Source: Nitrosomonadales bacterium
Lineage (GTDB): Bacteria; Pseudomonadota; Gammaproteobacteria; Burkholderiales; Gallionellaceae
DNA length: 49,704 nucleotides
NCBI GenBank assembly: GCA_947475825.1
Contig: CANJMS010000006.1
Location: 1 to 49,704 of the forward strand
Direction of reading: 5' to 3'
The notes under the pieces were generated by a model, which was not told the origin of the DNA, ran no database searches, and saw only the letters and a program-made list of their open reading frames with translations. The position numbers were made by a program, and so were the translations under genes. The stretch's first letter is position 1, and every line of letters starts with the position of its first letter. This document shows, piece after piece, positions 1 to 49,704 of this stretch.

Positions 1-9
1 GCACAACAA

Positions 10-47
10 AAAACCCGTTTTAGCTTGGCTGCTGAAAACGGGTTTTT
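10..47. terminator. Strong bidirectional rho-independent terminator
   Basis: A perfect 12-bp inverted repeat (10-21 and 35-46) encloses a 13-nt loop. A's precede it and T's follow it, so it can terminate on either strand. The gene it serves on the plus strand lies outside the window; no convincing intact gene ends at it from the right. Confidence 0.85.
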
Positions 48-134
48 CTCCGCTTTAGCTGGAATTTATGAATCGCCCCGCAAGCTGGTGAACAAATCGG
101 CGATGAAGTGACTATACACGTTTTGACGTTATTA

Positions 135-333
135 TCAAGAACCAACTCGTCCTTCTAATATTGGCACATTGTACTCGGTCAGCTTCTCGATCTGCCTGGC
201 CAGAAGCTGCCATTCAGTAACACGCACCAGAATCACCTCCAACCTGTCGGGCTGCGTGTGGTCGCGCTGCTCTGCTCCTTCCCAGCTCAATCTGCCACGC
301 TTCCCATCCGCCAAGTGTGGCTCCCAAATTTCG
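135..333 (-). other. Possible remnant ORF, unrecognised
   Basis: The minus strand is open from about base 345 to a TGA at 135-137 and would encode a charged peptide of about 60 residues ending in LEGRVGS. No ATG with a ribosome binding site is visible. It lies directly downstream of a decayed gene fragment (334-505), so it may be part of the same old element. The composition looks protein-like, but I do not recognise a family. Confidence 0.2.
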
Positions 334-505
334 CTACACCTCGAGATTGCGAAACAGATTCATGTCCTCGTCGATACCGCCCAGCCTCGCTCTAATCATC
401 CGCAGGCTCTGCTGCATTATGTTCAGCGACATGTCACACATGCGCATCATGCCTGATGGTCAGCCGATGATAGGTGCGTGAAGGCATTCCCTTTGGCTTG
501 ATGCC
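334..505 (-). pseudogene. Decayed 3' fragment of a paralogue of the 217-aa zinc-ribbon protein
   Basis: Translation of the minus strand gives IKPKGMPSRTYHRLTIRHDAHV followed by a stop, then in another frame a segment ending GGIDEDMNLFRNLEV and a stop at 334-336. These match, in order, the C-terminal part of the protein encoded at 1405-2058 (KPKGMHYRTYQRLTYRHNTFVGV and GGIDEDLNLFRKNKV). The fragment has lost its 5' two thirds and has an internal frameshift, so it is non-functional. Its presence about 900 bp from the intact copy points to an earlier related element at the same place. Confidence 0.8.
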
Positions 506-592
506 ATGTTGCAAACAGCGTCCAATACTTTCCACCTTTTAGAATTTCTACCCCCTTGTAAAAATTTAGTGAGTAGCGGGCGGTCGGGGGCT

Positions 593-786
593 GAATTACC
601 CGCAAGTGAAAGCCTCTATCCAGAACCTATATACGGGGTGTCATCTCATTTATTCTTCCCGCGCCACCCAATAGACAAGGGGTTTTCCGAATTTATTAAA
701 TCAAACAATCCAAACAGAAATTAATTGTCCGCATGGGCATAGGTGAGGTCTAGTCCTGCTGCTTTCCCAAAGATTTGAACCGCCCT
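593..786. repeat. Dispersed direct repeat A, left copy
   Basis: This stretch is a diverged copy of 21804-22006. The first 57 bases differ at only 3 positions, and a second block near 732-758 is identical over 27 bases. The middle is more divergent with small indels. It lies in the 335-bp gap between the decayed fragment and the small gene at 842-1060. No convincing reading frame is visible. Weaker similarity extends left to about 545. Confidence 0.85.
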
Positions 787-841
787 GTGTCTTTGGCAAC
801 ATAATGTCGCCCATGAAAATTAAGCTTCTCGAAAAAATGTA

Positions 842-1060
842 TCAGGATCGTGGTGGGTAGCGCAGGTCATCCATATCGCTCAGCTCTGGAAATGCTTCAG
901 CGCAGGCTGGGAAGTCATCTACGTCAAAATTTTCGCCATTGTTCAAACGGTGACTAGCTTTTGCCCTCAATGTGGTCTTCACTTTCTTGGCGTGAGCTAC
1001 GCCAGCAGCATGAGCCGCTTTATTTATTTCTCTTTTCAAGTTTCGTGATATTTTTTTCAT
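842..1060 (-). CDS. Small hypothetical protein (72 aa)
   Basis: The ATG is preceded by a clear GGAGG about ten bases upstream, which supports a real gene. The product has a lysine/arginine-rich N-terminal half (MKKISRNLKREINKAAHAAG) that could form a basic amphipathic helix. The C-terminal half is acidic, with DVDDF and SDMDD. No domain is recognised. It stands alone between repeat A and repeat B near the left part of element 1. A basic-then-acidic small protein would fit a nucleic-acid-associated accessory protein, but that is only a guess. Confidence 0.55.
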   Translation of the reverse strand: MKKISRNLKREINKAAHAAGVAHAKKVKTTLRAKASHRLNNGENFDVDDFPACAEAFPELSDMDDLRYPPRS

Positions 1061-1404
1061 ATTAAATTATTCCTCCGTGTGCGTGCTGGGTCTTTGTAAT
1101 GAGCGGAAAATTTCGCTGATTCGATTATTCCTCTCGCGTGCGTGCAGGCACTGCGCGGGTGAGCCGTTTTTCCGTAAGTTTTAACAAGTAAATAATAGAG
1201 CTCGGTACTTGATCAAAAGAACCAGAGAATTTGGGTGGCCCCCTCCTGCCATTTGTTCCAGCGCGCTCAGTGTGTAACCTGCCCATGACGCATAAGTAAT
1301 TCTAGTAATGCCCACATGCGCAGGAATAGTGGAGAACCACACCTGACAGCGTGGTCACACGCCTTATTTAACAAGAATCCTTGCAATCTGGGTTAGGGTA
1401 CTGA
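1061..1404. other. 344-bp non-coding gap containing repeat B
   Basis: Apart from repeat B (1170-1232), I see no gene here. The segment before the repeat is rich in CGTGCGTG-type alternations, as is the segment before its partner at 21525. No convincing terminator was found for the gene ending at 1405. Confidence 0.5.
1170..1232. repeat. Dispersed direct repeat B, left copy
   Basis: This 63-bp segment matches 21525-21587 at 57 of 63 positions without gaps, counted by hand. Both copies start at TTCCGTAAG and end at CAGAGAATTT. The order relative to repeat A is reversed at the two ends of the element (A then B on the left, B then A on the right), so this is not a simple attL/attR pair. Confidence 0.9.
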
Positions 1405-2058
1405 CTACACCTTGTTTTTGCGAAACAGATTCAAGTCTTCGTCGATACCACCTAAAGCCTTGTCGATCATCCCGAACCGTTTTGCCATCCCGGCCAGCGA
1501 GACCCCGACAAAAGTATTATGCCTGTAGGTCAATCGTTGGTAGGTGCGATAGTGCATCCCCTTCGGTTTGCCACCAGGTGGATTCAAGATGCCAACATCC
1601 CAGCCCAGCCGCCCCCTGATAGTGTCGGCACGTCGTGCTGCTCGATCATCTGAGGTTTCCCGCTGACAAGCGTAGGCCAATTTGTAGCAATGCCGACAAG
1701 CAAAGATGCCGCCACCATAGAGAATCGCTACACGACGCCCACATCCATTTGCCGGGCAGATAAACCATGCCCGCGCACCGCCATAGTGGCAGGGTGTCCA
1801 TTCAACTCGTACCGGGTAATTCTGTTTCTTCCATTCGCTTCCACCGCTCCGGTGCCGGTAATCGAGGATCACTCGGTCGGCTTCAGTCTGCACTTGGATT
1901 GATGCCACGGTCTCAGCGTTGCGAAGCCAGTTCCAGCCGAATGATCGCCCCGCTGTCAGTAAGCCGTCTCGTTGCATCCGCCGTACATCCAGCGCCCAAT
2001 AATCATTCGTCGTGTCCTTGCCGCCTTGGTTTCGCCGCCCGCTATTCATGCCGCCCAT
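1405..2058 (-). CDS. Zinc-ribbon protein of mobile elements, function unknown (217 aa)
   Basis: The protein starts MGGMNSGRR, with a GGGGGA ribosome binding site seven bases upstream. A putative zinc ribbon is visible at about residues 100-124, where CPANGC is followed by CRHC. Upstream is a beta-rich segment with WTPCHYGGARAWFICP. The C-terminal third is basic. I associate this kind of protein with integrative elements and prophages but know no assigned function; nucleic-acid binding is inferred from the ribbon. A decayed paralogous fragment lies at 334-505. It probably belongs to the minus-strand gene series that runs from 6168 down to here. Confidence 0.65.
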   Translation of the reverse strand: MGGMNSGRRNQGGKDTTNDYWALDVRRMQRDGLLTAGRSFGWNWLRNAETVASIQVQTEADRVILDYRHRSGGSEWKKQNYPVRVEWTPCHYGGARAWFICPANGCGRRVAILYGGGIFACRHCYKLAYACQRETSDDRAARRADTIRGRLGWDVGILNPPGGKPKGMHYRTYQRLTYRHNTFVGVSLAGMAKRFGMIDKALGGIDEDLNLFRKNKV

Positions 2059-2211
2059 TTTTATTTCCCCCAGATTTTGCCTAAATCATTAGTCAGATTT
2101 AGCATATGGCTCATTGCCATTACCGTCTAAAATCCACCAAACACATATACCACCTGCGTTTCAGGCTGATTTGCATGATGTAATTTTTGCTCTAATTTAA
2201 TGGAGTTACGC

Positions 2212-3015
2212 TCAACCGCGAAGCTGTTTCATCTTCAGAAGCATGGCTAAAGTGCGTTCAAATTTGCGGTCAAGATGAACTTCATAGCGATTCAGCTTCT
2301 CAAGACGATGCGCTTGCAACCCTTCACCCAAGGTTTGCGCCTTGATTGCCGGTTGATGCTGGGCTTCCCTTTCACGTTGATAGCAATACGGCATCAGCCA
2401 TTCACGTATCCATGTCTCCATCCCTTCTGCATCCGCTGAGTAGGATTCATCCTCGACGCCTTCATCCCACGAATCTCGTGAGTCTTCGTGCAGCGCCCGA
2501 CGGGCTTTCTCATAGGCATTCGCGCCGCCTTTGTAAAGAATCGCCCTTGCCCGCTCGGTCGCCTTCAGATCAAGATTGGCATATTGCAGGCTTTCCGCGT
2601 TCTCGCTCGGTGTGGCGGTCACAACATCTCTCAGATCTGTATCTTTACCCGATAGCCCGCCTTGAAACGGTGCCGCCGAAGGGATTACGCTCTCGGCATT
2701 CTTCACCGCACTCTTCAAGCCTTGATTGATCGTTGCGCCTTCAGCCATCAATACCCGCCGCTTGCGCCAGATAATCGCTGCCAGCTCTTCAATAAGGTGC
2801 ATCTCGGTTGCGCCCGCCGGTTGGTGTTCCTCCACCAGTGCCGCCAGCAAGTCACCGAACTCGCCAGCATCTTCATGGGCCAGCACCGCCAGCCTGGACA
2901 GGATGCCGTGCTTCATGGCGTTGTAGCGCACTGGTTCGTAGTTGTTCTGCGGTGTTTCATCAGCAGGCGTTGCCGGAAATGGAACCACGGCAGAATCGTT
3001 TTCAATTGTTTGCAT
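2212..3015 (-). CDS. Small-terminase-like or conserved element protein (267 aa)
   Basis: The chosen ATG at 3015 has GGAG seven bases upstream; a TTG start at 3039 is possible but lacks such a site. The gene overlaps the end of the previous one (stop at 3002), implying translational coupling. The motif RYNAMKHGILS at about residues 30-40 (counted from this start), followed by a helical stretch rich in alanine, leucine and glutamate, is typical of a family I associate with small terminase-like or DNA-binding proteins in mobile elements. The C-terminal end is helical and basic (LEKLNRYEVHLDRKFERTLAMLLKMK). The function is not established. Confidence 0.6.
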   Translation of the reverse strand: MQTIENDSAVVPFPATPADETPQNNYEPVRYNAMKHGILSRLAVLAHEDAGEFGDLLAALVEEHQPAGATEMHLIEELAAIIWRKRRVLMAEGATINQGLKSAVKNAESVIPSAAPFQGGLSGKDTDLRDVVTATPSENAESLQYANLDLKATERARAILYKGGANAYEKARRALHEDSRDSWDEGVEDESYSADAEGMETWIREWLMPYCYQREREAQHQPAIKAQTLGEGLQAHRLEKLNRYEVHLDRKFERTLAMLLKMKQLRG

Positions 3016-3382
3016 AATTTTCTCCAGAATGTTTTTCAATGAGTTCCAGCAGCGTCATGCTGTCGTAATATTTGTGAGGAATTTCCAGTTCGAAGGTGGC
3101 GATCTTCCGAATGCCGACTGCGACGACGACCGGATCGGTAGATGCGTCCGCAACAAGGACGGCATAGCGTGTGTCGGGTGCAGCTTCCAGTATGGCCACC
3201 ACTTTCGCGCGCCTGCGTTCGCGCTGTAACTCGCACAGAATGCTTGGCTTGTTGTCGCGGATGAATGGCAGCCATCTATCCACTGCCGACTGTTCGCCGA
3301 TCGCGGTGATGGTGCCAGCAGGGGTGAGCGTGAGAGTCACACCTTCCACGGTCGCCTGTTCGATGATTTCCACCGGGGTCAT
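3002..3382 (-). CDS. TubC N-terminal docking-domain-like protein (126 aa)
   Basis: The start at 3382 is chosen because its ATG overlaps the TGA of the primase gene (ATGA at 3379-3382). The frame is open further upstream, but that part is only the shadow of the primase C-terminus. The first 50 residues (PVEIIEQATVEGVTLTLTP, then DRWLPFIRDNKPSIL) resemble the fold annotated as TubC N-terminal docking-related. Short proteins of this type are often encoded next to primases in integrative elements. The remainder is unrecognised. It may be a partner of the primase-helicase; that is inferred from coupling only. Confidence 0.65.
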   Translation of the reverse strand: MTPVEIIEQATVEGVTLTLTPAGTITAIGEQSAVDRWLPFIRDNKPSILCELQRERRRAKVVAILEAAPDTRYAVLVADASTDPVVVAVGIRKIATFELEIPHKYYDSMTLLELIEKHSGENYANN

Positions 3383-5949
3383 ATCACCACCTCCACATTC
3401 GAGGATTGCGTGACAGTTTTTGCAACTGTCACGGTGAAAGGCGGTGAAGGCGTTAAAGGCGGTGGATTCGCAGCAACCACCCGCCATGCAGTGCGACCGT
3501 CCGCAGTCGATTGTTGAAACACAAAGCCACCGACGATCCGGTTCGCATTCTTTTTCAGCAACCAGCCCAGCTTCGAGCGATTGATTGAACCCTTTTCCTC
3601 AACCGGAAATTCCCGCATCGCATCGAGCAGGTCGGTGTGGCCCAGTTCAGCCCGCTCAACGGCCTTGCGTACCGTCGCTGGTGTCGAGCCGAATGTAGCA
3701 CGCCATTCCGCCATCAGCCCAGCGAGTGCATCACCGTCTGGGTCATGCTTGACCTGTTCCAGCAGTGCCGTGGCCGGGTCAGGATGCCCAAGCCACATCA
3801 ACGGATGCCTGCAATATTCCGACCATGCCCCACCGAAGGTGACAATGCTTTCAACGCCAGCGCGCGGCGAACCGGCCTTGCGCCATGCCAGGATGATAGT
3901 CAGCACAGCCGCCACATAAAGCCCGCGCTGCTTGCGTACCTTATCGACCGGGTAGTTTTTGTACGTCATCGTTGCCGGTGTCGCGCAGCGTGGATCAATG
4001 TGTATCGTCAGCACACGCCGCAGAAGATCGCGCACCGGGCCAACATTGTTACCCGAACCCAAAAACAAAGTCCGCGTACTGACCGTCGCCGTCTTGCTCA
4101 CCCCCAGAATCCGGTCAGTAATCTGCTCGGCAGTCAGCATTCGCTTGATCGTTCCGTGCGGAATCCAGTCGGTGTCCATATCGTCAAACTCAATCACCGC
4201 AGGGCTGGTCAGCAGCAGAGAAAGAATCACCTTGGTTGCTTCTTCTGACGTGGTCGGATAACTCACCTTGGCATTGCCGGCAGGCCCGGCGAATGCGCCG
4301 ATCAGCTCGCACAGATAAGTCTTGCCGCTACCGAAAACCGGCGCCTTTGCGTGAAAGCCGGGCGCATACGCCAGCGACGGGCGCACCACGGCGGTGAAGA
4401 TGGCCGATAGTGCGGCGGCTTTATCGGTGGCTGCGACGAAGTGAAACTCGTTGAGCAGTTCTTCCAGCAGGGTCAGCGCCGCCCGTGCTGCCTCGGGTGT
4501 CGGGTCAGGCATAACAAATTGACGAGCATCGAAAACGCCGAAGCGCTGCGAGGTTTTGTCATAACCGGCATGGGTAATCAGCACGCCGTCCGATTCACGA
4601 AAATAGGGCTGTCTCACCACGCCTGCCAGTGGTGGCAAATGACGGAAGCGCTGCGAGTCGTAAAGAATTGCTGTGTGCTTCGTCGGTGGATCACAGCGCA
4701 CCCAATCTTCCGCTCGACCGTCGTACTTCTCCCAACTCGCCGCGATTGACAACTCCCGTGTGAGTGCGGGGGCGCTAGTTGGCACGATGGAAGGGTCGCC
4801 AGATGTAGGATCAGTCGAGACCGACACTATCAAACCACCAGACTGATAATGCCTGCCGCGATTCGCCAACTCTTTTTCTGCCGCATCCACCACGCGATGC
4901 AGATCACCGGCGACCACACGGATTACCGGCTTGTGCCGCGCCTCGGCGTTGCGCACGCCCAAGAATTCGAGCAACTGCCGGATGTGAAACTTCTCGCGGT
5001 GCGAGTGCTGGCAACAGAATCCACCCAATGGATACAGTTCGTCCGGTTCAAAATAGGCAGCACCGGTATCCAGTCCATCGGTATGCTCCTGCGCCCACGG
5101 ACAACTAACATCGTGCTTACCCGAACCCAACGGCGTTTTGTAGAGGCCGCGCGCCTTGAGCGCACTCACCACTGGATTCTCCGCAGCCTTTGGTGTCAGC
5201 ACCTCGTCGGCCTCGTTGCCTATACTGCGCGGATTATCCGCAGCGGGTTTGGCTTCCTTCTTAGGTCGCCCAGCCGGTGCCAGTTCCAATTGCAGCCCAT
5301 CCACAATCTCTTGCGGCGTGTAGCGTTTATCAGGTCGCCATTCGACCAGACGGCAGCGAAACGGTGCGCCAGCTTCATCCGCATGTTTGGGTTTGCCATT
5401 GATCGCCACCGGCAACCGCGCCCACTTGGTTAATGGCTGTGAGCTGCCAGGGTCGCACAGCCCGGCGTCAATCACCGCGTTCAGCAGCCGCACTGCCACA
5501 TCGCCATCGGTAATCGGATCAGCGAGAATGATTCCGCCCTGATGATTGCCGGGGCTTGTCTCGATCAGCCAGGACAACTCAAAATCGGCCAGTCGTTCCA
5601 GAGGAACCTTGGTGCCCAGATCGTCGAGCATCAAGAAATGACAGGCGGCAAACTGCGCCTTGCGCGCCTTGAATGAACTGTCATCGCCGGGGTAGAAACT
5701 CGAACACCCGACGAAGTTGTTCTGCCCAGCGGAAAGATTTTCGATTGCTGAATCAGCGCGACTGGCCAACCAACCGCCCACGCCGGGGTCACCGGCCTTG
5801 GAACAAACCGCAGCAAACGCGCCCTCGGGCACAGACGGGAAAACCGCAGCGACAAATTCGGCATTCGTCACCATCAAAACACCGCCTTCGCCGCCTTTAC
5901 CGGCTTCATCCGGCTCGATCTCGGAAACTGTCATATCAGTAGTGGTCAT
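3379..5949 (-). CDS. Primase-helicase of an integrative element (856 aa)
   Basis: The frame extends to a TTG at 5961, but the ATG at 5949 has GGAGG five bases upstream and is preferred. The N-terminal 200 residues resemble a RepB/bifunctional primase-polymerase region (FLMLDDLGTKVPLERLADF, then GIILADPITDGD). A probable zinc-binding segment follows at about 283-320 (VSCPWAQEH, then GFCCQHSHREKFH). The C-terminal half is an AAA+ type helicase with a Walker A sequence FGSGKTYL near residue 540 and an acidic Walker B-like EFDDMDTDW. Such proteins initiate and drive replication of excised elements, as the P4 alpha protein does. The gene follows the AlpA-like regulator by 12 bases and is coupled to the next gene by an ATGA overlap. 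Confidence 0.8.
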   Translation of the reverse strand: MTTTDMTVSEIEPDEAGKGGEGGVLMVTNAEFVAAVFPSVPEGAFAAVCSKAGDPGVGGWLASRADSAIENLSAGQNNFVGCSSFYPGDDSSFKARKAQFAACHFLMLDDLGTKVPLERLADFELSWLIETSPGNHQGGIILADPITDGDVAVRLLNAVIDAGLCDPGSSQPLTKWARLPVAINGKPKHADEAGAPFRCRLVEWRPDKRYTPQEIVDGLQLELAPAGRPKKEAKPAADNPRSIGNEADEVLTPKAAENPVVSALKARGLYKTPLGSGKHDVSCPWAQEHTDGLDTGAAYFEPDELYPLGGFCCQHSHREKFHIRQLLEFLGVRNAEARHKPVIRVVAGDLHRVVDAAEKELANRGRHYQSGGLIVSVSTDPTSGDPSIVPTSAPALTRELSIAASWEKYDGRAEDWVRCDPPTKHTAILYDSQRFRHLPPLAGVVRQPYFRESDGVLITHAGYDKTSQRFGVFDARQFVMPDPTPEAARAALTLLEELLNEFHFVAATDKAAALSAIFTAVVRPSLAYAPGFHAKAPVFGSGKTYLCELIGAFAGPAGNAKVSYPTTSEEATKVILSLLLTSPAVIEFDDMDTDWIPHGTIKRMLTAEQITDRILGVSKTATVSTRTLFLGSGNNVGPVRDLLRRVLTIHIDPRCATPATMTYKNYPVDKVRKQRGLYVAAVLTIILAWRKAGSPRAGVESIVTFGGAWSEYCRHPLMWLGHPDPATALLEQVKHDPDGDALAGLMAEWRATFGSTPATVRKAVERAELGHTDLLDAMREFPVEEKGSINRSKLGWLLKKNANRIVGGFVFQQSTADGRTAWRVVAANPPPLTPSPPFTVTVAKTVTQSSNVEVVI

Positions 5950-5961
5950 GGCAGCCTCCAA

Positions 5962-6168
5962 TCAGGCTACAGTCTTGCGACTTTGCTCAATTCGTTGCGC
6001 TTGCCAACTCCTTATTGAATTTTCTGTCCATGCCACAGCTCTGGCACCAATGGAAATGGGAGCGGGGAAATCACCCCGACGGATTGCGTCATATATCCAA
6101 CTACGCGAGAAACCCGTCAATAGTTTGACTTGCTTGATTCTGAGAAAGGATTGCAGTTGTGCGGCCAT
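5962..6168 (-). CDS. AlpA-family regulator / excisionase-like HTH protein (68 aa)
   Basis: A short winged-helix protein with the AlpA pattern: an initial FLRIKQVKLLTGFSRSWIYDAI helix-turn-helix, then RGDFPAPISIGARAVAWTENSIRSW. This is the classic form of the prophage P4/CP4-57 AlpA group, which activates integrase or excision genes and can act as a directionality factor. AGGA lies about seven bases before the ATG. It is the first gene of the replication operon and sits directly beside the inverted-repeat region at 6181-6369, its most likely binding site. Confidence 0.85.
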   Translation of the reverse strand: MAAQLQSFLRIKQVKLLTGFSRSWIYDAIRRGDFPAPISIGARAVAWTENSIRSWQAQRIEQSRKTVA

Positions 6169-6180
6169 GATATTGTCCTA

Positions 6181-6369
6181 ACGAACAAGACCGGGTGCTC
6201 CGCGTATGTTGCTGGTCTTGTTCGTACAGTTGAGGAATGCTGCGGAGCATTCGCACAACTATTTACATGCCGTATGGTTTCCGTATGTGGTTATACGGCA
6301 ATAGGTCTAGCATTGGCGCTGGATTGGCCAAATTGATGTAATTCGGTTACGGCAATACACTACGGCAAT
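6181..6369. promoter_or_regulatory. Repeat-dense region: nested inverted repeats and ACGGCAAT iterons, candidate origin or operator
   Basis: Seen directly: a perfect 12-bp inverted repeat at 6181-6192 and 6214-6225; a 7-bp stem 6235-6241/6246-6252 with a GCGG loop, extended by AGTTG (6228-6232) and CAACT (6256-6260); and GCTCCGC at 6197-6203 complementary to 6242-6248, so alternative foldings exist. An 8-bp inverted repeat lies at 6268-6275/6293-6300. ACGGCAAT occurs in direct orientation at 6295, 6349 and 6362. The region lies between the start of the alpA-like gene and the end of the 324-aa gene. Iterons next to a primase-helicase suggest an origin; AlpA operators or a promoter region are alternatives. 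Confidence 0.6.
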
Positions 6370-6378
6370 TCGTGGCGG

Positions 6379-7353
6379 TCACTCGTCTTTCGGGAACAAA
6401 TCCTCGGCAGTTTCTTCATATCCCGCAATCTTTTTGAGTGAGGCGCGTGCAGCATTTTTGCTCATGTTCCCTTCCAACTTTTTGTCTGTGCGATCCACCA
6501 ACCAAACGGCAATCAGGTCTGGTCGCCACATTGAGCCGCCACGCCCCTTCTTGCCACCGCCAACCCTGCACTCTTTTAAGCCATTGTCCGATGCGTTGCG
6601 CATCATTTTCTTCCACCATTTTTCATTCGCATCCTCGGACTTGATCACAGTAAATTTCCATCGTATTTCCGAGGCTGAAACGGAAGGCATTGCGTTGGTC
6701 ACTGGATACTTTTTGAATTCATCAATACCAAAATCGGATACTTCAATTTCTTTGAGATCCTCTGCTTCGGCATCGCCTGCCGGATTGTCCACCAAGCGGA
6801 TCAGCGCAGCCTTGTCCAGCGCGAGGGCATTTTCCTCAATGGTCAACACCTCCGCGAGCGGGACAGCGCGACCGGCAAGCGAAAGCGTGAGGCCGTCACC
6901 AGCCAGCAGCTTGATTGAGCTATTATGCTTCACCCCCTTGAGCGTGCCGATATGCCATTGGTTGCTGCCTACCGCTTTGGGCAATTCACTGAACCCAAGC
7001 AAATTTGCCAGCGCGGTGGCAATCAATTCGCCCGTTGCTTGCCACTGCTCCAGCTTGGGAAAATCAACAGGTACATTGCTCGTGTCGTCCCGCTTGTCGC
7101 ACGAAATGAAAGCGCGTACAGGCCGCTTACCTTCAGCGGGTAAGACATGCACCGGCATCACACAATCACGCTCGCAGCCCGGACATATCGCGCTGCTTGC
7201 CGGGCGCGCTTTCGTAAGCAGCCGCTGAGTTTTCATCGCCGCCACTGCCGCACTTGGCCACTGGCTCAGCTCGTCGTCATTGACCAACACCGCAGCACCT
7301 TGGCTGGCACCCACGCGCCCCAATAGCTCAATCAGTGTGGCTTGTGGTGTCAT
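6379..7353 (-). CDS. Unrecognised zinc-finger-bearing accessory protein (324 aa)
   Basis: The ATG overlaps the stop of the upstream gene (ATGA at 7350-7353), so the two are translated together. A cysteine cluster at about residues 58-85 (CPGCERDCVMP, then FISCDKRDD) could bind zinc. It is followed by FPKLEQWQATGELIATALANLLG, a helical stretch I associate with genomic-island proteins of unknown role. The C-terminal third contains KWWKKMMRNA and a basic glycine-rich loop (VGGGKKGRGGSMWRP), reminiscent of a nucleic-acid-binding surface. I cannot assign a function. Position and orientation suggest it works with the 401-aa protein and, less certainly, with the divergent defence operon. Confidence 0.65.
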   Translation of the reverse strand: MTPQATLIELLGRVGASQGAAVLVNDDELSQWPSAAVAAMKTQRLLTKARPASSAICPGCERDCVMPVHVLPAEGKRPVRAFISCDKRDDTSNVPVDFPKLEQWQATGELIATALANLLGFSELPKAVGSNQWHIGTLKGVKHNSSIKLLAGDGLTLSLAGRAVPLAEVLTIEENALALDKAALIRLVDNPAGDAEAEDLKEIEVSDFGIDEFKKYPVTNAMPSVSASEIRWKFTVIKSEDANEKWWKKMMRNASDNGLKECRVGGGKKGRGGSMWRPDLIAVWLVDRTDKKLEGNMSKNAARASLKKIAGYEETAEDLFPKDE

Positions 7354-8555
7354 GCCTCAACTGCATCCACTTCTTCTGCTGGCATCTTGGGTTCGAGCTT
7401 GGAAGCCACCAGCATATCGCGCAGCTTCAAGTCCAGTTCGTCGTATTTGAGCGAACAAGAATTGGGGTGCGTGATGTGAAACTTCACCAGTTTTGCGGGC
7501 TTGTCCGCATCCACCACCACCGAAGCCACAAGCTCAACCTGAGTGATGTTGTACATATTCATCGGCAATGTTTTGCTGATCTGTTCGAGCAAGGCATAGA
7601 CGGCATCGGGGTTCGCAGTCGTATCGGCTTCCAGTGTAATTTTGTCGCCTTTTTTCACCCGCGACGAAAGCCGCAGTTTTTTCACGACAACTTTTTCAAT
7701 ACCGCTGCCGACGTCGGGGACGAAATTAAAACTCTTCTGGAGTAGTGGTGCCAAATCGTAAATACGCGCGTCTTTTGGATCAGGCGGCAGTTCGTCGAGC
7801 TTGAGAATCGCCGTTGCAAACATCGACTGTAGCGGTTCAATGGCTTTAAATGACCCGCGAAAATGCAGATCGAGCGAGCCTTCTTTTTCCGAATAAACAA
7901 AAATGACTTCAAAGGCTGGATTGTGTGGGCGATGTGCAAATTCGCCGTTCACCCATTCGCTGCTTTGCTGCGAATAATCTTCCGGGTAAGCGAAGAAATA
8001 CTCCAGCTCGCCACGGCGAAAAGGCTCCACCACGCAGTTGTTGCCGCGCCCTTCGGTGTGATGAAAATAAGTGCGAATTCGTCCGGCAAGCTCTTGAATG
8101 CTGGCATCGTCCGTTTCTGCTTTTTTGTGCGGCAGATTTTTGCGCTTGCGCCAATAGGACAACGTATCCGCATGATAGAAGCGGATCGCGCCTTTCCAGT
8201 AAGCGTTGTGATCCAAATAAACCAACATCGCCCGTTCGTAGTGGCCGGGTATTGCCGACAACTTTTCTACCCAAGCGGTGAACGCATCCTCATCCATCTG
8301 AAATTCAGCCTCGTCGATAATCGCCCGGAAACCTTTCTCGCAGCTCATGTCGAAGATGTCACGAAACTCCGCATCCATCGCGTTGCGCTGACCTTCCGGC
8401 AGGTGCAGCCACGCCGCGAACAGCTCATCCGGCTTGCCTTCCTTCATGGCGGGAAAGTCCAGATCATTGAAAAGCCCACGAGCCTGAAAATAGCGGGCAA
8501 GCAACGCATTCGGCATCTGCCGGAAAAAATCCTTGTTTGAATAGTGCCGTGCCAT
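7350..8555 (-). CDS. Unrecognised protein divergent from the defence helicase (401 aa)
   Basis: The ATG at 8555 has AGGAG eight bases upstream; the longer TTG start at 8585 is therefore not chosen. No domain is recognised. The N-terminal half is helical and aromatic (HYSNKDFFRQMPNALLARYFQARGLF). A middle section (RTYFHHTEGRGNNCVVEPFRRGELEYFFAYPED) precedes a beta-rich region containing VIFVYSEKEGSLDLHFRG. There is no signal peptide, membrane segment or Walker motif. It is the first gene of a two-gene operon transcribed away from the helicase gene across an 87-bp shared promoter region. A role as sensor or regulator of the defence locus is possible but not shown. Confidence 0.6.
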   Translation of the reverse strand: MARHYSNKDFFRQMPNALLARYFQARGLFNDLDFPAMKEGKPDELFAAWLHLPEGQRNAMDAEFRDIFDMSCEKGFRAIIDEAEFQMDEDAFTAWVEKLSAIPGHYERAMLVYLDHNAYWKGAIRFYHADTLSYWRKRKNLPHKKAETDDASIQELAGRIRTYFHHTEGRGNNCVVEPFRRGELEYFFAYPEDYSQQSSEWVNGEFAHRPHNPAFEVIFVYSEKEGSLDLHFRGSFKAIEPLQSMFATAILKLDELPPDPKDARIYDLAPLLQKSFNFVPDVGSGIEKVVVKKLRLSSRVKKGDKITLEADTTANPDAVYALLEQISKTLPMNMYNITQVELVASVVVDADKPAKLVKFHITHPNSCSLKYDELDLKLRDMLVASKLEPKMPAEEVDAVEA

Positions 8556-8642
8556 CTGTTCGCTCCTCGGGTAAGGTAGAATCAAGCATTCGGATTATGC
8601 CGGACATTACAGTACATTACCGGACTTGATTCCATAACAAAA
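8556..8642. promoter_or_regulatory. Shared divergent promoter region of the defence locus with an inverted repeat
   Basis: Both operons start within this 87-bp gap. A perfect 8-bp inverted repeat (GAATCAAG at 8579-8586, CTTGATTC at 8625-8632) brackets a direct repeat of ACATTAC separated by three bases and two CCGGAC blocks. This symmetry is what a repressor controlling both directions would recognise. No strong ribosome binding site precedes the helicase ATG at 8643. Confidence 0.5.
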
Positions 8643-11600
8643 ATGCTGAAACTCGAACAACTCCATACCAATACCACCATACGCGGCATCGTTCCCGATG
8701 CACTGGCGACGGTTGTCAACGTCCAGTGGTTCGGGTCTGAGGCGCTGGAGCTTACCTACAAAACACCATCCGGTAAGGTGGCCAACGAGTTGCTTTACCG
8801 CCACGACGAGCCGCGTCTGGAATTGGTCGAGCAAGGCAGGCCGTGGAGCTTCGACGGTGACGGCGCGCTATTCCGCTTGGTATCCGAGGCGCAGCGTATT
8901 CGGCTTGCGCATCTGTTTGACCCAGTCTTGGCTGTGCATACATCCGTTGTTGATCCGCTGCCGCATCAGATCACGGCGGTCTATGAGCACATGCTGCCGC
9001 GCCAGCCTTTGCGCTTTCTGCTGGCGGACGACCCAGGTGCTGGGAAAACCATCATGGCGGGACTGCTCATCAAAGAACTCATCGCACGGGGCGATTTGCA
9101 ACGCTGCCTGATCGTCTGCCCTGGCAGTCTGGCAGAGCAGTGGCAGGATGAACTTTACCGGCGCTTTCATTTGCCCTTCGAGATTCTCACCAACGATAAA
9201 CTGGAAGCAGCGCGCACAGGCAACTGGTTCCTAGAAACTAATCTCGTCATCGCACGCCTCGACAAGCTCGCGCGCAACGAAGATGTGCAACTAAAGCTTG
9301 AAGCGCCGGATTGCCGCTGGGACTTGGTAGTCTGCGACGAAGCCCACAAAATGTCGGCCACTGTCTTTGGTGGTGAAACCAAATACACCAAGAGGTATCG
9401 TCTTGGTCAACTGCTGTCGAACATCACTCGACATTTCCTGCTGATGTCAGCAACGCCGCACAACGGTAAGGAAGCAGACTTTCAGTTATTCATGGCGCTG
9501 CTTGATGGTGACCGCTTCGAGGGGAAATTCCGCGATGGAGTTCACACCGCTGATGTCTCTGACCTCATGCGTCGGATGGTGAAAGAAAACCTGATGAAGT
9601 TCGATGGCACGCCATTGTTCCCACAGCGCATTGCCTACACCGTCCCCTACAAATTGTCGGATGCTGAAACAGCACTCTATCGAACTGTTACTGACTATGT
9701 GCGGGAAGAATTTAACCGCGCTGAAGCACTCGAAAATGACAAACGCGCTGGCACGGTTGGTTTTGCACTGACCATATTGCAGCGTCGCCTTGCCTCGTCA
9801 CCCGAAGCTATCTATCAGTCGTTGCGTCGCCGCCACGAGCGTTTGGAAAGCAGATTGCGAGAGCTGGAAGTTCTGCATCGTGGTGGACAAACTGCTCCTA
9901 TCATCCCCACCACAGTACCTACTCTTGACAGTGAAGATATTGAGGACTTGGACGAAGCACCAGAAAACGAAGTCGAAGCTGCTGAGGAAGAAATACTCGA
10001 TCAAGCCACCGCAGCCCGTTCCATTTCCGAGTTGCGCATTGAAATTGAAACGCTCACGGGTTTGGAAGCGCAAGCCTTAACTGTCCGGCGCAGTAGGACA
10101 GATACCAAATGGACTGAACTCTCCAGTTTACTCGGGGAAATTTTCACCACAGCGTCAATAGCGCATCGCGTGGCAGAACCCGAGGTGCCCTATGGCGCAG
10201 GTGCTATTCCGCCGCCAGTGCCTTCACCACATCAAAAGATCGTCATCTTCACCGAACACCGCGACACACTGAACTATCTGGAGCAACGAATCACCACGCT
10301 GTTGGGGCGCAAAGAAGCTGTGGTCATTATCCACGGTGGCATCGGTCGCGAAGAGCGTCTGAAGGTGCAGGAATCTTTCAAGCACGACCCAGAGGTGCAA
10401 GTGCTGCTGGCGACAGATGCCGCTGGCGAAGGTATCAACCTTCAGCGCGCGCACTTAATGGTCAACTACGATCTGCCGTGGAACCCCAACCGGCTAGAGC
10501 AACGCTTTGGTCGTATCCATCGTATCGGCCAGACTGAAGTCTGCCACCTGTGGAATCTGGTTGCAGACGACACACGCGAAGGCGATGTCTATCGCAAACT
10601 GCTAGAAAAACTAGAGCTGGCACGCCAAGCACTTGGCGGCCAAGTGTTCGACGTGCTCGGCAAACTCCAGTTCGAGGGAAAGTCACTGCGAGAATTGCTG
10701 ATCGAAGCCATCCGTCATGGTGAGAAACCAGAGGTCAAGGCGTTCCTCACCACCGTGCTCGACACAGCGCTCGACCGTGACCACCTGCAAACACTACTCG
10801 ACGAGCGCGTGCTTGCCCACGACGCAATGGACTCCAGCCAAGTGCAACGCATACGCGCGGACATGGAACGAGCCGACGCTCGCCGCTTGCAACCACACTA
10901 TATCGAATCGTTTTTCCACGAAGCCTTCAAACGACTTGGCGGCACCTCTAAGCAACGTGAAACCCGCCGCTACGAAGTTACCCACGTTCCCGCCCCGGTG
11001 CGCAACCGTGACAGGCTCATCGGCATCGGCGAACCCGTGCTGCCGCGCTACGAGCGCATCGCGTTTGAGAAATCCTTGATCGCACCACAGGGCCAGCTTC
11101 TCGCTGCCTTTGTCTGCCCCGGCCACCCGTTGCTCGATTCCGTTATTGACCTCACACTGGAGCGCAACCGCGACCTGCTGAAGCGTGGCACAGTACTGGT
11201 GGATGAGCGCGACTTGGGCACCACGCCGCGAGTGCTGTTCTATCTGGAGCACTCCATTCAAGATGCCAGCATCACCCGTTCTGGCGAGCGGCGTGTTGTC
11301 TCCAAGCGAATGCTCTACGTCGAACAGGACACCAGCGGAGCAATGCGCCACGTCCATTACGCGCCTTACCTCGATTATCGCCCATTAGCTAGTGGTGAAC
11401 CCGGCGTAGAGGCTATTCTTGACCGCCCAGAATGTCAGTGGATCAACCGCGAGTTGGAACAAAAGGCGCAAGGGTATGCCATCGCCACCGTCGTGCCGGA
11501 ACACTTGGCCGAAGTGCGCGAACCCAAGCTCGTGCTAATCGCCAAGACCGAGGCCGCAGTAAAGGATAGACTCACTAAGGAAATCACCTACTGGGATCAC

Positions 11601-12224
11601 CGCGCCGAAGAACTCAAGCTACAGGAGCAGGCAGGTAGACCCAATGCAAAACTCAACTCGAATGAGGCACGCAAGCGTGCTGATCTACTGCAAGGCAGGC
11701 TGCAAAAACGGCTCGAAGAGTTGAAACTCGAAGCCCAGATTTCGCCATTACCGCCTGTGGTGCTCGGCGGAATGTTGGTTGTGCCGCTGGGTTTGATTAA
11801 AGAAATGGCTGGAGAAAAATCAACTACACCCACAGCACCAGTGGATACTCAAATCAGTGCTGCCCGTGCACGCGCCATCATCATGAACATCGAACGCAGT
11901 CTGGGATTCGATCCAACTGATCGTGAGTTTGAAAAACTAGGCTACGACATTGAGAGCCGCATTCCGGGTAGCGGCAAGTTGCGCTTTATAGAAGTAAAAG
12001 GTCGCATTTCTGGCGCGCCCACCATCACTGTCACGCGCAATGAGATTCTCTACTCGCTCAATAAACCAGACGACTTCATACTCGCCATCGTCGAATTTAC
12101 CGGCAAAGACACGCACCGCACCCACTACCTGCGCCAGCCATTCCAGCGTGAGCCGGATTTCGGGGTGACGAGCGTCAACTATGATTTTGCCGAGCTGCTG
12201 GCGCGAGCATTGGAGCCTGCATAG
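8643..12224 (+). CDS. SNF2/DEAD-type helicase with C-terminal NOV_C (DUF3883) domain (1193 aa)
   Basis: Superfamily 2 motifs are clear: motif I as DDPGAGKT at about residues 127-135, DEAH near 230, MSATPHNG near 267, and the C-terminal helicase lobe with DAAGEGINLQ and QRFGRIHRIGQ near 590-630. This is the SNF2-like arrangement of helicases found in DISARM-like and related defence loci. Residues 1075-1160 form a NOV_C/DUF3883 domain (GYDIESR, then RFIEVKGR); its D...ExK pattern resembles a PD-(D/E)XK nuclease core. It probably translocates along DNA and supplies the restriction-like activity, with the methylase providing self-marking. The stop codon directly touches the ATG of the HEPN gene. 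DrmD of class 1 DISARM is similar, but no drmA or drmB is present. Confidence 0.85.
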   Translation: MLKLEQLHTNTTIRGIVPDALATVVNVQWFGSEALELTYKTPSGKVANELLYRHDEPRLELVEQGRPWSFDGDGALFRLVSEAQRIRLAHLFDPVLAVHTSVVDPLPHQITAVYEHMLPRQPLRFLLADDPGAGKTIMAGLLIKELIARGDLQRCLIVCPGSLAEQWQDELYRRFHLPFEILTNDKLEAARTGNWFLETNLVIARLDKLARNEDVQLKLEAPDCRWDLVVCDEAHKMSATVFGGETKYTKRYRLGQLLSNITRHFLLMSATPHNGKEADFQLFMALLDGDRFEGKFRDGVHTADVSDLMRRMVKENLMKFDGTPLFPQRIAYTVPYKLSDAETALYRTVTDYVREEFNRAEALENDKRAGTVGFALTILQRRLASSPEAIYQSLRRRHERLESRLRELEVLHRGGQTAPIIPTTVPTLDSEDIEDLDEAPENEVEAAEEEILDQATAARSISELRIEIETLTGLEAQALTVRRSRTDTKWTELSSLLGEIFTTASIAHRVAEPEVPYGAGAIPPPVPSPHQKIVIFTEHRDTLNYLEQRITTLLGRKEAVVIIHGGIGREERLKVQESFKHDPEVQVLLATDAAGEGINLQRAHLMVNYDLPWNPNRLEQRFGRIHRIGQTEVCHLWNLVADDTREGDVYRKLLEKLELARQALGGQVFDVLGKLQFEGKSLRELLIEAIRHGEKPEVKAFLTTVLDTALDRDHLQTLLDERVLAHDAMDSSQVQRIRADMERADARRLQPHYIESFFHEAFKRLGGTSKQRETRRYEVTHVPAPVRNRDRLIGIGEPVLPRYERIAFEKSLIAPQGQLLAAFVCPGHPLLDSVIDLTLERNRDLLKRGTVLVDERDLGTTPRVLFYLEHSIQDASITRSGERRVVSKRMLYVEQDTSGAMRHVHYAPYLDYRPLASGEPGVEAILDRPECQWINRELEQKAQGYAIATVVPEHLAEVREPKLVLIAKTEAAVKDRLTKEITYWDHRAEELKLQEQAGRPNAKLNSNEARKRADLLQGRLQKRLEELKLEAQISPLPPVVLGGMLVVPLGLIKEMAGEKSTTPTAPVDTQISAARARAIIMNIERSLGFDPTDREFEKLGYDIESRIPGSGKLRFIEVKGRISGAPTITVTRNEILYSLNKPDDFILAIVEFTGKDTHRTHYLRQPFQREPDFGVTSVNYDFAELLARALEPA

Positions 12225-13031
12225 ATGAAGCACGAGCTTGACCTCCTTGATAACGCCATTGACAGCCTGAACGAAGCGCTGACGAAGTATCAGCAGGCCA
12301 AGGCGGGTGATGTCAAAGCTTATAAGTTCTGCGTCCTGCATCTCTCACACCTTCTGGAGTTGGTGCTCAAGCACTACGTTACCCTTGCTCACCCGCTGCT
12401 AATCTACAAAAACCCTTTTTCCAAGGACTTCAATGATGAGTCCCAGACCATTGGCCTGCAAGATGCAATCAACTTTCTGAAGAATGAGGGCAAAGAGCTA
12501 TCTGATCAATTCCTGAAGGACATTGCTTGGCTAAAAAAATTACGCAACCGTATTGAGCACTACAAGTTCGACATGGAAGTGTCCGATGTAGAAGCCACGA
12601 TTGGCAGGCTTGTACACGCGTTTGTCGAGTTTGACCAAGCCCACGCCAATATAGAACTGGACGACCTGATAGATACCGGCCAGTACGACCTGTTTCTGGA
12701 GCTGGCCGACAACTACGACATGAACCTGAAGAAGGCAGAGGGCGAAGTTGATAATGCTTGCCGAGTGAATCATGACGACCCCGACTTTAATGTTTACCAC
12801 TGCGATCAATGCGATCATGACACCATGATTCCGAATGGTGATTCTAAAACTGGCTACCGCTGTACCTTTTGTGGGAGTGAAGAATCTGGGGGTATGGAAG
12901 TAAGGTGCGGGCTTTGCGATATGCCATGGCATATGTGGCAGATGAAGTATTTGGATTGGACAGACAACGACAATTGGATGTATGTCTGTCCTCGTTGTTT
13001 GGGTGATCCGAATTATGTGAAAGACGACTGA
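12225..13031 (+). CDS. HEPN-domain and zinc-ribbon protein, candidate RNase effector (268 aa)
   Basis: The gene starts immediately after the helicase stop. Residues 1-145 are helical and carry RNRIEH at about 107-112, which fits the R-x4-6-H catalytic motif of HEPN ribonucleases. The C-terminal 80 residues hold several CxxC pairs (CDQCD, CTFCG, CGLC, CPRC), consistent with two zinc ribbons that could bind nucleic acid or protein. HEPN RNases are common toxic effectors in defence systems. Placement between the helicase and methylase suggests either an abortive-infection arm or an accessory subunit. I do not recall this protein as a standard member of the helicase-methylase-ATPase type, so it may define a variant. 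Confidence 0.75.
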   Translation: MKHELDLLDNAIDSLNEALTKYQQAKAGDVKAYKFCVLHLSHLLELVLKHYVTLAHPLLIYKNPFSKDFNDESQTIGLQDAINFLKNEGKELSDQFLKDIAWLKKLRNRIEHYKFDMEVSDVEATIGRLVHAFVEFDQAHANIELDDLIDTGQYDLFLELADNYDMNLKKAEGEVDNACRVNHDDPDFNVYHCDQCDHDTMIPNGDSKTGYRCTFCGSEESGGMEVRCGLCDMPWHMWQMKYLDWTDNDNWMYVCPRCLGDPNYVKDD

Positions 13032-13042
13032 GTAATACAGCC

Positions 13043-15934
13043 ATGACCTACAAGAAAAAACTAATCGAAGTTGCCCTGCCGCTGGTGGCAATCAATCTGG
13101 CTGCTAGAGATGAAAAGGCCGTACCCCGACCAGGGCATCCGCAGACCATGCATTACTGGTGGGCGCGGCGACCGTTGGCGGCAGCGCGGGCGGTGATCTT
13201 TGCGCAGATGGTGGACGATCCGTCGAGTCATCCCGACATCTTCAAAACAGAGAAGGCACAGGAGAAGGAGCGGCAGCGGCTGTTCCGCATTATCGAGGAA
13301 CTGGTGAAGTGGGAGAACACCACCAACGAGACGGTGTTGCAGCAGGCGCGCGATGAAATCTGGCAGAGCTGGCGCTACACCTGTGCCGAGAACGCCGACC
13401 ATCCGCGCGCCAAGGAATTGTTTGACCGCTACAAGCTGCCGGGCTTTCATGACCCCTTCGCCGGTGGCGGTGCGCTGCCGCTGGAAGCGCAGCGGCTGGG
13501 GCTGGAGAGCTACGCCAGTGACTTGAATCCGGTAGCGGTGCTGATCAACAAGGCGATGATCGAGATACCGCCGAAGTTCGCCAGCAAGCCGCCGGTGAAC
13601 CCCGATGCACAGCACCAGAAAACTCAGATGGACAAAAGTTGGAAAGGTGCGCAGGGGCTGGCTGAGGATGTGCGCTATTACGGTCAGTGGATGAGAGACG
13701 AGGCCGAGAAGCGTATTGGACACCTCTATCCCAAGGTCGAGATCACGGCGGCAATGGCACAGGAGCGTCCAGACCTGAATAAATACGTAGGTCAAAAGCT
13801 TACTGTCATTGCATGGCTGTGGGCGCGAACAGTAAATAGCCCTAACCCGGCATTTGCCAAAGTGGATGTGCCGCTCGCTTCTACTTATATGCTTTCTATT
13901 AAGCCCGGAAAAGAAGCATTTGTTGAGCCAGTCATTGAAGGCAGCAGCTACCACTTTAAGGTCAAAGTGGGCAAGCCAAAAAACATAGATGCAGCGAATA
14001 ACGGCACAAAATCGGGCAGTAGTGGGAGCAGCTTTATTTGTCTGATGTCAGGTACGCCAATGCCTTTTGATTATTTGCGTGGTCAGGCAAAAGAGGGGCG
14101 TTTAGGTGCACGATTAATGGCTATTGTTGCAGAGGGTGTCCGCGAACGCATCTATCTTTCCCCTACGCCAGAAATTGAAGCTGTTGCACTCGGAGCGGAA
14201 CCTATAGACCCACCAGAAACTGACTTGCCATTGAAAGCACTTGGTTTTCGTGTGCAGGAATATGGCATGTCAAAATGGCGTGACTTATTCACCCCTCGTC
14301 AGCTCGTTGCTCTGACAACATTTTCCGACTTGGTGATTGATGCGCGTGACCATATTCACCGCTGTGCGGTCATAGCAGGTTTTCCAGACGATCTGACACC
14401 ACTAAATACCGGCGGTAAAGGTGCCACAGCTTATGCAGAGGCTGTTAGCATCTATCTTGGTTTCGCATTGAGTCGCCTTGCAAGCTACAATAATACAATT
14501 TGCCACTGGAATATGAAAGGTGGTAGCGTTGCTCAGATTTTTGCTCGCCAAGCTGTCCCAATGTCCTGGGACTTTATTGAAGTTAGCCCGCTTCAGAAGA
14601 TGAGTGGAAATTGGGCTGGTGGAGTGGAGTGGGTAAGTGACGTTTTTGAGAATTTAGAAGTTTCGTTGCATGCTGGACATGGCAGCCAAGTGGATGCGAG
14701 CAAACAAGGTTTGTCACTTAATTGTGTTGTCTCTACCGATCCCCCTTATTACGACAACATTGGTTACGCAGACCTATCGGATTTCTTTTACGTCTGGCTA
14801 AGACGCTCACTAAGACCGGTGTTACCCGATCTATTCGCCACGGTAGCTGTCCCAAAGGCTGAGGAGTTAATCGCCACACCCTACCGCCATGGTAGCAAGG
14901 AAAAGGCAGAGGCGTTCTTTCTAGCTGGCATGACGCAGGCGATGCATCGGCTCGCAGAACAGGCGCACCCAGCCTTTCCAGTCACCATCTACTATGCCTT
15001 CAAACAGGCTGAGAGCGATGGCGCTGAGGGCACGACGAATACCGGCTGGGATACCTTCCTCGCCGCCGTAATCGAAGCGGGCTTTGCCATTACAGGTACA
15101 TGGCCAATGCGAACCGAAAAGCAAGGCCGGATGATTTCATCTGGAACCAATTCCCTTGCCTCCAGTATCGTCCTAGTTTGCCGACAGCGCGCAACCAACG
15201 CCCCCACCGCCACTCGTCGCGAATTCGTTGCAGCATTAAAGGCTGAATTACCGCAAGCATTGGCACATCTGCAAGCCGGCAATATCGCGCCGGTGGATTT
15301 GGCGCAAGCAGCCATAGGCCCCGGCATGGCAGTCTATACCCGCTACGCCAAGGTGCTTGATGCAGAAGGCAAACCACTCACCGTGCGTGCAGCGCTGGCA
15401 CTCATCAATCAGACTCTCGACGAGGCTCTCGCCGAACAGGAAGGCGACTTCGATGCCGATACCCGTTGGGCGCTCACTTGGTTCGATCATACCGGCTTTG
15501 CCGAGGGTGATTACGGAGTCGCCGAACAGCTCTCCAAATCCAAGAACACCGCCGTGGCTGGGTTGGTCGAGGCTGGTATTCTAGTATCCAAGGCTGGCAA
15601 GGTACGCCTACTGAAACCCTCCGAACTACCTGCCGACTGGGACCCCACCACCGACACACGCCTCACCGTCTGGGAGATGGTTCACCATCTGATCCGAGTG
15701 CTCGAAGCCAGTGGCGAAGGTGCGGCGGCATTCATTGTCTCCAAGCTTGGCAGTCAAGCTGAAACCGCGCGCGAACTGTGCTACCGCCTCTACACCCTGT
15801 GTGAGCGCAAGAAGCGCGCAAACGAAGCCATGGCTTATAACGGACTGGTACAGAGCTGGCCGGAAATCACTCGGCTGGCACGAGAAAAACCGAGCACTAC
15901 TTCAGGTACGCAAAATTCATTTGAACTGGAATAA
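13043..15934 (+). CDS. DUF1156-type adenine-specific DNA methyltransferase (963 aa)
   Basis: The N-terminus has the DUF1156 signature (KKLIEVALPL, then HYWWARRPLAAARAVIFAQM). An SAM-binding motif I is visible as DPFAGGGALPLEAQRLG at about 137-153, and a catalytic motif IV as STDPPYYDNIGYADL near residues 563-577, consistent with N6-adenine methylation. The region between the motifs (about 250-560) should contain the target-recognition part. The C-terminal 250 residues are helical and unrecognised. It follows the HEPN gene by 11 bases and precedes the ATPase gene by 5. By eye, the DNA between about 13790 and 14860 is more AT-rich than both flanks, as if the recognition segment had been exchanged. 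Confidence 0.85.
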   Translation: MTYKKKLIEVALPLVAINLAARDEKAVPRPGHPQTMHYWWARRPLAAARAVIFAQMVDDPSSHPDIFKTEKAQEKERQRLFRIIEELVKWENTTNETVLQQARDEIWQSWRYTCAENADHPRAKELFDRYKLPGFHDPFAGGGALPLEAQRLGLESYASDLNPVAVLINKAMIEIPPKFASKPPVNPDAQHQKTQMDKSWKGAQGLAEDVRYYGQWMRDEAEKRIGHLYPKVEITAAMAQERPDLNKYVGQKLTVIAWLWARTVNSPNPAFAKVDVPLASTYMLSIKPGKEAFVEPVIEGSSYHFKVKVGKPKNIDAANNGTKSGSSGSSFICLMSGTPMPFDYLRGQAKEGRLGARLMAIVAEGVRERIYLSPTPEIEAVALGAEPIDPPETDLPLKALGFRVQEYGMSKWRDLFTPRQLVALTTFSDLVIDARDHIHRCAVIAGFPDDLTPLNTGGKGATAYAEAVSIYLGFALSRLASYNNTICHWNMKGGSVAQIFARQAVPMSWDFIEVSPLQKMSGNWAGGVEWVSDVFENLEVSLHAGHGSQVDASKQGLSLNCVVSTDPPYYDNIGYADLSDFFYVWLRRSLRPVLPDLFATVAVPKAEELIATPYRHGSKEKAEAFFLAGMTQAMHRLAEQAHPAFPVTIYYAFKQAESDGAEGTTNTGWDTFLAAVIEAGFAITGTWPMRTEKQGRMISSGTNSLASSIVLVCRQRATNAPTATRREFVAALKAELPQALAHLQAGNIAPVDLAQAAIGPGMAVYTRYAKVLDAEGKPLTVRAALALINQTLDEALAEQEGDFDADTRWALTWFDHTGFAEGDYGVAEQLSKSKNTAVAGLVEAGILVSKAGKVRLLKPSELPADWDPTTDTRLTVWEMVHHLIRVLEASGEGAAAFIVSKLGSQAETARELCYRLYTLCERKKRANEAMAYNGLVQSWPEITRLAREKPSTTSGTQNSFELE

Positions 15935-15939
15935 AACCT

Positions 15940-18900
15940 ATGGCCATCACTAACCACGAGCGCGTCGGCAAGTCACTGGAGTTACTCAAGGCAGGACTGA
16001 CACCCTTTGTTGAACGGGAATTCAAGGCGAAGTTCGGCGATGGTTGGGCATTCGAGATGCGCGATGCTTTATCCGACACCCGCTTAGGTGCCAACAAAGA
16101 CGAGGCGATCAGCGATGTTGCAGCTTTGCTGGTGGTGATGGATCGCAAGTGGGGCGATGTGTTCCGGCAGATTCTGGGCAAGTCAGAGCGCAGCTTAGTG
16201 AATGAATTGATTGCGGTGCGCAACCGCTGGGCGCATCAGGAAACTTTCTCCGGTGACGACACCTACCGCGCGCTTGATTCGGCGGGACGGTTACTGACTG
16301 CTATTTCTGCGCCCCAGTCCGAAGAAATTGAGAAAGTAAAAACAGAGCTTCTGCGTGTGCGCTTTGACGAGCAGGCACGAGGCGAAAAGCGCAAGTCAGC
16401 TGGCACTGCCATCGAAAGTAGTGTGACGGGAAACCTTAAACCTTGGCGCGAAGTGGTGATGCCGCATGAGGACGTTGCCAGCGGTCGCTACCAGCAGGCC
16501 GAGTTTGCTGCTGATTTGTGGCAGGTACATCTAGGCGAAGGCACGGATGAATACCGAGACCCGGTGGAGTTCTTTCGTCGCACTTATCTGACTGAAAGTT
16601 TGAAGGGTATGCTGATCGGCGCTGTGCGGCGTCTCACGGTGGGTGGTGGCGATCCGGTAGTGCAGTTGCAGACTAATTTCGGCGGAGGTAAGACGCACTC
16701 GATGCTGGCGCTGTATCACTTGTTTTCTGGCATTGCGCCAACCGATCTAGCTGGCATCGACGAGGTAATGCAGGAAGCAGAAGCAACAAAGATTCCGACG
16801 GTTCGGCGTGTTGTGCTGGTCGGTAACAAAATTTCTCCGGGCAACCCATCCACTAAATCCGATGGAACGGTGGTGCGTACATTATGGGGCGAACTTGCTT
16901 GGCAACTAGGCGGTAAAAAGGCTTTTGCCCGTGTGCAAGCCGATGATGAAAAAGCGACCAGCCCCGGCGATGTGCTGCGTGAGCTGTTCAACGAATACGG
17001 CCCTTGCCTGATTCTGGTGGATGAGTGGGTGGCCTATGCGCGCCAACTCCACGACCAGAGCGATCTGCCTGCGGGTGGCTTCGAGACGCAATTTACTTTT
17101 GCGCAGGTGCTTACAGAATCGGCCAAGCTGGCGAAGAATTGTTTGCTGGTTATTAGCTTACCGGCTTCTGATACGTCCGGCCATTCGCACTCCGATGATG
17201 TGGAAGTGGGTGGCACGCGCGGACGTGAGGCGTTAGATCGTCTGCGTAATGTCGTTGGTCGCGTCGAATCTTCATGGCGTCCCGCCAGTGCGGAAGAAGG
17301 GTTCGAGATCGTGCGCAGGCGTTTGTTTAAGCCACTGTCTGATCCGGCACAGTTCAAAGATCGCGATGTTGTGGCGCGCGCTTTTGCTGAGTTCTATCGT
17401 TCGCAGCAGGCAGAGTTTCCGCCGGAGTGCCGCGAATCCGAATACGAGCAGCGTATCAAGATGGCGTATCCGATTCACCCGGAAATCTTCGACCGTCTCT
17501 ATACCGACTGGTCAACACTGGTGAAATTCCAACGCACGCGCGGTGTGCTGCGCTTGATGGCAGCAGTAATTCATAGCCTGTGGGAAAAGGGCGACCGCAA
17601 TCCACTCATCTTGCCGGCGAATGTGGCAATTGATGACCAACGTGTGCAGTCCGAGTTGACTCGCTATCTGTCAGATAACTGGGTGCCGGTGATTGAGAAG
17701 GATGTGGACGGGCCAAACTCCTTGCCGATGAAGCTGGACAGTGAGTTGCCTAACCTTGGCAAGTTCTCTGCCTGTCGACGCGTAGCGCGTGCCATCTATA
17801 TGGGTTCTGCGCCGACAACGGCAGCCGCGCACAAGGGCATTGAGGATCGAAGAGTGAAGCTGGGCTGCGTGATGCCGGGTGAATCTCCCGCAGTGTTTGG
17901 CGATGCGCTACGCCGCATGGCGGGTGCTGCGACGTATTTGTATCAGGACGGGCCACACTACTGGTATTCGACGCAACCCACAGTGACCAAGCTGGCGGAA
18001 GACCGTGCCGAGCAGTTCAAGCGTGACCCGGACAAAGTGGCACACGAACTGGAACAACGCTTGCGTAAAGACTTGGTGCGTACAGGCGACTTCAACCGCA
18101 TTCACCCAATGCCGCAGTCTGGTGCGGATGTACCTGATGATCTTGACGCACGCCTAGTGGTGCTCGGCATCAATCATTCATATAGCAAAGAAGGCGGAAG
18201 CCCTGCGGATATTGCAGCAAAAGCGATTCTTGAAACGCGCGGCAATACGCCACGGATTTATCGCAACACATTGGTGTTCCTTGCCGGGGACAAGACGCGG
18301 CTGCAAGACTTGGACGAGGCGGCACGAAAGTATCTGGCATGGAAGTCGATACTTGACGAGAGGGAGCAGCTCAACCTGACGCCATATCAAGTGACTCAAG
18401 CCGAGACCCAGAAGACCGCTGCCGACAGTGCAGTGACCGCCAGACTGCCGGAGACTTATCAATGGTTGCTGGTGCCGGTGCAGGCAACGCCACAGGCCGC
18501 GACCACTTGGGAAGCACTGCGCCTATCCGGAACGGATGCGCTGGCGGTGCGCGCCAGCAAGAAGCTGCGTACCGATGAGCTTTACCTGACCAGCTTCGCC
18601 CCTACACGTTTGCGCATGGAGTTGGACAAGATCCCGCTGTGGCGCGGGGATCATGTAGCAGTGAAGCAACTGGTCGAAGATTTTGCAAAATATCTTTACT
18701 TGCCACGGCTAAAAGATTCCAGCGTGCTGCTAGGCGCGATCCGCGATGGCGTAAGCCTGTTCACTTGGGTGCAGGACAGTTTCGGTTTTGCAGATAGTTA
18801 CGATGAGGCGGCTGGTCGTTATAAAGGGTTGCGCGGTGGGCAGATGGTGTCGCTGTCCGATGCGCATTCACCTGGGCTGGCTGTGAAGCCAGATGTTGCC

Positions 18901-19257
18901 GCGAAACAGATGGATGCCGAGCGTGCAGCCCAGCAGCCACCTGTGCCTGGGGATGGAACTAAAACAACGCCAACCCAACCCGGCGAAACCCAGCCTGATG
19001 AACCACAACCGGGGGCAGCAAAGCCAAAGCGTTTCCACGGCACGGCAGTCCTCGACACTACCCGAGTTGGCCGTGATGCCAGCCGAATTGCGGACGAGGT
19101 AATCGCGCATCTTGCCGGATTGGTGGGCGCAAATGTGACGGTGACCATTGAAATCGAAGCTGTGATTCCCGATGGCGCGCCGGACAATGTTGTGCGCACA
19201 GTGACCGAGAACAGCAGGACGCTGAAGTTTACGAGTCAGGGGTTTGAGAGGGAGTAG
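15940..19257 (+). CDS. Swt1-type HEPN / DUF499 ATPase of the defence operon (1105 aa)
   Basis: The N-terminal 130 residues resemble the Swt1-family HEPN domain (LVNELIAVRNRWAHQETF); RNRWAH at about 93-98 again fits R-x4-H. The ATPase part shows NFGGGKTHS near 245-254 and LILVDEW near 355-361, matching DUF499 proteins. A proline/glutamine/threonine-rich linker (about 1000-1030) precedes a small C-terminal domain. DUF499 ATPases are regularly encoded beside DUF1156 methylases and DUF3883 helicases; this trio is what I recall as the predicted Hma defence type. It probably acts as the large regulatory ATPase of a complex. The HEPN head may be an RNase or may only mediate assembly. It is the last gene of the operon. 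Confidence 0.85.
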   Translation: MAITNHERVGKSLELLKAGLTPFVEREFKAKFGDGWAFEMRDALSDTRLGANKDEAISDVAALLVVMDRKWGDVFRQILGKSERSLVNELIAVRNRWAHQETFSGDDTYRALDSAGRLLTAISAPQSEEIEKVKTELLRVRFDEQARGEKRKSAGTAIESSVTGNLKPWREVVMPHEDVASGRYQQAEFAADLWQVHLGEGTDEYRDPVEFFRRTYLTESLKGMLIGAVRRLTVGGGDPVVQLQTNFGGGKTHSMLALYHLFSGIAPTDLAGIDEVMQEAEATKIPTVRRVVLVGNKISPGNPSTKSDGTVVRTLWGELAWQLGGKKAFARVQADDEKATSPGDVLRELFNEYGPCLILVDEWVAYARQLHDQSDLPAGGFETQFTFAQVLTESAKLAKNCLLVISLPASDTSGHSHSDDVEVGGTRGREALDRLRNVVGRVESSWRPASAEEGFEIVRRRLFKPLSDPAQFKDRDVVARAFAEFYRSQQAEFPPECRESEYEQRIKMAYPIHPEIFDRLYTDWSTLVKFQRTRGVLRLMAAVIHSLWEKGDRNPLILPANVAIDDQRVQSELTRYLSDNWVPVIEKDVDGPNSLPMKLDSELPNLGKFSACRRVARAIYMGSAPTTAAAHKGIEDRRVKLGCVMPGESPAVFGDALRRMAGAATYLYQDGPHYWYSTQPTVTKLAEDRAEQFKRDPDKVAHELEQRLRKDLVRTGDFNRIHPMPQSGADVPDDLDARLVVLGINHSYSKEGGSPADIAAKAILETRGNTPRIYRNTLVFLAGDKTRLQDLDEAARKYLAWKSILDEREQLNLTPYQVTQAETQKTAADSAVTARLPETYQWLLVPVQATPQAATTWEALRLSGTDALAVRASKKLRTDELYLTSFAPTRLRMELDKIPLWRGDHVAVKQLVEDFAKYLYLPRLKDSSVLLGAIRDGVSLFTWVQDSFGFADSYDEAAGRYKGLRGGQMVSLSDAHSPGLAVKPDVAAKQMDAERAAQQPPVPGDGTKTTPTQPGETQPDEPQPGAAKPKRFHGTAVLDTTRVGRDASRIADEVIAHLAGLVGANVTVTIEIEAVIPDGAPDNVVRTVTENSRTLKFTSQGFERE

Positions 19258-19367
19258 CAGTCTATCAGACCGACTGGTACGCGCCACATATCGTCAAGCC
19301 GCTTTTGTTTTTAGCGGGATAATCGTTGCCCCGCGCTGGGCAGCGGCAAGTTGCGCCGCTTATATGC

Positions 19368-20789
19368 TTATGCGCTTTTCAAACTGACAACATTGGATGC
19401 GCTGAGAATGGCTTCCAGTCTATCGCCCAGCTTGTTCCATGCTTCGCGTTTGTCGTCGGCGTAGTCGTCGAGCAAATACACCCGGTCAACTTTTGAGCCA
19501 ATGACATGGTTCTGGCAAAGGTTGACCACCTCGCGACTGACTTTTAATTTTTGCATCAGCGTAGCGCCGGTTCTTCGCAAATCGTGCGGCGTCCATTCCT
19601 GATCACCGACAACTAGGTTGTTATTTTCAACTCGGTTTTGCAGCTTGCGGGTGCGGCTCTTGAATTTTACTTGTCTATCGCCCACCTGCTTGCTGACGGT
19701 CTTTTCGCAGACGTGTCCCTCTTTGTAGCGTGCCGGGAAAGCCCATTCGCTATCACCCGTCAGGACATGCAGTTGTTTGAATTGATCGAGCGTGAAGTCG
19801 GACAAATAAACAAGCTGGTCGCATTTTCTGCCGCGCTCACCTTTGGTATTCGCCGCCGGAATAAACCACGTCCGCTGTTCAAAATTGACATGCTTCCATT
19901 CCGTCATCAGCAATTCACCAATGCGGCAAATAGTCCCAAGGCACAACCACAAAGCGATTTGCGCTTCCATTTTCAGGGGGCGTTCAGTTCCAATCTTTTG
20001 TGCTGCGTCCGCGTAATTTTGTGCCGTTGTATCGAAGATCGTTTGCAGCTTGATGATTTCCTCAATGCTTAATTGCCGCTTGCGCTCTTTGGTGTAATCG
20101 TTCGGGACGAGTTGCTTGATGACCACCAGCTCGGCGGGATTGCCGTCGATCAGCAAGGCGCGCCAAGGCTTGCGCTTTTCCGCCCAGCGCAGCATCTGCC
20201 CGATGTCCTTCGATAGCTCGACCGCCGTGGCTGTCTTGCCTGCTGCGATGATTGCCCGGTAAACATCCCGCAAGTGATTCTCGGTTAAATGCCGCACCTC
20301 GATATTGCCCAGCACCGGTATGGCGTGCTTGCCGAATGACTGGGTGATGTATTTGTTGCCGTCGCTGCGATTCACGCCATCCTTGATCCATACCTTGTAG
20401 AGATCATTGAAGGAGAGGGCTTCGGTGCGCTTTTGTTCGTCGGCCTTGATGGTTGCATCAACACCGGCCTGCGCTTCGATTTTGGCCGCGACCTTTTTGG
20501 CGCGTGGATCAATGCCCGCTTTGACCAAGTCACGCGCCTTATCGCGCTCCTCACGAATTGCCGCCATGTCCCTAGTCGGGTATGTGCCGCAATAATGCCA
20601 CGCCTTTTTTCCTTGCCATTTAAAGCCGTATCGGAATGCAATCGAGACATTGTCATTGCTGGCAACACGAACGTCACCAGAAAGGCCGTCGGTGTCGTTG
20701 AGTGTGTCCCCTTTCCAATCAGGCTTTGAGGCAGCCAGCTCTTTGATCGTCCACTTGTTACCTTTTCCAGCTTTCGGGTATCGAGTCAT
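19368..20789 (-). CDS. P4-type tyrosine recombinase, integrase of element 1 (473 aa)
   Basis: The N-terminal half fits the DUF4102/P4-integrase arm-binding domain (AFRYGFKWQGKKAWHYCGTYP, then REERDKARDLVKAGIDPRAK). The catalytic domain shows the first arginine in TICRIGELLMTEW, the HxxR box as PHDLRRTGATLM near residue 400, a later histidine in CQNHVIG and the probable nucleophile tyrosine in the YLLDDY region. The ATG at 20789 has GGAG seven bases upstream; an ATG at 20801 is in frame but has a poorer site. The gene points away from the tRNA-Arg fragment, its 5' end about 185 bases from it, the expected placement for a tRNA-targeting integrase. Confidence 0.9.
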   Translation of the reverse strand: MTRYPKAGKGNKWTIKELAASKPDWKGDTLNDTDGLSGDVRVASNDNVSIAFRYGFKWQGKKAWHYCGTYPTRDMAAIREERDKARDLVKAGIDPRAKKVAAKIEAQAGVDATIKADEQKRTEALSFNDLYKVWIKDGVNRSDGNKYITQSFGKHAIPVLGNIEVRHLTENHLRDVYRAIIAAGKTATAVELSKDIGQMLRWAEKRKPWRALLIDGNPAELVVIKQLVPNDYTKERKRQLSIEEIIKLQTIFDTTAQNYADAAQKIGTERPLKMEAQIALWLCLGTICRIGELLMTEWKHVNFEQRTWFIPAANTKGERGRKCDQLVYLSDFTLDQFKQLHVLTGDSEWAFPARYKEGHVCEKTVSKQVGDRQVKFKSRTRKLQNRVENNNLVVGDQEWTPHDLRRTGATLMQKLKVSREVVNLCQNHVIGSKVDRVYLLDDYADDKREAWNKLGDRLEAILSASNVVSLKSA

Positions 20790-20974
20790 CGCATTCTCCA
20801 TGGGTACACTGATGGGTACACCGGAAAGCGGCTGCTATAGAACCTAGCCGCACCGTAATGGACGAACTATACCCCCATTAAATATGTATAACAACTAGAT
20901 TCAATTGATTATTTACTATCCGGCAATGTCCGAATCTGTCCAGTAGTGTTTTAGGGAGAAGAGTTAATTAACTT

Positions 20975-21020
20975 GCTACGAACCAAGGGGTAGGGCGTTC
21001 GAATCGCTCCGGGCGCACCA
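20975..21020 (+). other. attR: 3' half of a tRNA-Arg(ACG) gene
   Basis: The segment reads as tRNA positions from the end of the anticodon stem to the CCA: anticodon loop CTACGAA (anticodon ACG), stem CCAAG, a five-base variable region, T stem GGGCG with loop TTCGAAT and CGCTC, acceptor strand CGGGCGC, then A and CCA. The 5' half is absent: upstream sequence does not pair, and even the anticodon stem is broken. It is therefore a recombination copy rather than a functional tRNA. Orientation places the element to its left and chromosome to its right. Confidence 0.85.
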
Positions 21021-21029
21021 ATAAATCAA

Positions 21030-21059
21030 GGAGTTAGGTTAATAGCCCGACTCCTTTTT
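21030..21059 (+). terminator. Terminator behind the tRNA-Arg site
   Basis: GGAGT (21030-21034) pairs with ACTCC (21050-21054), with further partial pairing inside and five T's following. This is probably the original terminator of the tRNA-Arg gene, which supports the reading that chromosomal sequence resumes here. Confidence 0.6.
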
Positions 21060-21524
21060 CTTTGCTGGCTAGCGCCGGGCTAGCGGCTGAGTCGAATTTA
21101 ACGACGTAAAAAACCGCCGGGCTATCTCTAGCATCAGCGGCTTGCACGTCACGTTAAATCAGCCCAAACATCACCACACCCCCCTAGCTAAATTCTGGTG
21201 AGTAGGAAATGCACACGGTGCGAATTGCCCGCCCTGCTTAAAGTGTGGTTAAAACATATGCCAGCCACCCCTATGACACCTGCAAGCCCCTGGTTCAGCG
21301 TCAGGCCACTTAGGTCATCCAAGCGCAAATAAATCGCTCTTATGCAATCCTGCGCGCACAGTGTATTGTTTAATTTTATCTGTAGCTGTCATCGTTGCAC
21401 CTCTTTATCAAGCTCACGAAAAACGTCCCGGCAATCCCGCGCCATGTATGCCACACCACAAGCGCAGCGGATGCGCTTTTATTACTCTATACCGCGCGCG
21501 CGCATTGCGTGCGTGAGTGTAAAA

Positions 21525-21587
21525 TTCCGTAAGTTTTAATAAATAGATATTAGAGCGCGGTACTTTATCAAAAGAACCAGAGAATTT
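21525..21587. repeat. Dispersed direct repeat B, right copy
   Basis: Partner of 1170-1232, with 57 of 63 positions identical and no gap. It lies about 500 bp beyond the tRNA-Arg attachment site, that is, outside element 1 as delimited by attR. Confidence 0.9.
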
Positions 21588-21803
21588 ACCCTGCCCCCTA
21601 CCTGATATATTCGGCAGTGGGAAGCGGTAGGTATTTTATACCCCGTGTGGAGTTCAAGTTCCAATAAATGTTCGTACTATAAGCAGCGGCTTTACCTATA
21701 ACCGTTATGGGAGTTTCCAGTAAATCAACGCCCAGCCCACGCACTAAAAGTAGGAAGTGAACCCCCATCAAAAAGTATCATGAGCAGCGAATTATCGAGG
21801 GTC

Positions 21804-22006
21804 GAATTACCCGCAAGTGAAAACCTCTATCCAGAACCTATATACGGGGTATCTTCTCATTAATTCTCCACGCGCCACCCAATAGCCAAGGGGTTTCCGC
21901 ATTTATGATGATTAAATTTATTAAAATAATCCAAACAGGAATTAATTGCCTACATGGGCATAGGTGAGGTCTAGTCCTGTGTTTCCCCAAAGATATAACC
22001 CGCCCT
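21804..22006. repeat. Dispersed direct repeat A, right copy
   Basis: Partner of 593-786. The blocks at the start (54 of 57 bases) and around the shared CATGGGCATAGGTGAGGTC are strongly conserved, while the interior has diverged with indels. Conserved blocks separated by a variable interior could also reflect a structured RNA or protein-binding array. Confidence 0.85.
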
Positions 22007-22050
22007 ATCCAGCAACATATCGTTATGGATATGTAGACAATTCTCTAATC

Positions 22051-22082
22051 TTGACTACCCCCCCCTTTTTTTCGTGCATAAT
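22051..22082 (+). promoter_or_regulatory. Promoter of the outer-membrane protein gene with a C8-T7 spacer tract
   Basis: A good -35 (TTGACT, 22051-22056) and -10 (CATAAT, 22077-22082) are separated by 20 bases, longer than the usual 16-18. Eight C's (22058-22065) and seven T's (22066-22072) fill most of the spacer. Slippage in such tracts changes the spacing and the promoter strength, as is known for the Neisseria opc and porA genes. The predicted transcript starts near 22089, and an inverted repeat GTTTCA/TGAAAC follows at 22094-22108. Confidence 0.6.
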
Positions 22083-22144
22083 CCGCATGAGTTGTTTCAT
22101 GGTGAAACGGCCTGTTGCATAAACGACTGAACAAGGGGCATGCG

Positions 22145-22732
22145 ATGAAAAAAATTAAATTGGGGTTGGTAGCAGCGATGTTATGGGCAAGTGTTGCAGG
22201 ATCAGCACTGGCTACCGAGGTGGGGAAATTTTATGGCGCGATTGATCTGGGGAAAACAGAAGTTAAGGGCTGGTGCGTTGGCACTGCTGGCTTAAATTGT
22301 ACTGATACAGATACCTTATTTCGCGGTGCGGTAGGCTATCAGGTAAACCCCAATGTGGCGGTGGAAGCCAGTTATGCAGATTATGGTACTGTAGAAGTCA
22401 GTGATAATTTTGGGGCATTGGCTGAAGGTTCAGCATCGGGCTTTCAGTTTTCCATTGTCGGGTCTGTGCCTGTTTCAGATGTATTTTCCTTGACGGGCAA
22501 ACTCGGCTTAGCACTGACTGATGCTGAAGTAACAAACAACATCGGATTGCCCAATACTAAGGACAGCAACACAACGATGGCTTGGGGGTTGGGCGTACGT
22601 TTTCAACTCAACAAATCTGTTGCTCTACGGGCGCAGTATGAGAGTTTGGGGGAAATAAGCGCAGACAGTGCCGATCCAACTGCGGATGATGATATAAATT
22701 TAATGACGGCAGGTGTGATTTTCAATTTCTAA
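22145..22732 (+). CDS. Outer-membrane beta-barrel protein (195 aa)
   Basis: The ATG at 22145 has AAGGGG about seven bases upstream and opens a clean signal peptide (MKKIKLGLVAAMLWASVAGSALA, cut before TEVGKFYG). A start at 22115 would put ten polar residues before the signal and is rejected. The mature part has the alternating pattern of an OmpA-like or OMP_b-brl small barrel (FYGAIDLGKTEVKG, NVAVEASYADYGTVE, WGLGVRFQLNKSVALRAQYESLGE) and ends with MTAGVIFNF, a terminal-phenylalanine signature for outer-membrane insertion. Two cysteines near residues 45-55 of the precursor could pair. The ligand or role is unknown. Expression may be phase-variable (see promoter). Confidence 0.85.
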   Translation: MKKIKLGLVAAMLWASVAGSALATEVGKFYGAIDLGKTEVKGWCVGTAGLNCTDTDTLFRGAVGYQVNPNVAVEASYADYGTVEVSDNFGALAEGSASGFQFSIVGSVPVSDVFSLTGKLGLALTDAEVTNNIGLPNTKDSNTTMAWGLGVRFQLNKSVALRAQYESLGEISADSADPTADDDINLMTAGVIFNF

Positions 22733-22753
22733 TTTGCTGTTTGTGTTGCGTTG

Positions 22754-22797
22754 AAAAAAGCCCGCCCGGGATAATTTTTCTGGTAGCGGGCTTTTTT
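22754..22797 (+). terminator. Rho-independent terminator of the outer-membrane protein gene
   Basis: AAAAAAGCCCGC pairs with GCGGGCTTTTTT around a loop containing ATAATTTTTCTGG, starting 22 bases after the stop codon. The A-rich left arm makes it potentially bidirectional. Confidence 0.9.
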
Positions 22798-22886
22798 ATT
22801 TCCCTATATATTTTCGGCTTGTAAGGTTGTCTAAAAACTCACACCAAATATTTGTTGGCGTTCAGCGTTATTGTGAATGGTAGCTT

Positions 22887-23402
22887 TTGAAAACCATATT
22901 GAAAAACCTCACTCCTAATTTTTTATTGGCTACTGTATTATTTGTCGCCAATACTTCTGTTGCTGACACACTAATAGGTCGCGTTATTGCCATTGCTGAT
23001 GGCGATACAGTCACCGTCCTTGATGCCTCGAATACACAGTTCAAAATCCGCCTCTCGGGAATTGATGCACCTGAGAAGAAGATGCCTTTTGGTCAAAAGT
23101 CCAATGAACATTTGTCAGGCCTCGTGTTTGATAAGCGAGTAACGGTTGAGTACAGCAAGAAAGATAGATATGGACGAACGGTTGGGAAGATATTGTTTAA
23201 TGGTGTTGATGTAAATCTTGAACAGGTTAAGGCAGGATTGGCTTGGCACTACAAGCAATACCAGAAAGAGCAAACTCCCGATGACCGCATTAAATATACT
23301 GAAGCTGAAGTGTTTGCAAGGAATAAGCATCTGGGTTTGTGGGCTGATGCAGAACCCACGCCACCTTGGGATTGGCGGCACACTCAAAAGGAAAAGCAAT
23401 AA
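22887..23402 (+). CDS. Exported thermonuclease-family (SNase-like) nuclease (171 aa)
   Basis: The start is a TTG with no strong ribosome binding site. The N-terminus (LLATVLFVANTSVADTLIG) is a signal peptide with a likely cut after VAD or SVA. The rest is a staphylococcal-nuclease fold: GDTVTVLD, the first catalytic arginine in KIRLSGIDAPE, DRYGRTVGKI with the second arginine, and VNLEQVKAGLAWHYKQY. The protein should be a calcium-dependent nuclease of DNA and RNA acting in the periplasm or outside the cell. It probably belongs to the chromosomal bridge rather than to either element. A short gap leads to the broken yedK gene. Confidence 0.85.
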   Translation: MKTILKNLTPNFLLATVLFVANTSVADTLIGRVIAIADGDTVTVLDASNTQFKIRLSGIDAPEKKMPFGQKSNEHLSGLVFDKRVTVEYSKKDRYGRTVGKILFNGVDVNLEQVKAGLAWHYKQYQKEQTPDDRIKYTEAEVFARNKHLGLWADAEPTPPWDWRHTQKEKQ

Positions 23403-23407
23403 CCATT

Positions 23408-23512
23408 ATGTGCGGTCGTTTCGCTCTAAAAGAAACACCGAGAAAGCTCGCCGAGCATTTCAGGATAGCCGGTGATTTTAATTTCGCGCCTTCATGGAAT
23501 ATTGCATGTTAA
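23408..23512 (+). pseudogene. yedK: Truncated yedK/HMCES (SOS response-associated peptidase), first 34 codons only
   Basis: The frame begins MCGRFALKETPRKLAEHF and continues to FNFAPSWNIA before a stop. MCGRF with the catalytic Cys2 and the later APSWN(I/V)AP motif are hallmarks of the YedK/HMCES family, which crosslinks to abasic sites in single-stranded DNA. Family members are about 200-230 residues; here the gene ends in the middle of the APSWN motif. The rest is not found in the window. The break point is the best visible candidate for the left junction of element 2. Confidence 0.85.
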
Positions 23513-23757
23513 ATAATGCATTATACTTTCCACCCATCAACGGGCGTATTTACCAATAGTCATTCAAAGAATCCACGAGCAACAAGAACTTGTGAGTTGT
23601 TTCCACAATTACTGTAATTCGCACAAAGTCGAAAATATGCTGCGCTGTTTAACATTCCGGTCAATGCCACTTGCCGACACTTGCCCGATTTCGGCGCGAT
23701 TACTATTTTCGGCAACGGCGACAAACAGCAGCAATCCTAAGGAAGCTGAAATATTTG

Positions 23758-26442
23758 CTACAAAAGCACGCGGTAGTGCCGCTTATCAGCGTCCGATGAC
23801 TTGATAATCTGATACTCCATGCCGCTGGCCACCGCAATCTGCTGGGCGAATTCCTTCTTGGCCTGCACCACGGCATCTTCGATCTGGTTGTCTGCCTTCA
23901 CCTCGACGATGACGTACTTCAGGCTGCCGTCCGGCTCTTCGCGCTGGAAGATGAAGTCGGGGTAATAGCTGCGCACGGTGCGTGAGTCCGGGTCGATATA
24001 CTGGATGAAAAAGTCGGACTGACCATGCGTCAACATCCCGGTGAAGTAGATCTTCTTCACCCGCTGCTCGCGCAGTAGATCCCAAAACAGCCAGTTCTCC
24101 GAGCCGGAGTCGAAGCAGTAGGTGTCGAGGTGGAAGCTCTTGGCACGCTCTTCGTCCTTGATCTGTACATTGTTCATGCGAACGATCTTGTCCTTGGCCG
24201 CCGTCACCTCGTAGTAGCCGTTAGGCGGGAGCTTGATGAGATCAACTTCGTGCTCCTCGGTTTGCTGCGACTCATCGAGGTCGTAGAGCTGACGGAACAG
24301 GCGCGGGATGATCACGTCGTAGAGCAGCTCGTTGAACTCGTTGGTCATGGCCACCAGTTCGTCGGTACCGTCTTTTGTCGACTCCAGTAGCTCCTCGACG
24401 TTAAGTGGGCTGAGATTCAGGTAGCGGGACACTTCAGCTACCAGCGTCATCTGCGAGAATGTCCGCTTCTCGCGGCGGGCCGTCAGGTCAAAGGTGCGAC
24501 TACCCGACGCGCGTGCTGCATCGGCTGCGGTCAATCCTTCCTGTTGTGTCTCGATCAGCCGGTACTTTTCGATGAGCGTGTTCCAGGCCTCGCGGTCGGC
24601 ACGCTCGGGCACCAGCTCCTGGCCCGGTACGGGTTGCTTTTCGCGCATCTGGTACTGTTTGCGAATCCGCACCAGCTTGATCTTGACCGGCGGCTCGACG
24701 ACGCGCACTTCGACGCGCTCCTTGTCGCTGCCCGTCTTCTGCAAATCATCAACGCTGATGCGGAAGTTTTGTTGCAGCTCGTCGTTGAGCGTATTCAGGT
24801 TGTCGTCTGAGAGGAAGACGTGGCCGGTATGCTGGGCCTCGCCGATGGCGCGTAGGCAGCGCATAGTGGCTTGCAGAACGAACACCTTGGACTTGGGCTC
24901 GCGGTACAAGCCCACGCCGAACAGCGAGCGGCAGTTCCAGCCCTCGCGGCCCTTGTTGACCAGCAGGATGAACTGCTTCTCCGAGCCTTCGGTGTCGAGG
25001 CGGTTGAACTCGCGGATGTCGTCGTTGGTGGTCAGCTTTTCGTCGCCGACGTTGACCAGGATGCGCGAGGTCGGGATGCCGTGCTTGAGCAGCGCACGCT
25101 CTACCGCCGGTTTCAGCTCGCCGGTCAATTCGTCGATGGTGGCAGCAAAGAAGGCCAGCTTGGGCAACAGGCCCTCCGGACGTAACGCACCAGATTCCTT
25201 CAAGAAAGCCTCGATGGCGATGTCCACGAACTCGTCGGTGCGGGTGTTGCCGTAGCCGTGCAGCACCACCTTCTTGAGGTAGGCCTTTTCGATGGACTCC
25301 TTCAGGCCGTAGGCGTACACCACCTCGGGTAGCACCTCGCGCCCGACGTAGGGCGTACCAGTGTAGTTGTAGCAGGCCACCACGCGTGTTCCTGCTGCGT
25401 TGAGGCTGGCCGCGAGGATGTCGATGGTGGTGCGCAGGCTGGTGTCGGTTTCCTTCGCACCAACGCCCATGTCCTTGGCCAGCGCCTTACCGAAGGCGTG
25501 GTGAGCCTCGTCCACGTAGATGCCGAGCTGCTCCAGTCGACGCAGCTTCTCGAAGCGTTGGTTGGTTGTAAGTTCGGCTTCCTCTTCTGGCTGATCGAAG
25601 TTGTAAAGATCGGCAGCGTCAGCATAGACGCCTGTTGCCGACAGAATTTCGCTGGTCGCACCGAACAGCTTGTCCGTAGCAGTCCTCTCCTTGCGCTGGC
25701 GCTTGAGGATGATCTTCTGCGTGTTCGAGACGATAATGTTGAAGCGCGAGCGATCCAGCGTATCCAGCGATACGCCTGCTTCTTCGAGGTAGTGAAAGCG
25801 CAGGTGCGTAATCAGGAAGTTGACGTATTCCGGCGGCACCACGCGGGTCAGGTCGAAGGACTCGATCTCCTTCAGGGATTGCAGCACTGTCTTATCAGGT
25901 GCAAACACTAGCGCGTTGTGGCAGTAGCGCGCATCCTTCTCGAATTTATTGCCCAGCAGGAATTCGTAGAAGATGCAGGTCGCCATCAGAATGGTTTTTC
26001 CCGTGCCCATCGTCAGAGCGAAGATGTAATTCGGGTAGGCGCGCTGGTTTTTGCGCATCGCCGCGAACACGGACTTGTACTGCTCTTGCGTAATCTTGTC
26101 GAACAGGCCGACTTGCCCTGCATTGCCTGACACCACACCGCCTTCGGTACGATCCGCAAAACGGCCCTGTTTCTCGAACCACTGCTGGAAAATCTCCTCG
26201 ACCTTGGCATTTCCCAAGAACTCCTTGAGGAAGATGTAGGTTTCCAGCGCCTCGAACTGTGGCTGGCGCAGGAAAGCCTTGGGGTTCTTTTCCGGGTTGT
26301 TAAAGTCGAGAAACTTCCGGGTCAATTCCTTGTAGTGCGAGCGGATCGTGCCCCGATTGGACTGATAGAACTGCCAGAGGAACTGGAAGAAGGCGAAGTC
26401 GAGCGACGAACTAACTGCCTTGGCTGCGCGCTTAGTCGCCAT
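23758..26442 (-). CDS. res: Type III restriction enzyme Res subunit (894 aa)
   Basis: The SF2 helicase core has ALTMGTGKTILMA near residue 145, VDEAHH near 310 and TGTPYVGR near 365, followed by a second helicase lobe with NKGREGWNCRSLFGVGL. The C-terminal domain carries YYPDF and, about 15 residues on, IVEVKAD (near 845), a PD-(D/E)XK nuclease core, and ends in a short basic tail. Length and order match type III Res proteins, which translocate or diffuse along DNA and cut it when two unmethylated sites are found, but only in complex with Mod. Its ATG overlaps the end of the mod gene by 11 bases. The frame is intact, whereas its partner mod is frameshifted. Confidence 0.9.
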   Translation of the reverse strand: MATKRAAKAVSSSLDFAFFQFLWQFYQSNRGTIRSHYKELTRKFLDFNNPEKNPKAFLRQPQFEALETYIFLKEFLGNAKVEEIFQQWFEKQGRFADRTEGGVVSGNAGQVGLFDKITQEQYKSVFAAMRKNQRAYPNYIFALTMGTGKTILMATCIFYEFLLGNKFEKDARYCHNALVFAPDKTVLQSLKEIESFDLTRVVPPEYVNFLITHLRFHYLEEAGVSLDTLDRSRFNIIVSNTQKIILKRQRKERTATDKLFGATSEILSATGVYADAADLYNFDQPEEEAELTTNQRFEKLRRLEQLGIYVDEAHHAFGKALAKDMGVGAKETDTSLRTTIDILAASLNAAGTRVVACYNYTGTPYVGREVLPEVVYAYGLKESIEKAYLKKVVLHGYGNTRTDEFVDIAIEAFLKESGALRPEGLLPKLAFFAATIDELTGELKPAVERALLKHGIPTSRILVNVGDEKLTTNDDIREFNRLDTEGSEKQFILLVNKGREGWNCRSLFGVGLYREPKSKVFVLQATMRCLRAIGEAQHTGHVFLSDDNLNTLNDELQQNFRISVDDLQKTGSDKERVEVRVVEPPVKIKLVRIRKQYQMREKQPVPGQELVPERADREAWNTLIEKYRLIETQQEGLTAADAARASGSRTFDLTARREKRTFSQMTLVAEVSRYLNLSPLNVEELLESTKDGTDELVAMTNEFNELLYDVIIPRLFRQLYDLDESQQTEEHEVDLIKLPPNGYYEVTAAKDKIVRMNNVQIKDEERAKSFHLDTYCFDSGSENWLFWDLLREQRVKKIYFTGMLTHGQSDFFIQYIDPDSRTVRSYYPDFIFQREEPDGSLKYVIVEVKADNQIEDAVVQAKKEFAQQIAVASGMEYQIIKSSDADKRHYRVLL

Positions 26443-28200
26443 TGCTGACGCTCCCTTCCCACGATTCCGAGAGCAGGTCGGTGATCTTCACGCGAATGGT
26501 GCCCGCGTCGTCCGGCACCTTGTACACGCCTTTGACCAGATCGTCCTTGCCCGGTATGTCCAACACCGCCGGTTGCAACACCGCGCCATCGTAGTTCCAG
26601 TCGATCAGCACTGACTCGACCAGCTCCCTCCAGTCCTCGACCGACTCCTTTTGGATCGAGAGCTTCTGCAACAGGTTCATCGGGTAGAACTTGGCGATGA
26701 CCAGCTCACCCTTCTTGATGGAAACCTTTGCCTCAGAGTCGCGCTTGAACTCAAGATTGGCTTTGTCGCGCAGGATATCCACCACCTCCACTTCGATCTT
26801 GAAGGGCTTCGCTGCCAGTTCCAGTTGGGCGGCCAAGTCTGGTTCATGGCCCATGCAGACGAGGGATATTTTCTCGACTGGACGGTTCGGGTTTTCGTTC
26901 TGCTTCCGCTCCCAAGCCTTGTAGTCGAAGCCCGCGATCAGCTCGTTCAGGTCGGCGCGCGTGGTAATGCGGTTGACGGGCATGATCTTGACCATGCGCC
27001 CGTCTTTCTCGCCGTCGAATACGGTGCTGAATTCCAGCTTCTGAACTTCCAGCGCCTCGATCAGCAGTTCCTTGGCTTCGACGGGATTGCGGAATATGTC
27101 GTAATGGTTGACGTTGTAGATTTCGAACCCGCAACCATCACTAACTGACGCATCTTCCTCGTCATCTAAATCCGGTTGTGTCGGATTCTTTGCACCCAAT
27201 AGCCGCTTTGTTGTCGTTTGAATGGCCGCAAGATTGATGTCCGCCCCGACGAAGCGTCTCCCGAGTTTTTGTGCTGCGAGTAGTGTGGTGCCGGAACCTG
27301 CGAAGACATCGAGTACGAGATCACCAGGGTTGGAAGACACTGTGATGATTCGCTCCAAAAGGGCTAGCGGCTTCTGGGTCGGGTAGCCGGACTTTTCTTT
27401 ATTCCTAGGGCCGGTGGGAACCTTGATGTCGGTCCACCAGTCGGTGATAGGGGTCCCCCTGTCAACATCGACCATCACTCCTTTGTGAACCGAGCGCATT
27501 CGTTGAGCTGTCAATTCGTTGTAAAGCGATAGACCGTATTGAATGTCCACGACGACCCTTTCGAATATCTGAAGATCGTGTCGTGCTTGCGAGGGAAGTC
27601 GGTGTCGGGCACTGCGCCACCGCTGTACGTCCAAACAACCTCGTTCCGAAACCTCGACTGGCTGAAAATGTCATCCAGTAGAATTTTGATGTAGTGCCCG
27701 CGTGTAGGATCGCAGTGCAAGTAAAAAGTGCCGTCTTCTGCCAATAGTTCCTTTAGCAGAACCAGCCGCTCGTACATGAACTGGAGGTACTCATCGTTCG
27801 TCCATAGATCTGTATATTGCTTCTCCTCAAGAAAGGCACTATCACCGTTGACCATCTGGCCTCGCAAACTGATGCGCATCTTGTAGTCAGCGCCTGAGTC
27901 GAACGGAGGGTCGATGTAGATGAGCTTCACTTTCCCTCGGTATGTCTTCAGAAGGTGACTCATCACCTGAAGGTTGTCACCCCAGAAAATCTTATTCCTC
28001 CAGCTATCCACTTCCTCGCCGTGGATTTCCTTCAATTGTGCCGGGAAATACTGTGTCGAGGTGAAGGGGCGCTTGCCGCGCCAGTTGAGCATCGGATAGC
28101 CCTTGATCGGCTCGAACTCGTATTTCTCGACGTTGGTTGTAGCGCCGTCGGGCGTGGCCAATTGCAGGCTTTCTTGCGCGGGTGTATTAGTTTTTGTCAT
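26432..28200 (-). pseudogene. mod: Type III DNA methyltransferase Mod, broken by a one-base frameshift
   Basis: The 5' part (28200 down to about 27511) has IYIDPPFDSGADY, the beta-class catalytic motif IV, and runs into a stop after FNTVYRFTTN. The 3' part, in the next frame from about 27525, continues with LYNELTAQRMRSVHKG and contains VLDVFAGSGTTLLAAQKLG, the SAM-binding motif. Adding one base near 27525-27526 joins the halves as VYR-LYNELTAQ without a gap, so a single deletion (or a sequencing error) explains the break. Neither half alone has both motifs. There is no simple-sequence tract at the site, unlike phase-variable mod genes. Mod supplies sequence recognition for Res, so the pair may be silent. 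It overlaps the helicase-nuclease gene by 4 bases. Confidence 0.85.
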
Positions 28201-31115
28201 TTGTCGCTCTTCCTAAATTTCCAATTCTTGTTGTCGCAGTAAGCGCGCATGTCGCACTCCGGGCACAGCTTGGCCGGGCGTGCGGCGATCTGGTAGTCCT
28301 GCCGCTCGATGCGTGCCACGATGTCATCGAACTGCGCGATGGTCTTGCCGATGGCTCGGTTGTCCTTGGTGAAGGATACATAGGGATTTCCTCCATCCTC
28401 TCCGGTGTAGTACAGGTGCATCCGGCTGACCTTCTGGCCTGTGCGTTCCTCAACCAGATGGGCGTAAACTTCCAACTGGTGCTGGTACTGCTGGAGGCGG
28501 CCGCGATCTTTCTCCATGTCGGGCTTCTTTTCCGACTTGAAGTCGATGATCTCGACCGTGTCGTGCTCGCCCCGAATGAGGTCAACGCTTCCTTTGAGGA
28601 TGTACTGATCCTTAACCAGCGAAATCTCAACTTCAGCTTCCTTGATGCGACCCCAGTTACCCTTCTCGCGTTCGTAGTAGCCCAAGATGTGTTTCTCTAC
28701 TGCTTTCAGTGTTTGTGGGGCGAGATATTGGCGCTCACGCTTAGAAAGATATTGGTAATTAACTGCCATCCAGGACTGAATCTGATCGGTATTAACCGAG
28801 GCCTCTTCACCCCGCAATACAGCCTTGTGGATGTCCTCAATGGTTTGATGCACCAAAGTACCAAACAACTGGGCACCCGCACGGATGGGGTTGAACTCCA
28901 ACTCCTTGAAGAAGCGGTACTGCTCGGCACAGTTTTCAAACACTGTGATGTGCGAGGTAAAGGAGTATTCGCGCTTGAGATTGATCTGTTTGACCGCTTC
29001 ATATGTCAGGGCCGATAAATCAATGTCGCGCCAGCTAGGTAGTTCGTAGAACAGGCGTTCGAAGTATTTTGACGGCGATCTCCCTCGTCCCTGCTTTTCT
29101 TGCGCGGCCAGCACCAGCAGATTCTGTGCGCGGGAAAAAGCGGTGTAGAACAGCCGCCAGAAGTCAAAGTTCTTGATGTGATCGAGCGGCTCGAAGCGTT
29201 CCTTCGAGAGGTAGCCTCCATCCTCCAACAGCACGTCCAGTGCACTGTACTGTTTGCGCGGCACCGCCTCCAGCGAACCGCAGACGACGACCGGATACTC
29301 TAGTCCCTTGGACTGATGGATGGTGAGGAAGGAAACGCAGCCCTTGGGCGCGTATTCGGCCTCGTCCTCGTATTCACCGATGCCGCCATCCACCAGAAAG
29401 CGCAGGAACTGGTTGAACAGATCGCGGATGTTCTTCTCCAGCCACTCCGGATTGAGCACGCTGACGAAATGCAGATATTCGAACTTGGTGAGCAGCTTGG
29501 AGAAAGTGCCAAGGTTTCGTGCCGCCCGTCCCTTATCCACGCCCTGCACGGCATCGTCGGCGAGGAAGCGCGCGAACAGCGGAAACTGGAGCAGTTGGTA
29601 GAACAGGCCGGAAAATGCGTAATCAGTGCTCTGCGTGAGCACGGCGTGGCGCTTGGCCAACGGGCGCGCCCAATCCAGCATGGGCTTGTTCTCCGGCTTG
29701 CGCAGTTCCGTGGTGAAGGCTGCGAAGCACTGCTGGTCGTAGTAGTCCCAGATTGGCAGCGTAACGCCTTCGGCCCACGCCCGAATCTTGGGGAACTGCG
29801 GGAACAGGAAGATCAGCGCACCGATCATCAGGCGGATTTCCTCGCGCTCGAAGAACATATTCGAGCGTGGCGCAAACACGGGTACACCCTCGGCTTCGAG
29901 AAAACGCGCTAGCGCGACTACTTTGTCGTTCTTGACCGAGCGGAACAGGAATGCAACTTGGTTCCAATCCGATAGCTTGCCGGACGCTTTTAGGCCGTTG
30001 AGGAAGGCCAGCACCTCGGCGTGCCAGTTGGTGGTTTCGTCTTTGCTGTCAGTGGCGGCCAGGCGCACCGCTGTGAGCACGTCAGGGAAGGCATCCTCGC
30101 GCGGAACGATTTGCTTGGCGAAGCGGAATACGCGAGTTCCGTCACCCCACGTCTGCTCACGCATCCACTCGTTGTAGAAGCGGATGATGTCCGGGTGCGA
30201 GCGGTAGTTGACTGTGAGCTTGACTTGCTTGCACTGGCCCTCGTCGAACAGCTCGGGGAACTCCAGGATGTTGCGGATGGTGGCCCCGCGAAAGCGGTAC
30301 AAGCCCTGATCGTCGTCGCCCACCACGCACAGATTGCGGCGCTCACCCGCCAACAGCAGAAGGATTCGCTCCTGAATGGTATTGGTGTCCTGGTACTCGT
30401 CCACCATCAGGTAGGTCAGCTTCTCACGCAGCTGCGCTAGCACCTCTGGGCGCTTTTCCAGCAGTTGCAGTGCCTCGTACTGGATGCCGGAGAAGTCGAG
30501 CGAATTGTGTTCGTGCAGCAGTTCCTGGTACTTGGCAAAGCACGTGGCTAGCGCCCGAATTTCCGGCTCGTGGGCAGCCGCGAGCGTGGCGACGTCGAGG
30601 GCTTCCTCGCTGACCTTGTTGAGCCACTTAAGCAGGTTCTCCGACTGAGCCCAGCGGCCCGACTGGTCGTCTCCGATGACGAGCTGCGCATCGGGCAGTT
30701 CGCGGAAGTCCTTGATACGCTGGTACAAGAAGTATTGTTGGTCGAACTGGTCGAACAGCGTGAAGCTGCGTTTGAGCCGTGTGAATTCCCGGTAGTCTTC
30801 CAGCAAGCGTAAACAGATCGAGTGGAAGGTGCCGAGGTACATCTCGTTAAGGTTGAACTTGATGCTCAACTCGCTCAGCCGGTTCGAAATTCGGGTGGTC
30901 AACTCGCGGGCGGCCTTGTCCGTGAACGTGACGACGAACAGAGATTCCGGCGAAACGCCATTGTGCGTGATGAGGTAGACGATGCGCTCGACCAGCGTGA
31001 ACGTCTTGCCGGAACCGGGGCCTGCAATAATCAGTACCGGACCATCGGTGGCGAGGATAGCTTCGAGCTGGTGAGGATTGGCTTTGCTTTGGAGGATAGC
31101 GGCGTTTGAGGTCAT
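28197..31115 (-). CDS. UvrD-type helicase fused to a Cas4/AddB-like Fe-S nuclease (972 aa)
   Basis: SF1A helicase motifs are complete: NPHQLEAI, IIAGPGSGKTFTLVERI (residues 25-41), DEYQDTN near 236, VGDDDQGLYRFRGA and TIHQSKGLEYPVVVCG near 602. The C-terminal 250 residues form a PD-(D/E)XK nuclease with GSVDLI, EIIDFKSEK and QYQHQLEVYAHL. One cysteine in FENCAEQYRF (near 728) and three in CPECDMRAYC at the end have the spacing of the Fe-S staple in AddB and Cas4. It should unwind and degrade DNA ends. The gene overlaps its neighbours by 4 bases on both sides, which ties it to the type III operon instead of to general repair. Confidence 0.88.
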   Translation of the reverse strand: MTSNAAILQSKANPHQLEAILATDGPVLIIAGPGSGKTFTLVERIVYLITHNGVSPESLFVVTFTDKAARELTTRISNRLSELSIKFNLNEMYLGTFHSICLRLLEDYREFTRLKRSFTLFDQFDQQYFLYQRIKDFRELPDAQLVIGDDQSGRWAQSENLLKWLNKVSEEALDVATLAAAHEPEIRALATCFAKYQELLHEHNSLDFSGIQYEALQLLEKRPEVLAQLREKLTYLMVDEYQDTNTIQERILLLLAGERRNLCVVGDDDQGLYRFRGATIRNILEFPELFDEGQCKQVKLTVNYRSHPDIIRFYNEWMREQTWGDGTRVFRFAKQIVPREDAFPDVLTAVRLAATDSKDETTNWHAEVLAFLNGLKASGKLSDWNQVAFLFRSVKNDKVVALARFLEAEGVPVFAPRSNMFFEREEIRLMIGALIFLFPQFPKIRAWAEGVTLPIWDYYDQQCFAAFTTELRKPENKPMLDWARPLAKRHAVLTQSTDYAFSGLFYQLLQFPLFARFLADDAVQGVDKGRAARNLGTFSKLLTKFEYLHFVSVLNPEWLEKNIRDLFNQFLRFLVDGGIGEYEDEAEYAPKGCVSFLTIHQSKGLEYPVVVCGSLEAVPRKQYSALDVLLEDGGYLSKERFEPLDHIKNFDFWRLFYTAFSRAQNLLVLAAQEKQGRGRSPSKYFERLFYELPSWRDIDLSALTYEAVKQINLKREYSFTSHITVFENCAEQYRFFKELEFNPIRAGAQLFGTLVHQTIEDIHKAVLRGEEASVNTDQIQSWMAVNYQYLSKRERQYLAPQTLKAVEKHILGYYEREKGNWGRIKEAEVEISLVKDQYILKGSVDLIRGEHDTVEIIDFKSEKKPDMEKDRGRLQQYQHQLEVYAHLVEERTGQKVSRMHLYYTGEDGGNPYVSFTKDNRAIGKTIAQFDDIVARIERQDYQIAARPAKLCPECDMRAYCDNKNWKFRKSDK

Positions 31116-31318
31116 TCCTCCCCCTCGTTACCCACGAACTTGCCGATACGGCTAGCAATCCACTTGTCGAGATCGCCGCGCCGGAAGCGCCACATCCCAC
31201 CTAGCTTGAAGGCTGGAATTTTACCGCTCGATGCAAGGCGATAGACCGTACGCTTGCCTGCCTTCAGGTAAGCGGCAACCTCTTCAATTGTGAGTATCTC
31301 GTCCGACTGCTTGCTCAT
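31112..31318 (-). CDS. Small HTH DNA-binding protein (excisionase/MerR-like), first gene of the operon (68 aa)
   Basis: The sequence ILTIEEVAAYLKAGKRTVYRLASSGKIPAFKLGGMWRFRRGDLDKWI is a textbook helix-turn-helix of the HTH_17/excisionase type. Its stop overlaps the helicase ATG (ATGA at 31112-31115). As the leading gene of a defence operon beside a divergent promoter with a palindrome, it is more likely a transcriptional regulator of the locus than an excisionase, although the latter cannot be excluded because the element has an integrase. Confidence 0.85.
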   Translation of the reverse strand: MSKQSDEILTIEEVAAYLKAGKRTVYRLASSGKIPAFKLGGMWRFRRGDLDKWIASRIGKFVGNEGEE

Positions 31319-31443
31319 CGGTTTACCTATGTCGTTTGCACTATGATTGGTATGCTACGGCATAATGTCATTATATTGCTCAATTGGACAGTCTTGGGCA
31401 AACTTGAGCATCAAAAAAGATACTTAATCGAGAGGGAGCGGTA
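31319..31443. promoter_or_regulatory. Divergent promoter region between the HTH operon and the NO VEIN-like gene
   Basis: This 125-bp gap must hold both promoters. Seen directly: a perfect palindrome ATAATGTCATTAT at 31362-31374 and a 7-bp inverted repeat TGCTCAA (31377-31383) / TTGAGCA (31404-31410). Either could be the operator of the HTH protein. The ribosome binding site of the rightward gene is GGGAG, ending six bases before its GTG. Confidence 0.55.
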
Positions 31444-34400
31444 GTGGCATCAAACTACGAGGCAATCTGCAAGGAAAACCGACAACGGTACGGCACCGAA
31501 GGCGCTCAGAAATCTGGTGGGCTGGCCGCGGGCCTGTATGACGACCGCACGCACTTCATCTTCGAACTGCTGCAAAACGCGGAGGATGCCCTCGGTAGGC
31601 GCGGCGAGTGGCACGGCTCTCGCAAGGTTACGTTCGCCCTAAACCCCAACCGCCTGACGCTCTCCCACTTTGGCAAGCCGTTCGACGAGGCCGATGTCCG
31701 AAGTGTGTGCGATATCGCTGAGAGCACAAAAAACGAGACATCGATTGGCCGCTTCGGCCTCGGCTTCAAGTCAGTTTACACCGTTACCGATCTTCCAGAG
31801 ATTCACTCTGGCGACGAGGATTTCGCCATTGAGGATTACGTGTTCCCCAAACGGACGGATCGCACGGTGCGCGAGGCGGACGAAACGCAAATCGTCCTTT
31901 CTCTGAAGTCAGAGGACGCGACTACACTGCGTGATATTACGGCTGGGTTTCGGCACTTGGGCCCCGGTGCTCTGCTATTCCTGCGACACATCGACGAAAT
32001 CAACTGGAGCGTCGAAGGCGGCGCGTCTGGGTTCTATCTACGTAACAGCCCGAAAATGCTCGGCCAGAATGTCCAGCACATCACCGTGATCGGCCAGGAA
32101 AGTGGCCAAGCCGAAGTCGATCAAAACTGGCTGGTGTTCCACCGCGACGTATTTTCTGCAGAACAACAGAAGATCGGGCGGGTGGAAATCGCCTTCTCGT
32201 TGGTTGCGGTAAAGGACGCCCCGGGTCGCTGGGCTGTGCAGCCACTGGCCAGTTCGCCGCTGGTGGTTTTTTTCCCGACCGTGGTTGAGAGCCACCTTGG
32301 TTTTCTCGTGCAGGGGCCGTATCGCACCACGCCCAGCCGGGACAACATTCCACCTGGTGAGCTGTGGAACCAGCATCTGGTCAAGGAAACGGCCAGTCTG
32401 TTGGTGGAGGCCATGCTCTGTATGCGGGACAAGGCGATGCTGGATGTCTCCGCACTGCGCTGCCTGCCACTCAACCGCGAGAAGTTCCCGCAAGGCTCGC
32501 GCTTCGCACCAATGTTCGATGCTGTCCGGCAAGCATTTCAGGATGAACCGCTGCTCCTCACTTTCGATGGCAATTACGTTGCCGCCAATCAGGCAAAGTT
32601 GGCACGAACGCAAGAGCTAAGAGAGTTGTTCAGCCCAGAACAAGTCGCGATGTTGTTCGGCTCGGATGTCGCCGCTTGGCTGTCTGGCGACATTACCCAA
32701 GACAAGGCACCGGAAATTCTCAAGTACCTGACGAATGAGCTCGGCATCGATCTGATCACGCCAATAAAACTGGTGCTGATTCTGACAAAGACATTCCTTG
32801 AGGAACAACCAGACGATTGGGTGTTGCGGCTATACGAGTTCCTAAGCGGCCAAGAAGCGACCTTGCGCCGCCGCCTCGACACGATTCCTTTGATTCGTTT
32901 AGAAAATGGCATGCACGTCGTCGCCCACGAGGGCGGCGAAGCGAAGGCCTTTCTGCCCAGCGTCATCACAACCGGCTTTCCGACAGTACGCCGTTCAGTG
33001 TGCGCCACACCAGAGGCACGCGCCTTCCTGAGCTCCCTGAAAGTCACGGAGCCAGATCCGGTGGATGATGTCATCCGGAATGTCTTGCCGAAGTACCGGC
33101 AGGAAACAGTGGAAGTGAACGAGGAAACCTACGCAGCGGACATCGAGCGTATCCGTGCTGGGTTCAATACAGACTCGGGAATCCAAAAAGAAAAACTCCG
33201 CTCTGCCTTACGCGATACAAAATTCGTGATGGTGGTCGACACCGGTGACAACACTGCCTATGTCGCCAAGCCCAGTGAGGTTTACATCGCCACCGACCGC
33301 CTACAGCAGCTCTTCGCTGGTGTGCCTGACATTTTGATCGTCGACAACGAGTACGTTTGCCTGCGCGGTGAAGATATCCGCGACCTGCTCGTGTCATGTG
33401 GCGCAAGCCGTTACCTCTTTCCGCAAGAAATTCCGTCTGTACTGGGGTATTCCGAGAAGGCACAGATCCGCAGAGAAGCTGGTCTAGAGCGCGCGAGCAG
33501 GGAAGAACCACCAGAAGACTTTACCCTTCGAGGTCTGGCACATCTCCTAGACTTATTACCCACGCTGAAAATCGATGAGGCAGCGGCTAGAGTAAAGGTG
33601 CTGTGGGAAGCACTAGCCGACCTCGAGACGCGCGGTACTGCGTCCTTCTACGGCTCCTATAAATGGGGCTATTCCCACGAAACAAAGACGGCACGATTTG
33701 ACGCCAACTTTATCAAGACGCTCAATCAAGTGGCTTGGGTGCCGAACGCCGATGGCGTACTGGTGCCACCAAGTATTGTAGTGTTCGACACCCTCGGCTG
33801 GAAACCCAGCCCCTTTCTGCTGACGAAGATCGCCTTTAAACCGCCGATCATCGATCAACTGGCCAAGGCGGCGGGCATCGATCCGGCGGCGCTCGATCTG
33901 CTGCGCAAGCTCGGCATCACCAACGTCGCTGATCTGACAACCCGGCTGGGCATTATCAATCCACCATCTGAACCCGAACCATCGACAGACGCCGAGCCGG
34001 AGATCGACGCGCCATCCGACAGTGACGTCTACGGCGATGCGACAGATCTGTACGGCGACGACATGCCGGACATCCCGCCTGGCACACCCGACCCTAGTGA
34101 AGTTGACAGCCTGAACAGTGGAGCGGGACACGGCGACCAAGGCCGCAGGGGCACTGGCGCCCCGAGTGGTAGTGGCAAGGGCAATGGAGGCTCACACGGC
34201 AGCTCTAGTGGGCACGGGGCTTCTGGCAGCAAAGGCAGTGGAAACGGGGGTGGTCATGGGAAGAGGACGCCAGGCCAGACAGGGTCACGCCCGTTCATCT
34301 CCTATGTTGGTACACATCCGGACGATGATGGCCCCGATCACGATGGTCTCGATCAAGTAGTACGGATGCAGATTGAAGGACGCGCCATCGACCTTATTAT

Positions 34401-34737
34401 TGGACTTGAACCAGCGCTGTGTCGTACGTCGGATGGTAATCCCGGTTTCGATCTTTATGAAGCCGACAGCAGCGGCCAGCCGATTCGTTGGGTCGAGGTT
34501 AAATCGATGACGGGAAGCCTTGAAGATCGACCAGTGGGGCTTTCGCACACGCAGTTCGAGTGCGCACGGAAGCGCGGTGCGGCGTACTGGTTGTACGTCG
34601 TCGAATACGCGACAGACCGTGCGAAGGCTCGGGTGCTCAGGATTCAGGACCCCATTGCCCATGCACGGACATTTACTTTCGACAGGGGCTGGGCAGAAAT
34701 CGCTCAGACGGAGCCACCGGTCCGAATCGATTTCTGA
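31444..34737 (+). CDS. NO VEIN-like protein: Sacsin-type ATPase head and NOV_C (DUF3883) tail (1097 aa)
   Basis: The gene starts with GTG after a GGGAG site. Residues 30-110 form a GHKL/HSP90-like ATP-binding domain as in Sacsin: FELLQNAEDA (N box) and SIGRFGLGFKSVYTVTD (G2 box). A long middle region is unrecognised. A glycine/serine/histidine-rich linker (about 895-945) leads to a NOV_C/DUF3883 domain at 970-1065 with GFDLYEAD and RWVEVKSM, a D...ExK arrangement like a PD-(D/E)XK nuclease. The same two ends occur in the plant protein NO VEIN. In bacteria, such genes sit in defence islands, but their action is unclear to me. It is divergent from the helicase/type III operon and probably belongs to the same locus. 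Confidence 0.85.
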   Translation: MASNYEAICKENRQRYGTEGAQKSGGLAAGLYDDRTHFIFELLQNAEDALGRRGEWHGSRKVTFALNPNRLTLSHFGKPFDEADVRSVCDIAESTKNETSIGRFGLGFKSVYTVTDLPEIHSGDEDFAIEDYVFPKRTDRTVREADETQIVLSLKSEDATTLRDITAGFRHLGPGALLFLRHIDEINWSVEGGASGFYLRNSPKMLGQNVQHITVIGQESGQAEVDQNWLVFHRDVFSAEQQKIGRVEIAFSLVAVKDAPGRWAVQPLASSPLVVFFPTVVESHLGFLVQGPYRTTPSRDNIPPGELWNQHLVKETASLLVEAMLCMRDKAMLDVSALRCLPLNREKFPQGSRFAPMFDAVRQAFQDEPLLLTFDGNYVAANQAKLARTQELRELFSPEQVAMLFGSDVAAWLSGDITQDKAPEILKYLTNELGIDLITPIKLVLILTKTFLEEQPDDWVLRLYEFLSGQEATLRRRLDTIPLIRLENGMHVVAHEGGEAKAFLPSVITTGFPTVRRSVCATPEARAFLSSLKVTEPDPVDDVIRNVLPKYRQETVEVNEETYAADIERIRAGFNTDSGIQKEKLRSALRDTKFVMVVDTGDNTAYVAKPSEVYIATDRLQQLFAGVPDILIVDNEYVCLRGEDIRDLLVSCGASRYLFPQEIPSVLGYSEKAQIRREAGLERASREEPPEDFTLRGLAHLLDLLPTLKIDEAAARVKVLWEALADLETRGTASFYGSYKWGYSHETKTARFDANFIKTLNQVAWVPNADGVLVPPSIVVFDTLGWKPSPFLLTKIAFKPPIIDQLAKAAGIDPAALDLLRKLGITNVADLTTRLGIINPPSEPEPSTDAEPEIDAPSDSDVYGDATDLYGDDMPDIPPGTPDPSEVDSLNSGAGHGDQGRRGTGAPSGSGKGNGGSHGSSSGHGASGSKGSGNGGGHGKRTPGQTGSRPFISYVGTHPDDDGPDHDGLDQVVRMQIEGRAIDLIIGLEPALCRTSDGNPGFDLYEADSSGQPIRWVEVKSMTGSLEDRPVGLSHTQFECARKRGAAYWLYVVEYATDRAKARVLRIQDPIAHARTFTFDRGWAEIAQTEPPVRIDF

Positions 34738-34807
34738 CGGTCACGAATAACAGGTTCCGGGCCACTCAAAGGATAAACAGGCAGGATAAATCGGCGTAGC
34801 CGACCGA

Positions 34808-35917
34808 CTAAACCGGCATCCCTCCATTGTTTCGCACTTCTTGAACGAATGCCTTAGCCAGTTCTTTATAGTCCATCGTCGGCTTGGCTTCCTGCGGTGT
34901 TGCCAAGCCCCGTATTATTTCATACTGGCGCTGATACGCCACTTCGCCATAGTTCAGAAACGTTGTCATCACTTTGTCATGCCCGAGGTTCTGGCTCCAT
35001 GCCTTGAATTCTTCTGGTGTTTTGCAGGTGGTTTCACCCAGCCGAACTAGCGTGTTTCTAAAGCTGTGCGGGTTAAAATAAGGCAGTCCGGCATTGGTGA
35101 ATGCTTCTTTGAAAATAGTTCGTATTGGGGACGCATTGCTCCAATGGCTACGCTCAAGCCCGACAACTTCAAATTGTTTGGATGCACCATAAGCGATTCG
35201 CGTAGATGGAAAAACGGGATCGTCATTACCCCACAGCAACACATCGCGCAGATAGTTTACCCAGTCCACGACTATCTCAATAATTCCATCGCCCACCGGA
35301 AAGAAGGTGGTTGTGAAAGTTTTGCTGAACTTGGTTTTTACGTCTCGCGCATCTTGATAGAAGCTGCCCGAGAGCAAGTCAATGTGCTTCAGTTTCGCTG
35401 ATGCAATGGCGCTATCCCGTGCGCCGGTAAGTAAGGTGAAAGCAACAAGCGCCCGGTTGCGCTGTTCCAGTACCGTGCTGGTTGGCATTGAGGCGATGAC
35501 GTGCTTGATCTGCGCCATCGTGGGGGATCGCTGCTCCCGCTTGGCCGTGGCGATGCGTGTGTCTTTTTCGGACAAGTTGAAATACTCTGCATCAGAATAC
35601 TTGATGCTAGACTTGTAGCCGGTTTCCCTCGATAACCACTGAAAGAATTGCTTGAGCTGGTTTAGGGTCGAGTTCAAGGTCGCCTTGCTCAACTTCTCCC
35701 CGGACAGTTTCGCCTTCTGTTCAGCTAAATGCTTCTTGAACCCGACAGCCTGTTCAAAGTGAAAGGTCTTGAAGTCACGATGCTTGCCATAGACCTCAAA
35801 CCGGTTGAGCGCCTTCGCCACCGCGTCCACGGTCGGTTCGCTATGCCGCATGGCTTCTTTCAAATACGCGAAGTATTTGCGCTTGATTCTCTCGTTTTTG
35901 GCATTGTGTGTCGGCAT
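34808..35917 (-). CDS. Tyrosine recombinase of element 2 (369 aa)
   Basis: AGGGAGA lies seven bases before the ATG. The N-terminal 130 residues look like a SAM-like core-binding domain (FKKHLAEQKAKLSGEKLSKATLNSTLNQLKQFFQWLSRE). The catalytic residues follow the family order: arginine in TGARDSAIAS (near 166), HSFRNTLVRL (near 283), then LGHDKVMTTFLNYG (near 312-325) with a histidine and the likely nucleophile tyrosine. It is not P4-like and is clearly different from the integrase of element 1, so the two elements integrated independently. No tRNA is seen nearby, and the attachment site is unknown. Confidence 0.88.
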   Translation of the reverse strand: MPTHNAKNERIKRKYFAYLKEAMRHSEPTVDAVAKALNRFEVYGKHRDFKTFHFEQAVGFKKHLAEQKAKLSGEKLSKATLNSTLNQLKQFFQWLSRETGYKSSIKYSDAEYFNLSEKDTRIATAKREQRSPTMAQIKHVIASMPTSTVLEQRNRALVAFTLLTGARDSAIASAKLKHIDLLSGSFYQDARDVKTKFSKTFTTTFFPVGDGIIEIVVDWVNYLRDVLLWGNDDPVFPSTRIAYGASKQFEVVGLERSHWSNASPIRTIFKEAFTNAGLPYFNPHSFRNTLVRLGETTCKTPEEFKAWSQNLGHDKVMTTFLNYGEVAYQRQYEIIRGLATPQEAKPTMDYKELAKAFVQEVRNNGGMPV

Positions 35918-35965
35918 GTTTTTTCTCCCTATCTCAAGTCACTATTTACGGTAGGCTGGTTGCTC

Positions 35966-36268
35966 TCAACTATGTGCGACCAATACGACTCCACTAATAT
36001 TGATCGGAATGAGCCCGGCATCTGCCGTCGCCGAATTGTTCAATTGTGACCGATGATATTCCATTAAATCGGCAAGTTCCCGAAAATTCCTTTCCACTAT
36101 ATCGAAAGCAATTATGATCGGTTGCAGATTGGAGATGACACTACAAATTTCGTGAAATTCGGTGAGAACATCCGCACTTAGCGAGGGGTTATGTACGACA
36201 GAATCAAAGCTCCAGCCGGGTTTGGGTATGTAGTAACCGAATCTGCGTACATCTGTTGTTGCGGACAT
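35966..36268 (-). CDS. Small hypothetical protein upstream of the integrase (100 aa)
   Basis: The frame starts MSATTDVRRFGYYIPKPGWSFDSVVHNPSL and is helical in the middle (FHEICSVISNLQPIIIAFDIVERNFRELADLMEY). No family is recognised and the ribosome binding site is weak. It lies 48 bases upstream of the integrase in the same direction and could be co-transcribed with it. It may be part of element 2 or the last chromosomal gene before it. The rest of the gap to 36373 contains only short inverted repeats and no clear terminator. Confidence 0.45.
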   Translation of the reverse strand: MSATTDVRRFGYYIPKPGWSFDSVVHNPSLSADVLTEFHEICSVISNLQPIIIAFDIVERNFRELADLMEYHRSQLNNSATADAGLIPINISGVVLVAHS

Positions 36269-36373
36269 GTCTTGGTTTATCTATCTGACTCCAAGTAAAA
36301 TGGCCTCATCTGGGTAAGCAAGTGTAGTGTGCGTTGCGCGCACGACTGGGATAGCACCTTTCCCACTGATTCT

Positions 36374-37390
36374 TTACAGCGTGCGCCCAACCGCTTTCGC
36401 AATCGCATCTAATGTGCCCATCAACTTTTTCAATTCAACCGGGGTCAAGGCTTGATCGGCATCACACCACGCATCGACTGGATTCGGATGCATTTCGACC
36501 AACAAGCCATCGGCTCCCGCAGCGACCGCCGCTTGCGATAAGGCGGCTACCATCCACGCTTTGCCGCCTGCGTGCGAGGGATCAACAATCACGGGTAGAT
36601 GGGTTTCTTTTTTCAATACCGGAATAGCGGTTACGTCCAACACGTTGCGGTAGTAGGTTTCAAACGTGCGGATACCGCGCTCGCAGAAAATAATATTATG
36701 GTTGCCGCCTGCTGCGATGTATTCCGCTGCCATCAGCCATTCCGAGATGGTGGCAGACATACCGCGCTTCAAAATTACTGGCTTGTTGATGCGCCCCACT
36801 TCTTTGAGCAGATCAAAATTCTGCATATTGCGTGTGCCGATTTGAATCACGTCCACATCTTGTTCCAGAAAAGTATCCAGCATCCGTATGTCCATCAGCT
36901 CGGTGACGATGGGTAATTTATATTTGCTGGCAGCCCTGCGGAACATGTCCAGCCCTTCCACGCCCTTGCCCTGAAAAGTGTAGGGACTGGTGCGCGGTTT
37001 GAACGCGCCGCCACGCATTAAACGACAGCCCGCTTCATGCACAAATTTCGCGGATAAGTCCATCTGCTCCTGTGTCTCTACCGAACACGGCCCTGCGATA
37101 ATTTGTATTTGCTTGCCCCCAACCGGTATGCCTGACACATCAATAACGGTGTTTTGCGGATGCGATTCACGCGACACGATTTTGTATTGCTTGACGATGT
37201 GCATGGCAGATTCCACACCCGGCAGCGGCGTGAACATCTCCTCGGTTAATGGTCTTTCATCACCGATTGCGCCGATTACGGTGCGCTCGATACCGCGCGA
37301 AATGTTCGCCTCCAACCCGGCATCTTTCAACCGTTTGACCACTGCACCAATTTGCTCGTCCGTCACATCTCTATTCATTACTATAATCAC
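36374..37390 (-). CDS. aroF: 3-deoxy-7-phosphoheptulonate (DAHP) synthase, class I-beta with N-terminal regulatory domain (338 aa)
   Basis: The start is taken as the GTG at 37390 that overlaps the hisC stop (GTGTGA), with GGGAGA six bases upstream; the reading frame extends further but only as a shadow of hisC. The first 70 residues (IIVMNRDVTDEQIGAVVKRL) are the ferredoxin-like domain of the Thermotoga-type enzyme, which usually mediates feedback by aromatic amino acids. The catalytic barrel shows IAGPCSVE, GGAFKPRTSPYTFQG, IGTRNMQN, ILKRGMS and VDPSHAGGK. It condenses PEP and erythrose-4-phosphate, the entry to the shikimate pathway. It is the last gene of the biosynthetic operon visible here. 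Confidence 0.9.
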   Translation of the reverse strand: MIIVMNRDVTDEQIGAVVKRLKDAGLEANISRGIERTVIGAIGDERPLTEEMFTPLPGVESAMHIVKQYKIVSRESHPQNTVIDVSGIPVGGKQIQIIAGPCSVETQEQMDLSAKFVHEAGCRLMRGGAFKPRTSPYTFQGKGVEGLDMFRRAASKYKLPIVTELMDIRMLDTFLEQDVDVIQIGTRNMQNFDLLKEVGRINKPVILKRGMSATISEWLMAAEYIAAGGNHNIIFCERGIRTFETYYRNVLDVTAIPVLKKETHLPVIVDPSHAGGKAWMVAALSQAAVAAGADGLLVEMHPNPVDAWCDADQALTPVELKKLMGTLDAIAKAVGRTL

Positions 37391-38559
37391 ACTGCTTCTC
37401 CCAACACCTGCGCCAAAGCAGATAGAAATTTTTCGTTTTCGGATTCCAGACCAATGCTCACGCGCAAATAATCGGGCATGTCGTAATTCGCCACGGGTCG
37501 CACAATAACGCCCAGCTCCAGCAATTGACGGTAGGCTTTGCCCGCATTGATTTTTTTCTCGGCATGGGTAATTTTGAAACATACAAAATTACCCAACGAT
37601 GGAATAAATTGCAGCCCTAATTTTTTAAGCCCCTGTGTGACTTGTACCATGCCGCGTTGATTCATCTCACACGTTTGCCTGACAAAATCTAAATCACCCA
37701 AAGCCGCCACGGCTGCCGCTTGCGCCACACTGTTCACATTAAACGGTTGGCGCACTCGATTAAGCATATCGGCCACTTCGCTGTGCATCAGCGCATAGCC
37801 AACACGCAAACCAGCCAAACCATAAGCCTTGGAAAAGGTGCGCGAAATAATCAAATTAGGAAATTCGTGCAGTCCCCTCGCCGCCGCGTTCCCAACGGCT
37901 TCACCGTTACCCTTGTGCAGCCAGCTCACCGCGTCATACCGCAGATTTTCGGGCAAGTATTCGTTATACGCCTCATCCAACACCACCAATATATTCGACG
38001 GCAAAGCGCGCATAAATTCCAGCAATTCAGCTGCGCTTAAAAATGTGCCAGTGGGATTATTCGGATTAGCGATAAACACCATTTTCACTTGGTGCTGTAC
38101 TGCGGCCTGCAACATAGCGGGCAAGTCGTGACCAAAATCCTTGGTGGCAGGCACGCTGATTCCAGTCGCACCCACAGCTTGCGTGGCTAATGCGTACACA
38201 GCAAAAGCATGGGCGGCATACACTGCCTTGTCACCGACGCTCAGAAAAGCGCGCGCGGATAATTCCAGTAAATCATTCGAGCCATTGCCGAGCACGATGT
38301 TGGCTGTGTCAATTTTATAGCGCTGCGACAAGGCCGATTTCAGCTCGAAGCCATTGCCGTCTGGGTAGCGTGCGATGTCATTAATTGCCTTGTGCATTGC
38401 GGCAATCGCATGCGGACTGGCACCCAGAGGATTTTCATTAGAAGCCAGTTTTACAATGCCGCTGATGCCCAACTCGCGTTCCAGTTCGGCAATCAGTTTG
38501 CCGGGTTGATAGGGCGCAATGGCGCGGATGTAGGGTGGTGCCAGGTCAGAATAATTCAT
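37387..38559 (-). CDS. hisC: Histidinol-phosphate aminotransferase (390 aa)
   Basis: The ATG at 38559 is preferred over a TTG nine bases earlier. The sequence KLASNENPLGASPHAI and the PLP-lysine motif SRTFSKAYGLAGLRVGY are typical of HisC, as are NPNNPTG and VLDEAYNEY. The enzyme converts imidazole-acetol phosphate to histidinol phosphate and, in bacteria that carry hisC next to pheA and aroF, commonly also transaminates phenylpyruvate or prephenate. It begins 12 bases after the pheA stop and overlaps the aroF start, so it sits within a tight operon. Confidence 0.92.
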   Translation of the reverse strand: MNYSDLAPPYIRAIAPYQPGKLIAELERELGISGIVKLASNENPLGASPHAIAAMHKAINDIARYPDGNGFELKSALSQRYKIDTANIVLGNGSNDLLELSARAFLSVGDKAVYAAHAFAVYALATQAVGATGISVPATKDFGHDLPAMLQAAVQHQVKMVFIANPNNPTGTFLSAAELLEFMRALPSNILVVLDEAYNEYLPENLRYDAVSWLHKGNGEAVGNAAARGLHEFPNLIISRTFSKAYGLAGLRVGYALMHSEVADMLNRVRQPFNVNSVAQAAAVAALGDLDFVRQTCEMNQRGMVQVTQGLKKLGLQFIPSLGNFVCFKITHAEKKINAGKAYRQLLELGVIVRPVANYDMPDYLRVSIGLESENEKFLSALAQVLGEAV

Positions 38560-38571
38560 AAAATTCAAAAG

Positions 38572-39651
38572 TTAAACAGCGACCGGATACGAACCCAACA
38601 CTTTAACAAACGGCGCGATTTGCCTTAATTCAAGCAAAGCTGCTGCCACTTTGGAATCGCTTTGATGTCCCTCTATATCTACAAAAAACACGTACTCCCA
38701 TAAACCAGAACGCGCTGGCCGCGATTCCAATTTAGTCATACTCACACCGTGCCGAGCCAGCGGAACCAGCAAATCATGCACCGCGCCAGGGCGATTAGCA
38801 GCGGTCATCACCAGCGAAGTTTTATCGATACCAGAAGGCGCGATATGTTGATTGCCGAGTACTAAAAAGCGTGTGGTGTTATTGGGTTCATCCTCGATAT
38901 TTCTGGCTAGCACATTCAAGCCAAAAATCTCGGCAGCGCGCTCACTGGCTATCGCTACGCTATATGAATTTTCTACTGCCAGCCGCGCAGCTTCCGCGTT
39001 GCTAGACGTGGGTATACGTACCGCTCGTGGCAAATTCGCATTCAGCCATCCTTGACATTGCCCCAATGATTGAGGATGCGAATATACCGTCTTAATCGCG
39101 CTCAAATTATTATGTTTTTTGGATTTGACCTGTCCCAACAAACACTGGTGAATAGGAATGATTACTTCGCCACAAATTTGCAGTGCGCTTTGCAGTAACA
39201 AATCCAGCGTACGTCCTACAGCACCCTCAGTAGAATTTTCGGCTGGCACCACGCCATATTGTGTAACGCCACTTTCCACAATGCGAAACACATCATCTAT
39301 CGTTGCACAAGATTTTCCCGCCATTGCACTGCCAAATCGCTTCAAAGTTGCCAGCTCGCTGAACGTGCCCTCAGGCCCCAGATAAGCCACGGTCAGAGCT
39401 TCTTCCAGCGCACGGCACTGCGACATCACTTCGGTAAACAATTGAACTATAGCGGCATTACTTAACGGCCCTGTGTTGTGCACTTGTAAACGTCTGAGTA
39501 CCTGCGCCTCACGCTCGGGACGCAGAATTTTTCCGTCTTCCTTGAGGTGACCAATCTGTTGCGCAAATATCGCGCGTTGATTTAACAGCTTGAGTATTTC
39601 ATCATCAATGCTGTCTATTTTTTCTCGGCACTGTTTAAGTTTTACACTCAT
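38572..39651 (-). CDS. pheA: Bifunctional chorismate mutase / prephenate dehydratase (P-protein, 359 aa)
   Basis: An AroQ-type chorismate mutase domain opens the protein (LKQCREKIDSIDDEILKLLNQRA). A prephenate dehydratase domain follows (VAYLGPEGTFSE, then NSTEGAVGRTLDLL and TRFLVLG), and a C-terminal ACT domain has the phenylalanine-binding ESRPARSGLWEYVFFVD. The start at 39651 sits right behind a purine-rich GGGGGCGGGG; in-frame ATGs at 39678 and 39681 are possible. The enzyme converts chorismate to phenylpyruvate and is normally feedback-inhibited by phenylalanine. Confidence 0.93.
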   Translation of the reverse strand: MSVKLKQCREKIDSIDDEILKLLNQRAIFAQQIGHLKEDGKILRPEREAQVLRRLQVHNTGPLSNAAIVQLFTEVMSQCRALEEALTVAYLGPEGTFSELATLKRFGSAMAGKSCATIDDVFRIVESGVTQYGVVPAENSTEGAVGRTLDLLLQSALQICGEVIIPIHQCLLGQVKSKKHNNLSAIKTVYSHPQSLGQCQGWLNANLPRAVRIPTSSNAEAARLAVENSYSVAIASERAAEIFGLNVLARNIEDEPNNTTRFLVLGNQHIAPSGIDKTSLVMTAANRPGAVHDLLVPLARHGVSMTKLESRPARSGLWEYVFFVDIEGHQSDSKVAAALLELRQIAPFVKVLGSYPVAV

Positions 39652-39701
39652 CCCCGCCCCCTTTTTCTTACTCGCCATCATGTTCAAATCTTTTCCGGCC
39701 T

Positions 39702-40886
39702 TTATTTTTGCAACGGCAAATCGCGCACCATTAACACACCAGGAATGGCAGCTATCTGTGCAATCACCGTCGCTGGGGCAGCACTATCAGTATCTACCAA
39801 GGTATATGCCATTTCGCCGCGCGATTTATTGAGCATATTGTGAATATTAACGCCCGCAGCCGCCAGCGCAGTAGAAATTTGCCCAAGCATGTTCGGCACG
39901 TTCGCGTTGGCAATGGCTAGTCTAAATTTGGATTCACGCGGCATTACCACGGTTGGAAAATTAACTGTGTTGACCAAATTACCGTGCTCCAAATAATCGC
40001 GCACTTGATCTACCACCATCACCGCGCAATTCTCTTCTGCCTCCTGCGTCGACGCACCTAAATGTGGCAAAGAGATGACCGCAGCATTGCCTTGCATTTT
40101 TTGCGTAGGGAAATCGCACACGTAATATCGGATGTGCTGTGTCGCGATGCCAGCCAACACAGCATCCTCATCGACAATGCCTTCCCGTGCAAAGTTCAGC
40201 AACACACAGCCGGGTTTCATCACTTGTACGCGCGCTGCGTTAATTAAGCCGCGTGTGGCATTTACCAAGGGGATATGTAGCGTTACAAAATCGCTGTGCT
40301 TCAACAAATCTTCCTTACTGCTGGCCTTTTTTACCTGCGAGGGCAAACCCCAGGCCGCATCCACAGTAATTTCCGGGTCATGCCCGATCACCTGCATCCC
40401 CAGGCCAATAGCGGCATCTGCCACCAAGCGACCAATTGCGCCCAAACCGATAATGCCTAAAGTGCGGCCACGCAATTCCGTGCCAGCATATTTTTTCTTA
40501 CCTGCCTCTACTTGCTTGTGCAGACTGTCGTCATCACCGCGCAAACCTGCTGCAAAATTCCATGCGGGAATCAAATTACGCGAAGCCACCAACATGCCAG
40601 CAACCACTAATTCTTTTACCGCATTGGCATTCGCGCCAGCGGCATTAAATACCGGGACTCCGCGTGCATTCATTTTTGCCACGGGCACATTGTTGGTTCC
40701 CGCACCTGCCCGTGCAATGGCTTTAACACCGGGCGGAATTTCCATTTGCAGCATGTCGTGCGAACGTACCAAAATGGCATCGGGTTGGGCGACCTCGCTG
40801 GATACGGTGTAGCGATTCGCTGGGAAACGCTTTAAACCCACAGCCGCAATATGATTCAAAGTTAAAATTTTAAATACGGGTTGCAT
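39702..40886 (-). CDS. serA: D-3-phosphoglycerate dehydrogenase (394 aa)
   Basis: The Rossmann NAD-binding motif GIIGLGAIGRLVADAAIGLGM lies near residue 145. Active-site parts are RAGAGTNNVPV, NFAREGIVDEDA and LPHLGASTQEAEENCA, in which the histidine of LPHLGAS completes the catalytic pair. A short ACT domain closes the protein (LVDTDSAAPATVIAQIAAIPGVLMVR). It catalyses the first step of serine synthesis, directly upstream of the product used by SerC, whose gene is next to it (26-bp gap). Confidence 0.93.
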   Translation of the reverse strand: MQPVFKILTLNHIAAVGLKRFPANRYTVSSEVAQPDAILVRSHDMLQMEIPPGVKAIARAGAGTNNVPVAKMNARGVPVFNAAGANANAVKELVVAGMLVASRNLIPAWNFAAGLRGDDDSLHKQVEAGKKKYAGTELRGRTLGIIGLGAIGRLVADAAIGLGMQVIGHDPEITVDAAWGLPSQVKKASSKEDLLKHSDFVTLHIPLVNATRGLINAARVQVMKPGCVLLNFAREGIVDEDAVLAGIATQHIRYYVCDFPTQKMQGNAAVISLPHLGASTQEAEENCAVMVVDQVRDYLEHGNLVNTVNFPTVVMPRESKFRLAIANANVPNMLGQISTALAAAGVNIHNMLNKSRGEMAYTLVDTDSAAPATVIAQIAAIPGVLMVRDLPLQK

Positions 40887-40912
40887 ATGGACTCTCTCCG
40901 TTACCTTTCTGC

Positions 40913-41995
40913 TTAGGGTACTTTTCGGGCAAACTCACCCATGAACGAAACTAATGCCTGCACGCCTGCCAACGGCATGGCATTATAAATTGAAGCGCGC
41001 ATTCCGCCGACCGAGCGATGCCCTTTCAATTGCATCAAACCCTGCTGTTCGGCTTGCTTAAGAAATGCGTTATCGAGGCTGGCATTTTGCAGAGTGAAAG
41101 CGACATTCATGCGTGAACGATCGGCGCAAGCCACAGGACAGTTGTAAAAACCATTGCTGCTGTCAATGGCACTGTACAACATCGCTGCTTTAGCAATGTT
41201 GGTCTTTTCAATGGCCGCTACGCCACCGTTGCGCTTGAGCCATTTAAAAACCAAGCCTGCAATATAGATACCGTATGTGGGCGGCGTGTTGTACATGGAA
41301 TCATTATCGGCATGGACTTTATAATTCAGCATCGACGGCGCATTGGATGGCGCATCACCGAGCAAATCTTCACGCACGATGACAATACACAAACCTGCCG
41401 GGCCTATATTTTTTTGCGCGCCTGCGTAAATCACACCATGTTTTGCAACGTCCACTGTGCGCGACAAAATGTTCGATGACATATCGGCGACCAAGGGAAC
41501 ATCGCCTACTGCGGGTATCGAATTAAACTCCACGCCACCGATAGTTTCATTCGATGTGTAATGCAAATAGGCAGCGTTGGTATCGCACTGCCAACTATCA
41601 AACGGGGGGATGTAGCTGAAGTTTTTGTCGGCACTGTTACAAACAACATTTACTTTGCAAAATTTACCCGCCTCAGCAATGGCCTTTTTTGACCACTCGC
41701 CTGTATTCACATAGTCGGCTGTAGCCTTGCCACACAACAGATTTAGCGGCACCATGGCAAATTGCAAATGTGCACCACCCTGCAAGAACAGCACTTTGTA
41801 ATTAGTCGGAATAGCCAGCAAATCGCGCAAGTCTATTTGCGCTGCCTCTGCGATACCCATGAACTCTTTGCCGCGATGGCTCATCTCCATCACCGACATA
41901 CCTGTGCCTTGCCAATCGAGCAATTCCTGCTGCGCCTGGAATAACACTTCACGCGGAAGTACGGCGGGACCCGCGCTGAAATTGTACATCACCAT
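40913..41995 (-). CDS. serC: Phosphoserine aminotransferase (360 aa)
   Basis: The protein opens with [15 protein letters not shown] and has the PLP lysine in [20 protein letters not shown], typical of SerC, as well as [18 protein letters not shown] and [16 protein letters not shown]. It converts phosphohydroxypyruvate to phosphoserine and acts in the pyridoxine route in many proteobacteria. The ATG at 41995 follows GGAAAG; an ATG two codons on is an alternative. It is the first biosynthetic gene after gyrA. Confidence 0.95.
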
Positions 41996-42023
41996 ATTTT
42001 TTTCTTTCCTTCATAAAACCTAA

Positions 42024-42062
42024 AGAAGAGGGGGAAAGCTGCACTGCACCCCCCCTCTTCTC
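42024..42062 (-). terminator. Hairpin between gyrA and serC (terminator or attenuator)
   Basis: AGAAGAGGGGG (42024-42034) pairs with the C-rich arm ending CTCTTCT (42049-42061). On the minus strand the stem is followed by TTTAGGTTTT, an imperfect T-tract, so it could terminate most gyrA transcripts but allow read-through into serC. Confidence 0.6.
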
Positions 42063-42066
42063 GTCA

Positions 42067-44616
42067 CTAGTCCGCTTCGGGATCGGCAATCCGGCTCAGT
42101 CCAGCCAACTTGTCTTCCTTGCCCAAATTAATCAGCGTCACGCCTTGGGTGGATCGGCTCATTTCGCGAATTTCACTGACACGGGTGCGGATCAACACAC
42201 CATTCGTACCGATCAACATGATTTCATCTTCTTGCCTAACCAATGTTGCAGCGACGACTCGGCCATTACGCTCAGAAGTTTTTATCGCGATCATGCCCTG
42301 CGTGCCACGTCCATGACGAGTGTATTCGGCAATCGGCGTGCGCTTACCGAAACCATTTTCGGTGGCGGTTAGCACCGCCTGAGTTTCATCTTCCGCCACC
42401 AATAACGCAATGACCTGTTGCTTGGCTGCTAGCTTCATCCCACGCACACCGCGTGAAACGCGACCCATGCTACGCACATCGTTTTCATCGAAGCGCACCG
42501 CTTTGCCACTATCCGAAAATAGCATGACATCATGCTTGCCATCGGTCAGTGCCACGCCAATCAAATAATCACCCTCGTCCAGATTGATCGCGATAATTCC
42601 GGCTTTGCGCGGGTTGGCAAAATCGGATAGTGCGGTCTTTTTCACCGTGCCATTGGCTGTGGCAAAAAATACAAATTGGTCATCTGAAAACACTTTCACA
42701 GGCAGAATGGCATTGATTTTTTCGCCCGCTTCCAGCGGTAACAAATTCACAATTGGTTTGCCGCGACCGGTGCGCGATCCCTGCGGCACATCATAAACTT
42801 TGATCCAATACACGCGCCCGCGACTAGAAAAACATAAAATATTATCGTGTGTGTTAGCGATGAATAGATTGTCGACAAAGTCGTCTTCCTTGGTGCTGGC
42901 TGCCTGCTTGCCGCGTCCGCCGCGTTTCTGGGCGCGATACTCATCCATTGCCTGCGCCTTCATGTAGCCACTATGCGATAGCGTAACTACCACATCCTCT
43001 GGCACGATTAAATCTTCCATGCTCATGTCTTGCGTATGCGTGATAATTTCGCTGCGACGCTTATCTCCATACTGAGATTTGATCGCAATTAATTCGTCGC
43101 TCACAATCTTGGTAATGCGTACAGGTTTGGCCAATATATCAAGCAAGTCAACAATCTGGTCCATCACTTCGCGATACTCGCCAGAAATTTTGTCTTGCTC
43201 TAATCCCGTCAAACGCTGCAAACGTAATTCCAGAATCGCCTGCGCCTGCGCGTCAGATAATTGATAAGCTCGCTGCTTACCCTGGCCTTGCATACCAAAT
43301 TCCAGCGGCAGCGATTCGGGGCGAGAGGCTTCGTTCATGCGACTGAGCAACTCTTCTACCAGCGAGGACTTCCATGCGCGCGCCATAATTGCCTGCTTGG
43401 CAATAGCAGGCGTGGCGGCAGCTTTAATCAAAGCAATAATTTCATCCACGTTGGAAAGCGCGACTGCCAAGCCTTCCAAAATATGTCCACGCTCACGCGC
43501 TTTGCGTAGCTCGAACACAGTACGGCGGGTGATAACTTCGCGCCGATGCCGTAAGAATGCATCCAAAAATTGTCTCAAATTCAGCAACTGTGGACGGCCA
43601 TTGAGCAGAGCCACCATGTTCATGCCGAAGCTATCTTGCAACTGCGTTTCTTTGTAGAGCTGATTGAGAATCACGTCGGCATTCTCACCGCGCTTCAGTT
43701 CGATGACTGCACGCATACCCGATTTATCCGACTCATCGCGAATTTCTGAAATGCCTTCGATGCGCTTGTCACGTACCAGCTCGCCAATTTTCATGAGCAA
43801 GGTGGCCTTGTTTACCTGATAGGGCAGCTCATCAATCACAATACATTGACGATTGCCTTTTTCCATATCCTCAAAGTGCGTGCGCCCCCGCATAATCACG
43901 CGCCCTTTACCAGTGCGATAACCTTCTTTCACGCCAGACGTGCCGTAAATGAAGCCAGCGGTGGGGAAATCCGGCGCGGGAATCATCTCGATCAACTGCT
44001 CAATATCCATTTCTGGATTTTTCAAAAATGCCAGGCAGGCATCAATCACTTCGCCCAAATTATGCGGTGGAATATTGGTCGCCATACCAACCGCGATGCC
44101 CGATGAACCATTCACCAGCAAATTCGGAAAGCGCGCGGGCAACACCAGCGGCTCATGCTCAGAGCCGTCGTAGTTAGGCCCGAAATCGACCGTCTCTTTA
44201 TCCAAATCAGCCAGCAATTCATGCGCGATGCGGGCCATGCGGATTTCGGTATATCGCATAGCCGCTGCGTTATCGCCATCTACCGAACCGAAGTTACCCT
44301 GCCCGTCAATCAACGGATAGCGCAAGGAAAATGGCTGCGCCATACGCACAATCGTGTCATATACGGCGGTATCACCATGCGGGTGGTATTTACCGATCAC
44401 ATCGCCGACGATACGCGCAGATTTTTTATAGGATTTATTCCAATCGTTAGATAGCTCATGCATGGAAAATAAGGCACGGCGATGTACGGGCTTTAGGCCA
44501 TCGCGCACATCGGGTAAGGCGCGTCCAACGATCACACTCATGGCGTAATCCAGATAGGATTTACGCATTTCCCCTTCCAAGCTAACTACTTGTATTTCTT
44601 TTGCAAATGGTTCCAT
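42067..44616 (-). CDS. gyrA: DNA gyrase subunit A (849 aa)
   Basis: The N-terminal domain contains the quinolone-resistance region [17 protein letters not shown] and the active-site tyrosine in [11 protein letters not shown]. The E. coli Ser83 position is threonine and Asp87 is kept, a wild-type state in several proteobacteria. The GyrA box (QKRGGRGKQ) and beta-pinwheel repeats occupy the C-terminal third, ending in a short acidic tail (RIADPEAD). It forms the A2B2 gyrase that introduces negative supercoils. The gene stands at the head of the serC-serA-pheA-hisC-aroF series. Confidence 0.97.
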
Positions 44617-44675
44617 ACAATGACGATCCCTTGAATAAATGCGTTATAAAACAGCCTTCCAGTTTACCACGCAGG

Positions 44676-44942
44676 TTAAATCTCAGCCAAAACTAAATTA
44701 TCCAGATGCACATCCAATTGCATTGATTTATAGCGCTTGTTGCAACCTCCGCGCCATTCCGCACGAATTAGAAAATAACGGGGAAATGTTTTAACATACG
44801 AAAAGTCTACACAACTCGAAGTGTCATTCGCTGTACCGCTGGCGACCACTCTATCTAGAGTTTCCTGACTGAGGAAAAACTCCACTTTAAGATTGGTATG
44901 ATTTTGCGAGAGGGTGACAGGATGACTATTTTTTAGAATCAT
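44676..44942 (-). CDS. Doubtful small ORF upstream of gyrA (88 aa)
   Basis: An uninterrupted frame beginning MILKNSHPVTLSQNHTNLKVEFFLSQETLDRVVASG. No ribosome binding site is visible and no family is recognised. Some beta-strand-like alternation is present (CVDFSYVKTFPRYFLIRAEW, LDVHLDNLVLAEI), which hints at a real protein. The flanking stretches (44617-44675, 44943-45075) appear non-coding and should contain the gyrA promoter. Confidence 0.4.
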   Translation of the reverse strand: MILKNSHPVTLSQNHTNLKVEFFLSQETLDRVVASGTANDTSSCVDFSYVKTFPRYFLIRAEWRGGCNKRYKSMQLDVHLDNLVLAEI

Positions 44943-45075
44943 GGTTGTATGGAGAACATGGTTTCGTCCGATGCCGCAACCCGCAAAAAATCATTGATCG
45001 GCTATTTGCAGTGTAAGATTTTATGGCAAAACAACATTCAGGTCACATGCAGTCGTGCAGAGATATTGTACCTGC

Positions 45076-45492
45076 TCAGCTTTCCACCACGCGCCCGCGC
45101 AAACTTTTAACGATGCCATGTCTGACCTTGCCTTCTAAGCGTTTCTTTTGTGAACTGCGCGTAGGCTTGGTCGCATGCCGTACAGCAGGCAATACCGCAA
45201 TGCTCTGCACCAGCTCTCTCAAGCGGCGCATCGCCCCACCACGATTAAGTTCCTGGCTGCGGAATTCCTGCGCTTTAATAATGACTACACCATCTTTGGT
45301 AATGCGCTGATCATGTAATGCCAGCAGGCGTGTTTTAAATTCCGCAGGCAGCGACGAAGCAGCAACATCAAAACGCAAGTGCACTGCGCTGGAAACCTTG
45401 TTCACATTCTGCCCGCCCGCACCTTGCGCGCGTATGGCAGTCAATTCAATTTCGCCATCTGCGATATAAATATTATGTGCGATATATAGCAT
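45076..45492 (-). CDS. arfB: Alternative ribosome-rescue factor B (peptidyl-tRNA hydrolase ArfB/YaeJ, 138 aa)
   Basis: The start is set at MLYIAHNIYIADGEIELTAIRAQ; the longer frame runs through the upstream S4 gene. The GGQ motif in AQGAGGQNVNKVSSAVHLRFD is that of class-I release-factor catalytic domains. The basic C-terminal tail (KPTRSSQKKRLEGKVRHG) is the part that enters the empty mRNA channel in ArfB. It releases peptides from ribosomes stalled without a stop codon. It lies five bases after the S4-protein gene. Confidence 0.92.
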   Translation of the reverse strand: MLYIAHNIYIADGEIELTAIRAQGAGGQNVNKVSSAVHLRFDVAASSLPAEFKTRLLALHDQRITKDGVVIIKAQEFRSQELNRGGAMRRLRELVQSIAVLPAVRHATKPTRSSQKKRLEGKVRHGIVKSLRGRVVES

Positions 45493-45497
45493 GATAT

Positions 45498-45752
45498 TTA
45501 TGCAACCTTGACTGTGATGCGCACATCGCCCAAGGTCACTACAGACCCGGCGCGTACTTTGCATGTTTTACGCAATTCCACCTTACCATCGACTGACACT
45601 GCGCCCTCCGCCACCAATGCTTTACCCGCGCCGCCGCTATCACACTGCCCGACTAATTTTAGTAGTTGGTTAAGTTCGATGTACTCGGAGCCGCCCCACA
45701 AGGGGACAATGAGTTTGAATTCCAAATTCTGCATGACCAAATTCCGTGCCAT
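45498..45752 (-). CDS. S4-domain RNA-binding protein, YbcJ-like (84 aa)
   Basis: The ATG at 45752 overlaps the prfC stop (TAATG); an ATG at 45734 (MQNLEFKL) is an alternative start. The S4 alpha-L fold is recognisable: YIELNQLLKLVGQCDSGGAGK, then GAVSVDGKVELRKTCKVRAG. Such small proteins bind RNA, probably rRNA, and resemble YbcJ/RluB-type S4 modules. Its position between RF3 and ArfB suggests a role on the ribosome. Confidence 0.85.
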   Translation of the reverse strand: MARNLVMQNLEFKLIVPLWGGSEYIELNQLLKLVGQCDSGGAGKALVAEGAVSVDGKVELRKTCKVRAGSVVTLGDVRITVKVA

Positions 45753-47395
45753 TAAAACTTCACCGCATGTTCCCGTGTTGCATGAAATACAACTTTCGGC
45801 CATCGCTCCTGCGTGAGCTTGAGATTGACATTGTTCGGTGCGAGGTAAGCCATGTTGTGGGCCGCATCGTATGCAACATTGTGCGACAGTGATTTCTCAA
45901 AATCAGCCAGCATCTTCTTGTCATCGCAAGTCACCCAGCGTGCGCTGGTGGTGCTGGTTCCATCAAACACCGCATCGACTCCATATTCATTAGCCAGGCG
46001 GCTGGCAACCACATCAAATTGCAGCACGCCGACTGCGCCTAATATCAAATCGCCCCCGCTCACGGGTTTAAAAACTTGCACCGCACCTTCTTCACCGAGC
46101 TGCTGCAACCCTTTATGTAGCTGCTTAACTTTGATGGGATTGCGGATACGCACCGAGCGAAAAAAGTCCGGCGCAAAATAAGGTATGCCGACAAATTGTA
46201 ATAACTCACCCTCCGAAAAACTATCGCCAATTTGCATATTTCCGTGATTCGGCAGGCCGATGATGTCGCCTGCATAGGCTTCTTCTACTTGCTCGCGGCT
46301 GGAGGCCATAAAGGTAACAACATTAGAAACACGAATTTCGCGATTGATACGCAAATGTTTAATCTTCATGCCGCGCTCAAAATGCCCGGAGCACACCCGC
46401 AAAAAAGCGATACGGTCACGATGATTCGCATCCATATTGGCCTGAATTTTAAAAACGAAACCAGAGAATGCCGGCTCATTTGGCGCAATCACGCGACTCG
46501 TTGCATCGCGCTTTAGTGGGGAAGGTGCCCACTCCAGCAGCGCATTGAGAATTTCACGCACCCCAAAATTATTAATGGCCGATCCAAAAAATACTGGCGT
46601 TTGTGTGCCTGCTAAAAATGCGTTCAAATCAAATTGGTGTGACGCGCCTTGCAACAACTCCACTTCCATTTTAAGCCGCTCGATTTCCTGCGGAAAAATT
46701 TCTGCCAGGCGCGGATTATTTATGCCTTTGACCACTTCAAATTCTTGATCGGCGCGCTCTTCACCGGGCGTGAAAAGCAAAATTTCATCACGCAGCAAAT
46801 GGTACACACCGCGAAAATTTTTACCCATGCCAAGTGGCCAGGTGACCGGCGCACACTGAATATTCAGCACCGATTCCACCTCATCCAGCAGCTCCACCGG
46901 GTCACGCGTTTCACGATCCATTTTGTTGATAAAGGTAATGATGGGCGTGTTCCGCATACGGCACACATTCAACAACTTGATAGTCTGCGATTCCACACCC
47001 TTGGCCGCGTCAATCACCATCAAAGCGGAATCCACCGCTGTCAGTACACGATAGGTGTCTTCCGAAAAATCCTGATGCCCGGGCGTGTCGAGCAAATTCA
47101 CAACATGGTTCCGATATTCAAATTGCATCACCGAACTGGCCACGGAAATACCGCGCTGCTTTTCAATCTCCATCCAGTCAGAAGTCGCATGACGAGAGCT
47201 TTTACGCGCTTTAACTGTGCCTGCCAGTTGTATTGCACCGGAGAACATCAGCAATTTTTCAGTGAGCGTAGTTTTGCCCGCATCTGGATGTGAAATGATG
47301 CCAAACGTGCGACGGCGCGCCACTTCACGAGTGACTAAATCGCGCGCGGGAATAACTTGAGAGTCTGCTGGTACTGGGGTAAATTCAAGGGTCAT
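45752..47395 (-). CDS. prfC: Peptide chain release factor 3 (547 aa)
   Basis: The G-domain motifs are present: [16 protein letters not shown] (G1), [14 protein letters not shown] (G3) and FINKMDRE (G4), with the switch region [19 protein letters not shown]. The rest matches RF3, including LVNKGISGNPQ-like C-terminal segments such as [25 protein letters not shown]3 is the GTPase that recycles RF1/RF2 after termination. It starts a minus-strand unit with the S4 protein and ArfB, divergent from selD. Confidence 0.95.
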
Positions 47396-47526
47396 GAATA
47401 ATTACTTTTACGGATGTTCTACTTTATGAAAAGGCGCAAGTCTAATTGCTACAAGCAAGGAAGTCTAACGCAATGTATTCTGCCACGAACGTGGCGCATG
47501 TCTTCACACAAAAAAAAGGAAATTCA

Positions 47527-48594
47527 ATGCATACCCCTGAGTTACTAAACGCAACCAATCTTAAACTCACCTCGTTCTCACATGGCGGAGGTTGCGGCTG
47601 CAAAGTTGCACCAGGTGTTTTGTCTGAAATTCTAAAAAATTCGGGCGGATTTCCCATCCCAAAAGAATTGTTGATTGGTATTGAAACTTCAGATGATGCC
47701 GCTGTTTATAAATTAAATGACCAGCAAGCATTAATTGCCACCACGGATTTTTTTATGCCCATCGTGGATGATCCATATGACTTTGGTCGCATCGCTGCGG
47801 CCAATGCCATTTCCGACATTTATGCAATGGGCGGGCAGCCCATCATGGCACTCGCAATTGTGTGTATGCCCATCAATAAACTATCTGTGGAAGTAATCGC
47901 CAAAATTATCAAAGGCGGCGAATCTATTTGCGCCGAGGCCGGCATTCCGATTGCGGGTGGGCACACCATCGATTCAATTGAACCGATTTATGGGTTGATG
48001 GTGATGGGTCTGGTACACCCTGCAAAAATTAAAAGTAATGCTGGCGCACAAATTGGCGACCAACTTATTTTGGGCAAACCGCTGGGCGTGGGCATCTTGT
48101 CAGCAGCATTAAAAAAAGAAAAGTTGGATGACGCTGGCTACGCACGCATGATTGCCACCACTACGCAGCTTAACAAACCGGGCATCGCCTTAGCCAATAT
48201 CGCTGGTGTACACGCGCTCACAGATGTGACGGGTTTTGGCTTACTCGGGCACTTGCTGGGTTTGACGCGCAGCGCCAAGCTCAATGCCCAGTTACGTATG
48301 AGCCAGATTCCTATGCTGCCGGGCGTAATGACACTTGCCGATAGCGGGCTGATAACTGGAGCCTCAGCGCGTAATTGGGTGGGTTACGGTCACGAAATTA
48401 TGCTCGATAAAAGCATCACCGCCACGCAAAAAGCACTACTGACTGATCCACAGACTTCTGGCGGATTGCTGGTATCGTGTGCGCCGGATGTAGTGCTGGA
48501 GGTGCTGAACATATTTACCGAGCAAGGGTTTGCACATGCTGCTGTGATTGGTGAAATGGTGGCTGGGGATGGGCGAGTTGCAGTAGTAAATTAA
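47527..48594 (+). CDS. selD: Selenide, water dikinase (selenophosphate synthetase, 355 aa)
   Basis: AAGGAAA lies six bases before the chosen ATG at 47527; the frame also extends upstream without a site. The active site is SHGGGCGCKVAPGVL with cysteine in place of selenocysteine, followed by the ATP-binding segments DDAAVYKL, TTDFFMPIVDDPYDFGRIAAANAISDIYAMGG and GGHTIDS, and by TDVTGFGLLGH. It makes selenophosphate for selenocysteine tRNA or for 2-selenouridine in tRNA. No selA, selB or ybbB gene is in the window. Confidence 0.96.
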   Translation: MHTPELLNATNLKLTSFSHGGGCGCKVAPGVLSEILKNSGGFPIPKELLIGIETSDDAAVYKLNDQQALIATTDFFMPIVDDPYDFGRIAAANAISDIYAMGGQPIMALAIVCMPINKLSVEVIAKIIKGGESICAEAGIPIAGGHTIDSIEPIYGLMVMGLVHPAKIKSNAGAQIGDQLILGKPLGVGILSAALKKEKLDDAGYARMIATTTQLNKPGIALANIAGVHALTDVTGFGLLGHLLGLTRSAKLNAQLRMSQIPMLPGVMTLADSGLITGASARNWVGYGHEIMLDKSITATQKALLTDPQTSGGLLVSCAPDVVLEVLNIFTEQGFAHAAVIGEMVAGDGRVAVVN

Positions 48595-48625
48595 TTTTTT
48601 GGGCTGAAGATGTTAAGCTAAACAA

Positions 48626-48967
48626 ATGAAGATAACCCGTTGTAAGTTAATAAGGAAACAGCAGTTAAGATTGCTGGAATTTTTTGTACTGGAAATTACT
48701 GCCAGATCAAGCGTGGCGGCAAAGTATTCACCAAGCGACACCGATGCGATTACTCTGATGCCGCTCATCCGGGGGCGGTAGCAACGGCATTGAGAATTTT
48801 GGGAACCAGGCCAAGCGTGTGTTAAGAAAATATAACGGGATTCCCAAAGAATCGTTCCCATTATTCCTCAAGGAGTGTGAGTTCAGCTTCAACTATGGAA
48901 CCCCTAAACAACAACTAGAATTACTCAAGGAGTGAGCTGGTGTTTAGTGCTAATCTACTTCAACCCC
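48626..48967 (+). pseudogene. Decayed IS1595-family transposase with internal deletions
   Basis: Pieces of an IS1595/IS1016-type transposase appear in order. First is LLEFFVLEITARS, then a jump to IKRGGKVFTK (in another frame) and SDTDAITLMPLIRGR. After another gap comes NGIENFGNQAKRVLRKYNGI, then PLFLKECEFSFNYGTPK, ending at a TGA at 48933-48935. Large parts, including much of the DDE region, are missing and frames change, so it is dead. The last 21 bases (48947-48967) resemble, in inverted orientation, the first bases of the IS-like sequence at 49559 (14 of 21 matches). Confidence 0.85.
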
Positions 48968-48992
48968 TTATTTTATACGCTTGCGCAGTAAT

Positions 48993-49463
48993 TTATTGAA
49001 TCGATATCTGACCGCGAATCTCGCCCCTGGGGTTTGCATTGCTATGCACGTTGACGTAAAGACCATCATTCAAAAAGAGTTCGTAGTTAGCGGTACTCAG
49101 CACTGTTCCTGTCGGCACTTCCCAAATACCGCTCCCAGCAGTTGTTTCAGTAAGCATTACAACAGGTGGGCCGCTCACGCCAGTTGCACCCGTATGAATA
49201 TGTGCAACAGTACCAGTCAGGCTCTTAGTAGTGACGCTGCCGCTAATCGCGCGGGTTTTTGAGTCTACTATAAACGTTCCGCTGCCAGTCGCAGTGGTAT
49301 TGGTCACTGCAGGCACTTCCTGTGTGCCAGTCAACGTGGCCGTTCTCGTGATGGATGCAACAGCGTTGCTGCTGCTACCGCTAACACTACAACCAGCAAT
49401 GAGGAGAACAGGCAAAATGATGCTCATTAGGCTAAATAGTTTGTATCCTGATTTTGTACGCAT
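48993..49463 (-). CDS. CHRD-domain lipoprotein (156 aa)
   Basis: AAGGAG lies seven bases before the ATG. The signal peptide ends in a lipobox LLIAGC, so the protein should be lipid-anchored. The mature protein is a CHRD domain (TRTATLTGTQEVPAVTNTTATGSGTF, AHIHTGATGVSGPPVVML, NDGLYVNVHSNANPRGEIRGQI), a beta-rich module named after chordin whose bacterial role is unclear. It is the only intact gene between two IS1595-type sequences. Confidence 0.88.
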   Translation of the reverse strand: MRTKSGYKLFSLMSIILPVLLIAGCSVSGSSSNAVASITRTATLTGTQEVPAVTNTTATGSGTFIVDSKTRAISGSVTTKSLTGTVAHIHTGATGVSGPPVVMLTETTAGSGIWEVPTGTVLSTANYELFLNDGLYVNVHSNANPRGEIRGQISIQ

Positions 49464-49558
49464 GAAGTACTCCTTAAAGAATAGTTAAAAGTCTTGTGTT
49501 GAGGCAGACTCATTCTAAATCAAATCAATCTTAGCATTATATTTTGTTATATTTATTT

Positions 49559-49704
49559 GGGTCTTAGGAAGTTAAGCACATTTTAAAGTGTGGTAACTTA
49601 CTAAGATGATTAATAAAAATAGATATTATTGCCGTTCTCGAATCAGTGAAGCTAAATTCAGGCAACTTGTTCAATGTTTTGCACTCGATTTTACCGCCAC
49701 GAGC
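49559..49704 (+). mobile_element. 5' end of an IS1595-like insertion sequence, running off the window
   Basis: A terminal-repeat-like GGGTCTTAGGAAGTTAAGCAC (49559-49579) precedes an ATG at 49606. The 33 visible codons read MINKNRYYCRSRISEAKFRQ and continue VQCFALDFTATS, matching the N-terminus of IS1595/IS1016-type transposases (K-YYRRSKISEAKFR). The copy is cut by the window end, so integrity cannot be judged. Confidence 0.8.

Follow-up and report, generated by a model that had tools for sequence, protein, structure and literature searches.

A candidate antiviral locus in which a UvrD-Cas4 and type III restriction core carries an apparently optional GHKL-NOV_C nuclease cassette

Type III restriction enzymes form Mod2Res complexes, which slide along DNA driven by ATP and cleave after head-to-head sites. 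The closest described relative of the locus presented here is an arrangement in which a UvrD-like helicase fused to a pfam12705 nuclease is encoded beside Mod and Res, with HTH genes in several loci, and which is predicted to act in defence (Hudaiberdiev et al. 2017, accessible part of PMC5704561). The main text of that paper, figures aside, contains none of the terms sacsin, DUF3883, GHKL, HATPase or Hsp90, and MORC ATPases are named in its accessible part solely for another gene pair. For GHKL ATPases of the MORC/paraMORC type, Iyer et al. (2008, PMC2292703) describe an association with type III-like Rad25/Res helicase-nucleases and with methylases, and they also draw a MutL-UvrD analogy, as far as the accessible sections of their paper go. 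ARMADA type II, according to the available portion of its description, is a defence locus rich in helicases, which encodes a methylase together with a UvrD-family helicase bearing a RelE-like domain (PMC12458937), and the available portion of a 2026 review counts Tiamat among the systems whose mechanism is unknown (PMC12926258).

The present locus, found in a 49.7-kb window (the whole stretch of DNA analysed), shares with the 2017 neighbourhood a UvrD helicase fused to a pfam12705 nuclease with Mod and Res adjoining; relative to the accessible account of that neighbourhood, a divergent GHKL-NOV_C gene, a cassette of HTH gene and repeat element, and three gene orders are features of the present locus family. 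The original prediction gave no named system with this set of genes. Its UvrD-nuclease, Mod and Res core, in several loci with HTH, was already published in 2017 (accessible part of PMC5704561) as a predicted defence neighbourhood, and what stands is the link to GHKL-NOV_C: the literature searched, in which few subscription papers were covered, yielded no paper that connects UvrD-Cas4 and type III genes to a sacsin, DUF3883 or GHKL protein. Compared with MORC/paraMORC, the GHKL module here is of the sacsin type, is fused to NOV_C and has UvrD-Cas4 as its partner. The likeness to Tiamat lies in matches of the GHKL-NOV_C protein to TmtA models, and the difference in its being one part of a multi-gene layout. 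Likeness to MADS comes from the leading HTH gene, which passes the cut-off of the NCBIfam MAD1 equivalog NF047737 (81.9 against 80 bits; two orthologues score 82.5 bits, passing, and 72.3 bits, failing) and matches PADLOC mad1 at 1.3e-9, but no other MAD name appears for the neighbouring genes among the matches listed. Four GHKL relatives stand beside UvrD-type genes in a manner resembling ARMADA type II, one with a ParE-like domain (L058) and three by weak helicase matches alone (L061, L062, L066), whereas YprA-like and PglX-like names are absent among the matches listed for the present locus.

Within the window, the minus-strand HTH, UvrD-PD(D/E)XK, Mod and Res genes form one unit, overlapping by 4 bp (HTH/UvrD), 4 bp (UvrD/Mod) and 11 bp (Mod/Res), with the GHKL(sacsin)-NOV_C gene divergent from it (Table 1). 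This bears out the original prediction of a minus-strand unit with overlaps of 4-11 bases, led by the HTH gene and separated by a 125-bp gap from a divergent Sacsin-ATPase/NOV_C gene; all genes lie where they had been placed and the gap is exactly 125 bp. Nuclease-like cores had been claimed in three proteins and were recovered as PDDEXK_1 in the helicase C-terminus, a TnsA-like domain in Res and NOV_C in the GHKL protein, while the description of all large proteins as NTPases fails for Mod, which is no NTPase and is also not intact. Values of dN/dS were 0.04-0.18 in 16 of 18 comparisons, those in which synonymous sites were unsaturated, indicating purifying selection on all computable genes and on the Mod pieces.

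Table 1. Features of the locus, with window coordinates and principal matches
Feature	Coordinates	Strand	Evidence
Res-like SF2 helicase with C-terminal TnsA-like PD...EVK nuclease	23758..26442	-	Pfam ResIII 3.8e-6, Tn7_TnsA-like_N 2.6e-9
Type III Mod methyltransferase, C-terminal piece, FAGSG motif, other frame	26432..27634	-	Pfam N6_N4_Mtase 6.6e-26
Type III Mod methyltransferase, N-terminal piece, IDPPF motif	27511..28200	-	PADLOC MTase_III 6.6e-44
UvrD/Rep-type SF1 helicase fused to Cas4/AddB-like PD-(D/E)XK nuclease (UvrD-Cas4), four conserved cysteines	28197..31115	-	Pfam UvrD-helicase 3e-75, PDDEXK_1 1.6e-22
HTH_17/excisionase-type DNA-binding protein, 68 aa, leads minus-strand operon	31112..31318	-	Pfam HTH_17 3.8e-20
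Divergent intergenic control region, 125 bp	31319..31443		Orthologous gaps 114-173 bp
Conserved direct-repeat element, putative operator of HTH protein	31388..31409	+	Alignment of 26 HTH-to-GHKL intergenic regions
GHKL/sacsin-type ATPase (N-terminal) with NOV_C (DUF3883) PD-(D/E)XK nuclease-like domain (C-terminal), TmtA-like	31444..34737	+	SACS 1.3e-15, NOV_C 1.4e-7

The core proteins retain their catalytic motifs. Res has the composition and setting of a type III Res, an SF2 helicase with a C-terminal PD-(D/E)XK nuclease adjoining Mod, and its motifs (K149, D311-H314, P828 D829, E847 K849) occur in 46 of 46 homologues; since PADLOC, REase_III included, gave no Res match at 1e-3, it represents a divergent branch, and no solved structure is related to it by sequence at E up to 1. 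The nuclease part of UvrD-Cas4 carries the Cas4/AddB-like pattern C...CxxCxxxxxC, which we take to be an Fe-S motif. All 62 aligned homologues share DEYQD (239-243), H756/D845/D858/K860/Q880/Y884 and C729/C951/C954/C960, and 61 share the Walker A lysine, the other having a gap. Among phage records, UvrD-Cas4 had one match (50.5% identity) and GHKL had one, which was distant.

In the window a frame change within the target-recognition region splits Mod in two. The N6_N4_Mtase domain is found on both pieces, whose ORFs share 124 bp in different frames, and the motif order DPP[Y/F] before FxGxG, characteristic of beta-type enzymes, is preserved across them. When compared with Mod of eight relatives, the frame 1 match reaches 27529 at the furthest and the frame 3 match starts at 27484 at the earliest, leaving an unmatched stretch between them. 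In six of the eight relatives this stretch exceeds that of the window by 25-37 bp, and in the other two, whose target regions are longer, by 181-244 bp. Where Mod is visible in a relative it is mostly a single ORF, with split versions in L040, L041 and L048. Among 20 loci, mean pairwise identity of Mod falls to 0.22-0.46 in windows at residues 181-300 and is 0.60-0.96 elsewhere, as against 0.88 for UvrD and 0.86 for Res. Phase variation was considered and is not claimed, because 26000-29000 holds no tandem repeat and the three other split genes break elsewhere or at gappy places. Given the interruption, restriction is probably inactive in the window strain, and since each half retains its motif and appears to be under purifying selection, the two may make up a two-polypeptide methylase.

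DUF3883 has been termed a novel REase domain (accessible part of PMC3710099). In the ATPase part of the GHKL-NOV_C protein, E41, N45, D48, G102, G105 and G107 are present in 76 of 76 sequences, giving the N box and glycine motifs of a Bergerat-fold ATPase, and the structural model matches Hsp90/TRAP1, sacsin SR1 and GyrB folds, its likeness being to Hsp90/TRAP1 and sacsin and not to MutL specifically. Modelling predicts that NOV_C folds like PD-(D/E)XK enzymes, with the D and ExK catalytic residues present: structural comparison placed it near SPARDA (Z 10.7, rmsd 3.6, 117 aligned), NhoI (Z 10.6, rmsd 5.3, 111 aligned) and Hjc (Z 10.1, rmsd 3.1, 104 aligned), while with Foldseek the best match, to YaeQ, had an E of 1.2e-3, so that none fell within 0.001. 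Residues D1003, E1018, K1020 and Q1037 are invariant in 26 aligned sequences, and in part of the wider family the catalytic residues are lost or absent. PADLOC matches listed for the whole protein include 9 TmtA models, the best at 4.1e-62 by a partial stretch (residues 31-399 against positions 39-447 of a 1655-long model), and for two TmtA models the matched stretch covers residues 26-782 and 26-784. We take TmtA to be Tiamat, and presumably its sole gene and protective as a single gene, so the GHKL-NOV_C protein may be able to act alone.

A genome scan with the GHKL protein gave 190 confirmed stretches, of which the best 80 were analysed, with distances measured from longest-ORF starts. UvrD-Cas4 lies within 9 kb in 41 of these 80 loci, 28 divergent as in the window and 13 collinear; it is missing from 28 with both flanks visible, and the other 11 cannot be judged. 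Among the 28 divergent loci (again of the best 80 of 190), Mod is present in 23, Res in 22 and all five families in 15, several of the remainder being degraded or truncated at contig ends and seven having no detectable intact HTH gene. All five genes also occur in each of four close Res relatives in an order search (window, G219, G501, G565). Three gene orders were seen, divergent, UvrD-GHKL-Mod collinear (e.g. L067, L070, L072) and UvrD-Mod-Res-GHKL (L052). Two quick trees with several long branches were built, duplicate rows omitted, and that of UvrD-Cas4 places the other collinear loci on deep branches apart from the divergent clade. Approached from the core, 26 Res-anchored loci have their upstream DNA in view, and 6 of these carry GHKL (4 of 5 from genomes, 2 of 8 from viral-database contigs, 0 of 13 from plasmids). 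Comparison of these loci suggests that the GHKL-NOV_C and HTH genes are an optional cassette on a UvrD-nuclease, Mod and Res core.

A chance neighbourhood was at one point suggested by plasmids, where tblastn with GHKL (E up to 1e-20) found 7 records, none in the 21 UvrD-Cas4 or 25 Res plasmid records; the genome scan reversed this. Helicase-nuclease and NO VEIN-like genes that adjoin only by chance, apart from type III or HTH genes, are not what the 41 linked loci and the distribution of the HTH family show, and because the five-gene set recurs in many bacteria the locus is probably a linked antiviral system and not a chance pile-up. The L085 locus was unmatched in E. coli (20,395 records, megablast). 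The original prediction had offered independent systems stacked together as an alternative, and on a larger scale this holds, for the adjoining Hma system (8643-19257) looks separate: HmaB and HmaC, our control for general island clustering and the one defence system so used, occur in 0 of the 80 GHKL loci (best 80 of 190), and HmaA gives only partial helicase matches in 13 of them (90-104 bits). Integrases at 34808-35917 and 19368-20801 had 0 and 2 weak matches in the same 80 and were likewise rejected as parts of the system.

The HTH gene follows the GHKL gene closely. Profile matches occupy the equivalent position in 20 of the 28 divergent genome loci (among the best 80 of 190 stretches), and the family is found exclusively with GHKL (29 of 29 loci, three of them duplicates). 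The same profile found no match in the 13 collinear GHKL/UvrD-Cas4 loci of the best 80, nor in 19 core loci that lack GHKL and have visible upstream DNA, although in one of the latter, L017, a regulator annotated as AlpA-family lies upstream and escapes the profile. Alignment of 26 of 33 chosen intergenic regions (L037, L038, L041, L053, L055, L057 and L075 omitted, one gene start unfound by pattern) reveals a direct-repeat element, consensus GCAAACTTGGGCAAACTTGGCA, recognisable in all 26. Its weight matrix started from a consensus entered by hand after the alignment and, for the cross-locus scan, contained the window site; rebuilt minus the window, it ranks the window copy first in the 49.7 kb (14.0 bits, runner-up 10.2). 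This copy is divergent, agreeing with the search consensus at 15 of 22 positions, and the element is also weak in some other loci. A 20.3-bit match occurs in L042, which has no HTH match, outside the control region, and HTH-less core loci reach at most 15.9 bits (inside Res of L018/L139), with 13.0 in L137. No inverted-repeat operator was found in 31100-31480, the conserved element being a direct repeat, and promoter scans gave weak and inconsistent matches. HTH gene and element co-occur, and we infer that the HTH protein binds the element.

The reading we favour, with about even confidence, is a type III restriction core to which a GHKL-nuclease cassette is an accessory, and in which GHKL-NOV_C would work with UvrD-Cas4 as a MutL/MutH-like matchmaker. 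The role would be multi-gene restriction against phages and plasmids, the core comprising a divergent type III-like Mod/Res pair and the single-chain UvrD-Cas4 helicase-nuclease, and the cassette the HTH regulator, its presumed direct-repeat operator and the divergently transcribed GHKL ATPase-NOV_C nuclease. We infer the biochemical steps and their order as follows. Mod would mark self DNA through its fast-changing target-recognition region, and Mod-Res would recognise unmethylated sites on incoming DNA, then translocate and cut. GHKL-NOV_C, an ATP-gated matchmaker comparable to MutL (a GHKL ATPase) with MutH (a PD-(D/E)XK nuclease), would close at the recognised site, nick through NOV_C and load or license UvrD-Cas4, which would unwind and degrade the DNA processively, like RecB/AddAB; the HTH protein would control transcripts from the shared intergenic region. 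The earlier proposal for a division of labour, with the type III complex marking, the helicase-nuclease degrading and the ATPase sensing or gating, is plausible. Counting against the favoured reading are the core loci that lack GHKL, the GHKL loci that lack UvrD-Cas4 or adjoin other helicases, the looser agreement of GHKL than of Res with UvrD distances, the weak or misplaced copies of the element, the absence of a specific likeness to MutL, the modest Foldseek score of NOV_C, the loss of its catalytic residues in part of the wider family, and the broken Mod of the window.

Somewhat less probable, yet a serious contender, is that two separately sufficient systems, UvrD-Cas4/type III and a stand-alone Tiamat-like TmtA, stay adjacent through one-block spread and a shared regulator and are mechanistically uncoupled. 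The TmtA matches in PADLOC, the scarcity of GHKL among Res-anchored loci, the lack of UvrD-Cas4 in 28 of 69 judgeable GHKL genome loci (among the best 80 of 190) and a differing pace of change (distances in the divergent clade correlate with those of UvrD at Pearson 0.68 for GHKL and 0.89 for Res) are all consistent with it. However, the GHKL gene accompanies at least two separate UvrD-Cas4 lineages that differ in gene order, the UvrD and GHKL ORFs often abutting or overlapping; the layout is retained despite an average difference of 30% among GHKL sequences, and GHKL relatives adjoin other helicases (SNF2-HEPN, ParE-UvrD, HsdR), as expected if a helicase is the partner.

It is unlikely that GHKL-NOV_C is a guard or abortive-infection effector that senses inhibition or failure of the core (e.g. 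by phage anti-restriction proteins) and attacks DNA, hence its control by HTH, even though the HTH family is confined to GHKL loci, the element lies on the GHKL side of the gap, GHKL is more divergent than UvrD and Res, and NOV_C has a predicted nuclease fold; the collinear versions have no HTH profile match, and a toxic effector would therefore need other control there. It is very improbable that the locus has no added function and is, in the window genome, an inactive relic of an ordinary type III system whose Mod is broken and to which repair genes have hitch-hiked, for although Mod is interrupted and UvrD-type helicases are common repair enzymes, purifying selection is indicated for every computable gene and Mod piece, catalytic residues are intact in the proteins other than Mod, and the GHKL/UvrD-Cas4 linkage already weakens such a reading.

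An extension of the matchmaker reading is rather doubtful in our estimate: a restriction pathway organised along the lines of methyl-directed mismatch repair, in which a one-chain MutL+MutH-like GHKL-nuclease would read the type III methylation check and load a self-nucleolytic UvrD for long-range destruction of unmodified DNA, the GHKL module being exchangeable and also present in SNF2-HEPN, ParE-UvrD and type I HsdR systems. A functional linkage would give a TmtA-like GHKL-nuclease a partner and a testable mechanism, and would extend the 2017 UvrD-Cas4/type III prediction by an ATPase component and a regulator. Such a linkage would point, too, to a common rule for defence loci, in which a GHKL-nuclease encoded beside a helicase is a matchmaker coupling self/non-self recognition to processive degradation.

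The five-gene set that the original prediction placed at 23758-34737 is present, each gene at its claimed coordinates and with families assigned through PADLOC, Pfam and NCBIfam, and the predicted overlaps of the minus-strand genes (4, 4 and 11 bp) and gap between the HTH gene and the divergent GHKL-NOV_C gene (exactly 125 bp) were confirmed. The source genome comprises 2.2 Mb in 119 contigs, the window being contig C6. From 36.4 kb rightwards the DNA looks like ordinary chromosome, with genes for DAHP synthase, aminotransferases, prephenate dehydratase, GyrA and RF3; one tyrosine recombinase lies directly after the GHKL gene, at the border of these chromosome-like genes, and a second lies left of the locus, after the neighbouring Hma defence system. 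That Hma system is complete; its HmaA carries a NOV_C domain of its own, its HmaC begins with a HEPN_Swt1 domain, and a DUF3644-like gene sits between HmaA and HmaB. Three direct-repeat pairs (64-136 bp, 83-88% identical, one in different order) flank the Hma island, which suggests old duplicated junctions. An OmpA-like barrel gene and a Staphylococcal-nuclease-like gene separate the two defence clusters.

Features of the window, with strand, place in the locus and source of annotation
Feature	Coordinates	Strand	Place	Source
HTH_17 protein, 68 aa		-	promoter-proximal	PADLOC/Pfam/NCBIfam
UvrD helicase-PD-(D/E)XK nuclease fusion (UvrD-Cas4), 972 aa		-	second gene	Pfam
Mod, two frames	27511-28200 + 26432-27634	-	third gene	
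Res-like helicase-nuclease, 894 aa		-	outermost gene	
GHKL(sacsin)-NOV_C protein, 1097 aa	31444-34737	+	divergent	PADLOC/Pfam
Direct-repeat element	31388-31409		HTH-GHKL intergenic region	
Tyrosine recombinase	34808-35917	-	after GHKL gene	
Tyrosine recombinase/integrase	19368-20801	-	left of locus	
OmpA-like barrel and Staphylococcal-nuclease-like gene	22115-23402	+	between defence clusters	
Hma system	8643-19257	+	left of locus	
DUF3644-like gene	12225-13031		within Hma system	
Hma-flanking repeats	550-1244 and 21525-21979		flanks of Hma island	

Genomes were scanned for GHKL-NOV_C with a three-sequence alignment, one genome per species, and the best 80 of 190 confirmed stretches were used. 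UvrD-Cas4 lay within 9 kb in 41 of these 80 loci; of the other 39, 28 lacked it with at least 3.5 kb visible on each side and 11 were not judgeable. HmaB and HmaC, which neighbour the locus in the window and served as controls, occurred in none of the 80. The predicted divergent layout, sought across genomes, was found in 28 of the 41 linked loci, accompanied by HTH in 20, Mod in 23 and Res in 22, with all five genes in 15; several of those short of five are degraded or end at a contig edge. The HTH sequence is joined to the UvrD frame in L043 and reduced to a remnant in L041. Intact five-gene loci include L050 (Silanimonas lenta DSM 16282) and L031 (Paraburkholderia sp. DHOC27). The remaining 13 are collinear, 11 of them with Mod and none with the HTH family of the window, and UvrD and GHKL ORFs abut in several; the collinear locus L052 has the order UvrD-Mod-Res-GHKL.

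Searches anchored on UvrD and Res showed that the core (UvrD-Cas4, Mod and Res) recurs. Among plasmid records, 21 hold UvrD relatives (E up to 1e-70) and 25 hold Res relatives (E up to 1e-30); the 14 whose Res match covers at least 80% of the query, from Nitrosomonas, Phaeobacter, Yoonia, Blastomonas, Vibrio, Tunicatimonas, Spirosoma and Enterococcus, are all UvrD records too; in each of the 13 regions fetched from them, Mod sits between the other two genes. Seven plasmid records match GHKL, none of them among these 14. GHKL accompanied 6 of 26 Res-anchored loci with visible upstream DNA (4/5 in genomes, 2/8 in viral-database contigs, 0/13 on plasmids; six further viral-database loci not judgeable), and it is therefore usual in the few chromosomal relatives of the core and absent from the plasmid ones. 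On a Geminocystis plasmid (L014, 8962-11450) the UvrD-Cas4 relative spans several ORFs, and a short gene annotated DUF3883 (NOV_C) follows directly, at the expected nuclease position.

In genome sets chosen independently of GHKL, UvrD (E up to 1e-75) occurred in 2/398 genomes of the phylum, the window counted, and Res (E up to 1e-60) in 5/399 of the order. All five genes occur in each of the four close Res genomes (the window's Mod being split); the fifth, whose Res shares 33% identity, holds just Mod and Res. GHKL (E up to 1e-40) was found in 7/398 genomes: the window and G219 carry all five genes, G123 has a distant UvrD-nuclease, Mod and a Res-like gene, two have an HmaA-like helicase and two are not judgeable. 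The class of G123 yielded Res in 1/385 genomes, where the core is present and the GHKL gene absent.

The HTH profile matched 29 loci, every one of which also carries the GHKL gene (L124, L125 and L136 being repeat fetches of the same place). No match occurred in 19 GHKL-less core loci with visible upstream DNA (12 plasmid, 6 viral-database and 1 genome, some near-identical). One GHKL-less core, L017, has an annotated AlpA-family regulator ~0.55 kb upstream, missed by the profile, so a different regulator may serve there. The GHKL and HTH genes are an optional cassette added to the core. Alignment of 26 of 33 chosen HTH-to-GHKL intergenic regions (114-173 bp) revealed a common direct-repeat element, consensus GCAAACTTGGGCAAACTTGGCA, whose copies fit 15-22 of the 22 positions of the search consensus. 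A matrix made without the window gave the window's element the top score of the 49.7 kb, with a modest lead over the next site (14.0 versus 10.2). Seven divergent loci lacking an intact HTH gene were scanned and six had no strong match; L037 and L038 have a weak one (8.1) at the usual place, and L041, with its HTH remnant, retains the element (24.0). L053, with HTH and GHKL genes and no core, has it as well (23.7). Exceptions are a match of 20.3 elsewhere in L042, which has no HTH match, and scores up to 15.9 in HTH-less core loci. We infer that the HTH protein binds this element.

A quick tree built from 60 UvrD-Cas4 proteins places all 27 divergent-GHKL rows within one clade of 33 rows, in which four GHKL-less rows from plasmid and viral-database loci are nested. 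We read this as gain of the GHKL gene followed by loss; repeated gain is a possible alternative. Collinear rows occupy two deep branches, except that L052 lies instead within the 33-row clade. Shuffling on the GHKL tree indicated clustering for the divergent, SNF2 and ParE-UvrD contexts (0/500 shuffles as low), weak clustering for the collinear context (12/500) and none for the 'other' context (112/500). Across 21 divergent loci, the mean distance between proteins is 0.12 for UvrD, 0.13 for Res and 0.30 for GHKL, with correlations of 0.89 (UvrD-Res) and 0.68 (UvrD-GHKL); thus GHKL either evolves faster or is swapped, yet it stays in the same position.

In L094, L096, L099, L102, L104 and others, a more distantly related GHKL gene directly adjoins a gene for an HmaA-like SNF2-type helicase (that of L094 begins with HEPN_Swt1), possibly as another two-gene system. 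GHKL relatives of ~1500 aa adjoin UvrD-type helicases in L058, L061, L062 and L066; the L058 helicase, with its N-terminal ParE-like domain, resembles ArmD of ARMADA as described in PMC12458937. In L069 (5243-13162) a type I HsdR gene and a GIY-YIG/RAMA gene lie upstream of a GHKL-NOV_C gene.

Eight relatives' Mod proteins follow frame 1 of the window's Mod no further than 27529 and take up frame 3 no earlier than 27484. Compared with the relatives, the window's unaligned stretch is shorter by 25-37 bp in six cases and by 181-244 bp in the other two, and a search of 26000-29000 turned up no tandem repeat. The break falls in the target-recognition region (windows at residues 181-300), where mean pairwise identity among 20 relatives is 0.22-0.46, compared with 0.60-0.96 for the rest of Mod; UvrD reaches 0.88 and Res 0.86. 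Relatives with Mod as a single ORF exist. dN/dS of 0.04-0.18 indicated purifying selection in 16/18 comparisons, the other two, both of the N-terminal Mod piece, being saturated. Mod is broken in the window copy, and the lesion hence looks recent, or else is an assembly error. In L040, L041 and L048 Mod likewise falls into two ORFs, divided at differing places, with Res broken too in L048 and both Res and UvrD in L041.

The DEYQD motif, six nuclease residues and four cysteines of UvrD-Cas4 are kept in 62/62 sequences, the Res motifs in 46/46 and the GHKL motifs in 76/76. All 26 sequences used for the model share the NOV_C residues D, E, K and Q; in the wider set of 76 these residues occur in 58, 66, 58 and 58, respectively. 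The NOV_C model (pLDDT 77.8) gave a best Foldseek E of 1.2e-3 (YaeQ), then Hjc and SPARDA, and a second structural comparison gave Z of 10.7 for SPARDA, 10.6 for NhoI and 10.1 for Hjc; a table in PMC3710099 lists DUF3883 as a novel REase domain. The full GHKL-NOV_C model (mean pLDDT 78.9, pTM 0.54) resembles Hsp90/TRAP1 and human sacsin SR1. Its viral structural matches include RIIA-like phage proteins; GHKL proteins encoded by phages might act against the GHKL module as decoys or antagonists.

The individual parts and the core are already known, the core having been published in 2017 as a predicted defence neighbourhood (PMC5704561). The terms sacsin, DUF3883, HATPase, Hsp90 and GHKL are absent from the main text of PMC5704561, and MORC ATPases are mentioned there for a different gene pair. 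The open-licence literature searched yielded no report of the recurrent combination of the core with GHKL-NOV_C (TmtA-like) and its HTH gene and element. By analogy to MutL-MutH-UvrD, and to the links between GHKL ATPases and restriction drawn in PMC2292703, we propose that the GHKL protein would couple recognition to UvrD loading and nicking; under this reading Mod would methylate a single asymmetric motif, on one strand. Against the coupling stand cores without GHKL, GHKL genes without cores, and a predicted structure that is Hsp90-like, not MutL-like. The evidence best supports reading the locus as a type III-like restriction core that includes a DNA-degrading UvrD-Cas4 and carries in addition a GHKL-nuclease with its linked HTH gene.
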